This document shows, one piece after another, positions 1-64,000 of a DNA stretch of 64,000 nucleotides (position 1 is the first letter of the stretch; each line of letters starts with the position of its first letter). The position numbers were made by a program, and so were the translations under genes. The stretch is taken from NCBI GenBank assembly GCA_948144175.1, contig CANXME010002463.1, forward strand, positions 1,325,001 through 1,389,000, given 5' to 3'. This DNA is from Closterium sp. NIES-65 (lineage: Eukaryota; Streptophyta; Zygnematophyceae; Desmidiales; Closteriaceae). The notes under the pieces were generated by a model that made no database searches, had not been told where the DNA came from, and saw only the letters and a program-made list of their open reading frames with translations.

Positions 1-703
1 TTTCAGATCTGGATCTCCAGGCCACCCGGTTGGCTCCTGATTAACAGGGGATGCAGTCGTCTGGTATTGTTTCATGCGTCAGAGGAGGAACATGTTCGCC
101 GATTGGTCGACCCATTTTTTGGTGTCAGAATACACCGCGCTGTTCATACGAATTCTGCGCCAAAGTATCAAACGTTTGATCGCGAAGCACTCTGTAGAGA
201 GTTCGCGTGCGACAGGCTCTGCGACGAGTTGACGACCGTCTCGTCGCAACCGGTCGTGCGACAAGAGGGCGTCGTCGGCCGTCCGGAGTTGGTGTTGCCA
301 AAGTTGGTGTTGCCTTAGGAGTTCGGCCTCTGCCCGAGCTGGATTTTTGGGTCAGGTGGGCGCAACAATTCGTCCCGGAGTGCCGTGTCGTATTCGGCGG
401 GGCCTTGCGCCCGTTTTCCGTCTTTTTGGCTAGACAGAACCAGAAAGACAGCCAGGCGTTTTCGGAAAGACAGGGACCCTCGGCGGAAAAAAAGCTTACA
501 TTATCCCGAAAAAAATCTGCTCGGAAGGGCTGTGAACCGCATGCAACTGCCTGGTACCAAATGTGTGGGCACGGTTTCAGTTCAGACAAGCTCCCCCCTC
601 CCCCTTCTGTCTCGTGGCTGTCCTCCCAAAAGTCGGCTCGAACAGCAAAAACCAGAGTCAATTTCATCCATAGATACAGTACAGTAAACCAACAGGTTCT
701 AGT
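1..703. other. Intergenic flank, no gene recognised
   Basis: No splice-compatible reading frame with family resemblance was found on either strand. The longest open frame (180 codons, minus, 125-667) is rich in Arg, Ser and Thr and has no recognisable domain. This stretch is the left flank of the small LTR element that begins at 704. Confidence 0.5.
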
Positions 704-966
704 TGTCGAAATATTTTGTCATGTTTTATAATTGCTTGTAGTTGTAGTTAGTGTAGTTATGTAAACTTTTGTTGGTGGTGCACCTTATTTTGTTTCTATG
801 CTATATGTACCCCTGAACCTATAGTGAAACCACCCTTTTCACCAATTTCTCTCTCAACTCACTCGACATCGCTCCTAAGGAAAACACCGCTCGATACCTA
901 AGTTCGGGCCTAGGCTACTAAGCCTAGGCCCCACCTTTTAACTCTTCATTTCTATTACTTTCGACA

Positions 967-978
967 TGGTATCAGAGC
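967..978 (+). promoter_or_regulatory. Primer-binding site, initiator tRNA-Met type
   Basis: TGGTATCAGAGC follows the left LTR directly. This is the usual copia primer-binding site, complementary to the 3' end of initiator tRNA-Met, and it fixes the element as copia-type in + orientation. Confidence 0.88.
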
Positions 979-1033
979 TTAGTATTCGTCCTGGCCTGTG
1001 GGCCCGCTTTACTTCCGCTGCTAAGATTTTACG

Positions 1034-1263
1034 GTCGCGCGCCTAGGGCGCGTGACGGTTTTATTTTTACCTTGTCCCGCCTACGGGCGTGTGACTCCTT
1101 CCCTGCCCGTCGCGCGCCCCGTGGCACGCGACGGTGCCCTTCTACTGCCCATCGTGCGCCCCGTGGCACACGATGGTGCCCTGCTCGTCGTGTGCCCCGA
1201 GGCACACGATCGGGCCCTTTTATTCTACCCGTCGTGCGCCCCGTGGCACTGGCCCGCGACGGG
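1034..1263 (+). other. Cluster of five GC-rich stem-loops in the leader of the small LTR element
   Basis: Inverted repeats lie at 1034-1056, 1107-1134, 1149-1176, about 1185-1215 and 1228-1263. Most share the core GCCCCGTGGC or GCCCCGAGGC. Stems differ between copies with compensating changes: CCGTCGCG/CGCGACGG in the second and CCATCGTG/CACGATGG in the third. Hairpins with a similar core occur at the 5' leaders of copia-1 (3312-3329) and copia-2 (34616-34633). A packaging or dimerisation role is inferred, not shown. Confidence 0.65.
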
Positions 1264-1959
1264 CCTTTCCGCCCCTGCACTCCCTGCTGCCGCCCCTGAC
1301 CCATCTGCACCGACGCCTCTTCGCCGCTCTGCGGCTTTCTTCCTTCCCACCCCCCCCCTTTCTCTTGTCTCCCTGCAGCCGTGGGGAGGAGGGTATGGGG
1401 GTGGAGGGTGTTGGAGCGTGGGGTCAACTCTCTCCCTTTCCCTCCTCCTTCTTTCAGTCCCACCGCTGCAGCTGCCGCTGGGGGAGGAGGGTGTGAGGAT
1501 GTGGGTGAGGAGGGGGAGTGGTACCGGGGTGGCGGGTGTGAGGCAACAAGCAGCCGTCCCTCCACCTCTCCTCTCTTCCCCCTTTCTCTGCTGCTTCTGC
1601 AGCAGTGTGGGGGAGGGGAAGGAGGAGGGTGAGGAGATGGTAGGGGTATCTGCTGTTGCTGTAACTACATACCTACCTACAAGCATTATGGGGGCGTGTC
1701 GAAATATTTTGTCATGTTTTATAATTGCTTGTAGTTGTAGTTAGTGTAGTTATGTAGACTTTTGTTGGTGGTGCACCTTATTTTGTTTCTATGCTATATG
1801 TACCCCTGAACCTATAGTGAAACCACCCTTTTCACCAATTTCTCTCTCAACTCACTCGACATCGCTCCTAAGGAAAACACCGCTCGATACCTAAGTTCGG
1901 GCCTAGGCTACTAAGCCTAGGCCCCACCTTTTAACTCTTCATTTCTACTACTTTCGACA

Positions 1960-2613
1960 GTAGTAGCTCCGAGCTATCGTCGACTCAGCGCATTGGGAGA
2001 CCCATATTCATCATAAATTTGCGCTTTCCCAGCAGCCGTCTTTAGCAGCAGCTACAGGCAGTCTATGGTTGTTGGGGGATCGGGTTTGACGGGAAGGTCC
2101 TGCGACCCCGTTGCTCTACTCTACTCTGATCGTTCACGTCGACGAAACGCGCTAATTAAAGCAACGATGAGGTCGCCACGAAACCCTCCAATATCTCCAC
2201 TCCGAGTTCCTGAGTCCGAGTTGCGTCTCATGATATTATCATATCGTGAGACAATGTCACAGAGGCGCTCAGTCCTCTCACGCACCTCGGAGTCGCTAGT
2301 ATCGCGGCAAGTCCGTCGCCCCTCGCCGTCTGTTCATATTGCTACTAGCAGCAGACGGGGCCGCAGTCGCGCTATAGAAACGGCTCTCACTCGCTAGTAG
2401 TACGCCGGTTCTTAATTTTCGGTCCAGTGTGAATTCGTAGTAAGAAGGTGCCGACTTCCACAAGGTTTATTTTTTTCGTGCTCTCCGACGATCTCAGCTC
2501 CTTTTTGGAGCGTCGAGATGAGTCGCACGATCGCCTGCTCTCGCGCAGCGACGTGGGCGACCGGCATGCGACGGAACATGTCGCGTAGCGATCCTGCGAA
2601 ATGGTCGGCGACG
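1960..2613. other. Intergenic region upstream of subtilase A
   Basis: No gene is recognised here. It should contain the promoter and 5' UTR of subtilase A, whose signal-peptide exon begins at 2614. I could not pick out a convincing TATA box or other element. Confidence 0.4.
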
Positions 2614-3130
2614 ATGGTGTTGAGTTGGCTGGCCGTCGTCTGCTTGGTGGCATTCGTCGCAGGAGGACTCCCGACGTCGCAGGGTACGGGATTGGGGGGG
2701 CTATCAAACTACTGACACGGCTTGTGCTAAGAACAATTATTATTCGTAGTTCAAACGCAACAGACGTAGCATACCGTATGCAATTTTACATGTCCCAAAC
2801 CTGTCTTCGTACTCTGTTTTCTTGTACGAAAATTGAAACGCGTGTTGATCCAGAGGTAAGGTGTTCGATTCACCCCTGCTCCCCCTCCCTCACTCCCACC
2901 TCCCTCTCCACAGCTACGCGCACAAAAGCCGCGGCGCCCCTGCGCAGGCAGTACATAAAGCACCTGGCGGCAGTGCCACCGGTGCTCAACTACCGCTCCC
3001 CCTCACTCTCCCCACCTTCCCCACCCCCACAGCTACGCGCGCGAAAGCCGCGGAGCCCCTGCGCAAGCAGTACATAGTGCACCTGGCAGCGGTGCCGCCG
3101 GTGCTCAACTACCGCGGCGGCGTGGCGGGG
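2614..3130 (+). pseudogene. Subtilase A, 5' part: signal peptide exon and start of propeptide exon
   Basis: Exon 1 is 2614-2683. It encodes 23 residues typical of a secretory signal peptide (MVLSWLAVVCLVAFVAGG, then Leu-Pro), followed by a GT donor at 2684. Exon 2 opens after a cag at 3032, and the split codon (G + CT) joins in frame. It encodes the start of an I9-type propeptide with the sequence QYIVHLAAVPPVLNY. The exon edge is duplicated: an earlier copy with its own acceptor lies at 2914-2992. The reading frame is cut at 3130 by copia-1 and resumes at 10519 once one copy of the CGGGG duplication is removed. The start was chosen because the signal peptide and the splice phase both fit. 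Confidence 0.78.
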
Positions 3131-3259
3131 TGTCAGATTTATATGACATAGTTGCTGTAGGCTATAGTGGGGTAGCACATATGGGGTACAGGGTTTCTAG
3201 GGTTGTATTTGTACCCAATCTTTCCTTAGTCATTCCATTCCTGTTTTCTTTACTTCACA
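3131..3259 (+). repeat. 5' LTR of copia-1
   Basis: This 129-bp LTR has TG...CA ends and is identical to the copy at 10385-10513. It is followed at 3260 by the primer-binding site TGGTATAGAGC, which has one base fewer than the usual TGGTATCAGAGC. Confidence 0.96.
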
Positions 3260-4272
3260 TGGTATAGAGCGGGTCCTACCTTAGGACCGTTTTTTTTTAG
3301 GGCCCACCGAAGCGCGCCCCGAGGCGCGCCTTTTTTTTTAGCGACCCCCCTCGGGTCGCCTTTTCCCTCGCGGCCCCGCTGTCCCTCAGACGCGGCCCCG
3401 CCACCTCTCCTGATCGCGGCCCCACCGCCTGTTTGACGCGGCCCCGCAGCCTACCCTGACGCGGCTCCGCCGCCTCCCCTGACGCGACCCCGCCGCCTCC
3501 CCTGACGCGGCTCCGCCGCCTCTCCTGACGCGGCCCCGCCGCCTGTCTGACGCGGCCCCACCGCCTCCCCTGACGCGGCCCTGCCACCTCCCCTGACGCG
3601 GCTCCCCCGCCTCCCCTAACGCGGCACCGCCGCCTCCCCTGACGCGGCTCCGCCGCCTCCCCTGACGCGGCCCTGCCGCCTCCCCTGACGCGGCTCCGCC
3701 GCCTCTCCTGCCGGCCCGCCACTGCACCTGCCGGCCCGCCGCTGCACCCAGCGGCCTGCCGCCTCTGACGGCCTCGCCGCTGCACCTGCCGGCCTCGCTG
3801 CTGCACCTGCCGGCCCGCCACTGCACCCTACGGCCCGCCACTGCACCCTACGGCCCGCCGCCTGCACCTGCCGGCCCGCCGCTGCACCTGCCGGCCCGCC
3901 ACTACACCTGCCGGCCCGCCGCTGCACCTGCCGGCCCGCCACTGCACCGGTCAACCCGCCGCTGCACCTGACGGCCCCGCCCCTACATCTCCTGGCCGAG
4001 CCGCCTCAGCAGCCGAACCGCCCGTGAGCCGAGCCGCCCGACGCCAAGCCGCCCGGAACCCAAGCCGCCCTGCCGCCGAGCCGCCCGGGAGCCGAGCCGC
4101 CCTGCACCCGACCCGCCCAGCCGCCGAGCAGCCCGGGAGCCGAGCCGCCCTGCGCCCGAGCCGCCCAGCAGCCGAGCCGCCCAGCACCCGAGCCGCCTTT
4201 CTGCATACCTACACGACCTGCCCTGCCTGGTGAGCACAGTCCCACTGACACTGCGAGCTCTTTCCCTGCTGC
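3260..4272 (+). repeat. Leader of copia-1 with stem-loops and three minisatellites
   Basis: The roughly 1-kb untranslated leader starts with the primer-binding site and two hairpins (3312-3329 and 3341-3359). Three GC-rich tandem arrays follow: units near CTCCCCTGACGCGGCYCCGC (about 3390-3716), CTGCCGGCCCGCCGCTGCAC (about 3710-3990), and a proline-codon-like GAGCCGCCCGGGAGCC repeat (about 3990-4195). Open frames on the minus strand here come from repeats and are not genes. Copia-2 has a leader of similar size and position but with different repeat units. Confidence 0.8.
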
Positions 4273-7200
4273 TTGCACTGCGTCGCTGTCGTCGCCATGG
4301 CTACCCCTAGTGTCCTAGCTTTTGACGCTGAGGGTCGCGCCATTGATTTTGAGGTCTGGTTAGACGACCTGCAGCTGTTCTTACAGTGCGACAGGGCTGA
4401 CGACCTTTCTCTCTTTGATCTCATCTCTGGCGCCTCTCCTGCTCCTGCTGCTGATGCTGATCCCGCTGTCCGCTCTAAGTGGGCCACCCGCGATGCTGCT
4501 GCACGTCTTGCTGTGCGTCGCCACCTCCCTACCTCTGAGCGTGCGCACTTCAGTCAGTACAAGAGTGCTCAGACCTTGTACGACGCTGTAGTTGCGCGCT
4601 ACTCCTCCCCTGCCACTGCTGCACTGAGCCGTCTCATGCTTCCCTACCTCTTTCCTGACCTCTCTGCCTTTCCCACTGTCGCTGACCTCATTACGCACCT
4701 CCGCACTAGTGACACTCGCTACCGCGCCGCCCTTCCTGCTGAGTTCTGCGCTAAGAACCCCCCCCCCATGTACATCGCTCTCTACTACGTAGTCGCGCGC
4801 CTCCCTGACTCCCTTCGAGTCGTCAGGGACCACTTTCTCGCAGTCTGTCCCACCACCCTCACCGTCGACCTCCTCGAGAAGGCCCTCCTCGCAGCGGAGA
4901 AGAGCATCGTCGCTGTAGGTGCTTCTCGTGGTGACCCTCGCACCCCCATCTTTGAGGGGTGCTCTCCTTCCCCCTTGCTGCCCTCTGTTGCCTCTGCTGC
5001 TGCTGCCGACCTGCTTGGTCTTGAGTCGGTCGGCGCGGCGTCTGTCCCTAGTGGGAGACGTCGCTCCAGCAAGGGCAAGGGGGGCAAGGGCGCGGGTGGA
5101 GCTGGAGGGGGCGGTGGCGGTGGCGGCGGTGGCGGCGGAGGGAGTGGGGGTGGCGGCGGGACTAGTGGCGGGGGTGGTGGTGGTGGTGGCAGCAGCGGCG
5201 GAGACGGTGGTGGTGGTGCCAGCGGTGGTGGTGGAGGCAGCGGCGGAGGTGGAGGCGGCGGAGGTGGAGGCGGTGGAGGCGGCAGCGGAGGAGGCAGTGG
5301 TGGTGGAGGGGGTGGATCTGGTCGGGGTGGTACCCAGCAGCGTAGCGGCGGTGGTGGTGGCCAGCGCTCGCAGCGGCAGCAGCAGCAGCGCTCTCGGGAC
5401 ATCCCTTCGCCTCAGCAGCTTCGTGAGTGGTACGCTGGGCGTCAGAGGGGTGGGGGTACTGGTCCCTGCACCTACGTTCTTCGTTCCGGCGACCGCGCGG
5501 GTGAGCAGTGTGGGGGTGCCCACGCCACCCAGCGCTGCTTTGGCCGCCTGACGGACGCCTGGCGTCAGCAGTTCCCTGGGGCTAGTGAGATCCCTCGCTG
5601 GGATGAGCTTCTCAGGGCTGGTGTAGCGATCTTTGATCTTGATTTTGATGCTATCCTTACTGCTATGTATGTTGTGGATTATAGTGAGGAGAATGAGGGT
5701 TACCGCTGTTTCCAGCCCGACCCGGGCATTGGTACTGCTGCGCTAGGTGCTTGTGAGGCTGCTGCTCTAGGTGCCAGAGCGTCTGCGCTCTCAGGTACTG
5801 GTGAGACTGCGCTCTCAGGTACTGAGTCGTCCTCGTCCTCCCTCACTTTCACACTTGACTCCGGAGCTTCTCGCTCCTTCTTTCGAGACCGCACTACCCT
5901 TACGCCGCTCGGCCGGCCGGTTGCCGTCTCCCTTGCTGACCCCTCTGGGGGTCCTGTCCTGTCTCACTTCTCCACTGTCCTCCCGTGTCCGGCTGCCCCT
6001 TCGGGCACCCTGTCGGGTCTGTACCTTCCCTCGTTCTCTACGAACTTGGTGAGTGGAGCGGACCTGCAGGATGTGGGTGTTCACCAGTTCACTCCTGCGA
6101 GTCAGCGGGTGACCCACTGCACGGAGGCACGCACAGGCCGACACCTGGCCACGTTCTCGCGTCGGCCGGGGTCGAGTCTCTACACCCTGACCGTTGAGTC
6201 TCCTCCTGTCCCTGCGTCTGGTCAGGTGGCTGCGTCGGGTCAGGTACTTGCTGCTGCGTCCCGGTCAGGTCCTGAGTCTGCCCCCTGTTCTTGTCGCCTC
6301 CTGTCTCACGAGACTCTCCTGTGGCACCACCGTCTTGGCCACCCCTCCTTGCCCCGTCTTCGGAGCATGGCTTCCCGTGTCCTTGTCTCTGGTCTTCCCC
6401 AGTCTCTCCCTCCTCTCCCCTCCGGGCCAGGACCTTCCTGTGTCCCCTGTGTCGAGGGTCGCCTCCGGGCTACTCCTCACTCCTCCCACTTCCCCCCGAC
6501 AGAGGCTCCCCTGCAGACGCTTCACATGGATGTGTGGGGCCCAGCCCCCGTCCGTGGGCAGGGTTACGAGCGCTACTTCCTGTTGGTGGTTGACGACTAC
6601 TCGCGTTACACCACAGTCCTCCCCTTACGCAGCAAGGGTGCGGTCACTGAGGTGCTGATCGACTGGATCCGCGAGGCTCGTCTCCAGCTCAGGAAGAGCT
6701 TCGGCTCGGACTTTCCTGTTCTGCGTCTGCACTCTGACAGAGGCGGAGAGTTCTCTTCTCGCCTTCTGCGAGACTACTGTCGTGCACGGGGGATCCGCCA
6801 GACCTTCAAGCTTCCGGACTCACCACAGCAAAATGGGATTGCTGAGCGCCGCATTGGCATGGTCATGGATGTCGCTCGTACGTCCATGATGCATGCGGCT
6901 GCCCCCCATTTTCTGTGGCCGTTTGCGGTGAGGTACGCGGCGCATCAGCTCAACCTTCACCCCCGGGTCTCTCGGCCTGCGATGTCCCCAGCCTTGCTGT
7001 GGACGGGGAAGGTTGGCGATGCGTCTGTGTTCCGTGTCTGGGGATCTCAGGCGTTTGTCCGCGACTTGTCTGCGGACAAGCTGTCCCCTCGTGCTGCTCC
7101 CTGTGTCTTCCTTGGCTTCCCCACTGACGCCCCAGGGTGGCAGTTTTACCACCCCTCCTCTCGTCGTGTTCTGTCCTCCCAGGACGTCGCGTTCGACGAG

Positions 7201-10176
7201 TCAGTCCCCTTCTACCGTCTCTTCCCCTACCGCACTCCTTCCCTCCCCCCTCCCCCGGACTTCCTTGTGCCGGTTCCCCCCCCGGTAGACCCCCTCCCCC
7301 CTCAGGTTCCTGCCCCCTCAGGTGTGTCCCAAGTAGACGCCGTTGACCCGGTCGAGGTTACTGGTGACTCTGGTGCTGCTGCGGGTGCTGAGCCTGGGGG
7401 TGCTGACTCTGGGGGTGCTGTGCGCGGGGGTGCTGAGCCTGGGGGTGCTACTGCAGGGGGTGCTGGGCCTGAGGGTGCTACTGCGGAGAGTGCGGAGCCT
7501 GGGGGTGCTGAGCCGGGGGGTGCTGTGCCTGGAGGTGCTGGGTCTGGGGGTGCTGGGTCGGGAGCTGCTGAGCCTGGGGGTGCTGCGTCTGGAGCTGCTG
7601 AGCCTGGGGTTTCTCCTGCTGCTGCGTCTCGCCGGGAGCCCCTCTCTCCACAGGAGCTGCGCGAGTGGTTCGCTCGCCGCTGGAGGCGTGCTGCTGCGTC
7701 TGGAGGTGCTGCTGGAGCTGGAGCTGGAGCTGGAGCTTCTTCGACTGTCGAGGGTGCAGGTGCTGCCGGTCCCGGAGCTGCTGGACCTGCGGGTCCTCCT
7801 GGAGCTGGAGTTGCTAAGGGCGTTGGTGCTGAGCCTACTGCTGTTGGTCCTGCCGCTGGAGGTGTGGGTGGCGCTCGTGCTGTCGCTGAGGGTGGTGGTG
7901 CTGTCCCTGCTGAGTCTCGAGCTGCCGCGCGGCCTCGGCCGTACTTCGTTCCACTCCTGCAGCAGGTTCTTGGTCTTTCTCCTCCAGTAGAGGGTCCACC
8001 GCCTGTCCAGTCGCAGTCCCTGCTGGAGCTTTCCTCTCCACTGCCTGCTCCCTCTCCTTACACTGGTCCTACTGGAGGTCTTGCTGAGCGTCGTGAGCCT
8101 GCGTCTCGTCCCGCGTCGCCTGTTCGTGCTGCTCGCGCTAGTGGTCGCAGTTCGCGTCAGCGTCCTCCTCCTGTCCCTGGCACGCACCGGATGTCTTTGC
8201 GTCCGTCCACTGCTCCTCTGCGTGCCCCTTTGCCTTCTCCTCCTGAGTCCTCTCTTCCTGTGCTTGCCGACCCTGAGTCGGACTCTCTTCGTGCTGCCAG
8301 TCCTACTCTCACGCGTCTCCTTGCTACTGTCGTCACTGACCCCTCTTTTGAGTCCACTGCTGCGTCTGCCCTTGTCGCTGAGCTCGTCCACTTTGCTGCT
8401 CGCTGTCGTCTCGACTACGCTGCTAGTCTTGTTGCTGAGTCTGCGTCTGTCTGTCCTCCGTCCGTCGGGGGTGAGTGTGCTCTTGGCACGGACGTCCTAG
8501 AGGACAGGCAGGAGGAGTTACAGTGTCTAGCGGCTGCTTCACCTTATCTCGCGTCTGTACTGCTTGCCCCTGAGGGAGACCCGGATGCACTAGACATCCC
8601 GACTCCGCGTTCTTACGCGGAGGCCGTAGAGGGTCCCTACTCCTCTCAGTGGCAGGCAGCTATGGATGCAGAGATGGCTTCCTGGAAGTCCACAGGCACC
8701 TACGTTGACGCGGTTCCCCCTCCTGGGGCGAACATCGTCAGTGGCATGTGGATCTTCAGGGTGAAGCGGCCGCCGGGCTCTCCACCTGTCTTCAAGGCAC
8801 GGTACGTTGCTCGTGGCTTCAGTCAGCGACAGGGAGTTGACTACTTTCAGACCTTCTCTCCCACCCCGAAGATGACTACTCTTCGGGTTCTGCTGCACAT
8901 AGCCGCTCAGCGCGACTACGAGCTTCACTCTCTCGACTTCAGCACTGCGTTCTTGCAGGGTAGCCTGCACGAGGAGATCTGGCTTCGCCGTCCACCTGGC
9001 TTCACTGGGACTTTCCCTCCTGGCACCCAGTGGAGCCTCCGACGGCCAGTCTACGGTCTCCGCCAGGCACCGCGTGAGTGGCACGACACACTGAGGACTA
9101 CGCTTGCGGCTCTTGGGTTTGCTCCTTCTACTGCTGACCCGTCGCTGTTTCTTCGCACCGACACTTCCCTGCCGCCGTTCTACATCCTCGTGTACGTCGA
9201 CGACTTGGTCTTTGCCACAGCGGACACTGCTGGACTCGCCTACGTGAAGTCCGAGCTGCTGAAGAGACACACGTGCACAGACCTGGGTGAACTGCGCAGC
9301 TACCTTGGCTTGCAGATCACTCGGGACAGAGCACGCCGCACCATTACCGTGACTCAGTCACACATGGTGCAGCAGGTCCTTCAGCGCTTCGGCTTCACGT
9401 ACTCCTCGCCTCAGGCCACTCCTCTGCCTACTCGCCACTCACTCTCAGCTCTGCCTTCGGATGAGTCCGTAGAGTCGAGTGGTCCGTATGCAGAGCTTGT
9501 TGGCTGCCTCATGTACCTGATGACCTGCACACGACCTGACCTTGCATACCCTCTGAGCATTCTTGCACGCTATGTTGCTCCTGGGAGACACAGACCGGAG
9601 CACATGGCTGCAGCGAAGAGGGTATTGCGCTACCTGTGCAGTACGTCGGGCATGGGGCTAGTGCTTGGAGGGCGGAGTCCAGTGGTCCTTACCGGCCACG
9701 CGGACGCTTCTTGGGCTGACGACCAGGCTACGCAGCGGTCGTCACAGGGTTACACCTTCAGCCTTGGTTCCGGCTCTGTCTCGTGGCGGTCTACTCGCTC
9801 GTCTTCGGTTCTCGGCTCCAGTTGTGAGGCTGAGATCTACGCCGGGGCCATGGCTGCACAGGAGCTTCGCTGGCTCACCTACCTGCTGACTGACCTTAGA
9901 GAGCCGCCTCGTTCTCCTCCAGTGCTGTACGTAGACAACAAGGCTATGCTGGCCTTGTGTCGAGAGCAGCGCTTGGAGCACAGAACGAAGCACATTGCTC
10001 TCCGCTACTTCCTTGCTCGTGAGCTGCAGCAGCGTGGTCAGTTGCGACTTGCGTACGTGGCCTCTGAGGCCAACACTGCTGATGTGTTCACCAAGGCACT
10101 CGCGCCTTGTGACCATCAGCGCTTTTGCACCCAGCTGGGTCTTGTGCCTGTCTTGCCTCACTTGCTCTCCTCTTGA
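4273..10176 (+). CDS. Copia-1 gag-pol polyprotein
   Basis: One frame of 1,967 codons encodes the full retrotransposition machinery. In order it has a UBN2-type Gag (about residues 1-230), a Gly-rich linker (about 275-350), and an atypical zinc-knuckle-like C-x13-C-x3-H-x4-C (codons near 5467-5537). Then come the aspartic protease DSGAS (Asp529), the GAG-pre-integrase HHRLGHPS...CVPC, and an integrase with D753, D822 and E858 (35 residues between the last two). After a Pro/Ala/Gly-rich spacer come reverse transcriptase with YVDD at 1641-1644 and RNase H (GHADASWADD near 1809, then VDNKAM and HIALRYF). All catalytic motifs are present. The start was taken at 4273, the first Met before the Gag domain; an in-frame Met nine codons later is possible. 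Confidence 0.96.
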   Translation: MHCVAVVAMATPSVLAFDAEGRAIDFEVWLDDLQLFLQCDRADDLSLFDLISGASPAPAADADPAVRSKWATRDAAARLAVRRHLPTSERAHFSQYKSAQTLYDAVVARYSSPATAALSRLMLPYLFPDLSAFPTVADLITHLRTSDTRYRAALPAEFCAKNPPPMYIALYYVVARLPDSLRVVRDHFLAVCPTTLTVDLLEKALLAAEKSIVAVGASRGDPRTPIFEGCSPSPLLPSVASAAAADLLGLESVGAASVPSGRRRSSKGKGGKGAGGAGGGGGGGGGGGGGSGGGGGTSGGGGGGGGSSGGDGGGGASGGGGGSGGGGGGGGGGGGGGSGGGSGGGGGGSGRGGTQQRSGGGGGQRSQRQQQQRSRDIPSPQQLREWYAGRQRGGGTGPCTYVLRSGDRAGEQCGGAHATQRCFGRLTDAWRQQFPGASEIPRWDELLRAGVAIFDLDFDAILTAMYVVDYSEENEGYRCFQPDPGIGTAALGACEAAALGARASALSGTGETALSGTESSSSSLTFTLDSGASRSFFRDRTTLTPLGRPVAVSLADPSGGPVLSHFSTVLPCPAAPSGTLSGLYLPSFSTNLVSGADLQDVGVHQFTPASQRVTHCTEARTGRHLATFSRRPGSSLYTLTVESPPVPASGQVAASGQVLAAASRSGPESAPCSCRLLSHETLLWHHRLGHPSLPRLRSMASRVLVSGLPQSLPPLPSGPGPSCVPCVEGRLRATPHSSHFPPTEAPLQTLHMDVWGPAPVRGQGYERYFLLVVDDYSRYTTVLPLRSKGAVTEVLIDWIREARLQLRKSFGSDFPVLRLHSDRGGEFSSRLLRDYCRARGIRQTFKLPDSPQQNGIAERRIGMVMDVARTSMMHAAAPHFLWPFAVRYAAHQLNLHPRVSRPAMSPALLWTGKVGDASVFRVWGSQAFVRDLSADKLSPRAAPCVFLGFPTDAPGWQFYHPSSRRVLSSQDVAFDESVPFYRLFPYRTPSLPPPPDFLVPVPPPVDPLPPQVPAPSGVSQVDAVDPVEVTGDSGAAAGAEPGGADSGGAVRGGAEPGGATAGGAGPEGATAESAEPGGAEPGGAVPGGAGSGGAGSGAAEPGGAASGAAEPGVSPAAASRREPLSPQELREWFARRWRRAAASGGAAGAGAGAGASSTVEGAGAAGPGAAGPAGPPGAGVAKGVGAEPTAVGPAAGGVGGARAVAEGGGAVPAESRAAARPRPYFVPLLQQVLGLSPPVEGPPPVQSQSLLELSSPLPAPSPYTGPTGGLAERREPASRPASPVRAARASGRSSRQRPPPVPGTHRMSLRPSTAPLRAPLPSPPESSLPVLADPESDSLRAASPTLTRLLATVVTDPSFESTAASALVAELVHFAARCRLDYAASLVAESASVCPPSVGGECALGTDVLEDRQEELQCLAAASPYLASVLLAPEGDPDALDIPTPRSYAEAVEGPYSSQWQAAMDAEMASWKSTGTYVDAVPPPGANIVSGMWIFRVKRPPGSPPVFKARYVARGFSQRQGVDYFQTFSPTPKMTTLRVLLHIAAQRDYELHSLDFSTAFLQGSLHEEIWLRRPPGFTGTFPPGTQWSLRRPVYGLRQAPREWHDTLRTTLAALGFAPSTADPSLFLRTDTSLPPFYILVYVDDLVFATADTAGLAYVKSELLKRHTCTDLGELRSYLGLQITRDRARRTITVTQSHMVQQVLQRFGFTYSSPQATPLPTRHSLSALPSDESVESSGPYAELVGCLMYLMTCTRPDLAYPLSILARYVAPGRHRPEHMAAAKRVLRYLCSTSGMGLVLGGRSPVVLTGHADASWADDQATQRSSQGYTFSLGSGSVSWRSTRSSSVLGSSCEAEIYAGAMAAQELRWLTYLLTDLREPPRSPPVLYVDNKAMLALCREQRLEHRTKHIALRYFLARELQQRGQLRLAYVASEANTADVFTKALAPCDHQRFCTQLGLVPVLPHLLSS

Positions 10177-10384
10177 CTTCACTTGTACTGTGACATATAT
10201 ATATGCCTGCTCTTGTTTGTCTAGTTTTATATATATATGTCTGTACTCCTGCATGTGAACTGGCCTCTGGCCCTACTCTTGTGCTCGGACTGTGTGGTGA
10301 CTTTGTGATCCACCCTGAGCTTGCTTTGCTTTGCTTGACTGGTCTTGTGACCCCTTGTTCTCCCCCACTTTGCCTATGGGGGTG

Positions 10385-10513
10385 TGTCAGATTTATATGA
10401 CATAGTTGCTGTAGGCTATAGTGGGGTAGCACATATGGGGTACAGGGTTTCTAGGGTTGTATTTGTACCCAATCTTTCCTTAGTCATTCCATTCCTGTTT
10501 TCTTTACTTCACA
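10385..10513 (+). repeat. 3' LTR of copia-1
   Basis: This 129-bp LTR is identical to 3131-3259. It is preceded by the purine tract tatgggggtg and followed by the second CGGGG target copy at 10514-10518. Confidence 0.96.
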
Positions 10514-11631
10514 CGGGGCTGGCGGCGACCGCGCCGGAGCTAGACGACAACGACCTCGAGAGCAGCCCCACCGACGCGGACGACGTCGATGATAGCGCTC
10601 CGGTTGTTACTCCAGGTGGCGGTTCAGGTGGCGGTTCGGCTGGCGGTTCAACTGACGATTCTATAGCTGGCGATAGCAACGCCGCTAGTACAAATGTCAC
10701 GCTTGCCTCCGTTAGTAGCCCATCCGCTGTGCCCCCTCGCTTCGGTACAATCACGAGATCGCGTTTCGAGGCTCCTTGGAAAGCGATACGGCGGCTGGCA
10801 GATCGAATCAAGCGGCGCGCGGACGTGCGGCGGGCGAACGTGAAATCCTTCGTCAACTTTCTGCGGGATTCGCAGCGGCAGTTTTTGCGAAAGAACAACA
10901 TTTCGCCGTCGCAGCTGTTCCACAGCTACACGTACACGCTTAACGGGTTCGCTGTATCGCTGACGGCTGCGGAAGCGAAACGGATGAAGCACCATCCTGC
11001 TGTGGCATGGATTGAAGAAGACAAACCGGTGAGTGGAGAAGAGAGAACAGTGAGTGAAGCGATTAGCTAGGAGTAGTAGCTGAGGAAAGGAGGGGAAAGT
11101 AGGGATGAAGGGAAGAGAGCGGGGGTGGGGGTAAGAGCGGGGGAGAGGGGGGAGCGAAGCATGTGGGGGAAGAGAGCAAGAAGGGGGAGGGTTAGAGTGG
11201 AGAGGGGACTGGATGAGGATAAGAAAAATGGAGAGAAAATATATTGTTTCAACAGCTCACTGCTCTTATAGCTGCCGCGTATTCTCTCCTTACTGCAAGC
11301 ATACTTCTTTTGCATATCGTTTATGTCGTCTCACTATATTGCTCTGTGTAGTTTCCAATACTACATCTTGATTTTTTTTGGGGGGGGCAGGTTCGCGCGC
11401 TCACTGTAGACTCGCCGACTTTCTTGAAGTTGCCGACCAGCCTGTGGGCTTCAAACGGGGGGCAGAGCCGTGCGGGCGAAGGTGTGATTATAGGCGTGGT
11501 GGATTCGGGAATCTGGCCGGAACACCCTTCTTTTGCAAACACGGTAAGCAGTATATACCCTTCCCAGCCTGCAGACCCCTACGGTCCGGTTCCGGATTGG
11601 TGGTTTCTGTGGGTGTGCGGCAACGGCAGAT

Positions 11632-12415
11632 TTCCCATCCTCGCTCTGCAATAGCAAGCTTTTAAGACGTCTCAAAAGTTCCCATCCTCGCTCTGCAATA
11701 GCAAGCTTTTAAGACGTCTCAAAAGTTCCCATCCTCGCTCTGCAATAGCAAGCTTTTAAGACGTCTCAAAAGTTCCCATCCTCGCTCTGCAATAGCAAGC
11801 TTTTAAGACGTCTCAAAAGTTCCCATCCTCGCTCTGCAATAGCAAGCTTTTAAGACGTCTCAAAAGCTCCCATCCTCGCTCTGCAATAGCAAGCTTTTAA
11901 GACGTCTCAAAAGCTCCCATCCTCGCTCTGCAATAGCAAGCTTTTAAGACGTCTCAAAAGCTCCCATCCTCGCTCTGCAATAGCAAGCTTTTAAGACGTC
12001 TCAAAAGCTCCCATCCTCGCTCTGCAATAGCAAGCTTTTAAGACGTCTCAAAAGTTCCCATCCTCGCTCTGCAATAGCAAGCTTTTAAGACGTCTCAAAA
12101 GTTCCCATCCTCGCTCTGCAATAGCAAGCTTTTAAGACGTCTCAAAAGTTCCCATCCTCGCTCTGCAATAGCAAGCTTTTAAGACGTCTCAAAAGTTCCC
12201 ATCCTCGCTCTGCAATAGCAAGCTTTTAAGACGTCTCAAAAGTTCCCATCCTCGCTCTGCAATAGCAAGCTTTTAAGACGTCTCAAAAGTTCCCATCCTC
12301 GCTCTGCAATAGCAAGCTTTTAAGACGTCTCAAAAGTTCCCATCCTCGCTCTGCAATAGCAAGCTTTTAAGACGTCTCAAAAGTTCCCATCCTCGCTCTG
12401 CAATAGCAAGCTTTT
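11632..12415 (+). repeat. 47-bp minisatellite built from an exon fragment plus a palindrome
   Basis: Sixteen full units and a partial one (first at 11632, last at 12384, exact 47-bp spacing) lie in an intron of subtilase A. Each unit holds about 27 bp matching the His exon where it encodes [10 protein letters not shown] (genuine copy around 12668), followed by TTTTAAGACGTCTCAAAA. A degraded fuller copy of that exon at 11566-11657 immediately precedes the array and appears to be its source. Confidence 0.93.
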
Positions 12416-12469
12416 TGGCGCCAAATCAATCAACCCCCAATATCCCGCCCTTCCCCTTGCCATTCTCCC

Positions 12470-12560
12470 TCACACCCCTTTCCCTTTCCCGTCCCCTTTC
12501 CCTTTCCCGTCCCCTTTCCATTTCCCGTCCCCTTTCCCTTTCCCGTCCCTTTTCCCTTCT
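12470..12560 (+). repeat. Short CCCTTTCC/CCCGTCC tandem tract
   Basis: About five near-copies of an 18-bp unit (ctttccctttcccgtccc) form a pyrimidine tract just upstream of the His exon of subtilase A. It may supply the polypyrimidine tract for that exon. Confidence 0.7.
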
Positions 12561-12897
12561 CTCACCCCTTTCTCCATCTTCGTTTCCCCTTGTTCTCTTC
12601 CCCAGCCTGCGGACCCATACGGTCCAGTCCCGGACCGCTGGTTTGGCGGGTGTGCAGAAACGGCGGACTTCCCAGCCTCGCTCTGCAACGGCAAGCTCAT
12701 TGGTGCAAAGTTCTTCAACAGCGGGTTCCTCAATGCCGGGCAGGATGTGGACCCGGACGACTTTTCGTCTGCCCGGGATGGAGACGGGCATGGGACGTGG
12801 TGTGCGGGGTGAGTGTGCTTATCCTCCTATACTCTCATTCAGTTTATCCTCCTTTTCCACAAATACACTCAGTCCCTCTATTCTCTATATGCACTCA

Positions 12898-12915
12898 TTT
12901 TGAGGCGCCTCAAAA
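12898..12915. repeat. Palindrome TTTTGAG-GCGC-CTCAAAA in subtilase A intron
   Basis: A perfect 18-bp palindrome sits exactly between two copies of the same intron segment (cagtttatcctcctttt at about 12840 and again at about 12953). Related palindromes in this gene are at 13211-13230 (perfect, 20 bp) and 14951-14969 (one mismatch). Confidence 0.85.
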
Positions 12916-13910
12916 CTGTTTATTACACGCCCCATCCTCATATACTCACATACAGTTTATCCTCCTTTTCTGCAAGTACACTCAGTCCTTCTATGCTCTT
13001 TCTTCTCGCCTTTCTCCCCCTAGCATCATCAGTGCGGCAGTCAGCAACACGAACGTGAGTGTGGTGCTTCAATCTACCGTCTCTCATCTCCCTCCACCCA
13101 TCCCAACCCAACCCACCAGTGCAGCCGCGGGCAAAGCGAACGTTGGGTGTGGCACCGCGAGTGGCGTGGCGCCTCGTGCGCGTGCATTTCTGTGGCGCTT
13201 TTTGAGGCGCTTTTTGAGGCGCCTCAAAAATCGCCTCAGTTCACGCGGATTTCATGCGAGCGGCGTCGCACCTCGTGGGCGTGCATCGCCATGTTACAAT
13301 ACAAGGCGCTCTCAGTCTTACTCCCACCTTCAACCCCCCCACCCCCACCTTTTCCTTCTAACCAGAGCGGCAGCTGGCAATGCGAACGTTAGCGTGGAGA
13401 TGGGCGGCTGCAGCTTCTTTCCCTGCCCTTCACCCTACCTTCTCATCCCTCTCCACCCCTTCCAACCCACCAGAGCGGCAGCGGACAATGCGAACGTTAG
13501 CATGGAGATGGGCGGCCGCAAGTTTGGATTCGCGAGCGGCGTGGCACCGCGGGCGCGCATCGCCATGTACAAGGCGCTGTGGTGGGTGAAGGACTTCGGC
13601 ACAGCGGCCGGCACCAACTCCGACCTCCGAGCCGCCGTTGATGCCGCTGTGGCGGACGGTGTGGATGTGCTCTCGCTTTCTTTGGGGGATTTGGTGCGCG
13701 AGTATTTCTCACACATTCACTACATGAATGCGGCTAAGGTGAGGCTTTGGAGATAATCCCAAGGTACGCTTCTGTGGCGGACGGCGTGGATGTGCTCTCG
13801 CTTTCTTTGGGGGATTCGGTGCGCAGGTATTTCTCACACATTCACTACATGAATGCGGCTAAGGTGAGGCGGCTTTCTGCAGGCTGGTGTGTTTGCGGTT
13901 CACAAGGCAT

Positions 13911-14952
13911 GAGGCGATTCTTGAGGCGATTCTTGAGGCGATTCTTGAGGCGATTCTTGAGGCGATTCTTGAGGCGATTCTTGAGGCGATTCTTGAGGCG
14001 ATTCTTGAGGCGATTCTTGAGGCGATTCTTGAGGCGATTCTTGAGGCGATTCTTGAGGCGATTCTTGAGGCGATTCTTGAGGCGATTCTTGAGGCGATTC
14101 TTGAGGCGATTCTTGAGGCGATTCTTGAGGCGATTCTTGAGGCGATTCTTGAGGCGATTCTTGAGGCGATTCTTGAGGCGATTCTTGAGGCGATTCTTGA
14201 GGCGATTCTTGAGGCGATTCTTGAGGCGATTCTTGAGGCGATTCTTGAGGCGATTCTTGAGGCGATTCTTGAGGCGATTCTTGAGGCGATTCTTGAGGCG
14301 ATTCTTGAGGCGATTCTTGAGGCGATTCTTGAGGCGATTCTTGAGGCGATTCTTGCGGCGATTCTTGCGGCGATTCTTGCGGCGATTCTTGCGGCGATTC
14401 TTGAGGCGATTCTTGAGGCGATTCTTGAGGCGATTCTTGAGGCGATTCTTGCGGCGATTCTTGCGGTGATTCTTGAGGCGATTCTTGAGGCGATTCTTGC
14501 GGCGATTCTTGCGGCGATTCTTGCGGCGATTCTTGCGGCGAATCTTGCGGCGATTCTTGAGGCGATTCTTGCGGCGATTCTTGCGGCGATTCTTGCGGCG
14601 ATTCTTGAGGCGATTCTTCAGGCGATTCTTGAGGCGATTCTTGCGGCGATTCTTGCGGCGATTCTTGCGGCGATTCTTGCGGCGATTCTTGCGGCGATTC
14701 TTGAGGTGATTCTTGAGGCGATTCTTGAGGCGATTCTTGAGGCGATTCTTGAGGCGATTCTTGAGGCGATTCTTGCGGCGATTCTTGCGGCGATTCTTGA
14801 GGCGATTCTTGCGGCGATTCTTGCGGCGATTCTTGAGGCGATTCTTGAGGCGATTCTTGAGGCGATTCTTGAGGCGATTCTTGAGGCGATTCTTGAGGCG
14901 ATTCTTGAGGCGATTCTTGAGGCGATTCTTGAGGCGATTCTTGAGGCGATTT
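13911..14952 (+). repeat. 12-bp satellite (gaggcgattctt), about 87 copies
   Basis: A nearly perfect 12-bp array fills the intron after the exon ending MNAAK. Because 12 is divisible by three, all frames stay open and give long artefact frames (RRFL, EAIL, ESPQ repeats). Variant units with gcg instead of gag cluster between 14356 and 14837, and the flanks are homogeneous gag units. The last unit runs into an imperfect TTTTTGGGCGCCTCAAAAA palindrome. Confidence 0.96.
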
Positions 14953-15060
14953 TTTGGGCGCCTCAAAAACCTGCCCTCTCCTTAACCTCCCCGCATCCCC
15001 CATGATTTCTGCAACGAGGCAACGAGGCGCATCCCTCTCCCATGTCGAATCCCCTTCTTA

Positions 15061-15125
15061 CCCCTTCCCACCCCACCCCACCCCACCTCACCCCACCCCA
15101 CCCCACCCCACCCCACCCCACTCCA
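15061..15125 (+). repeat. CCCCA tandem tract
   Basis: A cccca pentamer array lies just upstream of the Asn exon of subtilase A. The equivalent intron of subtilase C (minus strand) holds a much larger version at 63424-63822, so the tract predates the split of the paralogues. Confidence 0.85.
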
Positions 15126-17296
15126 CCCCTGGCAATGCTGGCAGGCGGGTGTGTTTGTGGCACTGGTAGCAGGCAACTCGTGGCCTCCCTCTCCTACGCA
15201 TGATGTGGGGACGCTCGAAAACGTTGCTCCGTGGTACCTGACAGTGGGAGCAACGAAAGTTGAGAGGAAACCGTTGTTGAGAAAGTGACAGACACACAGT
15301 GCGGCGCAATTTAAGTTGCGAGAGATTTCTTTGTTGAACGGAAGAGGTGTGCTGATGAAGACGCTTCGTGTGACGGGGTAAAGGTGTGCTGTAAGGAAAC
15401 TACTTCTCCATGGCTTGGGGTATGGGATGGATGGAGCTTATGGGAGTGAGTGAGTTGCACCTCTTAAAAGCGACTCAGAACCCCTCTATATCCCCCTTGC
15501 TCCCCTCCCTCAATGCATCCCTCTCTCCCTTCCCACAGCACCATTGGTCGACACGGTGTGGCAAAGCTGATCCTAGGGCACGGTGTGGCAAAGCTGATCC
15601 TGGGGTACGGTGTGGAGTCTACTTTTAAGCTCGCTCTACTTTTTTATTCTTAAAATTAGGCATGGTGTGGCTCTTAGGGGAGTGAGCTTTGGAGGCACCG
15701 AGTGGAGGAGGAGCCATGCAGGACACGAAGGCACACAGCCAGTTACTCCCTTCCCTGCCCTCATCCCGCTCCCTCCCTCCCTCTTCTCCCTTCCCATCTT
15801 CCGCTCCTCCCCTGCCCTCTCACAGCACCATTGGTCGGCAGTACCTTGCAAAGCTGATCCTGGGGAATGGGGAGGAGGTGAGGGGAGTGAGCTTCGGAGG
15901 CACCGCCGCACAGACGGTCAATAAAGTGCTCCTGCCGGCTTCCGCTGCTGTCCGAGCAGGCGCGTCTGCTGCTGATGTGAGTCACACGCATTTATCACAA
16001 GGTGACTTTGAGTCGAGTCACAGGTCAATAAATTCGAATCCCCATCAGCACATTCCAAGCATCCTCTCTTTTGCCCTCCACCTGTTTGCATCGTTCCCCC
16101 TCTGATGATCCCCCAGGCTGATGTGTGTGACTTTACTGCCATCGACCAAAGCCAATTGGCTGAGAAAATTATCGTGTGCACATAACAACCCTCCTCTCTC
16201 TCTCCTTTGCCCTGCGCTGCGCCTCTCTCCTTTACCCTTTTTATGACGCCAGGCTGATGTGTGTGACTTCACTGCAATCGACCCAAGCAAATTGGCTGGG
16301 AAAATTATCGTCTGCACTTTGGAGCCATCTGTAGGAGTCCCCATTACCTTCCTTACTGCTTCCAAGGCAGCAGCGCTTGTCCTCCTTAGTGGCTCTCCCA
16401 ATACTGACAACATGGAGACGATTCCTTTCACCAGCCTGCCCGTCCTGTTCCTCACCAACGCCCAGGGCGGGCAGGTGAACAATTACCTGGAGCAGACAGC
16501 CAATCCCGTGGCGACACTTACCGAAGTCATTACCACAAATTCCTCCAACGACCCCCAAATGACTAAGTTCTCTTCCACCGGACCAACCGTAAACCCATCC
16601 TGGTTTCCAGTCCCTTCCTCCTTCGCAACCAACGACATCTTAAAGCCAGACATAGTAGGTCCGGGGTTCCAGCTCTGGTCGGCGTACCGAGGCAAGAGCG
16701 CAGCTCCGGCAGCCACCGAACCTCCCATGTTTGAGTGCATTTCGGGTACCTCCATGGCTACACCACATCTCGCCGGAATCGCGGCGCTAGTAATCCAGAA
16801 GAATCCGCAATGATGACTACAGCATCTACAGTAAATAATGCCGGCCAACCAATCAAACGCGCAAATGGGGACGTGGCTACTCCGTGGGATTACGGCTCGG
16901 GGCAGGTCGACCCGTCGAGAATTATAGACCCCGGATTAACTCTCACCTCTGGGTTTAACGATTATGTGAATTTTCTCGCGAGCCGAAATCTCCAGCAGAC
17001 CAAGCATGCGTTTCCGGGGCTGAAGGGGATTCGAACACTGGAGCCGTGGAATCTCAACCGTCCAACGATCTCGATCTCACGGCTGTCCGGCCGCGGAAAG
17101 ACGATTTTGCGCACAGTTTGGAACGTGTTTGACCAGCCGTCGACGTACACTGTGCAGGTTCGGGTGCCGACGAACGTGCAGGTTCGGGTGCCGCCGAGCC
17201 GGTTTACCGTTGGTCCGGGAAAGGTGCAGCGCATCACGATGGTTTTCAAGGCAAGGAAGCTTGTGAGGTCGTTTCTGTTTGGGTCGGTTAGATTGG

Positions 17297-18229
17297 GATG
17301 TTCATACGGCGCGGCTCGGGAAAAACCCCGCCCACGCCTTGGGATGCACGGAGCGCGGAGAAATCGCGGGGAGCGTGGGGCGAAGTCGGCCACCTAGGAT
17401 CCCACCAGGTTTGGACCTAGCGCGGCCCTGCGTGGCTGAGTGAAACCCACCAGGCTGCCACCGAAAGCTCCGCAGCCCCCAGAAAACCGAAGGAACCCAC
17501 CTCGTTCTTACGCGCCGATGCATGCGCGACTCGGCAGAAAACGAACGCGATTGGTCGGTAACATTGACGAGCGGGACATCCCGCGCATGCAACCGCGAGT
17601 TCGCGACACGAAAGGAGTGCTACTACTGGTTGTGCTCTCTTGCAACTTATCGCGAACAAAATTCGCACAAGCATAGGTTCGTTAACCCGCACAGCGAGAT
17701 CCGGTTCGGTTACAGCTGGCGCGATCTGGTAGGCTCCATGCCAGCTGACACGTGCCGCAATTTGAACGAGCCACACAGCTGTCGCCGTTTCGTCGATGCG
17801 CGATCGCGGTAACGTGTCACGCACGTCCACGCAGTGTCCGGTCATTACGCCGAGCACGCCCACAGTTTCCATTTTCCGATCGCCAGTTGCACACCAAGCT
17901 CTACCCCCTCACGACCCACTGGGATACACCAGACACCAGTATCGCGGTCGCGTTGTGTGCCGCGCTAGAATTTCCGCGAGCACATCGGTCGCGAGGCAGA
18001 CGCGTCTAACTCACACCCGGGTGGACAACTAGTGACCGCGCATCATGTTGACGCACGCTGTGAATACGAGTAGGTGCAATCTCGCACGCCGCATGCATAC
18101 CGTGAATCGCGTTGCGGCGCCAATACTTCACGACTCAATCAATGCTTCGGGCAACACAACCGCGCATCAAATCCATAATGCTGAACCACCTACCGCTCCC
18201 GTGCATGGGGTGAACGCGCTCAACCCCAC
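17297..18229. other. Left end of the tyrosine-recombinase element, non-coding
   Basis: No convincing gene is seen. It presumably contains the recombinase promoter and 5' UTR. A second frame (18045-18443) overlaps the chosen recombinase start and reads like low-complexity protein, so the true N-terminus may lie here, with a frameshift or intron near 18330-18400. The stretch at about 17540-17560 (gcgattggtcgg) resembles the right-end repeat at 34848-34858. Confidence 0.4.
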
Positions 18230-21200
18230 ATGGAGCACCCCATACGTGCAGCCACTGGTTTTTGGGTCCCGGACTCCCACGTTTCACCCACAGCAACTGG
18301 TCAACGGGCTCCACCTAGCACCGCGGCCACAAATACCGTTTGCGGCAGCAGCGGTTGGTTACAGAATCAACCGGGTAATGCGGTCGCGTCCCCGTCCGTG
18401 CCCAGTAGCCAGCTCTTTGGGATGCCCGTGCGTGGCTTCGTAGGGTCGCAGTACTCGAACGTGGGATTCAGGTACGGGTACATCGGCGTTCAACCAGACC
18501 CCATGGTGCACGCATCCGCATCTGTTGCGACGCCTCCTGTCGCGCCGTCAACACCATTCTCCAGCGCGATTCATCCGGAAAGCCAGCCAGCAGTGCAAGC
18601 CCCGCCAGAAGCATTAGTTGTCGGTTTGGACACACAGGCGCGAACAGACGGCCCATCATCGAACGCGGTTGCCGGTGGTTTAGGGCGTGCGGTGAATGGT
18701 GAACCGGGGGTGAATGCAAGTGCGCGTGCACATTCGCCGCCAATATGGAACGTCAACTCACTGTTGCTCGAAAACCCCGACGTCCACATCCGCACCCCCG
18801 CGCATCCGACTGTAGCGTACGCGACTGGTGTAGGTGGGCAATCACAGGGGAACGCGGGGAACGCGGGGCGTGGAGCGGGTGCAAGCGGAAACGCGGTAAG
18901 GGGAAGAGGGACGGGTGCGAGAGGGAACGCGGGAGGAGGGACAGGGGAGAGAGGGAACGCGGCTAGAGGGAGAGGTGCGAGACGAAGGGATGGGAGAGCG
19001 ATCGCGGGACGTGGGACAGGTGCTGGAACAAACGAGTATAGTGCAAACGGCCAGGGAGCGCATGGGGTGACACATAACGGCGGCCGGGGTAGCGGTGTTA
19101 ACGCAAACGGCGGGTCAGGTAATGGGCCAGTTAATAGACCGCGTATAAAGAGGCGGAGAGTCGATGTAGTGCCGCACACGGCACGCAATGGCTCCCGGGA
19201 GGGGAGCGAGGGGACAAGCGATGAGGATGACGAGGACGACGCGTACGATGCGGACGATAGTTGGAATGACGATGACGAAAACTACCTAACCAACTCGCTG
19301 TCCGCGCTCAACGAGGAGGAGGCGGAAGACAACGAACGGGTGCGGGGTACGCGGAGGGACATTGAGGTCCCTATCGCAGATTGGAACAGGCTAGGTGTGG
19401 ACGACACGCCGGCCGCGAAACGAGAGATGTGTTACGGAATCCTCTACGGTGTCTCTGAGGCCACGCTGAAGAAGTATCGCGGTTGGGCCAACGAGTACAA
19501 GCGGTTCATGGCTCACGAGCTGCCTAAACTGGACGCGGGTAGGTTTGGTGATGAGGCCGCGCTGAGAAACGCGAACCCCGACGAGATTGGGGCCGCGCTC
19601 GAACAGAACATGGGTGGTGACTGGAAGATGGCGGAGAGCGACGAGCAGTGGTTCCACGGCCCTGAGACGAATCCGTGGCGCTTACGCAAATACGTGACCT
19701 TCCTCGCAAACGAGACAGTCGCGCAGGCGGACAGGATGGCCACACTCAAGCGGCCGCAGAAGACCTTGAAGAAGAGACGCCAGTGCACTCCGGCAATGCT
19801 GATGGGGCGTCTCAAGGCTTTGAACCTGCTCATCAAGCTGGACGGGGCCATCTTCAGGAAGCCCGTTCTGAACCTGCTGCGCGACTTTGCGGAGTGTCGC
19901 ATCTGGGTCCGCGTTCAAGTACGCGACCAATACAAGCGGTTTATCGCGTAAGTATACGTTCTCAGTGAACGCGTTTAATGCCTGACAATCCCGCGTCCAC
20001 TAACACCCGCACTATCGTCCCAATCCATGCGCAGGGAACACATGGATCGCCATCGGGGCACGGCCGCGGACACGTACACCCCGGACGAGTTCAAGCATAT
20101 GATGCGGAAGACCAGCATGGACGCGATCTTGATCAGCTTCACACTAGCCAAGAAAGCATACACGCAGGCAATGCATCGCGACCTTTGCATCCGGACGATG
20201 ACCGTGCTCGGTCATCACACTCTGGCCCGCGGATGCACGATCAGAAACCTGCAGCTGCCAGACATGATGATGTGGAAGCTAGGCGCAAAATCGGAGACCG
20301 ATCCAGATAGAAACGCGTTCATGTTTGTTTGCGCGTGCAGGACGGGCAAGACAAACAAGGACTTCTCGCTCAACTACATATCTGCTGTGAGGCACATAGA
20401 TTGGACGCTGTGCGCGGTCGGAGCCACGCTGCTGTGGCTGCACTGGGTGTACGACTTGGTTCCCATCCTCTATGGGGACATAGCCCCCCCTCTCGACTTC
20501 ACGGAACCCTCCACGTGGTACGATCAATACCTGTTCTTCCCCCTTCGCGCGAGCAACGAGAAGCAAATACCGCCCACGACTCATCACGACTGGGCGGCGA
20601 AAATTCTCCAGGACGCGGGAATCACATGCTCGCATGCGGTACACGCGACCAGGGCTGGGGGGGCGCAGCACGCATCCGCGGACGGAATGCCTTCGGATCA
20701 GCTGGCGAGGCTGGGGGGTTGGCGCTTCATTGACGTGATGACTAAGCACTACCTCACAACCATTCCAAGGGAGGCCGTGCTGCTGAAGGCGGGTTTCATC
20801 GGGGTTGACGGTGACTACTTCCTGGGTCGCGCAACTGTTCCGGTCAGCGATAAGCTGGATGAGCTACTGAGGAAGCACATTTTCCCATGGGCCGCCACGG
20901 ACAAAGGACAGCAACAGGTATGTGTAGTCCGCGCATACGCGACCGCGAGCATCTTACATACCACTCTGGCACCGCGTTCACTGCCTTGTTGTTTTATTGT
21001 CACAATGCAAGGATTACAACCGCAGGATGGTGAAAACGCAGAAGCCGGAGAAGCAGGACACCACGGGGCTAAACATACTGAAGGAACAGGATGGGGACGC
21101 TAGGATGGCGGTCGCGCAAGACCTGGCGATGTATTACATCCACCAGCCGCGACACCCGTACGTGGTCAACAACCCGCTCTGCCAGACGGAGGAATTTGCG

Positions 21201-22210
21201 TCGTGGGCTGCAGATGTCTCATTGGCAAATCAACTCGCCATAGTACAGCGCAACACACCTACACTGACCCAGCCCGCAGTAAGTACTGAATGGTCGCGTT
21301 ATGTTTCTTCCGTGATGTCAGTGCCAAACCATAACAAGCTCGCGGTCGCTTTTTGTCCATGCAGGAGGTGAGTACCAAAATGGACGCGCAGAACCAAGTG
21401 ACCGTCCTCACTGAGTACTTGACTCGTTCACAAGCGGACAACACCAGACTGGGCCTAGAGTTGGTCGCGACTCATAAACGGGTGAAAGAGCTGGAGGGGC
21501 TGCTGGAGGATCGCGATCGGAAACTGGCCGAGAAGGACGAGCGCGTGAATGATTTGGAGGCCCAGCTGTCGCGGCTCACCGTGAGCAGCTCAGGGCCGAC
21601 CGCGGTTCCGAACTAGGCAACCACTCCTGGAGCCGCGGCCGCGTCGACCAATGCCACACCTCCCACCGAGCAGGGGACGCGGAAGAAACCCGCAGCGCCA
21701 ACCAGGGAACAGACGATTCGGGAAGCGATCGTCCTTCCATGGGTCAACGCCACCAAACCGTCAGACGGATGGAAGCTGTACAAGACAATGCACCCGCTGA
21801 TCCTCGAGAGTCCAGAGTCGCTTCTGGCCCAACCCCGCGGCGCAGTTACGCGAATGGCCGCGCTCATTGGGGAGGAGGGAGGCGGCCAGAACGCGATAAA
21901 CCGTGTTAAGCGAATCATGAACTTCATCGCCCACAGGGTGGAGCAAGGAGACGACATCGCGGTAGTGCTCGACAAGCTCGACCTCATGTCAAGTGCTGTG
22001 GGCATGTCGGATGTATCGGAAGGGATCGCGGTAAAGAAGAAGAGTGTTGACCTGGAACTGAGCCAGCTCAAGAAGGGTTCTCCGGTGGAGGTGCAGTTGC
22101 GTGTGAAATGGATGCTTGTTCGCGACCGTCTCATCAATGCCTCTCTTCCCGCTTCTGAGTTCACGGTCGCGTGGCCCCAGTACTGTGCGCTGATGCCAGA
22201 CTTGCAGTAA
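18230..22210 (+). CDS. Crypton-type tyrosine recombinase, four exons, one in-frame TAG
   Basis: Exons are 18230-19947, 20035-20917, 21012-21278 and 21365-21616, with canonical gtaagt/gtatgt donors and cag/aag acceptors that keep phase. The N-terminal 370 residues are Gly/Asn/Ala-rich with an acidic patch (19205-19270). The recombinase core has a box-I-like LARGCTIRNLQLPD (about 20224), HATR (His 20642, Arg 20651), Trp 20720 and a Tyr nucleophile candidate at 20750-20752 (KHYLTTIP). DYFLGRA then leads to IFPW, a pattern seen in Ndc10-like proteins. A coiled coil follows (about 21400-21590). The frame stops at TAG 21614-21616 but stays open in the same frame to 22210, encoding a helical segment (LPWVNATKPSDGWKLYKTMH...) placed like the GCR1_C domain of fungal Cryptons. 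The start is uncertain. Confidence 0.75.
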
Positions 22211-22717
22211 ATGGATTGACCCCGCTGTTGTTCGTCTTCATATCACCGTCTTCGGGTGCGATGTTATGGGTCCCTATAATCGACCGCGAGTGTTGTTTTT
22301 TTGCGCGAATATTTTGCTGATTTACATCGCGGCCGTGGTGATCGCGGGCTGTTGTTGTTCCGCGGTCAGATAGTGCTGATTTACATCGCGGCCGTGGTGA
22401 TCGCGGGCTGCTGTTGCCTAATGTACATAGATTGTTCGCGTCGTAGTGTGTACAATGATAATGTGTGGGAATACCTGAGACGAATGCAGATTACCACTAA
22501 AATGGCACACGCGCAAACACACGCACCCACTGAATCCTACAAACCTTCACATATTGTTCCAAATGTCAACACTAGGTTCTCACGCGCACACGCACACGCA
22601 CACACAAACACACCCACACACACACACGATTTACTACAGGCACCAGCACAATCCACCGCGAGTAGAACTCAAGCATGGCGGACAGGCTGTGCACATGCTA
22701 CGCGATACTACACGCAC
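22211..22717. other. Convergent intergenic region of the recombinase element
   Basis: This lies between the 3' ends of the two element genes. It contains a 36-bp direct repeat (22316-22351 and 22375-22410, containing acatcgcggccgtggtgatc) and an ACAC-rich microsatellite (22584-22627). No coding frame is supported. Confidence 0.6.
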
Positions 22718-25700
22718 TCAAGTGCGCTTCTTCAGACGATCCTTGGGCAGGGCAAGGTACAAACCCAAGGACTCCATCTGCTTCCCTGCCACCGAGCAGT
22801 TGCACCAGGTGATGATAACGTCCACCGTTTCGCGGGCGGCCAACTCAATGTGCCTGAGATCGCGAGACTTTGCAACGACCTCGCTCACGACTCCGGACAC
22901 GATCGCGGCGGCGACCGCCTTCGGGTCCGCGACAACCTGTGGCTCATCTTCCTCGCGGCGATTGCGCTTCCGCACCGCATTGATGACGTACGCGGATACT
23001 ACGGGGAAGAGACGGCTTCGCTCTCCATAGCAACCAGCAGCACGCGCGGCCAGGTTTCCATTATCCGCCGCGGCAGTGACGTTAGAACCGCGAGTGACCT
23101 CCCACACCATTGCAATGGCGCATGCGATCGCTCCCGCGTAGTCCGTCGGCTCCACGTCGCCGAGATCCGCTTCTTCTACTGCAGCCTCCTTGCCTACCAC
23201 CGCGGCCCATGCAATCACGTTGGTGGTGTGCATTCCGGGCTTGGTAAGCCCGCGATAGGAATCGAACATGCGTTGCCACCTGCCACGCAGTGAGTTGGAG
23301 CGGCCAGAACATGATAACATACCAAACCGTATGAACGCACTAGATGATGGTGGATTGGCACAGCTCACCTGTCCTTGCTTGCCACGAGGTTGCGGTAGTG
23401 CATGGTGATTAAGAGGCCCGTATGTAACCCCTCGGCGATGGACAGGTCCGCGGCCCACTCTCGGATCTGCTTCTGGCTCAGGTTCAGCCCGGGGTCGACC
23501 TTCCCGTCGTATGGATACATCGCGATCGCGGTCTTGTACTGCAGGTCTTCGCGGTCGCCGTGTCCGAGCCATCGCTTCTTCCCCCCCATATGGGGTTCAG
23601 AAACCAATCCTGGCCCGCCCCTGGGTGGAGCGCGGATGCCGCAGCCCTTGCGCTTGGGGCCGGTGTCACCATGTCCTCCCGTTGTGCCACTTTCCACGAT
23701 CACGGGGTCTCCTTCTTGCCCGCTCGCGCTCTCTCCGCCGCTATAAATATCGACCGCGACCTCCCCATCCTTCTCTCATCCGTCGCCCGCCTCGACCCAC
23801 CTGCTCACTAGACCCTCCAGCTCCTCATCCGCATCGTCCTCGTCGATCGTGTACACGGGTGGAGTGGGCAACTTCTTGCCACCCCGTCCGCGTTTCTCCG
23901 CCTTGCCCTCGACCGAGGCCGCGATAGGACTTGCAGATGCCAGTGCGCTATGCATATGTCCCGCGGTGATTGCAGCACGAGCGGGTGCGAGCGTGGTCTG
24001 CCTGCCCTCTGCCGCAGCACCCACCGCGGACTGGACCTCACGCCTCGAGGCCAGCGAACGCGCAACAGCCGGCGCCTCTCCATCCTCCGCCTTACCCTTG
24101 CCCCGCCCCACAGTACTTGTCACTGACGCGGTTGCCCCGGCAGGGCCCGGTGGTTTGGGTGCAGCTTCTCCAGGTGGGATGGAGCGCGAGCTCGAACCCG
24201 GTTGACCAGTCGGTGCTGCACCTCGCGATGCAGCGCCCCACTTCTGCTTCAGCATGTCCTGCACGCTCGGATTGCGCACCGCGGCCGCTGCCTGGGGACC
24301 TCTCTGCCTCTTCGCCCCCCGTTGATTCTCCGCCTTCGCACCCGCTGCCCTCTTTCCATGCTCTGCATCCCCGGGCTCGGCAATCTCCGTCGCGGCCGTT
24401 CCTTCATTATCCGTGCGCGGAGGGGGGGCTCCTCCAACGAGCGCGATGAGGGTGTGCAACGCGTTCGTGACCCCGCTGGTGGTGATTGCCCGCTCTGCTG
24501 TCGCGGAGACCGCGGTCGACATGTTGTCGATCTTCCGCGCAACCTCGTCCGTCAGCTTCTTCTGAGCGACTTCCATGGAGTCTGTCACCACCCCCTGCAG
24601 CTGTCCCAGCCTCGCGTCCACTCGCCCCAGCACCACCGCCTCCTGGTTACGGGTATCGACCAGGGCCGCCCTTTCCTGCGCGATCGCCCTCGCCTCCTTC
24701 TCCAACACCCGAACCGCATTAGCAAGCGCGGACGCAAGCTCCTCAGAGCCCACGACCGCGACCCCACCAACCCCCGACTCCTGGCGTTTCTTCAGCCGTG
24801 CGTTCTCTTCGGCCAGATTTGCAAGCCTGCAGTCGAGCTGCAGGATCTCGGCAGCAAGCTTATGCGATGGCAACGAGGACAGGGACGCGTAATCACGCGG
24901 ACCTGTCACGGGACTCTTGCCCGCGACCTCACCACTCGGGCCCGCGCTTCCAGCACCAGGGGCCAAGTGCTGCGCGAGGTGCTTGATGCTCTTGCCGGAT
25001 GTAGCGGGCCTGCTGGATGCCGCGGCCGCTACCACATGAGCCTCCGCCTCCTCCTCGCTCGACTCCTCCCCCTCACGCGCAACAGCGCGGTCAGCCTCAT
25101 CGCGGGTTGCACCCTTAGTCGCGGTATCCTCGGCCCCTTCGTCATCAGCGTGGACCTTCGTCCCCCCCCGAGCACCTCCGCCATTTGAAACACCAGCGGC
25201 ACCTGTGAGAGCGAGAACACCATGGTCAGCAACCTGCGCACCCGTAGCCTCTTTATGCACATTCCCCGTTTCAGCACCTTCAGCCTCACCGCCGTGCATG
25301 GGTCGCGTCAAGTCCACGCTCAAGTTGAACGCGAGCTCTTCGGCGGTGTGGTACGCCTCGTGCCGCAGTGCATTCAGAGTCTTCGCGGTTGGCCTCGAGA
25401 ATTGCGGCCCAGATCCACTGGCGGCGACCGCGTCCAACTGGGCAAGGATCTTCTCGAACGCGAACAGACAAGCGATGTTGCCGCAGGAGCCCTTCAATGA
25501 CGTCGCGTCCTGGAAAACATTACATGGGGTTTGTTAGCACCACTGCAACTATTGGCGGTCATCGAGAACACGAAAACAACACAGACGTACCAGATCCAAC
25601 AGACGCTCGGGATCCTTAAGCTGGCGGGAGCGGGTGCACTGAATGGAGCCGCGCGCAAAATCCTCGTCGACGCGACCCTGAAACTACCTGCCCAAAAGCA

Positions 25701-26557
25701 CATACATATCCACGCGAACGCACGGTTAGTGACATGAGCCTCGGAGCGGAAATGAACGTGGTACTGATGACAAACCAGAACGCGGTACTCACTCCACAAT
25801 CGCATCAGCCGCGGTGACGTGTTCCGCACCACCAGTGGGAATAGCAACGCGAACGAACCGCTTGTTCCACGTCTCGTCACCGTCAAGCGACAGGTGGTCG
25901 GGGTGAAGCAGAATGAGCATGCTCGCGTTCGAGCTCTTCTTGTCGACCACGTCCCTGAACGTGCCATTGACGACCGCGTTAAACCACTTAAACGAGTGCA
26001 ATCCCTGTACAAGTGAACACTCCCAATGAAAACTCACTCGGACCAGATGCAGAAAACCACCAGGCTGCACTCCATCAAACCGGCAAAGGCTTGGTCCGCT
26101 TCATCGCGACCCGCGACTATTTCCGCGACAACACCGCTCGTCACTATTCGGACGTGCTCATGCACCTCCTTCTCCAGATACCTCCGGACAATCACGCTGT
26201 GCGGGACGGTGTAAAACAAGGCGGCAAAAGCTCAAACATCAACAACGCGACCTAAAAGCACAGTGGAGGTATGCCGCGGCCTGCACTGCCCACTAGTAAC
26301 TATCGCTGACATGTCGCGAACAGCCTAAGCACCGCGACAATAACCAACGCGTGCACACTAGAGTCAGGGAATGGAACGCATGGATCTCACCCGGTGACAA
26401 AGTCGAACAGACGGGCCGTGAGAGGATGCTTATCCTCTGCGAGCAGCTTCCACCGTTCGGGGGGGAGGTCCACCGTGGTTCCCGCAACAGAGATGATGGC
26501 CGGACAGGAGGCGGCCTCCTTCGAGCCAGCTCTAAGCGCCTTCATTTCGCGGTTCAT
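22718..26557 (-). CDS. Large unknown protein of the recombinase element, multi-exon, one in-frame TGA
   Basis: Suggested start ATG at 26557-26555 (MNREMKALRAG). Exons lie near 26557-26392, 26196-26039, 25995-25795, 25700-25597, 25513-23365 and 23289-22718, with GT/AG borders. Phase is good between exons 1 and 2, but the exon 2/3 border is unresolved. The N-terminal half contains DFVTGVIVRRYLEKEV and LHPDHLSLDGDETWNKRF; no family was recognised. The middle is Ala/Gly/Glu-rich with a coiled coil (about 24870-24500). The first long frame ends at TGA 23778-23776, but the same frame continues without a stop into the next exon block (IREWAADLSIAEG, then RWQRMFDSYRGL, spaced like a Myb/SANT-type fold). 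Hence one gene broken by one nonsense codon (CGA to TGA would do it) is likelier than two genes. Its role in transposition is unknown. Confidence 0.6.
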
Positions 26558-27398
26558 TACTGGTTACGACCGCAAAAGCGCGACCAAAGGAACGGTGTAT
26601 CTAGGACGAAGCGTACGCGAAACAGTGCTCGCGTGTATCTAGTACGAACGGTTCGCGAATCTGTGCTCACGGCAGAAAATGAGAGCTACGCTAGACGCTA
26701 CCAAGCGCGAACGCGGTCAGACAGAGTCTCTGCTAGCACTAGGCGACGAGGACCTCAATGGGGAACGGGCGAGCAGGAAGAAAACAAGATGTAAAGACGG
26801 ATAACGAAAATGAGCACCAGGTGCCCGTACCGAGAACCTAAGAGTGGGCCGGGATGGAAACAAGAGCCGGCACTCGCGGTCACACTGCGCGGGCCTCTCA
26901 CCCAGCGGGGAGGTTCCGCAACATGCACGCTTGTGCATCCAACGTCCGCCACGTTGCACACCATCCGCGAGCCCCGTTCGGAGCGGGCTGCCAACTCCCG
27001 CGGAGAGAGAATTTTCCTCGTCGCGACCGCCGAGGTCCGAGGTCCGATCGGGCACACCAATTCGGGTCACCCGAATTAACAGTACACTCCGTTATATTAC
27101 ACGTAAACTCGCAACACGTTAGAGAGATTTATAAGGAAAAAAATAGGATTTATTTCGTTTGATCATTTCGTTCGATCTTTCGAATGGCGTACACTCCGCT
27201 CCGTACATTTAATCTTTCCGCGAACGATCGTTCGCGAGGGTCCTGCGAGTATTCCGACGCTCGTAAACGACGGCGATTCGCCGGCTCCATTTCCGTCGCT
27301 CCGAAACCGGCTCCCATTGGCCGAATCCGTTTCGGCCAGCCCGAACTGCCATTCTCACACGCGGATTCGCACGCGAAATGCTTCGCGAGGGTTCTCCC
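26558..27398. other. Upstream region of the unknown element gene
   Basis: No supported gene. It is the probable promoter side of the minus-strand gene. The last 100 bp (27296-27393) form one copy of a diverged repeat (cggctcccattggccgaatc). A second copy continues on the far side of copia-2 at 34836-34935 (cggctccgattggccggatc). Confidence 0.5.
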
Positions 27399-27529
27399 TG
27401 TGAAACTATGAGCAGAGGAATGAATTGACTAGGTCAGAGTTGGGTACAAATACAACCCTAGCAAACTGTACCCCATATGTGCTACCCCACTATAGCCTAC
27501 AAACATGCATCAGCTATAATAATCTGACA
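27399..27529 (-). repeat. 3' LTR of copia-2
   Basis: 131 bp, identical to 34686-34816. On the minus strand it begins TGTCAG and ends TTCACA, as in copia-1. Confidence 0.95.
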
Positions 27530-27733
27530 CACCCCCATAGGCAAAGTGGGGGAGAACAAGGGGTCACAAGACCAGTCAAGCAAAGCAAAACAAGCTCAGG
27601 GTGGATCACAAAGTCACCACACAGTCCGAGCACAAGAGCAAGGCCAGAGGCCAGTTCACATGCAGGAGTAAAGACATATATATAAAACTAGACAAGCAAG
27701 AGCAGGTATATATATGTCAAAGTACAAGTAAAG

Positions 27734-30700
27734 TCAAGAAGAGAGCAAGTGAGGCAAGACAGGTACAAGACCCAGCTGGGTACAAAAGCGCTGATGGTCG
27801 CAAGGCGCAAGTGCCTTGGTGAACACATCAGCAGTGTTGGCCTCAGAGGCCACGTAAGCAAGTCGCAACTGACCACGCTGCTGCAGCTCACGAGCAAGGA
27901 AGTAGCGGAGAGCAATGTGCTTCGTTCTGTGCTCCAAGCGCTGCTCTCGACACAAGGCCAACATGGCCTTGTTGTCTACGTACAGCACTGGAGGAGAACG
28001 AGGCAGCTCTCCAAGGTCAGTCAGCAGGTAGGTGAGCCAGCGAAGCTCCTGTGCAGCCATGGCCCCGGCGTAGATCTCAGCCTCACAACTGGAGCCGAGA
28101 ACCGAAGACGAGCGAGTAGACCGCCACGAGACAGAGCCGGAACCAAGGCTGAAGGTGTAACCCTGTGACGACCGCTGCGTAGCCTGGTCGTCAGCCCAAG
28201 AAGCGTCTGCGTGCCCAGTAAGGACCACTGGACTCCGCCCTCCAAGCACTAGCCCCATGCCCGACGTACTGCACAGGTAGCGCAATACCCTCTTCGCTGC
28301 AGCCATGTGCTCTGGTCGGTGTCTCCCAGGAGCAACATAGCGTGCAAGGATGCTCAGAGGGTATGCAAGGTCAGGTCGAGTGCAGGTCATCAGGTACATG
28401 AGGCAGCCAACAAGCTCTGCATACGGACCACTCGACTCTACGGACTCATCCGAAGGCAGAGCTGAGAGTGAGTGGCGAGTAGGCAGAGGAGTGGCCTGAG
28501 GCGAGGAGTACGTGAAGCCGAAGCGCTGAAGGACCTGCTGCACCATGTGTGACTGAGTCAGGGTAATGGTGCGGCGTGCTCTGTCCCGAGTGATCTGCAA
28601 GCCAAGGTAGCTGCGCAGTTCACCCAGGTCTGTGCACGTGTGTCTCTTCAGCAGCTCGGACTTCACGTAGGCGAGTCCAGCAGTGTCCGCTGTGGCAAAG
28701 ACCAAGTCGTCGACGTACACGAGGATGTAGAACGGCGGCAGGGAAGTGTCGGTGCGAAGAAACAGCGACGGGTCAGCAGTAGAAGGAGCAAACCCAAGAG
28801 CCGCAAGCGTAGTCCTCAGTGTGTCGTGCCACTCACGCGGTGCCTGGCGGAGACCGTAGACTGGCCGTCGGAGGCTCCACTGGGTGCCAGGAGGGAAAGT
28901 CCCAGTGAAGCCAGGCGGACGGCGCAGCCAGATCTCCTCGTGCAGGCTACCCTGCAGGAACGCAGTGCTGAAGTCGAGAGAGTGAAGCTCGTAGTCGCGC
29001 TGAGCGGCAATGTGCAGCAGCACCCGAAGAGTGGTCATCTTCGGGGTGGGAGAGAAGGTCTGAAAGTAGTCAACTCCCTGCCGCTGACTGAAGCCACGAG
29101 CCACGTAACGCGCCTTGAAGACAGGCGGCGAGCCCGGCGGCCGCTTCACCCTGAAGATCCACATGCCACTGACGATGTTCGCCCCAGGAGGGGGAACCGC
29201 GTCAACGTAGGTGCCTGTGGACTTCCAGGAAGCCATCTCTGCATCCATAGCTGCCTGCCACTGAGAGGAGTAGGGACCCTCTACGGCCTCCGCGTAAGAA
29301 CGCGGAGTCGGGATGTCTAGTGCATCCGGGTCTCCCTCAGGGGCTAGCAGTACAGACGCGAGACGAGGTGAAGCAGCGGCTAGACACTGGAACTCCTCCT
29401 GCCTGTCCTCTAGGACGTCCGTGCCAAGGGCACACTCACCCCCGACGGACGGAGGACAGGCGGACTCAGACTCAGCGACAAGACGAGCAGCGTAGTCTAG
29501 ACGACAGCGCGCAGCAAAGTCGACAAGCTCAGTGACAAGGGCAGACGCAGCAGACGACTCGAAGGAAGGGTCAGTGACAGCAGTAGCAAGGAGACGCGTG
29601 ACAGTAGGACTGGCAGCACGAAGAGAGTCCGACTCCGGGTCGGCAAGAGCAGGAAGAGAGGAAGCAGGAGGAGAAGGCAAAGGGGCACGCAGAGGAGCAG
29701 TGGACGGACGCAGTGACATCCGGTGCGTGCCAGGGACAGGAGGAGGACGCTGACGCGACCCGCGACCACTAGCGCGCTCAGTACGAACAGGCGACGCAGG
29801 ACGAGACGCAGGCTCACGACGCTCAATAAGACCTCCAGTCGGACCAGCGTAGGGAGAAGGAGCAGGCAAAGGGGAGGCAGGCTGTAGCTGTGGCTGTGAC
29901 CGGACAGGCTGCGGACCCTCTAAGGAAGGAGGAGGAGGTGTAAGACCAAGAACCTGCTGCAGGAGCGGAACGAAGTACGGTCGAGGCCGCGCGGCGACGC
30001 CAGAAACAGCAGGAACAGCACCAGCACCCCCGGCAGGAGCACCCACTCCAGCAGCACCTCCAGCAGAACCACCAGAAGCTCCAGAACCTCCAGCAGCAGC
30101 ACCAGGAGCACCGTCAGTCGGACCACCAACCGCAGGCTCAGCGCCAACGTCCTCAGCAGGACCAGCTCCAGGAGAACACTCAGACCCAGCAGTTCCAGCA
30201 CCCACAGGACGAGCACCGCCAGGTCGCGTGGCAGCAGCGCCCTCCGCAGCCGAAGAACCACCAGCACCAGCGGCACGCCTCCAGCGCCGGGCAAACCACT
30301 CACGTAGCTCCTGTGGAGAGAGCGGCTCCCGGTGAGACGAAGCACCCCCAGGCACAGCACCTCCAGGCTCGGCACCTCCCGGCTCAGCACCCCCAGGCTC
30401 AGTACCCCCAGACACAGCACCCCCAGGCACAGCACCCCCAGGCTCAGCACCCCCAGGCTCAGCACCCCCAGGCCCAGCACCCCCAGACTCCGCACCCCCA
30501 GGCTCAGCACCCCTAGACTCCGCACCCCCAGGCTCAGCTCCCGCAGCAGCACCGGAGTCACCAGTGACCTCGACAGGCTCGACCGCGTCTACCTGAGACA
30601 CACCTGAAGGGGCAGGACCCTGAGGGGGGAGGGGGACTACTGGGGGGGGACCTGGTACCAAGAAGAGGGGGGGTGGGGGGAGGGACGGAGTGCGGTAGGG

Positions 30701-31414
30701 GAAGAGGCGGTAGTAGGGTACCGACTCGTCGAACGTGACGTCCTGGGAGGACAGAACACGTCGAGAGGTGGGGTGGTAAAACTGCCACCCAGGGGCGTCG
30801 GGGGGGAACCCGAGGAAGACGCAGGGAGAAGCACGAGGGGACAGCTTGTCCGCAGACAGGTCGCGAACAAACGCCCGAGATCCCCAGACCCGGAACGCCG
30901 ACGCATCGCCAACCTTCCCCGTCCACAACAGAGCTGGGGAGGTCTCCGGTCGAGAGACCCTGGGGTGGAGGTTGATCTGGTGCGCAGCGTACCTGACCGC
31001 AAACGGCCACAGAAAATGGGGAGCAGCCGCATGCATCATGGACGTACGAGCGACGTCCATGACCATGCCAATGCGGCGCTCAGCGATCCCATTCTGCTGT
31101 GGTGAGTCCGGAAGCGTGAAGGTCTGACGGATGCCTCGCACACGACAGTAGGTACTCAGGAGGGCCGAGGAGAACTCTCCGCCTCTGTCCGAGTGCAGAC
31201 GCAAGACAGGGAAGTCAGAGCCAAAGCTTCTCCGAAGCTGAAGACGAGCTGCGCGGATCCAGTCGATCAACACCTGAGTGACCTCACCCTTGCTGCGCAA
31301 GGGGAAGACTGTGGTGTAACGCGAGTAGTCGTCAACGACTAGCAGGAAGTAGCGCTCCTGACCCTGTCCACGGACGCGGGCTGGGCCCCACACGTCCATG
31401 TGAAGCGTCTGCAA
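27734..31414 (-). CDS. Copia-2 integrase core, reverse transcriptase and RNase H
   Basis: A frame of 1,226 codons begins at MQTLHMDVWGP, the first integrase aspartate, and includes HSDRGGEF, NGIAERRIG, YVDDLVFA and the RNase H motifs GHADASWADD and VDNKAM. It is the in-frame continuation of the upstream gag-protease frame past the TAG at 31438-31436; the two lie in the same phase with no shift. The Met is simply the first after the stop and is not necessarily used. A long Pro/Ala/Gly-rich spacer with GGAEPGGA repeats separates integrase from reverse transcriptase. Confidence 0.9.
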   Translation of the reverse strand: MQTLHMDVWGPARVRGQGQERYFLLVVDDYSRYTTVFPLRSKGEVTQVLIDWIRAARLQLRRSFGSDFPVLRLHSDRGGEFSSALLSTYCRVRGIRQTFTLPDSPQQNGIAERRIGMVMDVARTSMMHAAAPHFLWPFAVRYAAHQINLHPRVSRPETSPALLWTGKVGDASAFRVWGSRAFVRDLSADKLSPRASPCVFLGFPPDAPGWQFYHPTSRRVLSSQDVTFDESVPYYRLFPYRTPSLPPPPLFLVPGPPPVVPLPPQGPAPSGVSQVDAVEPVEVTGDSGAAAGAEPGGAESRGAEPGGAESGGAGPGGAEPGGAEPGGAVPGGAVSGGTEPGGAEPGGAEPGGAVPGGASSHREPLSPQELREWFARRWRRAAGAGGSSAAEGAAATRPGGARPVGAGTAGSECSPGAGPAEDVGAEPAVGGPTDGAPGAAAGGSGASGGSAGGAAGVGAPAGGAGAVPAVSGVAARPRPYFVPLLQQVLGLTPPPPSLEGPQPVRSQPQLQPASPLPAPSPYAGPTGGLIERREPASRPASPVRTERASGRGSRQRPPPVPGTHRMSLRPSTAPLRAPLPSPPASSLPALADPESDSLRAASPTVTRLLATAVTDPSFESSAASALVTELVDFAARCRLDYAARLVAESESACPPSVGGECALGTDVLEDRQEEFQCLAAASPRLASVLLAPEGDPDALDIPTPRSYAEAVEGPYSSQWQAAMDAEMASWKSTGTYVDAVPPPGANIVSGMWIFRVKRPPGSPPVFKARYVARGFSQRQGVDYFQTFSPTPKMTTLRVLLHIAAQRDYELHSLDFSTAFLQGSLHEEIWLRRPPGFTGTFPPGTQWSLRRPVYGLRQAPREWHDTLRTTLAALGFAPSTADPSLFLRTDTSLPPFYILVYVDDLVFATADTAGLAYVKSELLKRHTCTDLGELRSYLGLQITRDRARRTITLTQSHMVQQVLQRFGFTYSSPQATPLPTRHSLSALPSDESVESSGPYAELVGCLMYLMTCTRPDLAYPLSILARYVAPGRHRPEHMAAAKRVLRYLCSTSGMGLVLGGRSPVVLTGHADASWADDQATQRSSQGYTFSLGSGSVSWRSTRSSSVLGSSCEAEIYAGAMAAQELRWLTYLLTDLGELPRSPPVLYVDNKAMLALCREQRLEHRTKHIALRYFLARELQQRGQLRLAYVASEANTADVFTKALAPCDHQRFCTQLGLVPVLPHLLSS

Positions 31415-31435
31415 CGGGGCCTCTGTCGGAGGAAA

Positions 31436-33685
31436 CTAGGAGGAGTGAGGGGCAGCACGCTGGCGCCCCTCGACACAGGGGACACAGGCAGGGCCAGGGC
31501 CCGGAGGAAGGGGAGGGAGGGACCGGGGAAGACCAGACACAAGGACCCGCGAGGCCATGCCTCTGAGCCGAAGCAGAGAGGGGTGGCCAAGGCGGTGGTG
31601 CCAGAGGAGGGTCTCGTGAGACAGACGACGACACGAACAAGGGGCAGACTCAGGACCAGACCTGGACGCTGCAGCAAACACCTGACCAGACGAAGGGGCC
31701 CTACCAGACGTAGTACCTGGAGGAGAAGCAGTGGTCAGTGTGTACAGGCTCGACCCCGGCCGACGTGTAAACGTAGCCAGGTGGCGACCTGTATCCGCCT
31801 CCGTACAGTGGGTCACCCGCTGACGAGCAGGGGTGAACTGGTGGACACCTGCATCCTGGAGGTCAGCACCACTCACCAAGTTCGTCGAGAACGAGGGGAG
31901 GTAGAGACCAGTCAGGGTGCCAGAGGGGGCCGCCGGACACGGGAGGACAGTGGAGAAGCGAGACAGGACAGGCCCCCCAGAGGGGTCCGCCAGGGACACC
32001 GCAACAGGCCGACTCAGCGGCGTGAGAGTGGTGCGGTCCCTAAAGAAGGAGCGAGACGCTCCAGAGTCAAGGGTGAAGGTGTGAGAGGCCGAAGCCGACA
32101 CAGTACCTGAGAGGGCGGACTCACCAGTACCTGAAAGCACAGACGCACTGGCACCTAGAGCAGCAGCCTCACTAGTACCTGACGCGGCAGTACCAATGCC
32201 CGGGTCGGGCGGGAAACACCGGTAACAGTCATCCTCATCACTACCAGTCACAGCATACATAGCAGAGAGAATAGCATCAAAATCAAGATCATAAATAGCT
32301 ACACCAGCCCTAGACAGCTCTCCCCAGCGGGGGATCTCAGCGGCCTCCGGAAACTGCTGACGCCAGGCGTCGGTCAGGCGGCCAAAGCAGCGACGGGCTG
32401 TGTGGGCGCCTCCACACCTCTCCCCTGCACGGTCACCAGTGCGAAGAACGTAGGGGCAGGGACCAAGCGCACCACCGCGCTGACGCTGCAAGTACCACTC
32501 ACGGAGCTGCTGAGGGCCGGGGACGGTGCGAGAGCGCTGCTGCTGCTGCGGCTGCTGCTGCTGTGGCTGCTGCTGCTGCTGCTGCTGGCGCTGACCACCC
32601 CCAGAGCTGCTCCGCTGGGACGAGCCATTCCGACCCCCTCCTCCACCGCCACCCCCGCCTCCACCGCCACCCCCGTCGCCACCGCCACCTCCCCCACCAG
32701 GACCGTCGCTCCCACCGCTCCCACCGCCTCCTCCGCTACCACCTCCGCCGCCACCTCCGCCTCCACCGCCGCCACTACTACCTCCACTCCCGCCACCACC
32801 CCCCCCGCCACCCCCACTCCCCCCTCCACCCCCACCGCCTCCTCCACCGCCCCCTCTGGCTCCACCCGCTCCCTTGCCCCCCTTGCCCTTGCCAGTGCGG
32901 CGTCTGCCACTGGGGGCAGACGCCGCGCCGACCGACTCAAAACCAACGAGGTCGGCCGCAGCGGCAGAGGCGACAGAGGGCAGCAGGGGGGAGGGACCAC
33001 ACCCCTCAAAGATGGGGGTGCGAGGGTCACCCCGAGAGGCCCCTACAGCGACAATACTCTTCTCAGCCGCTAGCAGGGACTCCTCAAGGAGGTCGACAGT
33101 GAGAGTGGTGGGACAGACAGAGAGAAACTGGTCCCTAACGACACGAAGGGACTCAGGAAGACGGGTGACGAGAAAGTAGAGAGTGATGTACATGGGAGGA
33201 GGGTTCGCAGCGCGGAACTCAGCAGGAAGGGCAGCGCGGTAGCGGGTGTCACTAGCGCGGAGGTGGGTAACGAGGTCAGCGACAGTGGGAAAGGAAGCGA
33301 GGTCAGGGAAGAGAAACGGTAGCATGAGGCGGCTAAGGGTAGCGGAGGAAGGGGAGGAGTAGCGCGCAACTACAGCGTCGTACAAGGCCTGAGCGGTCTT
33401 GCACTGACTAAAGTGGGCACGCTCAGAGGAAGGGAGGTGGCGACGCACAGCAAGACGTGCAGCAGCATCGCGGGTCGCCCACTTGGAGCGAACGGCAGAG
33501 TCAGCATCAGCAGGCGGGGCAGGGACAGCGCCAGAGACAAAGTCAAAGAGAGAGACCTCATCTACCGCATCACACAGTAAGTACAGCTGCAGATCCTCGA
33601 TCCAGACGGCAAAGTCAATGGCCCTCCCCTCAGCGTCAAAAGTGAGAACATTGGGGGTGGCCATAGCAGCAGCTGAAAGTCTCAC
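31436..33685 (-). CDS. Copia-2 Gag, protease and integrase zinc-binding part
   Basis: This frame of 749 codons has UBN2-type Gag, a Gly-rich tract (codons between about 32880 and 32640), the atypical Cys/His knuckle, the protease DSGASRSFF and HHRLGHPS...CVPC. It ends at TAG (31438-31436), where copia-1 has a His codon between PHSS and FPP. With readthrough the polyprotein would be about 1,976 codons. One stop in an otherwise intact frame, with identical LTRs, means either a very recent null or a functional stop; copia-1, which lacks it, favours the former. Confidence 0.9.
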   Translation of the reverse strand: MRLSAAAMATPNVLTFDAEGRAIDFAVWIEDLQLYLLCDAVDEVSLFDFVSGAVPAPPADADSAVRSKWATRDAAARLAVRRHLPSSERAHFSQCKTAQALYDAVVARYSSPSSATLSRLMLPFLFPDLASFPTVADLVTHLRASDTRYRAALPAEFRAANPPPMYITLYFLVTRLPESLRVVRDQFLSVCPTTLTVDLLEESLLAAEKSIVAVGASRGDPRTPIFEGCGPSPLLPSVASAAAADLVGFESVGAASAPSGRRRTGKGKGGKGAGGARGGGGGGGGGGGGSGGGGGGGGGSGGSSGGGGGGGGGGGGSGGGGGSGGSDGPGGGGGGGDGGGGGGGGGGGGGGRNGSSQRSSSGGGQRQQQQQQQPQQQQPQQQQRSRTVPGPQQLREWYLQRQRGGALGPCPYVLRTGDRAGERCGGAHTARRCFGRLTDAWRQQFPEAAEIPRWGELSRAGVAIYDLDFDAILSAMYAVTGSDEDDCYRCFPPDPGIGTAASGTSEAAALGASASVLSGTGESALSGTVSASASHTFTLDSGASRSFFRDRTTLTPLSRPVAVSLADPSGGPVLSRFSTVLPCPAAPSGTLTGLYLPSFSTNLVSGADLQDAGVHQFTPARQRVTHCTEADTGRHLATFTRRPGSSLYTLTTASPPGTTSGRAPSSGQVFAAASRSGPESAPCSCRRLSHETLLWHHRLGHPSLLRLRGMASRVLVSGLPRSLPPLPPGPGPACVPCVEGRQRAAPHSS

Positions 33686-34685
33686 CGGGATGGGAGAGTC
33701 GGGTAGGTCAGCAGCAGGCGGCTCGGGCTGCTCGTGCAGCTCAGGCGGCTCGGGCTGCTCAGGTACCGGGCGGCTCGGCTACTGCGGGGCGGCTCGGCTA
33801 CTGCGGGGCGGCTCGGCTGCTGCTGGGCGGCTCGGCTGCTGCTGGGCAGCTCGGCTGCTGCTGGGCGGCTCGGCTGCTGTTGGGCGGCTCGGCTGCTGCT
33901 GGGCGGCTCGGCTGCTGCTGGGCGGCTCGGCTGCTGCTGGGCGGCTCGGCTGCTGCTGGGCGGCTCGGCTGCAGTGCAGTGGCGGGGCCGGGACAAGGCC
34001 GGCGGTAGGGCCGGCGGTAGGGCCAAGTAGGAGCCGGCGGCGGGCCGAGTAGGAGGCCGGCGACGGGCCGAGTAGGAGGCCGGCGGCGGGGCCGAGTAGG
34101 AGCCGGCGGCGGGGCCGAGTAGGAGGCCGGCGGCGGGGCCGTGTAGGAGGCCGGCGGCGGGCCGAGTAGGAGGCCGGCGGCGGGCCAAGTAGGAGCCGGG
34201 GCCGGGCCGTGTAGGAGGCCGGCGGCGGGCCGTGTAGGAGGCCGGCGGCGGAGCCGAGTAGGAGCCGGCGGTGGGGCCGTGTAGGAGGCCGGCGGCGGGC
34301 CGAGTAGGAGGCCGGCGGCGGGCCGTGTAGGAGGCCGGTGGCGGGCCGAGTAGGAGGCCGGCGGCGGGCCGTGTAGGAGGCCGGCGGCGGGGCCGAGAAG
34401 GAGGCCGGCGCGGGGCCGCGTAAGGGGCCGAGTAGGAGCCGGCGGCCCAGGGCCGCGTAAGGGGCCGGCTCGGAGCCGCACAAGGGGCCGGCGCGGGGCC
34501 GCGTAGGAGCCGGCGGCGCAGGGCCGCGTAAGGGGCCAGCGCGGGGCCGCGTAAGGGGCAGGCGGCGGGGCCGCAGGGGAGAGGGCGACCCGAAGGGTCG
34601 CTAAAACAAAAAAGGGCGCGCCTCGGGGCGCGCTTCGGTGGGCCCAAAAAAAAATTCGGTCCTGGAGGGACCTAGCTCTATACCA
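33686..34685 (-). repeat. Leader of copia-2 with stem-loops and minisatellites
   Basis: The leader carries the primer-binding site (34675-34685), hairpins at 34616-34633 and 34585-34601, and then two arrays. One is a ggccggcggcgggccgagta type of 23-24 bp (about 34010-34560); the other is a gggcggctcggctgctgct type of 19 bp (33775-33975). Its length matches the copia-1 leader but the repeat units do not, so arrays in this position turn over quickly. Confidence 0.8.
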
Positions 34686-34816
34686 TGTGAAACTATGAGC
34701 AGAGGAATGAATTGACTAGGTCAGAGTTGGGTACAAATACAACCCTAGCAAACTGTACCCCATATGTGCTACCCCACTATAGCCTACAAACATGCATCAG
34801 CTATAATAATCTGACA
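34686..34816 (-). repeat. 5' LTR of copia-2
   Basis: 131 bp, identical to 27399-27529. The CTCCC target copy follows at 34817-34821. Confidence 0.95.
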
Positions 34817-34821
34817 CTCCC

Positions 34822-35200
34822 GAGGGACGGACCAGTCGGAAACGGCTCCGATTGGCCGGATCCGTCTCGGCGCGCCGGGGTTTGGCCCTCGCCCTCGGAT
34901 TGGAGAGCGAGGGGTTTCGCGAGGGGTTTCGCGAGCCAGGGCTGGGCCCGGGGGGGGGCCCGGGGTTGGGACCACGCTGCGTGGCGCTGGCATGGCCCGG
35001 GCTCGGCGCGGGACCACCCCGCCAGCTCGCTCCGCCGCCCGGATCTCGCTAGGGACCTGCATGCGGGCGGGGGACTCCCTCTCGCGTGCGATTCCCAGCT
35101 GGGGGTCGGGACAGCCCGGGCATCGGCGTGCGACCCTGGTGGAAACGGGTTCCCACCAGGAGGGGGCCCTGCTGAATCGAAAGCCACTAGGGCCCGGATG
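34822..35200. other. Right end of the recombinase element, non-coding
   Basis: This GC-rich segment continues the host sequence interrupted by copia-2. It contains a diverged copy of the repeat at 27296-27393, with cgattggccgg and cggattggagag inside it. It ends at ggcccggatg, directly before the resumed subtilase exon. No gene was seen. Confidence 0.5.
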
Positions 35201-35400
35201 GACTGGTGGATAAGCATGGGCATGTAGTTAATATGCCAGTTGTACTGCATAATGCATTGTTGTCGGGTAACAAAAGAGAAGTAATGGTAGGCTGGCAGCC
35301 TTGTTGGGTGGTGGAAGGAGCATGTGGTAGACATTCCAGTGCAATGTGCCGGAATGGAGCTGCGCTGGAGAAGGTAAAACCCCGAGGTCCATAGCTTCCA
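35201..35400 (+). pseudogene. Displaced 3' end of subtilase A with 3' UTR
   Basis: From 35204 the + frame reads LVDKHGHVVNMPVVL, matching the C-terminal LVDEHGHAVKMPIAL of subtilase C. The following 35285-35345 (ctggcagccttgttgggtgg and onward) matches the 3' UTR of subtilase C on the other strand near 59585-59640. This is the missing tail of subtilase A, moved 17.9 kb away by the insertion. The stop seen in C is not at the same place here, another sign of decay. Confidence 0.88.
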
Positions 35401-35727
35401 AAAGTAGGAAGGTTGGTTGGGGCAGGAGGGATTGGCCTGCGAAACAGGGTGGCATTGAAATAGCTTGCAGTGGGTCGCTGAATAAAATACTTTCTCCAGA
35501 GTTGCCAAATCTAGGATGCAACTGAGGAAATATTTCGTGCCTCTCTTCGTGACTGAAAGACCGGATTTAGGGTGACAAATAATCTTGAGAAACGAAGGCA
35601 CAGTGACGGTTTGAGATGAAGTTTGCTATCAACTTTGTGACACCTGACCAAAGAAAGGAAGGTCGAGGCATTTGGGTGAGCCTTGAGACTTCGGTGGGAA
35701 CGTGGGAGGGAAGAGTGCCAGGAGGGC
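35401..35727. other. Non-coding flank downstream of subtilase A
   Basis: No gene or clear repeat was recognised. Confidence 0.4.
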
Positions 35728-35730
35728 TTA

Positions 35731-35880
35731 GGGCATGTTCCTACAGTCCCTTATCAGGCCAACCTCTTATCAAGCTCACGTCAAAACACACTGAAAATTC
35801 CCTAAACCCGAAAGCCTTCGCTAGTTTTACCAGGCAAGGTTGACAAGAGGTTTGCCTGATAAGAGCGTAGGAACATGCCC
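35731..35880. mobile_element. Tourist-like MITE (PIF/Harbinger type)
   Basis: This 150-bp element has terminal inverted repeats of about 42 bp starting GGGCATGTTCCTAC at both ends, with a small indel inside. It is flanked by TTA at 35728-35730 and 35881-35883. The TTA/TAA duplication and GGGC terminus are typical of PIF/Harbinger MITEs. It has no coding capacity. Confidence 0.87.
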
Positions 35881-35985
35881 TTATTTTTGACTTATTTTCA
35901 CCATGAGCTTATTTTTCATAAGTACTTATCAGAGCGAGGTCATAGGCTCACGGTGAATGGTTACCTGCCTGTGCTGGATGCCTTT

Positions 35986-36456
35986 GGTGGGGTTGATGCA
36001 TGGGGTTGATGCATGGGGTTGATGGATGGGGTTGTTGCATGGGGTTGATGCATGGGGTTGATGCATGGGGTTGTTGCATGGGGTTGATGCATAGGGTTGA
36101 TGCATAGAGTTGATGCATGGGGTTGATGCATAGGGTTGATGCATGGGGTGGGGTTGATGCACGGGGTTGATGCATGGGGTTGATCCATGGGGTTGATTCA
36201 TGTGGTTGATGCATTGGGTTGATGCATGGGGTTGATGCATGGGGTTGATGCATGGGGTTAATGCATGGAATTGATTCATGGGGTTGATGCATGGGGATGA
36301 TGCATGGGGTTGATGCATGGGGTTGATGCATGGGGTTGATGCATGGGGTTGATGCATGGGGATGATAGATGGGGTTGATGCATGGGGTTGATGCATGGGG
36401 TTGATGCATGGGGTTGATGCAAGGGGTTGATGCATGGGGTTGATGCATAGGGTTGC
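35986..36456. repeat. 15-bp minisatellite (ggttgatgcatgggg)
   Basis: About 31 units with scattered substitutions and occasional length variants. Long minus-strand frames (HQPHASTPCIN repeats) arise only because 15 is a multiple of three. Confidence 0.95.
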
Positions 36457-36493
36457 ATGGGCTTATAAGCTGGGGAGACGAGTGACCATCTGG

Positions 36494-38196
36494 CATGTGC
36501 TTCTCATCCCATCATACTGCTCACTCATTCTGCATGCGCTTCTTCTTCATCCCAACATGCTGCTCTCTCATTCTGCATGTGCTTCTTCTTCGTCCCATCA
36601 TGCTGCTCACCCATTCTGCATGCACTTCTTCTTCGTCCCATCATGCTGCTCACTCATTCTGCATGCGCTTCTTCTTCATCCCATCATGCTGCTCACTCAT
36701 TCTGCATGCGCTTCTTCTTCGTCCCATCATGCTGCTCACTCATTCTGCATGCACTTCTTCTTCATCCCATCATGCTGCTCACTCATTCTGCATGCGCTTC
36801 TTCTTCGTCCCATCATGCGGCTCACTCATTCTGCATGCGCTTCTTCTTCGTCCCATCATGCGGCTCACTCATTCTGCATGCGCTTCTTCTTCATCCCATC
36901 ATGCTGCTCACTCATTCTGCATGCGCTTCTTCTTCGTCCCATCATGCTGCTCACTCATTCTGCATGCGCTTCTTCTTCGTCCCATCATGCTGCTCACTCA
37001 TTCAGCATGCGCTTCTTCTTCATCCCATCATGCTGCTCACTCATTCTGTATGCGCTTCTTCTTCATCCCATCATGCTGCTCACTCATTCTGCATGCGCTT
37101 CTTCTTCATCCCATCATGCTGCTCTCTCATTCTGCATGCGCTTCTTTTTCGTCCCATCATGCTGCTCACTCATTCTGCATGCGCTTCTTCTTCATCCCAT
37201 CATGCTGCTCACTCATTCTGCATGCGCTTCTTCTTCATCCCATCATGCTGCTCTCTCATTCTGCATGTGCTTCTTCTTCGTCCCATCATGCTGCTCACCC
37301 ATTCTGCATGCACTTCTTCTTCGTCCCATCATGCTGCTCACTCATTCTGCATGCGCTTCTTCTTCATCCCATCATGCTGCTCACTCATTCTGCATGCGCT
37401 TCTTCTTCGTCCCATCATGCTGCTGACTCATTCTGCATGCGCTTCTTCTTCATCCCATCATGCTGCTCACTCATTCTGCATGCGCTTCTTCTTCGTCCCA
37501 TCATGCTGCTCTCTCATTCTGGATGCGCTTCTTCTTCGTCCCATCATGCTGCTCACTCATTCTGCATGCGCTTCTTCTTCATCCCATCATGCTGCTCACT
37601 CATTCTGCATGCGCTTCTTCTTCGTCCCATCATGCTGCTCACTCATTCTGCATGCGCTTCTTCTTCGTCCTATCATGCTGCTCACTCATTCAGCATGCGC
37701 TTCTTCTTCGTCCCATCATGCTGCTCACTCATTCTGGATGCGCTTCTTCTTCGTCCCATCATGCTGCTCACTCATTCTGCATGCGCTTCTTCTTCATCCC
37801 ATCATGCTGCTCACTCATTCTGTATGCGCTTCTTCTTCATCCCATCATGCTGCTCACTCATTCTGCATGCGCTTCTTCTTCATCCCATCATGCTGCTCAC
37901 TCATTCTGGATGCGCTTCTTCTTCGTCCCATCATGCTGCTCACTCATTCTGCATGCGCTTCTTCTTCATCCCATCATGCTGCTCACTCATTCTGTATGCG
38001 CTTCTTCTTCATCCCATCATGCTGCTCACTCATTCTGCATGCTCTTCTTCTTCATCCCATCATGCTGCTCACTCATTCAGCATGCTCTTCTTCTTCATCC
38101 CATCATGCTGCTCACTCATTCTGCATGCGCTTCTTCTTCATCCCATCATGCTGCTCACTCATTCTGCATGAGCTTCTTCTTCATCCCATCATGCTG
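36494..38196. repeat. 43-bp minisatellite, about 39 units
   Basis: The unit contains ctgctcactcattctgcatg followed by cgcttcttcttcRtcccatc and atg. The period is 43 bp, so all three + frames cycle through the same 43-residue peptide and stay open for 1.6 kb. Rare variants (tgtgc, caccc, gcact) recur together at about 36571 and about 37259, 688 bp apart or exactly 16 units, so a block of about 16 units was duplicated. Confidence 0.95.
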
Positions 38197-38295
38197 CATG
38201 CACGACATGATCTACATGGTGTGGTTGCAGGAGGATCTAGTGGAGGGGGGTCATGGCCTCATGGTTGACGGCTATCTGCGACGGTCCTTGTGATC

Positions 38296-38423
38296 CATCA
38301 CATCAAATCATCACCTGTGTGCTGGACGCCCTGGCAGGACGCCCTGGCAGGATGCCATGGCAGGACGCCCTGGGTGCTAGGCTGGAAATTCGTTCGAATC
38401 ACAGGTGATGGATCGATGTGATG
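38296..38423. repeat. Inverted repeat with internal tandem repeats
   Basis: The arms 38296-38319 and 38400-38423 match at 21 of 24 positions (core catcacctgtg). The loop holds repeats of ctggcaggacgcc. It could be a small foldback element; no target duplication was evident. The rest of 38197-38514 shows nothing else. Confidence 0.6.
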
Positions 38424-38514
38424 CTGTGATGGTTCGACGTGATGCTATGATCGCGATGCGACACGTTGAACCATGTAAGTGAATGTGTCCACACCGCAGT
38501 GAGCCACACTAAGT

Positions 38515-41500
38515 CTACAGCAACCGAGGGCCTACCTCAACAAGCCCCAAATGCACACAGAACCTGTGGTGGTCACCAGGCGCGAAGGCCTTGGTGAAGA
38601 CGTCGGTAGTGTTGGCCTCTGAGGCCACAAAGTCCAAGCGTGCCTGGCCACGTCGCTGCAACTCTCGCAGGAGGAAGTACCTAACGTCATTATGCTTCAC
38701 TCTGCTCTCCAGTCCAGGCTTTCGACACAGGAGGATCATGGCCTTGTTGTCAGCGTACAAGGTCGGTGTAGAGCGAGGCCGCTCACCAAGGTCGGCGAGC
38801 AAGAAGGTCAGCCAGCAAAGCTCCTGTGCCGCCATGGCACCAGCGTAGATCTCTGCCTCTGCACTATACAAAGCCATAAACAACAACCGTGTGGACCTCC
38901 ACAACACAGCAGCACTACCCAGACTGAAGCACTAACCCTGAGTCGAGCGCTAAAACTCCACGTCGTCAGCATAGGAAGAGTCACAGTGACCGGTCAACAC
39001 AACTGGATGTGTCCCTCCAACCACATGCCTGAAGTAGTCGCCAGGTACTTTGCCACCCTCACAGCAGCTGTCGAATGAACAGGAGGGTGTCTCCTAGTCG
39101 CAACAAAGCGAGAGAGTACAAGTCATCAGGTACATGAGGTAGCCCACAAGCTCTGCGTAGGGACCACTAGACTCAAAGGGCTCGTCGGGATAAGGGCCAG
39201 TGAGTCGGTGGTCAACAGCAAGAGGAGTGGGCTATGTGGTGGAGAACTGAAACCCGAACCACCGAAGGACATGCTGCACCATGTGTGACTGAGTCGGTGT
39301 GATGGTGCGAGCGACTCTGTCCGTGCAGGCCAAGGTAGCGCTGCGGTTCACCGAGGTCAGTGCACGTGTGTCTCTTATGCAGTTCGGACTTCACCTCAGC
39401 TAGAGCTGCCGTGTCTGCTGTAGCAAAGACCAAGTCGTCGACGTAAACTAGTATAAAGAAAAGAGTGGAATCAGCGCGAACAAACAGCGATGGGTCGGCA
39501 GAGGAAGGACGAAACCCAAGGCCACGAAGCATGGAGCGAAGAGTGTCATGCCACTCACGGGGCGACTGGCCGAGACCGTAGACTGGCCGTCTTAGGCTCC
39601 ACTAGGTCCCAGGTGGGAAGGTGTAAGTGAAGCCAGGCGGACGGCGCAGCCAGATCTCCTAGTGTAGGCGGTCCTGAAGAAACGCAGTGGAGAAGTCGAG
39701 GGAGTGCAACTCGTAGTCTCGATGTGCTACTACGTGCAATAACACCCGAAGAGTAGTCATCTTCAGGGTCGGGGCGAAGGTCTGGAAGAAGTACACTCCC
39801 TCATGCTGACTGAAACCCCTAGCCATGTAGCGCGCATCGAACACAGGCGGTGACCCTGGCGGCCGCGTCACCTTGAAGAGCCACATGCCATAGACAACGT
39901 TCGCCCTGGAAGGGAAAACTGCGTCAACGTAAGTGCTCGTGGATTTCCAAGACGCTAACTCTGCGTCCATAGCCGCTTTCCACTGAGAGGCCCACTCTCT
40001 TGACGCTGCCTCACGGTACGTGCAAGGTGTCGGTATGTCAAGGGCGTCGTGGTCTCCCTCAAGGGAAAGCAGCATGGCGCAGAATGAGGGGGAAGTGGCT
40101 GCTAAGAACTCCAGCTCAAACTGCCTGTCCTCTAGGACGTCACAGCCAAGGGCAAACTCACCCTCGACGGACAGTGGACGGGGAGGTGGAGCAGCCACCA
40201 CGCGCGTGGCGTAGTCAAGACGGTGGGTGGAAGCAAAGTCAGCGACATCGGCAGTAAGAGCCGAGACAGACGAAGGAGAGGCACGAGGGTCAGTGACAAG
40301 AGAGGCGAGAATACGAGAGACAACAGGGCGAGCAGCATGGTAGTAGTGAGTGATAGGGTGAGAGGAAACGGTGAGAGACGACCCAGGAGGTGAGGGGAGA
40401 ACAGACACAGGCGGAGAACGATGAGGAGGAGAACGAAACAAGACAGTGTGGAGGTTGGCAAGAGGAGACGAGGGCCGAGCACGTGGAGGACAACGACTGG
40501 TCCAGTCGTGCCGGATAACAAGAGGAGACGGCTGTGATTGAGGAGGAGAGAAAACAGCAGGAGCCGAGTCCGGAGGAGGAAACGTAGAGCCGTACGCGGT
40601 AGGAGATTGTGCGTGTACAAGAGGAGAGGAAGGAGGACCAAGGGCCCAAAGGCCACTCACTAGAGGGAACAGCTACTGCAAAAGTGGCGGCTGCTGCTGC
40701 TGTTGCTACTGCTGCTGGTCCAACTGCTGCAACTCCTGCCTCTCCTGCTCTAACTGCTCCTGCTCCTCGCGCTTAGGCCAGCGAAGGGCCTGGAAATGGG
40801 TGTCGTAGCGGTGGGGAGGCGCAGTGGGCGCCGTAGTAGTCATGCCTCCAGCTCCTGTCTCCTCAGTACCAGCTTCTACAGCGCCAGCACCTCTAGCTAC
40901 AGCACCCCAGAACTGGCACCACCAGCGCCAGTACCTTCAGCTCCAATACCCCCGGAGATAGTACCACCAGCGTCAGCACCTCCAGCTCTAGCACCCCAAG
41001 AACTAGCACCTCCAGTGCCAGTTCCTCCAGTTCCAGCACCCCCAGAACTAGTGCCGCGAGCGCCAGTACCTCCAGCTCCAACACATCTCGAACGAGCGCC
41101 CCCAGACCGAGCACCTCCAGTGCCTGCACCTCCAGCTCCAACACCAGTTGAGTCCACAGTAACCAGTCGCGGAAGTGCCGAAGGCTGCTGAGGGGACTGT
41201 GAGGAGGACTGCAGGGAGGGAGACGCTACCTGACGCACGATCGAGGGTAGAGGGGTAGCGGGAGACACACCTGACGGGGTAGGACCGGGGGGAGGGTGGG
41301 GGTGCTGGAGGAGCGGGAGCATGGGGAGGAGAGGGTGCGAGGAAGAGGGGGGGAGGGGGAACCGAGAGACCTCGACAGGGGTACCGGGTGTAGTAGGACA
41401 CGGACTCGTCAAAACGGACGTCACGAGAGTCGAGAAACTGGTGGAGGGGCGGATGGTAAAAGGCGTAGTCGGGAGAACCCACCGGGAAACCAGGGAAGAC

Positions 41501-41905
41501 ACAGGGGATGGCGCGAGCCGAGAGCTTGTCCGCAGAAGTGTCGCGGACAAGCGCAAGGCAGCCCCAGACACAAAAAGCCGACCCAGCACCAGAGGACCCA
41601 GCCCAAAGACTGGTCGGTGAAACCTCTGGCGGCGAGACACGCGGCTGGAGGTTCAGCTGGTGCGCGGCGTAGCGCAGCGCGTAGGGCCACAGAAAATGGG
41701 GCGCACGGGCATGGATCATGGACGTGCGGGCGATGTCCATAACCAAGCCAATGCGGCGCTCAGCAACCCCATTCTGATGTGGGGACTTCGGCAGCGTCCA
41801 GAACTGTCTGATGCCCTGCTCGCCGCAGAACTCGGCAAGGACGCCGGAGCAAAACTCACCCCCACGGTCGGAGTGGAGACAACGGATACGAATACGGCGC
41901 GGGCT
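38515..41905 (-). pseudogene. Decayed copia pol (copia-3)
   Basis: Minus-strand fragments in element order are integrase (about 41905-41000; HSDRGGEF, NGVAERRIG), a repeat-rich spacer (about 41200-40680), reverse transcriptase N-terminus (40660-39659; YGMWLFKV, DFSTAFLQ), YVDDLVFA (39532-39212) and RNase H (38907-38515; SAEAEIYAGAMAAQEL, VFTKAFAP). Frameshifts, stops and deletions separate them. Sequence distance from copia-1 and copia-2 makes it a different, older family. The 5' half (Gag, protease) is missing, cut at about 41905 beside an oppositely oriented copia end. No matching LTR was seen on the left. Confidence 0.9.
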
Positions 41906-42151
41906 AGGCGCTGAGATTTGCTTTGTTGCTTCTCTTGACTGGTCTTGTGACCATCTGTGATTTTTCTCTCTCTTGATATCCCTCACTTAGCCTATGGGGG
42001 TGTGTCAAAACATATTTGTATGTTTGCTAGGTTTGTTAGGTTTGTTAGGCTGAAGTGGGGTGCATAGTATAGAATACAACACTTCTAGGGTTTCCTACTT
42101 GTACCTATCTTCTGCTAGTCAAACTCATTCCGCCGTTCCTAGTTTCTAACA
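41906..42151 (+). mobile_element. 3' end and LTR of a copia element in + orientation
   Basis: From about 41910 the sequence parallels the copia-1 3' end (cttgactggtcttgtgacc, then the purine tract cctatgggggtg). An LTR follows, starting TGTCAAAAC at 42003 and ending TTTCTAACA at 42151. It has the opposite orientation to the pol remnant it abuts, so the junction near 41905 is an inversion or deletion breakpoint. Confidence 0.8.
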
Positions 42152-42286
42152 GGCGAACGCGAAACCGCACGTGGGGTGCATAGTATAGAATACAACACTT
42201 CTAGGGTTTCCTACTTGTACCTATCTTCTGCTAGTCAAACTCATTCCGCCGTTCCTAGTTTCGAACAGGCGAACGCGAAGCCGCAC
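42055..42286. repeat. 116-bp tandem duplication spanning LTR end and flank
   Basis: Copy one is 42055-42170 and copy two 42171-42286. Each contains the last ~97 bp of the LTR plus ggcgaacgcgaaRccgcac of flanking DNA. The duplication therefore happened after the LTR element inserted. Confidence 0.88.
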
Positions 42287-42964
42287 GTGCATGTGGGCGG
42301 AAGCGTTGGCGCGAAGGCGGCAAGACAAACGCGATGGCGCGAAGGCGGCAGGGCAAACGCGATGGCACGAAGGCGGCTGGGCGAACGCGATGGCGCGAAT
42401 GCAGCTGGGTGACCGGAAGATTCGAATTATAAAGAAACCCTCAGATTGCGATGGCCACCTAGCGTTGTTACGTGTGATATGGCGTCCGCTTTTCCACCTT
42501 GGCCTCACGCAAGGCTCGCTTGTAATTTCGTTTTGTCACCGAACACGACACTCCATTTTCGAGCAATGTCGCCCTTTCAGACTCCCTTCAAAGCGTAGGT
42601 ACCTCTAGTCTTATGAGCTTCTCGCGAGCGTGCAGTGCGGTACATCTGCTAGTTGGCGTGCGTAGCGTGTCTATACTTGGTTCTTAGAAACCCGGGAAAA
42701 TTTTGATGCGTTTTTTGGACAGGTTTCTTTGTCTGGTACTCATGTTTGTGGAAGTAGGTGTTGCGCGACATTGGCCGAAGTGAGTTTCCATCGTTGCGAC
42801 ACTGTTTCCGTCTGGCTCGCATTCACGATCAGGTTTGGGTGCATACCCGTTGACTCCCTTGGCAACTGGGTTACACCCAACCAACCTTAGGAAGGAGGAA
42901 CCAATTTGCCCTTTCTTGCCTCATTGGCAAAAAAGCCCTTATTAACTGCTGTGACGAGAAAGTC
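42287..42964. other. Short degenerate repeats, then gene-free sequence
   Basis: About four diverged units of 25-28 bp (gcgatggcgcgaaggcggc) occupy 42300-42415. The remainder, up to the tRNA gene, shows no supported gene. Confidence 0.6.
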
Positions 42965-43038
42965 TGCTCCCGGCGGGGCTTGAACCCGCGACCTTCGGCT
43001 CATAAGACCAACGCTCTAACCGACTGAGCTACGGGGGC
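42965..43038 (-). tRNA. tRNA-Ile (anticodon UAU)
   Basis: A 74-nt cloverleaf with A-box (GCTCAGTCGGTTAGAGC) and B-box (GGGTTCAAGCC). The seven-base anticodon loop CTTATGA gives anticodon UAU, decoding AUA. The anticodon stem TTGGT/GCCGA includes two G-U pairs, the T stem GCGGG/CCCGC is perfect, and the discriminator is A. The acceptor stem GCCCCCG/CGGGAGC has one C-A mismatch at 3-70. No intron is present. It lies about 280 bp upstream of the CCR4-like gene on the opposite strand. Confidence 0.85.
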
Positions 43039-43319
43039 ACGGCAGCTTGAAGTTTGTTTTGTATATAGTGCTAATAAATGTAAAGTAAAACTGGGTTGCA
43101 CCTGCTTCCGTTTCGTGCTTTCTTATAAATCATTTTCCCGCCATCCGCGCTCTGAGCTTCACCACCACAGCCCACGCGCTCAGCGTCACTATCACCGCCA
43201 ACTCTCCAGCCTCACGTTCCCTTTTGAATCCGCTTTCTCTGCCGCCCTCCCGTTCCCGGCGTCTAACGCCGACTACCGGGCCGATCGGGCTTCTTTTCGT
43301 GCTTGTATCGCGGCACGCC

Positions 43320-46300
43320 ATGTCGTGGCGGGGATATCAGAACAGCGTGAATGGCAGCGGGAGCGGCAGCGGCGGCGGATGGAACGGATCGGCTATTCCT
43401 CCACCTTCGTTTAATCCGTCCGCGCCTCCGGCTGATACATCTGCGCCGGTGTGCTATAGCTTCCTCTCCCCCGCCGGATGCCGATTCGGCCACCGCTGCC
43501 GTTTCTCCCACTCCGCGCCTCCCCAATCCCTCCCCGCATTTCCGCCTACCCACTCCGCGTTCCCCCCTTCTCACTCCGCGCTTCCCCAATCCACCTCCGC
43601 GTTTCCCCCAACCCACTCCGCGCTTCCCCACTCCCTCTCCGCTTTCCCCCCTTCTCACTCCGCGCTTCCCCAACCCCCTTTCGCGTTTCTCCCTAACCAC
43701 TCCGCGCTTCCCCAATCCATCTCCGCGTTTCCCCCTTCTCACTCCGCGCCCCTCCCCTCCCCGTTTCTCGGTATCTCATCTGCGAATTCGCTCTCAAATT
43801 CCTTCCAGCAGCTTTCTACGAACCGTCAAAGAAATTCCCAAGGTGTGGGTTTGCCTCCGGTTTCAACTTATGGCCTAGTCGCTAGGTTCGACAGTGGAGC
43901 AGGAGGGGGAGGAAGGGGCGGAGGAGGGGGGGGAAGTGGAAGACAGGACGGAAGGGGAGGAGGGCAAAGGGGACAGGGTGTATGGAGAGAAAGAGAAGGA
44001 GGGGGGAGGTGGGGAGGAGGACGAGGGGGAGAAAGAGGGAGAGGAGGATGGGGGGGAGGAGGGGGAGGAAGAGAGGGAGGAAGAGAAGGGACTCAAGGCG
44101 GTTGGGGTTCTGGCAGGGGCAGGGGAGAAGGGGAAGGGGAGCACGGGAGATGGAGGGGGGAGGGTGGGAGAGGAAAGTGGGGAGGTGGGATTGGGAGCGG
44201 AGGGGAGGAGAAGAGGCAGTGGATCAGGTGCAGGGGGGGTGAGTCAGGGGCGGAGAAGGGAAAAGCGTGTGAAACAGGGGGGAGTGCAGGCAGGCATACA
44301 GGCAGTGCCGCAGGGGCACAGGCAGACGCACATGCAGGCGTGCATGCAGAGAGAAACGCAGACGCTCATGCAGGCGCACATGGTTACACACATGCTGACA
44401 CGCAAGCTGGCACACATACGAACACACATAGGGGGGCGCATAGAGAGGGGCAAGCAGGTGCAGGGGGCGCGTGTGTGAGAGTGAGTGTGATGAGCTACAA
44501 TGTGTTGGCGTCCTGCCATGCTGCCAAGTTCGCCCGTGAGCTCTATCCTGGAGTGCCCAAAGGCGTGCTGCATTGGAGCCAGAGGAGGCACGGCATCGTG
44601 AAGGAGATCAAGCAGCACTCGCCTGATCTCATATGCCTGCAGGTAGGGTTCAGGGTTCAATGGTTTTGAACTGGACTGTATGAACGCTTTTGAGAATTCC
44701 ACAAAACTAACGCTCTATATACACGCTGATGGGTTCGGGGGGGGGGGGGGGGGGGGGGGGGGGGGTGACGATGCGCATTAGAGAATTTCCAAGGAGAATC
44801 CAGGGGCATGTTGATTAATCTCTTTAAGATGCACTTTGGCTGTCCATGCCGTGTTTCTTGCGTTGCATAGCAGGAGGTGGACAACCATGCGGATCTATGT
44901 ATGTGGAGTGAGCGATGAACAAGCTACTTGTGAGGAGTAAACTGTTTTTATCAAAAGTGGCTCCTTTTGTTTGTTGTTGCATTGTAGGAGGTGGACAACC
45001 ATGCAGATCTATGTGGAGCACTTAACAAGCTGGGCTATGACAGCATCTTCCAGGTGCGCTGATAAGATTCGATTTGATTTGGTTTGAGCCGACTCAAAAA
45101 GCAAGCTGGGCTACGTTGGCATCTTCCGGTTGTGCTGATTATCTTTGATGTGATTCATTTGATCTGATTCTATTCTATTTATTTTAGTCAGGCAAGCTGT
45201 TTGCATGTACGCGTGCGTTCCCATGCGCGTGTATGTGCCCATGCATGTGTATCTCACTTATATTCCCTTTTTGATTGTTTTCCTTCCAGTGTCGCACGGG
45301 AGGCAACAAGGACGGCTGCGCTAATTTCTGGAATACCAAGAGGTGAGCCATGTGGTTTTCTGATGCACGTGTTGTATGTATGTTCATATTTAGGATGCGT
45401 TGTGTGTCCCTTTCCTGGTGTGTCCCACCCCACGTGGGTCCCATCCCACGTGTGTCCCATGCCAGGTGTGTCCCACCCCACGTGTGTCCCATGCCAGGTG
45501 GGTCCCACCCCACGTGTGTCCCATGCCAGGTGTGTCCCACCCCACGTGTGTCCCATGCCAGGTGTGTCCCACCCCACGTGTGTCCCATGCCAGGTGTGTC
45601 CCACCCCACGTGTGTTCCATGCCAGGTGTGTCCCACCCCACGTGTGTTCCATGCCAGGTGTGTCCCACCCCACGTGTGTCCCATGCCAGGTGTGTCCCAC
45701 CCCACGTGTGTCCCATCCCCTTCATCTGTGTCCTCTCCCTTCATACTGCAGGTGGTAGTGTGTTGATTTTCAATCTATTGACTTTGCTTTGGTGGGAATC
45801 ATTGAGGTGGATAAAAAAAATCTTCACCGATTCTTTCCTTGTCCCTTCCGATTCTTCTTCTTTCCTCCTCTCCCGCATGCACATCACAGGTGGTCCTGTG
45901 TTGACTTTCAGTCCATCGAGTTTGCAGCTGTGGGCCTGAGAGACAATGTTGCCCTTCTCACCGTGCTCAAGGTACCCTGGATGCATTCATTGACTATTAA
46001 GAAGCTCTGTGTTTCGTGTCTCCCGTCCTCTGCATCCTCGCCCCACATTTGCACTGAATGTGGTCCTGTGTTGACTCTGAATTAATCAAATTTTGCAGCT
46101 ATGGGCCTGGCCTGAGAGACAATGCCGCCCTGCTCACTATTCTAATTTTGAAGGTACCATGAGTCACCTTGTTGGTTAGGAATGAATTTGTTGACTCCGG
46201 TTTACTTGGTCCATCGAAAGCTGTCAAGTTGTTTCTCTGTTTCCTTGGCCCAAAACCCGCCTCTTCCTCCCCGTATGACCTCACTGTGGCCCAAAACCCG

Positions 46301-49300
46301 CCTCTTCCTCCCCGTATGACCTCACTGTGGCCCAAAACCCGCCTCTTCCTCCCCGTATGACCTCACTGTGGCCCAAAACCCGCCTCTTCCTCCCCGTATG
46401 ACCTCACTGTGGCCCAAAACCCGCCTCTTCATTTAACCAGTTTATTGGAGAAAACAAGGAAGGGGAAGGAGTCGAGGAACTGGAAGAAGGAGAAGAGAGG
46501 GATGAAGAGAATAGCAGGTGACTTTTTGCACCTTTGCACCTTGTAGCAAGACTTGTCCCTTTTGAGAATTCTCGAAAACAAGAGGGGGGGAAGGAGTGGA
46601 GGAACTGGAAGGAGGAGAAGAGGCAGAAGAAGAGAACAGCAGGCAGAAAGTAAAGTCAGTCAGTTGAGCTCTGCCCCTCGCCTAGTTGACAGAGTGGACA
46701 GTGGAGGATGAACAATACCTGAGAAGTGGTTTGGTGGAATCATGCAGTGCTGGAGTGTTGGTGAATGGATGTCTCAGCACAGGTCAGTGACTCTGGCTGA
46801 GTTCATCACGAAATGGTCACAAGCTGATGAGGAATATCTAAAGGGTCACTGACCCGTGCTGAGCCACCCGTTCACCAACATTCCAACCACTGCATAATTG
46901 CACCAAACCCCGTCTCAGATATTGTTCATCCTCCGCTGTTCACCCCAACTTTCGCGTCCTCTTCAACCCCTAGCATGGTGAGATCGAGCTGGCTCAGCTG
47001 TCCCAGTGCTACCCGCTCTATCTGCTTTATCCTTCTCCACCATTCCTCCCCCCCCCCCCCCCCCCCTCACCCACCTCCAACTCCCCATCCCCCAGTTGTC
47101 TCGTCCTTGCCAGCATTCACGTGCTCTTCAACCCCAAGCGAGGAGACATTACACCTCTCATGTGACCCTAATCAACCCCATCCACCCTGCACCACCTTCC
47201 CCCTTTACCCATTCCAACTCCCCAATCACAGCTGTCTCGTCCTCGCCAATATTCACGTGCTCTTCAACCCGAAGCGAGGAGACATCAAGCTGGCCCAGAT
47301 GTCCCGGCTCCTGTCTGCCGCCCATCAGCTGTCCGAGAAGCACGGGAGCTGCCCGGTCGTGGTGTGCGGGGATTTCAACGCCACCCCTGCAGTGAGTATG
47401 TATGGTAGAAGCCAGCGCAAGTCAATGGGAGTCAGTACAAGTCAATGGAAGTCCAGAAGTGCCACGGATGTCCCGGCTCCTGTCTGCCGCCCATCAGCTG
47501 TCCGAGAAGCATGGCAGCTGCCCGGTTGTGGTGTGCGGGGATTTCAACGCCACCCCTGCGGTGAGTATGTATGGTAGAAGCCAGCGCCAGTCAATGGGAG
47601 TCAGTACAAGTCAATGGAAGTCCAGAAGTGCCACGGATGTCCCGGCTCCTGTCTGCCGCCCATTAGCTATCCAAGAAGCATGGAAGCTGCCCGGTTGTGG
47701 TGTGCGGGGATTTCAACGCCACTCCTGCTGTAAGTTCAATCGAGGTCACTACAAGTTACTACAAGTCAATGCAAGTCAACGCAAGTCAGCACTAGAGTCC
47801 AGAAGAAGGTTCATCCAATCACTAATCTCGTTCATGCTCTTTAGTTTCCCATTTGTGCTCGTCTTGTCCAAGCCATCGTGCGGAGCTGCAATCTAACTCC
47901 GTTTACTGTCTTGTTTCTTCCTTCCTCTTATTTCTTCCTCTTGTTTCTTCTCCGCGTGTGCTGTACTGTCTGGATTTGTGCTCGGCTTGTCCAATCCAAG
48001 CCATCGTGCGCAGCTGCAATGAACTCTGTTCTCCCTCTTATTTTTCTCTCTGGGTGCGCTGCACTGTCTGTGTGTGTTTCTTGCCGCTACAGAGTGCACT
48101 CTATGACTTCATCGCTTCATCGCAGGTAGGCTTATCAAATGCTGACTATCAAATTCTGGTGAAGAGCCGTGTTTTAAGTCGACTCAAAACTGTGCACTAT
48201 TGAAATCACTTTTGAGAATTCTCAAAAGTGATTTCAATATAGCTGGTGAAGAGCCGTGTTTTGAGTCGACTCAAAATTGTGCACTCTATGACTTTATCGC
48301 TTCTTCACAAGTAGGCTTATCAGATGCCGACTATTAGATTCTGGTGAAGTGGCGGATGTGTTATTGTGCTATAGTTCCCTTTCTTTTTCTGCTGTTGTTT
48401 CCAGTTCCTTCTTTGAACAAACCCGCTTTTATCTATGCCATGGTGACTCATTAAACTCTAAATTATGTTAGGGTGATCTACCCTGCAGTTTCTCTTTGCC
48501 TCTGTTGAATTTCTCCATCTCTCCACCTCCGTCCTTCACCCATCCATCCTGCCTTGCAGTTGAATCTGGCTCTCACCGATTGGGGGGGGGCAGTCACAAA
48601 TCCTCTTTAACATCGACTCAAAAGCCACCGTTCAGTTCCTCCACCTTTGCTCCTGCACCTGTCCTGTCTTGCAGCTTGATCTTGCTCTCACTGATCGGCG
48701 AAGGGTATCAGGGCAGCTGGAGGGAGGGGAGGGGCAGCAGCAAGTTCGGTTCCAATCGGCTTCCCACTTGAATCAGCACTGGTCGACAGAGCAATCCGGT
48801 GCTTCTGAGACCACCACCAGTGCCACCACCGCCACCACCACCAGTACCACCACCGCCACCACCACCGCTGCTACCACCATCAGCAGCATCACAGCAGAGG
48901 GATCGGCCAATGGCGGGTTGACATCTGGCAGTTTTGTTTCCATCTCAGAGGCGAAACGGCAGAGAGTGGCTGTCAATGAGAACGGGCAGGAGGGGATGGG
49001 GGCATTGGGCAACGATGGCAGTGGGTGGGGGGGCAGCACTTTTGCTCTGGCGAGCGGAGGATTAGGATGGGGAGGGATGGGAGGGATGGGAGGAGTGGGA
49101 GGGATGGGACGGATGGGAAGAATGGGGGGATGGTCCTTTGAGGAGCTAAGGATTGCAACAGGGAGTGATGGAGTGGACACTGTTGTGAAACACCCTCTGA
49201 AACTCAAGAGCGCGTATTCACAAGCACCGGTAAGATCAGTTTTTCCTCGGGCCCTTTCATTCACACAGCAACATACACTTTTCTTCCGTGAGCTTCTGTT

Positions 49301-50255
49301 CAGGGGTTTGTTGTTCACACATGCACTTTCCCCTCCTGCACTTTCGTTGTTTGGGATTGTAAGTGTATGTTGACATCACTCAAATACTGCCTACAAAACA
49401 CGTGACTCATTTCTGCACTTAGGATAAGCACATGCACATGCCCTGTTGTTCTGCATGCCGACAATGTCACTCTAAATGCTTGTGCCATTATTCCGTTTAC
49501 TGACACCATTTTCCTGATTGCTTCTGTCATCGTTCTGTTTGCTGACGTCATCGTTCTGCTTGCTGATGTCATCGTTCTGCTTGCTGACGTCACCTTTCTG
49601 CTTGCTTCCCTCATCGTTGCATTCTGGCAGACCGAGAATCGTCATGCATGCCCCAAGGGAGAACCTCTGCTGACGTCATTCCATGCAAACTTCTGCGGAA
49701 CTGTGGACTACATCTGGTGAGCTCGTTCCCCCACCTCCTTCGCTAAGTCTCTCCTCCAATCTCACCCCCACCCTCACCCTCCTCACCCTCTTCCTCTCAC
49801 CCTCACCCTCACCCTCACCCTCACCGTCACCCTGACAAGGAATACCCATCCCTTTCACTCCTCGCAATCCCTCCCATCCTAAACATCCCCCACTTTTCCT
49901 TGAGGTGAAGGGAGTGTTGGATGTGCTCCTTGCGTTCCACCCACACCCCACCTTAAGACCAATCAACCACAATTCCTTGCACCCCTCTTCACCCCTACTC
50001 GGCCCTCTTCACCCCTCTTCGCCCCTCTTCGCCCCTCTTCACCCCTCCACCCCTCGTCACCCCTCATAACCCCTCTTCACACCTGCTCCCGCTCTCACCA
50101 GGCACACCCATGAGTTGGAGGTGCAGAGAGTGCTAGACGTGCTCCCAGTGTCCCACTTTGCTCACAACGGCGCCATGCCCACTCGCCGCTGGCCCAGCGA
50201 CCACTTCTCCTTAATTGCAGAGTTCACCCTCCAATGCCGGCCTCAGCAACAGTGA
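43320..50255 (+). CDS. CCR4-type deadenylase (EEP nuclease) with CCCH zinc finger, ten exons
   Basis: Predicted exons: 43320-44642, 44988-45053, 45290-45342, 45890-45971, 46441-46517, 47232-47391, 48093-48125, 48675-49229, 49631-49716, 50102-50255. All borders are GT-AG and phases agree. An N-terminal CCCH finger (C-x8-C-x5-C-x3-H) is followed by a Pro/Ser repeat, then Gly/Arg/Glu- and His/Ala-rich stretches. The exonuclease-endonuclease-phosphatase domain shows MSYNVLA, DLICLQ|EVDNHADL, NIHVLFNPKRGDIK, VVVCGDFNATP and the terminal RRWPSDHFSLIAEF, so all active-site motifs are present. It resembles plant CCR4 homologues with nuclear/cytoplasmic mRNA-decay roles. Exon 5 is short and acidic, and exon 8 is Thr- and Gly-rich. 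Nearly every exon has partial copies in adjoining introns, so cryptic splicing is likely. An upstream in-frame Met at 43224 is possible but poorer. Confidence 0.85.
43524..43757 (+). repeat. Coding minisatellite in exon 1 of the CCR4-like gene
   Basis: Tandem units of about 42 bp encode HSALPQS/HSAFPPS-type heptapeptides directly after the CCCH finger. The unit is a multiple of three, so length changes keep the frame. Confidence 0.85.
44737..44765. repeat. Poly-G tract in CCR4 intron 1
   Basis: An uninterrupted run of about 29 G. Length in the assembly may be unreliable. Confidence 0.9.
44872..44912 (+). repeat. Partial copy of CCR4 exon 2
   Basis: gcaggaggtggacaaccatg and following bases repeat the acceptor and first ~25 bp of exon 2 (genuine copy from 44988), then diverge. 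Confidence 0.85.
45405..45720. repeat. 32-bp minisatellite in CCR4 intron 3
   Basis: About ten units of ggtgtgtcccaccccacgtg + tgtcccatgcca. Each unit contains several GT dinucleotides in donor-like context. Long open frames on both strands here are artefacts. Confidence 0.93.
46054..46158 (+). repeat. Degenerate copy of CCR4 exon 4
   Basis: tgtggtcctgtgttgactct, and then ttgcagctatgggcctg...aatgccgccctgctcac followed by gtacc, parallel exon 4 and its donor but carry small insertions. A shorter copy of the exon start lies at 45751-45785. Confidence 0.85.
46246..46433. repeat. 41-bp minisatellite in CCR4 intron 4
   Basis: About 4.6 nearly identical units of tggcccaaaacccgcctctt + cctccccgtatgacctcactg directly precede the acidic exon 5. 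Confidence 0.93.
47464..47730 (+). repeat. Two extra copies of the 3' half of CCR4 exon 6
   Basis: The stretch encoding QMSRLLSAAHQLSEKHG through GDFNATPA, with its donor and following intron, recurs at about 47464-47570 and 47634-47740, making three tandem copies (about 170-bp period). A 5' half copy sits upstream at 47093-47160. Confidence 0.9.
48198..48239. repeat. 42-bp perfect palindrome
   Basis: The sequence is symmetric about the junction of 48218 and 48219 with core CACTTTTGAGAATTCTCAAA, and reads the same on both strands over 42 bp with no spacer. It lies between two copies of the exon 7 region and beside the palindromes at 48172-48189 and 48259-48276. Confidence 0.95.
48277..48340 (+). 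repeat. Copy of CCR4 exon 7 and its donor
   Basis: gtgcactctatgactttatc onward repeats exon 7 (48093-48125) and about 50 bp of intron with a few substitutions. It starts immediately after the palindrome TTTTGAGTCGACTCAAAA at 48259-48276. Confidence 0.9.
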
Positions 50256-50289
50256 CATGCTTCAAGCCTAGATGTGCTTCAAGCCTAGA

Positions 50290-50535
50290 TGTGCTTCAAG
50301 CCTAGATGTGCTTCCTGCCAGTGCCCCACTTCCCCCACAACGGCGCCACGCCCACTCGCCGCTGGCCCAGCGACCACTTCTCCCTGCTCGCAGAGTTCAC
50401 CCTCCGATGTCAGCCGAAAGAGCAGTAACGCGCGTCAAAGCTGCACGCGCTTCAAGCATACATGTGCTGCCAATACCCCACTTCCTCCACAATGGTGCCA
50501 TGCCCACTTGCCGCTGGCCCAGCGACCACTGAGAG
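50290..50535 (+). repeat. Two partial copies of the last CCR4 exon
   Basis: Sequences around cgctggcccagcgaccactt recur at about 50309-50428 and 50463-50532 after the real stop at 50255. Another fragment of the exon start lies upstream (about 49907-49960). Confidence 0.9.
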
Positions 50536-50569
50536 CCAGTGTTTGTTGATGTGCATATGGGGTTTTGCC

Positions 50570-50575
50570 AATAAA
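50570..50575 (+). terminator. Candidate poly(A) signal of the CCR4-like gene
   Basis: AATAAA lies 315 bp after the stop codon and just beyond the last partial exon copy. The interval 50576-50918 separates this gene from convergent subtilase B and shows no other feature. Confidence 0.5.
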
Positions 50576-50918
50576 CTCACTGCATGTGCATGAGATTTGA
50601 TACACTGGTCGTGTGTACATAGCTTGTCTTGTTGCCTAGAAAATGAGTTTAATTTGCAGCAATTTTTTTATTGTACCTTTCTACGTTACCTCATAAACAT
50701 TGCTTTGTAAAATGCTGCCACTGTAGTATAAATTTTCATGCAAAGCATGTTGGGCTGGGCAAAAAACTCCATTTACATCACACAGAGTGAATACCACACT
50801 TGGTAATGGGAGTCAAAAACCAGCCCAGTGAGAACGATACGATACTGCACGCAGCATCACTCTGAAGCATCCCCTCTTTCTCCTGCTCCGCCTACTCTTT
50901 CTCTCCACCTCAGCAGCT

Positions 50919-53900
50919 TCAAGCACTCACCCGTGTGACTAAAGGCATGTTCACCACATGCCCATGCTCATCCTCCCACCTCACCGAACCAAACCCAAAC
51001 CTCTCCCAAGCCTCCGCTGCCTCCCCATTTGGTTGCAGCCGTACCACAAACCGCTTTGACTGCCCCGGACCGATTGTAAACTGGTCCGGGATAACCTGAA
51101 CGTCCACACCAACAGGAGATGTAACCGTGGCTTGGTATGCTGACGTGGCATTGTGCGCGTTGGTGACTGTTCTCGGGATGTCGGTTGTTCCCTGGAGCCG
51201 AGAAACAGAGATGGATGGACGGTTGAGATGCGTCGCTGGGATGGTACGGATGGTGGTGGATGTCTTTTTGGGGGAACCGTTTTGTGCCCATCTCCACCAC
51301 TGCCACTGCCACCACCTTTGCTTCTTTGCTGCTGAAGCCTGTTTGACCTTTCTACTACCACTGCTGTTGCTGTTGCTGCTGTCGCTGCTGTTGCCGCTGT
51401 TGCTGCTGCTGCCGCCGCCACTACCACTGATGAAGCTGCTGTTGCTGCTGCTGCTGCTGCTGCTATTGCTGTTGTCGTTGTCGCTGCTGCTGGCAATGTT
51501 GGCACCACTGGTGCTGGTGCCACCACTTCGGCTGCTACGGCTGTGACCCCTTTTTTTCCCACCCTTCTTCTTCCCAACATTCAGCACACGTGCCGTTTCT
51601 GCCATGCTCCTACCAGCCAGAAAGCTCACATAATCACCATACCCCGCATTGAACGTCAACCCAGGATCCAACACCCTAGCAGCATCTACACGCCCAGCTC
51701 CCATATCCCACCAGGTCGCATCGTTCCCATTCGGCTTCTTAATCCGCCCCCCTTGGTTGTTTTCTCCACTCGCTGTAGTCATTATTGCTGACATTATTTG
51801 CGCCGGTGTCCAATCCGGTTTCTTTTGGATTATAAGCGCCGCGATTCCCGCGAGCTGAGGTGTAGACATGGATGTTCCCGAGAGCAGCCCAAACGAGGGC
51901 GGGCCCGAGGCTGCTCCTCCCGAGCCTGCGCTGGAGCCTCGGTAGGCCGCCCAGAGCTGGTAACCCGGGCCTACGATGTCAGGTTTGAGGATGTCGTTGG
52001 TTGGGAGGTAGGGAGGGAGGGAGGAGGAGGGGGTGGTGGGGTTGACTGGGGGACCTGTGGAGGAGAAAGAGGCAATGGCTGGAGCTGGGGAGGTGGAGGA
52101 GGTGTAGGGCTGGGATAGTGATGCCTGGTGGCTGGGGTTGTGGCGGGGAAGGAAAAAAAAAGAAAGAAAAACGAAGGGGTGAATGGAAACAAATAGTGGG
52201 AGGGAGGTTGGCGGATGTGGTGGGGTTGACTGGGGGGTTGGTGGAGGAGAAAGAGGAGAGAGCAGGGGCTGGGGAGGAGGACAAGGTGTAGGGCTGGTGC
52301 GTGTAGGGCAGGCAGAGGAGAAGAAAGGGGAGTTTTGAGGCACCGCAAAAAGGGCAGGCGGAGGAAGGTAGGAGAGGGGACAACATACCTGGTGGAGCTG
52401 GATAGGAAGGTCCTGAGAGCAGAGGCATCAGAGGAATTGAGATAGACGAGCGGCATGCACCAGAGCTGCTGGGCGAAGGGTGGAGGCGTCCAGTAGCACG
52501 TCAGGAGGAGAGAGTGCAGAGGAGGAGAGAGGAGAGGGAGGGCAGAGGAGAGATAACCGACAGGAATGTGCCGTACCTGGTGATGCTTCCCAGGAAGGTC
52601 CTGAGAGCAGAAGCGTCAGAAGCCTTGAGGTAAATCACAGGCATGCGCGTGTAGGGCAGGCGCGTGTAGGTAGGGCAGGAGGAGGGGAAGAGAGGGGACA
52701 ACATACCTGGTGGTAGTGGCGAGGAAGGTCCTGAGAGCAGTGGCGTCAGAAGCCTTGAGGTAAATCACAGGCATGCGCGTGTAGGGCAGGCGGGGGGTTG
52801 AGTCGGTAGCCCCGAGCAGCACGAGGGCAGCTGGTCGAAGGGTGGACGCGTCCAGGAGCACGTCAGTGAGAGGGCGAGTGGAGTGAGAGCAGAGGAGGAG
52901 GGTGTTGAGAGTGCGGGAGGCGTTGATGCTGGGAGCATGGCACTGGCTGGCCTGTTATGGAAGGGAAGAGGGGGGGGGGAGGTGTGAGTGAGTACAGGGG
53001 TGTGTCATTACATTAGCTCCCAGAAGCAGCACCAGAGCGGCTGGGCAAAGTTTCGAGGCAACCAGGAGCACGTCGGTGAGAGGGCGAGAGGAGAGCGGGC
53101 ATAGAAGGAGCGTGTTGAGGGTGAGAGATGCCACTCAGACTCCACACCCAAGTCCATACCCAGCACTCACCAGCGATTGACTGGCACCATTGGCAGCAGC
53201 ATCCCTGGCATCTAGAACCGGCAGGTCTACTGTGAGGGGAGTGCCTCCAAAGCTCCACCCTGATAAAACCAGTACTTCCCTCCCGGCCTCCTCCGATGCT
53301 GCCGGTGCTGCAGCTGAAGGGTTTTCGCTTGAAGAATTCTCAGTCAGAAAACTCTCTGCCCAAGAAATCTCGGCCAATGAGCTGGCAGAGTCAGCAGCAG
53401 AGGTAGCAGCAGCAGAAGCAGTAGAGGTGGAGGCAGGGGCAGCACCAGCGGCAGGAGCAGAAGCAGGAGCAGGGGCAGCAGCAGGGGCAGGAGCAGAGGC
53501 AGGGGCAGGCGCGGCAGAAGAGGCGGCAGCGGTTGTAGCAGTGGCAGAAGTTGTGGCAGGATTGGCTGTAGCGGTGGTGGTGGTGGTGGTGGCGGGAAGA
53601 GCGGTGAGAGTGAGGTTTGCCATGAAGTCTCGACCCATGGTGCTGCCACAAGGGGGGAAAACGAGGGGTGGTGGAAACTTGCCAGGTTGTTCGTGGTTTC
53701 TAATAACCATAACAAAAAAACAAAAACAAAAAGGCAATAATGCATAACAGAAAGAGTAGTAAACAGCAGCAACAATGATCAAACCTATGGTATCAAGACT
53801 CGCAAGGGTATATGTAGAGTAATCATTAATGGCGCAGGGGGGTTGAGGAAAGCCGGTTCACCTGGCGCCAACGGTGAGATACCACGGCGACGCGTTGCTT

Positions 53901-56544
53901 ATGGTGCCCACAGCCTTGGATTGGAGGAGGTGGGAGACGCATTGAAATGAGGGGGTGGGCGAAGTGGGGGCCACCTTCACTTTGCAATGTGCCGGTCAAG
54001 GTGAGCCGTGGGTGTTGGGGGAAGGTGCCTCACCTGGCGCCAACGGTGAGATACCACGGCGACGCGTTGCTTATGGTGCCCACCGCCTTGGAGGAGGAAG
54101 GTGCACCGGAATTTCCTGCTGCCATCGCCACAAACACCCCGGCCTGAGATACCGAAGGGAAAGAAGGAACAGAGCATTGGAGGGGTGTGTGACAGGGGGG
54201 TGTTGAGTCGACTCAACACTAGGAGGAGGAAGGTGCACCGGAGTTTCCTGCTGCCCTCGCCCCAAATACCCCGGCCTGAGGTGCACAAGGGAATGAAGGG
54301 GGGCAGGGCAGAGCAGCATCAGAGGGGTGTGTGGCGATTTCTGAGGCGCTTCAAAAAGGTTCGCCGGAGTTTCCTGCTGCTAGCGCCACAAACACCCCGG
54401 CCTGAGGTAAGGAAGCGAATGAAGGGGGGCAGGGCAGAGCAGAATCAGAGGGGTGTGTGGCGATTTTTGAGGCGCTTCAAAACGGTGAGCCTGAGTTTCC
54501 CTCTGAGTCGACTCAGAAGTGCGCCTGAGTTTCCCGCTGCCATCGCCACAAACACCCCACCCCAGCCTGAAGTGCGGAAGGGAGTGATTGGGCAGAGCAT
54601 TGGAGAGCGTGTGTCATACGATTTTGTAGAGCTCGTCTTGTTTCGTTTTGTGTAGTTATCAGCCTTACGCCAACTGGGGGAGTGCAGTAGGGTGAATAGC
54701 GAGCTACCAGAGCTACAGGGATGGAGAGGCAGAAGATGCAGGACACCGGAGAGACACCCAGTAATCATCACTCTAGTCTTTTCTTGGCAACACAGGACCC
54801 AGAAGTTACCTTGGCAGCATTCAGATAAGCAATACCGGACAAATAGTTTGGCACGCTTCCTCCCCGCGACAACTGTAGCACATCCACTCCGTCTGCCACA
54901 GCAGTGTCCACTGCCCGCCCTCCCCCTACCCCCTCCTTCTTCCCCTTTCCCCTGTAACACCACACCATCTCACCTTGACTGCGTTCAGGTAGGCAATATC
55001 GGAGAAGTAATTCGGAATGCTCCCTCCCAGCGACAGTGACAGCACATCCACGCCGTCCGCCACGGCAGTATCCACCGCCGCCCAGATATCCGAGTCCATG
55101 CCGGCCGCCCCACCATCCTGCATGCGCCAGAGCGCCTTGTACATGGCAATGCGCGCGCGCGGTGCCACTCCGCTCGCTGCTCCGTAGCTGCGGCCATGCA
55201 GCTCCACACTCACATTCGCATTGCCTGCTGCCGCTCTGCGTAGGGAGGGGGAGGGGGGGGAGAGGATACACACGAGAGTTTTATGGGTAAGGACCAGAGC
55301 AACTTGTAAATGGCGATGCGCGCCTGCGGCGCCACACCACTCGCTGATCCGTAGCTTCAGCCGTTGGCTTTACCTGCTGCTGCTCTGATGACGTTTGAGG
55401 GGAAGAGTAGAAAGAGGAAGAGTATATACGTGGAGGCGGATGTGAGGGTTGTTTACTTCCTGCTAGTTTTGAGGCGCCTCAAAACTAGGGGGATGTGAGG
55501 GTTGTTTACTTCCTGCTAGTTTTGAGGCGCCTCAAAACTAGGGGGATGTGAGGGCTGTTTACTTCCTGCTGCCTGGATTGAGATTCACCCTGCACACCAC
55601 GAGCCATGCCCCCCGCCCACTGCCATTCCGGGGCGACATGAAATCTATCGATCCTGCACTGCTGCCCTGGTTGGCCAGCACATGATACCACACCGTACCG
55701 TACCGTACTAGACCATACCGCAGTGCCAAACTATCACTCACCCTGCACACCACGAGCCATGCCCATTCCCATCCCGTGGAGACATGAAATACAGGGACTC
55801 GGACACGCTGCCCTGATTCGCAGCATACAATACCGTACCATACCAGACCGAACCGAACTGCAGCATACCATACCCCCACCTATCCACTCACCCCGCACAC
55901 CACGAGCCATGCCCATTCCCATCCCGGGGAGACATGAAATCCAGGGACTCGGACACGCTGCCCTGATTGGCCAGCAGCCCCGCCACAAAGTAGCGCGCCC
56001 CCACCAGCTTCCCATTACACGCTGCCTCGGGAAAATCGTCCGTTACTGTACACCCGCCCCGCCAACCAGAAGGGGCCGGACCGTACGGGTCCGATGGCTG
56101 GATGGGAGGGGAGGAGGGTGGCAACAGGGGGCGAAACAGGGGAGGGGGTTGGACGAGGGGCAGGGTTCAGTTGAGTGGATCAGCAGCCCAGCCACAGAGT
56201 AGCGCGCCCCCACCAGCTTCCCAGTGCACGCTGCTTCGGGGAAATCATCTGCTACTGTGCAGCCTCCCCGCCAGTTAGTCGGCGGTGGGCCGTACGGGTC
56301 TGATGGCAGGGGGAGATGGGAGGACGGAGGGAGGGGGAAGGGGGAAAGGATGGAGTCAGGTCAAGCGCGCCCCCACCAGCTTTCCGTTGCACACTGCTTC
56401 GGGGAAGTCCTCTGTTACTGTGCACCCTCCCCGCCAACCAGAAGGGGGTGGGCCGTACGGGTCTGATGGTCGGGGGAGATGGGAGGACGGAGGGAGGGAG
56501 AGGGGGGAAACAGGGGTTGAGAGGGAAAGGTTGTAAAAAAAGGA

Positions 56545-56616
<72 letters not shown>

Positions 56617-58070
56617 GGGGGAGAGACAGCTCAAAGGAATCCGTGCTGCCAATGCTGCCTTGATTGACCTGCAGCCATGCCACAAAAAGGCGCTCCCACA
56701 CTAGCTTGCCGCTACATGCTGCTTCGGGTAAATCCTCTGTCGCTGTGCACCCTCCCAGCCAGTTGCTTGGGGGTGGGTCGCACGGGTCTGATGGCTGTGG
56801 GGGGGATGGCAGGTGCGGGAGAGGAAGCGGGAGGGGCATAGGTTGAGGAGGGAGGAGGAAACACGGGTTGGAAAGGGGGAAGTTGGTAGAGGAGATGAGT
56901 GAGTGAGTGAGTGAGTGGGAGAGTGGGGAATGGGGGTTGGGGGAGTGGGTGAGGGGGGCAGTGGGTGGGTGGGGGAATAGGTGAATGGAAGCTTGGTTGG
57001 TTGCGGATGGAGAGGAAGGGAAACAGGAGCAGAGGAGTGAGCATCAGATGAGGGTTACAAGCCATAAACGATATTGCAAACGTGCCCAAAGCAATCTACG
57101 GTCATGTTGCACTAACATCATCTGCAAATGAAGGGTGTTCCGGCCATATCCCCGAGTCCACCACGCCTATAATCACATCCTCGCCTGCCCGACTCTGCCC
57201 GCCATTTGCTTCCCACAAGCTGTCGGGCAGCTTCAGAAAAGTTGGCGAATCCACAGTGAGGATACGAACCTGCCGAACGGAAAAAAAAAAAAAAAAAGAG
57301 TAAATGAGAATAATGATACATGCAAACAATAAATTAGTCCTTTCCAGAAGCAATACTTCTTTCTTCTCATTGGTGAAGACAACCTGGCGTACTTACCACT
57401 CGGTCCCTCTCCACAGAAGCAACCGCGGGATGCCGCTTGAGCCGACGTGCCTCCGCTTCTGTCAGCGATACAGCAAGCCCGTTAAGCGTATAAGTGTAAC
57501 TGTGCAACAACGCAGAAGCGGGAATCCGACTATCCGCTAACAGCCTTCGCTGCGAATTTCGCAAGAACCGGACGAAAGCTCGCACGTTAGGCGCGCGAAC
57601 ATCTGGCCGCCTCGGTCGAAAGCGACCCACGAGACGATTTATCACAGAACCTCCTCTCGCCCCTCTCAACCACCGTGGCTGCGCTAGAGATTCATCCAAC
57701 CCTCCGCGCAAATCTCTTCCCGCCGTTGCACTCTCCTCTCTCGTCGCAGAGTCAGTTTCACCAGCGACAGAAGAATCTGTTGCAGGTTCTCGGTTACCAT
57801 CGCTAACGTCGCTAACTGTGTCGTCGATTTCGTCTACGCTGCTATCATCGTCTGGCGGAGCGGTCGCGGGAATCCCCGGGATTCCGCGGTGGTAGTTGAG
57901 AACGGGAGGAGCATTTCGCAGATACACCAGGTACCCTCGTCGAATGCCGCCCCCTGCTGCTGCTGCTGCGTCTCCTCCTCCCCCTCTTCCTGCTGCTACT
58001 GCTGCTGCTGCTCTTACTCCACCTGATCCTGCCCCTGTGTGGGAGTGGGCGGAAGGGGCGGATGATGATC
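50919..58070 (-). CDS. Subtilase B (S8 serine protease), catalytic residues intact
   Basis: Predicted exons (5' to 3' on minus): 58070-57397 (propeptide; YLVYLRNAPPVLNY, LHSYTYTLNGLAVSL), 57269-57117 (Asp, DSGIWPEHPSF; weak donor gttagt), 56097-55892 (His, GNGHGSWCAG), 55235-54974 ([13 protein letters not shown]), 54143-54034 (Asn, AAGNSGAP), 53642-53171, 52942-52706, 52131-50919 (Ser 51872-51870, SGTSMSTPQLAG; Fn3-like tail; stop). Phases fit. It acts outside the cell or in the wall if, like relatives, it is secreted; the signal-peptide exon upstream of 58070 was not found. Oddities are a roughly 90-residue Ala/Thr-rich insertion in the protease-associated region and a Lys- then Ser/Asn-rich insertion of about 110 residues before the Fn3-like domain. 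Most exons have extra partial copies, so exon choice is tentative. Confidence 0.78.
52400..52675 (-). repeat. Partial copies of subtilase B exon 7
   Basis: Stretches encoding MPVIYLKASDASALRTFL and MPLVYLNSSDASALRTFL, each followed by a donor-like gta, lie at about 52660-52570 and 52460-52390. They are downstream of the fuller exon 52942-52706. A third fragment (AALVLL) is at about 53065-53010. Confidence 0.87.
53840..54560 (-). repeat. Array of partial copies of the Asn exon of subtilase B
   Basis: The exon encoding AGVFVAMAAGNSGAP recurs at about 54555, 54402, 54277 and 54143 (the intact one), and the exon end (SPWYLTVGA) again at about 53905-53860. Junctions carry palindromes at 54200-54219, 54338-54357, 54464-54482 and 54502-54517. 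The 54555 copy has an insertion that breaks the frame. Confidence 0.9.
55441..55560. repeat. 53-bp direct repeat with 26-bp palindromes
   Basis: Two units each carry a perfect 26-bp palindrome (55463-55488 and 55516-55541) with core TTTTGAGGCGCCTCAAAA flanked by CTAG. A third unit start (gtgagggctgtttacttcct) follows without the palindrome. Confidence 0.93.
55600..56810 (-). repeat. Multiple partial copies of the His exon of subtilase B
   Basis: Besides the complete exon 56097-55892, 5' parts (PSDPYGPPPS...GKLVGAR) occur at about 56800-56640, 56480-56365 and 56310-56180. 3' parts (NQGSVSES...GNGHGSWCAG) occur at about 55803-55731 and 55675-55600. The last has GSGRG where the catalytic His motif should read GHG. 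Confidence 0.88.
56547..56615. repeat. Poly-G run of about 69 bases
   Basis: An uninterrupted G homopolymer lies inside a partial-exon duplication in an intron of subtilase B. It is C-rich on the transcribed sense. The exact length is doubtful in any assembly. Confidence 0.9.
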
Positions 58071-59713
58071 CTGTGAGATGGGTGAATGGTTTTGAAGCGC
58101 GTCAAATTTTAAGAAAAGGGCGGATGGTGATGCAGTGAGATGGGTGAAATCGGAGGGAAAGTATACAAGAGAAACACCCGGCAGGATGATCGTACCAACC
58201 CGGGATGGTGAATCGAGCCAAACCGAAAGGCTGATTTGGGAGCCACAGGGGCAAAGGAAGAATTACAAAGATAATATCCGGAAACTAGGCGAAAAGGCTC
58301 TTTGTGCTGTTCAATTACCCCTATACCTTGGGATCGGTCCGCAGCGAAATTCCAAGGTGTTCGTTGGAGTATTACGAGGCAGATTACGAGCAGCTGAGGG
58401 ACGCGAAGCAGCCGCCTGGGCACCACGACGTGGCGGCGGGACATCGCGCTCGATATCCGGTTGGATTTACAGGCAATTCGTTCTATTGATCGCGAAGAGC
58501 AGTCGCGATGCGGCAGCCATCTGGGACTCGCGACGTGGCGACAAGACATCGCGGTCAGTATCAGCTTGGATCTACCGACGATTTGTTCAGTTCATCGCGA
58601 AGAACAGTCGCGAGGCAGCATCTGGGAGTCGCGATGTGGCAACAGGAGCTGCATGTCTGAATCCAATGGGTTTTTGCCTGCTGAATACGCGAGACTGTCA
58701 ATGGCGGGATTTCAAGGTGAACATAATCGGGATTCCACTTATCGCCGTAACTATGTTGCAATGTTAGAGACGATACGGATGAGTGAGTGACCGTGCGACG
58801 ATACTACCTGTTCTGCCGAGCTGGATTCTCTCTCAAGACGAGAATGGATTTCAGTTTTGGGTGTGTGTCGCACTGTCGGTGCTACTTGGTTTAGCTTTTC
58901 TGTTCCTGCTCTGTGTTTCTTGTGAAGTTGTGCGATGCTGCTTTTATTTGAAAAATGCAGTGGGGAGGGGAGGTGGATTTGGGGCGAATTTCTGGGCGCC
59001 CTAGAACCCGAAGACATTTACAGTGGCGGTGCCGCTCGCACCAAGGTAGGCTTGGGGAAGGAGGGACGTGGGACGCGAACCGCACGAAAATCCACCGACG
59101 CTTGGGCGAACACTGATTGCTGCCGACCGACGAAAGCGAAATGACGTGGTAACATGACTATCAGGAGAAGAGTCTCGTGGAGTTTTGAGTTGGGTCAATC
59201 TGACAAGCGAGATGTATTCATCGCCAGGGTTCGCACGAGCCATGAATATCCAGCCCTGACCCAGAATATCTGTCATCGTTCATCAAAACTTCACAAAAGA
59301 AATTAAACAAACACAATCAGAAAGTACTTTCATAAATTCCATTCAATTCCTTTTCACCCTCTAATTCCATTGTGATTCAATATAAACATGTACCTTACAA
59401 ATAGGCAGTACAAGAAGCTTCAAAAGTTACGTATAAAGGGGTGCTAATTGCACATGGAGATGGCAAAAGTACCCTGGATTCCAGGTCCTCCACCATCTAG
59501 ATCCCATCACCTTATTCAACGCACTTTGGACCAGCATTTCCTTACCACCTCCACTTCCCCAGCTTCATACTTCCACCTTACATTGGAATGTCTACCACAT
59601 GCTCCTTCCACCACCCAACAAGGCTGCCAGCCTACCACTCCTTCCCTTCTGCTGCACTGTCTCCACTGCACTGCACCATACACCTCAAGCACCAGCAGCA
59701 CCGCACCCAGCAT
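58071..59713. other. Region between subtilases B and C
   Basis: It holds the unseen 5' end of subtilase B and the 3' UTR of subtilase C (about 59440-59713). 58071-58140 duplicates the acceptor region of subtilase B exon 1 around an imperfect palindrome (58090-58107). A diverged ~104-bp tandem repeat (units from about 58442 and 58546, sharing gacatcgcg) keeps a 210-codon + frame open (58135-58767). A 73-codon + frame (58783-59004) contains one hydrophobic segment (VALSVLLGLAFLFLLC). Neither is convincing as a gene. Confidence 0.5.
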
Positions 59714-62700
59714 TCAGAGTAACACTGTACGCAGTGCAATTGGCATCTTCACTGCATGCCCGTGCTCATCCACCAGCCTAACCGACCCAAACAGAAACTT
59801 ACGCGCAATCTTCTTTGCCTTGAACACCACCGTGATTCGCTGCACCTCTCCCGGACCGATCGTAAACTGGCTCGGGGTCACCCGAACCTGCACGTCCGAC
59901 GGCACCCGAACCTTCACAGTGTACGTCGACGGCTGGTCAAACACGTTCCGAACCGTGCGCACAATCTTCCTCCCGCGGACCGACAGCCGTGAGATCGAGA
60001 TCGTTGGACGGTTGAGATTCCATGGCTTGCGCGCCCGAATCCCCTTCAGCCCCGGAAACGCATGCTTCGTCTGCTGGAAATTCCTGCTCGCGAGGAAATT
60101 CACATAATCGTTAAACCCAGAGGTTAAAGTCAACCCAGGGTTTAAAATCCTCGACGGGTCGACCTGCCCCGAGCCGTAATCCCACGGGGTGGCGACGTCC
60201 CCATTCGCCCGTTTGATTGGCTGGCCGGCATTATTCACTGTAGATGCTGTAGTCATCATTGCTGACATGACCTGGGCGGGCGTCCAGCCTGGATTCTTCT
60301 GGATTAGTAATGCCGCGATGCCGGCAAGATGTGGTGTAGCCATGGATGTACCAGAAATGCAGTTGAACATGGGAGGGTCGGTGGTTGCCGAAGCTGCGCT
60401 CTTGCCTCGGTAAGACGACCAGAGCTGGAATCCCGGACCAACGATGTCCGGCTTTAAGATGTCGTTGGTTGGGAGGAAAGACGGGATCGGGAAGAGGGAT
60501 GGGTTTATGGTTGGACCAGTGGAAGAGAAAACGGCCATTTGGGGAGCGTTGGATGAATTCGTGGTGGCGTATTCACCAAGTGTCGCCACGGGATTGGCCG
60601 TCTGCTGCAGGTAGTTTTTCACCTGCCCGCCCTGAGCGTTGGTCAGGTAGAGGAGTGGCAGGTCAGTGAAAGGAAGCATGGGCATGCTGTCTGTATTGGG
60701 TGAGCCACTAAGGACGACAAGAGCTGCTGCCTTGTAAGCAGCTAGGGTGCTGATGGGAATGCCTGCAGACTTGGAGGCCGATGGTTGGAATGTGCATACG
60801 ATGATTCGCCCTGCCAGCTTGGATTTGTCGATGGCTGTGATGTCACATAGAGCAGCCTGGGGTCATGAGCGGGTAGGGTTGTGGGTGGGAGGGGGACAAT
60901 GGTTGCAGAACGAGGGAGAGGTTAAGGAAACAGGAGGAAGCCTAAGGAGAGAGGATGGTTGGTATGTGGACAGGACACGATGACTCGCCCCGCCAGCTTG
61001 GATTTGTCGATGGCTGTGATGTCACATAGAGCAGCCTGGGGGGTCATCAGGGGGGGAAAGGAAACAGATGGAGGGCAAAGGAGAGCTGATGGTTGGAATG
61101 TGCATACAATGATTCGCCCCGCCAACTTTGATTTGTCGATAACAGTGATGTCACATAGAGCAGCCAGGTAGAACGTCAGAGGGGGAAAGGAAACAGGCAA
61201 CACGGTAAGGGCATGTGACAAGGAGACATGGTAAGGGCATGTAATGAGCACAGTTGGTAAGAAGTGCGCAGGACTCACATCAGAGGCAGAGGCGCCAGCC
61301 CTGACAGCAGAAGAAGCCAGCAGCAGCACTTTAGTGGCCTTTGAGTCGACCCAAAAGTCACCTTGTGATAAATGCACATGTGACAAGGACAGCCCAGTTG
61401 GTGAGAAGTGCGCAGGACTCACATCAGAGGCAGAGGCGCCAGCCCTGACCGCAGCAGAAGCCGGCAGCAGCACCTTTGAGTCGACTCATGTGGTATGCAC
61501 ATGTGATAAGCACATGTGATAAGCACATGTGATACGCACATGTGATAAGCACATGTATTGTGCCAAGAGGCGTGTGACTCACATCGGAGGCAGAGGCGCC
61601 AGGCTTGACAGCAGCGGAAGCGGGCAGGAGCACTTTATTGACCGTCTGTGCGTTGCCTCCGAAGCTCACTCCCCTCAGCTCCACTCCGTTCCCAAGGCTC
61701 AGCGTTGCAAAGTACCGCCGGCCAATCGTGCTGCGGGAGGGGAGAGAGAGGGACGCGGGGAGGGAGGGACGTAGGGAGGGAGTGGTGCAGAGAGGGAGTA
61801 ACTGGGGTGAGACTTGCTGCCTGGCTGTCTGTGCGTTGCCTCCGAAGCTCACTCCCCTCAGCTCCACTCCGTTCCCAAGGCTCAGCGTTGCATAGTACTG
61901 CCGGCCAATCGTGCTGCGGGAGGGGAGAGAGGAACGAGCGGAGGGAGGACGAGGGAAGGGACTCAGCGTGCCCAGCATGCAGTGTGTGGCTGGGACTTTC
62001 ATCAAAGATTGCGTTTCACAGGGACGGACGAGGGAAGGGACTCAGCGTGCCCAGCATGCAGTGTGTGGCTGGGACTTTCATCAAAGATTGCGTTTCACAG
62101 GGACGGACGAGGGAAGGGACTCAGCGTGCCCAGCATGCAGTGTGTGGCTGGGACTTTCATCAAAGATTGCGTTTCACAGGGACGGACGAGGGAAGGGACT
62201 CAGCGTGCCCAGCATGCAGTGTGTGGCTGGGACTTTCATCAAAGATTGCGTTTCACAGGGACGGACGAGGGAAGGGACTCAGCGTGCCCAGCATGCAGTG
62301 TGTGGCTGGGACTTTCATCAAAGATTGCGTTTCACAGGGACGGACGAGGGAAGGGACTTAGCGTGTGGCTAGGACTTTCATCAAAACATTTGCGTCGACT
62401 CCAAACTCGTCTCATCACACCCAGCATGCAGTGTGTGGCTAGGACTTTCATCAAAACATTTGCGTCGACTCAAAATTCGTCTCATCACACCCAGCATGCA
62501 GTGTGTGGCTAGGACCTTCATCAAAACATTTGCGTCGACTCAAAATTCGTCTCATCACACCCAGCATGCAGTGTGTGGCTAGGACTTTCATCGAAGATAG
62601 CGTTTTTGAGACGTCTCACAGTGAGTGGCTGAGACACTCTTCTTTCACAGGGACGGACGAGGGAAGGGACTTAGCCTGCCCAGCATGTAGTGTGTGGCTA

Positions 62701-64000
62701 GGACTTTCATCAAAACATTTCCTTCCTTCCCTCAAAGTGTGTCCCCCTGCACGCCTTTCCCATCCCACCAGCTGTTTCTTTCAGCACACATAAGCGCATC
62801 TTTTCAACGAGTGTTCCTCTCAACTTACGTTGCACTGACGGTCAGGTACCACACGGAGCCGCGTTACTGAGCGCCCTCAGAAGTCAACTGAGCGCCCTCA
62901 GAAGTCAACTGAGCGCCCTCAGAAGTCAACTGAGCGCCCTCAGAAGTCAAGGGGGTACTGAGCGTGTTACGTTCAGTTCAGCACACCCAGCACACATATT
63001 AATTACCTTCTGCGCACACATAAGTCAACTTACGTTGCACCGACGGTCAGGTACCACACGGAGCCGCGTTGCTGAGCGTCCCCAGCACGCGCATGGTGTT
63101 ACGTTCACCACTCCCAGCACACCCAGCACACCTATTCTGTTATCAGCGTACGTTAGTGGAAAAAGAGACTTACGTTGCACCGACGGTCAGGTACCATGGA
63201 GCCGCGTTGCTGAGTGTGCCCAGCACGCGCATGGGAGAGGGCGGCCCCGAGTTGCCTGCTGCCAGCGTCACAAACACCCCCGCCTGCCAGCATTGCCAGG
63301 GGTGGAGTGGGGTGGGGTGGGGTGGGAAGGGGTAAGAAGGGGATTGCACATGGGGGAGGGTGGGCCTGAGTTGCCTGCTGCCAGCGTCACAAACACCCCC
63401 GCCTGCCAGCATATTGGGAATTGAGAGGAGTGGAGTGGGGTTGGGTGGGGTGGGGTGGGGTGGGATCGGGGTGGGGTGGGGTGGGGTGGGATTGGGGTGG
63501 GATTGGGGTGGGATTGGGGTGGGATTGGGGTGGGATTGGGGTGGGGTGGGGTGGGGTGGGATTGGGGTGGGGTGGGGTGGGGTGGGATTGGGGTGGGGTG
63601 GGGTGGGGTGGGATTGGGGTGGGGTGGGGTGGGGTGGGGTGGGATTGGGGTGGGGTGGGGTGGGGTGGGATTGGGGTGGGATTGGGGTGGGGTGGGATTG
63701 GGGTGGGATTGGGGTGGGATTGGGGTGGGATTGGGGTGGGGTGGGGTGGGATTGGGGTGGGATTGGGGTGGGGTGGGATTGGGGTGGGGTGGGGTGGGGT
63801 GGGGTGGGGTGGGGTGGGGTGGGAAGGAGATGGGGGCAGGATGGGGAACCGACCCTCCCAAAGAGACCAGAGAGACCCGAGAAACCTAAAGACCCGAGAA
63901 ACCTAAAGACCCGAGAAACCTAAAGACCCAAGAGGCTCAAGGCCGTGTCGCTCATGTAGGGATTGTCCCCAGTGCCTCACCTTGGCAGCATTCACGTAGG
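59714..64000 (-). CDS. Subtilase C (S8 serine protease), 3' part, runs off the window
   Basis: Closest paralogue of subtilase A. Visible exons on minus: 64000-63981 (ends YVNAAK, donor gtgagg), 63283-63174 (Asn; AGVFVTLAAGNSGPP...YLTVGAT), 61730-61583 (STIGRRYFATLSLGNG...), and 60856-59714. The last has the protease-associated part ALCDITAIDKSKLAGR, catalytic Ser (60346-60344, SGTSMATPHLAG), and Fn3-like tail ending LVDEHGHAVKMPIALRTVLL. The Asp and His exons lie beyond the right edge. The frame is intact across the last exon and lacks the deletion seen in A, so it may be functional. Partial exon copies surround the second, third and fourth exons. Confidence 0.83.
60960..61475 (-). repeat. 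Partial exon copies in subtilase C introns
   Basis: Copies of the last-exon start (AALCDITAIDKSKLAGR) lie at about 61046-60966 and 61162-61088. Copies of the preceding exon end (ASSAVRAGASASD and a frameshifted version) lie at 61345-61276 and 61470-61416. The palindromes 61340-61355 and 61475-61488 mark the edges of the latter two. A fuller upstream copy of the STIGR exon is at about 61911-61834. Confidence 0.87.
61947..62360. repeat. 79-bp minisatellite in subtilase C intron
   Basis: About five nearly identical units containing cgtgcccagcatgcagtgtg and gacggacgagggaaggga. Open frames on + come from the repeat. Confidence 0.94.
62363..62620. repeat. 70-bp minisatellite derived from the 79-bp unit
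   Basis: Three to four units share gtgtggctaggactttcatc with the preceding array but carry gcgtcgactcaaaattcg, a half of the GAGTCGACTC palindrome type. A TTTTTGAGACGTCTCACA copy closes the run at 62603-62620. Confidence 0.87.
62867..62950. repeat. 21-bp tandem repeat
   Basis: Four copies of gagcgccctcagaagtcaact, next to partial copies of the Asn exon end (about 62875-62832 and 63081-63032). Confidence 0.9.
63424..63822. repeat. G-rich TGGGG/TGGGATT minisatellite
   Basis: About 400 bp made of ggggtggggtggg and ggggtgggatt modules lie in the intron of subtilase C between the exon ending YVNAAK and the Asn exon. It is dense in G-runs on +, so G-quadruplex-prone. The homologous intron of subtilase A has a short version at 15061-15125. 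Confidence 0.94.

Follow-up and report, generated by a model that had tools for sequence, protein, structure and literature searches.

A probable Crypton-like DNA transposon with a convergent second gene in Closterium sp. NIES-65

Cryptons are usually small. In the parts of Kojima and Jurka (2011; PMC3212892) drawn on here, they are described as having a tyrosine recombinase, no reverse transcriptase, no terminal inverted repeats, short direct repeats at their ends and non-autonomous derivatives, all of which are shared by the Closterium element reported below. The end repeats are the presumed recombination substrate, and some oomycete CryptonF and some CryptonS elements carry an extra gene, a C48 peptidase (same parts of PMC3212892). 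Cryptons are termed relatively rare in the excerpt of PMC11630846 used here, which lists them as a class with no placement in plants. The word Crypton is absent from PMC9033089, and a 2026 review (PMC13317346, likewise in excerpt) has them as not described in plants, which bears on novelty only if the host is counted as a plant. Within the open-access literature, supplementary lists and repeat databases aside, we found no such element in plants.

An insertion in a subtilase gene and its empty sites

The window, which is the whole stretch of 64,000 nucleotides analysed (C2165:1325001-1389000), comes from the 874-Mb genome of Closterium sp. NIES-65. The insertion and its host gene comprise the following features, in window coordinates.

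16247..17293, plus strand: host subtilase 5' of the insertion, with Peptidase_S8 and fn3_6
17291..17296, plus strand: left junction GAT-T-GG (host GAT, shared T, element GGGATGTT...)
17294..27398, plus strand: left part of the element, up to the copia; colinear with other copies at 95-98% nucleotide identity to the window
27399..34816, minus strand: Ty1/copia retrotransposon nested in the element; its 131-bp LTRs are 100% identical and CTCCC is duplicated at the target
34817..35203, plus strand: right part of the element, 3' of the copia; its first letters are the copia target duplication CTCCC
35201..35206, plus strand: right junction GAC-T-GG (element ...GGATGGAC, shared T, host GG)
35204..35251, plus strand: host subtilase 3' of the insertion, 48 bp matching uninterrupted gene copies
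59728..59966, minus strand: uninterrupted subtilase paralog, 239 bp at 86%, ungapped over the insertion point

The tyrosine-recombinase element occupies 17294-35203 and is about 10.49 kb long without the nested copia at 27399-34816 (10,492 bp, or 10,487 bp if the second copy of the CTCCC duplication is also subtracted). This matches the 10.5 kb proposed in the first-pass annotation and the spacing of tandem copies elsewhere (10,423 and 10,422 bp). The same annotation had placed both edges in the subtilase, at GATTGG (17291-17296) and GACTGG (35201-35206), and the BLAST limits of other copies agree with it. It had also recognised the nested copia, a reading upheld by the identical 131-bp LTRs and the CTCCC duplication. 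The copia is a later, younger insertion, foreign to the recombinase element. Comparison of the leftmost 300 bp with the rightmost 390 bp detected no terminal inverted repeats, the best inverted match being 9 nt (E 0.34). The proposed lack of inverted repeats thus stands, but the proposed 6-bp direct repeat does not hold as a fixed duplication, since the 12 sites agree strictly in the T alone.

When the flanks in the window are joined by one T, the sequence reads ...GSVRLVDKHGHVVNMPVVL... (longer form ...FGSVRLVDKHGHVVNMPVVL). The window paralog at 59966-59728 resembles these joined flanks, reading GSVRLVDEHGHAVKMPIAL across the insertion point. A syntenic subtilase cluster was found at C1668, where the gene is uninterrupted at this point (query 1-113 at 99%, junction read) and the 1-kb left flank matches at 95%. 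Two further cluster paralogs lie in the same order on the window contig and C1668, at intervals of 42,485 vs 26,062 bp and 34,523 vs 18,018 bp (the second by subtraction). The C1668 intervals are 16.4-16.5 kb shorter, and the composite insert is 17.9 kb. Judged from these alignments, the insertion is very probably polymorphic, with C1668 representing the other haplotype. Alternatively, C1668 could be a haplotype that has been rearranged, or a recent duplicate, and not a simple allele, because its matching to the window ceases 48 bp right of the insertion.

Uninterrupted counterparts were found for six of the 12 sites at which both flanks were available, the window included. The C1175 copy has an abundant repeat as its target, and 40 of 40 matches run across the junction (best 40 of 2002 candidates); the four counterparts read all carry unbroken GCACTAGCAAG, with TTGCAC in three and ATGCAC in one. 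The C150, C2165b, C2357 and C1739 sites gave 8, 3, 2 and 2 matches across the junction, respectively. One uninterrupted counterpart was read for each of the first three, whilst C1739 was assessed by alignment only. The C2357 counterparts have a gap of approximately 10 nt, situated upstream of the junction in the one read, and the C1739 counterparts are gapped at 80-81% identity. No uninterrupted match was found for the other six sites (best 40 of 929 candidates). The empty site claimed in the first-pass annotation was therefore recovered in three forms: C1668 is intact, the window paralog is intact and repeat copies are empty at other sites.

Copies, target core and tandem arrays

A DNA search with the recombinase region (window 19979-21103) located at least 40 places, including the window, at 87-100% identity (best 40 of 70 candidates; 41 matches correspond to 40 places, two of them being pieces of one copy). 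Some of these places are allelic duplicates. Nine regions, some holding several copies, were fetched and compared with the window by BLAST. Similarity begins at window 17293 or 17294 in eight of them, and the left end of the ninth, C2101, is situated farther off. On the right, similarity stops at 35204-35206 in five of the nine (C1769, C2363, C1967, C1883 and C1673), halts at 35171 in C2101 and C1798, and is short of the right end within the fetched stretch in C1995 and C450.

Searches with the ends themselves (left end, best 40 of 68 places; right end, best 40 of 98) allowed the junctions of 26 further left ends and 30 further right ends to be read. The copies read have in common a left end of T followed by GGGATGTTC (longer form, T followed by GGGATGTTCATACGG) and a right end of GGATGGAC followed by T (longer form, CCCGGATGGAC followed by T). 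Point differences occur in older left ends (C2165b, C1739, C150, C170, C1541 and C191) and older right ends (C2101, C1930, C233, C1806 and C637), and the C1770 left end is without the T. Further copies with the same ends, for which the first-pass annotation had suggested a search, are thus present in the genome, and no copies with ends elsewhere came to light.

Across the 12 sites with both flanks, T is the sole invariant base of a core of approximately RC-T-G. The preceding base is C in 11 of 12 sites (P 1.3e-6) and the following base is G in 10 and A in two (P 1e-4 for G), these being one-sided binomial values against flank composition for positions picked after the data were seen. Two positions before the T, 10 of the 12 sites have a purine. 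The core of the element is GACTGG, and targets have 3 to 6 of its six letters in common. This pattern fits strand exchange at a short core in which T would be the only strictly shared base.

Copies also lie head to tail with one core between them, the tandem junction being GGATGGAC-T-GGGATG. In the C1769 array, left ends are spaced 5940, 5942, 5969, 10423 and 10422 bp apart, and the first unit found is preceded by another element end. Over the part compared, identity among the three 10.42-kb units is 99.7-99.8%. The short unit read has an internal deletion of approximately 4.5 kb, from inside the recombinase exon to the second gene of the element (gene 2, below). The third short unit keeps exon residues 1-241, compared with 1-171 in the first two, and is therefore a different deletion. 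In other families, same-orientation gene 2 matches lie 10,829-11,005 bp apart at C2133 (three), C1780, C1052 and C2261, and other close gene 2 pairs are 4.7, 12.4 and 12.5 kb apart. Unequal crossing over could be an alternative origin of such arrays.

A more general version of this alternative holds that the repeats were spread by segmental duplication or unequal exchange and not by recombinase-mediated insertion. Several groups of copies do share flanks (C2363/C1967, C1316/C975, C2357/C1879/C228, C150/C170 and C1766/C148/C2058/C2187) and the C450 copies have a common spacer of approximately 308 bp. However, at the twelve sites the ends are the same and the core is similar although the flanks differ, and six sites have empty counterparts, making this account highly improbable. 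Mobility of the element is strongly supported at the level of sequence because it is multicopy, has fixed ends and has empty sites. We looked, as far as possible, for fixed loci devoid of mobility and for a lack of any empty site, and encountered neither.

Two convergent genes with separate histories

The element carries two genes. Gene 1 exons were placed from conserved sequence and from indel patterns over the copies, with GT-AG introns and the frame kept. Gene 2 lies on the minus strand from approximately 26.2 kb to 22.72 kb, a putative first exon included.

18045..19947, plus strand: gene 1 exon 1, low-complexity N-terminus and first part of the recombinase; frameshift in the window copy
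20035..20917, plus strand: gene 1 exon 2, catalytic domain of the tyrosine recombinase, with R, K, HxxR, W and Y; NDC10_II
21012..21278, plus strand: gene 1 exon 3, GT-AG introns, frame kept
21365..22208, plus strand: gene 1 exon 4, coiled-coil-like stretch and conserved C-terminal domain; premature stop in the window copy
22718..23279, minus strand: gene 2 last exon
23369..25509, minus strand: gene 2 main exon, coiled-coil-like stretch and conserved segment (alignment A1); premature stop in the window copy
25591..25687, minus strand: gene 2 upstream exon, splice sites proposed by eye
25793..26004, minus strand: gene 2 upstream exon, proposed by eye

Both genes are decayed in the window copy: gene 1 has a frameshift as well as a premature stop, and gene 2 has a premature stop of its own. 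The spliced frame of gene 1 is open over 1298-1302 aa in three of the seven copies tested (C2363, C1798 and one C1769 copy) and broken in C1673, C1883, C450 and C1995. The first-pass annotation had called the recombinase Crypton/Ndc10-like, correctly so for this protein: the window frame 19979-21103 matches Pfam NDC10_II at E 1.4e-12, and the spliced C2363 protein does so at E 1.1e-13 over positions 12-316 of the 317 in the profile. All five aligned recombinase exons match NDC10_II, three of them with an additional weak Phage_integrase match (best E 0.03). The active-site residues R, K, H, R, W and Y are kept in all five aligned sequences, which represent four families. The C-terminal domain of gene 1 is conserved over families and has no significant Pfam match. 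GCR1_C was considered and rejected, having no match in gene 1; the one genomic match (among 4 candidates) sits in another gene. Comparison of recombinase-exon patterns with viral contigs, a search sensitive to close relatives only, gave no matching stretch.

Neither gene 1 nor the resolved gene 2 exons have a Pfam match to a reverse transcriptase or DDE transposase. DIRS elements, too, rely on a tyrosine recombinase (PMC3212892, in the parts drawn on here), and a DIRS/Ngaro-type retroelement whose reverse transcriptase has been lost or hidden might look similar. This is very unlikely, as the sole reverse transcriptase match is in the nested copia, the copia is absent at the same position from copies whose right end was reached, and the first intron is retained in 12 of 12 rows compared.

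The large extra gene reported by the first-pass annotation is real, being common to other families and under purifying selection in one pair. Its conserved segment of approximately 100 aa (alignment A1) lies beside the coiled-coil-like stretch and the last exon. Gene 2 gave no significant match in Pfam, PHROGs or PDB. Nothing in the PDB searches overall reached significance; the only hits were four, all from one query, at E 0.94-2.1. An AP2-like fold, suggested by eye from G.IR...RY(I/L)G in the segment, was unsupported. Comparison by hhalign with one AP2 sequence was in register with no significance (probability 0.5%, E 0.11), and Pfam AP2 was absent from the segment in 10 of 10 members. AP2 matches do occur in the genome (125 among the best 150 of 195), by eye none of them within the fetched element stretches. 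These AP2 matches, together with the subtilases that have an fn3_6 domain, suggest a host that probably belongs to the green plants. Gene 2 most likely encodes an accessory protein that would act with the recombinase on element DNA, as an architectural or directionality factor. That it is specifically a DNA-binding or architectural partner we consider an even bet.

A protein search with the recombinase exon returned at least 133 rows (best 133 of 727 candidates). Those listed include the family of the window element, relatives at 72-79% and 74 rows at 40-42% identity; among the matches listed, 71 of these 74 have no stop in the match. Six loci were fetched (C1721, C106, C2293, C1878, C915 and C2251, the last a 72% relative) and the gene 2 segment was present in all six, partially so in C2251. 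The C915 gene 2 segment was then used as a query (best 150 of 354 candidates) and its matches compared with the 74 rows at 40-42%, leaving out the other 59 of the 133 (own family and near relatives). Among the matches listed, gene 2 is convergent and 2.3-3.0 kb away in 28 of the 32 rows at 40-41%, with no same-orientation match within 10 kb in any of the 32. The chance of a convergent gene 2 match within 10 kb is approximately 0.0009 per row. None of the 42 rows of the 41-42% group had a gene 2 match among the best 150 of 354 candidates. Both fetched members of the 42% group carry gene 2, and that of C1721, read directly, is absent from the best 150. The two-gene layout noted at first pass is thus real but not special to the window copy, as it was found in every family sampled.

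The two halves of the element differ in their divergence. Measured in steps of 300 bp, identity between the window copy and C2314 is 84-94% as far as 22093, 62% in the step containing the gene 1 end and 39-57% after it. For C2293 and C1878 the corresponding values are 96-99% as far as 6630, 92% in the step containing the gene 1 end and 46-79% after it. BLAST match limits also fall near the gene border, at window 22198 (against C191) and C2293 6885. Codon-position signal inside the young family was too weak, and distant pairs were used instead. For C2293/C1878, dS is 0.02-0.04 in gene 1 (dN/dS 0.31 and 0.66) and 0.67-0.71 in gene 2 (dN/dS 0.44 and 0.39); for window/C2314 it is 0.22 in gene 1 vs 0.95 in gene 2. 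The collapse of identity at the gene border and the contrast in dS indicate that the elements are chimeric, with a breakpoint close to where genes 1 and 2 meet, the gene 2 half having a separate history. The substitution ratios likewise indicate purifying selection on gene 2 in the pair tested.

Exchange of the gene 2 block as a unit between elements is what might be seen of cargo, and array deletion derivatives without intact gene 2 exist. A Starship-like element, mobilised by its recombinase and carrying gene 2 as dispensable cargo, would account for both. We regard this as unlikely, though less so than the retroelement or duplication accounts, since the same gene 2 family is convergent to recombinases just 40-42% identical and its purifying selection in the pair tested suggests a working part.

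Proposed movement and relation to known systems

We are highly confident that what splits the subtilase is a Crypton-like DNA transposon to which a conserved accessory gene belongs, presumably excised and integrated by its recombinase at a short core. Most likely, by analogy with Cryptons (PMC3212892, in the parts drawn on here), the gene 1 recombinase would excise the element as a circle with joined ends GGATGGAC-T-GGGATG. The core of this circle would recombine with a chromosomal RC-T-G site, with no inverted repeats involved and no duplication beyond the shared T; gene 1 is the presumed source of catalysis. Junctions between two elements recreate the core, so that new copies could integrate beside old ones to form head-to-tail arrays. 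Arrays may be built by re-integration at element junctions or by unequal exchange, and recombination between elements swaps the gene 2 half as a block. A bolder reading is that these elements are a new two-component superfamily, abundant in the genome, with an obligate convergent DNA-acting partner that is swapped as a module and with arrays that arise by junction re-integration. To this combination as a whole we give slightly less than an even chance.

The genome holds at least 133 candidates (best 133 of 727), and the distant rows listed are mostly stop-free. Together, the two genes, the haplotype difference and the exact empty sites make the core, the need for the partner and the growth of arrays directly testable. 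The recombinases are also candidates for new site-specific recombination tools.

Starship captains are DUF3435 proteins, and neither gene 1 nor the recombinase exons match DUF3435. Starships of fungi resemble the Closterium element in having a tyrosine recombinase gene inside a larger element, but in the descriptions drawn on here they are giant with many accessory genes, whereas the Closterium element has two genes and an NDC10_II match. NDC10_II is the best, nearly full-length family match of gene 1, linking it to Ndc10/CBF3; however, Ndc10 is a yeast centromere protein that has lost its catalytic site (PMC3212892, in the parts drawn on here), whilst gene 1 retains the residues.

The Closterium element is closest to Cryptons. 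It has the R-H-R-Y catalytic residues, copies with the same ends and empty sites, and no inverted repeats; its short direct repeats (GATTGG/GACTGG; 4-6 bp in Cryptons) are also Crypton-like, yet T alone is invariant over 12 sites. CryptonF proteins have a C-terminal GCR1_C domain that is absent from the gene 1 protein, and the majority of CryptonS have TATGG termini, unlike the GGGATG and GGATGGAC ends described here. Head-to-tail arrays, which do not feature in the Crypton account of PMC3212892 in the parts drawn on here, are a further difference. Finally, the Closterium element differs from Cryptons in its size of approximately 10.5 kb, in a convergent second gene of another kind and in the mosaic exchange of that gene.

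The window subtilase allele and its surroundings

Across the left flank of the element insertion, the subtilase in the window lacks about 28 nt relative to the copy on C1668, the contig with the uninterrupted subtilase cluster (1000 nt vs 1028 nt), and its open frame changes near 16810. From these two differences, the window allele appears to be a pseudogene even apart from the insertion.

window 16247-17293 vs C1668:198449-199476, subtilase left flanks compared
window 11632-12415, large minisatellite
window 13910-14951, large minisatellite
window 35988-36455, large minisatellite
window 36500-38197, large minisatellite

The four minisatellites lie around the subtilase cluster; among them, repeat units of 12, 13, 43 and 47 bp occur. 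Upstream of the insertion, an open frame of 1975 aa (window 4249-10173) begins, by eye, similarly to the nested copia gag and is probably a second copia-type element.

A GCR1_C-like host frame and the C450 array

A host frame on another contig carries a domain resembling GCR1_C, found at the C-terminus of CryptonF recombinases, scoring above the curated cut-off. The element profiles had no match within this frame.

L097 2891-3838 (C1988:106592-106687), host frame with GCR1_C-like domain, 29.2 bits

On C450, which carries further element copies, a spacer of approximately 308 bp is repeated between element ends (C450:1102518-1180574). This recurrence suggests segmental duplication of an element array.
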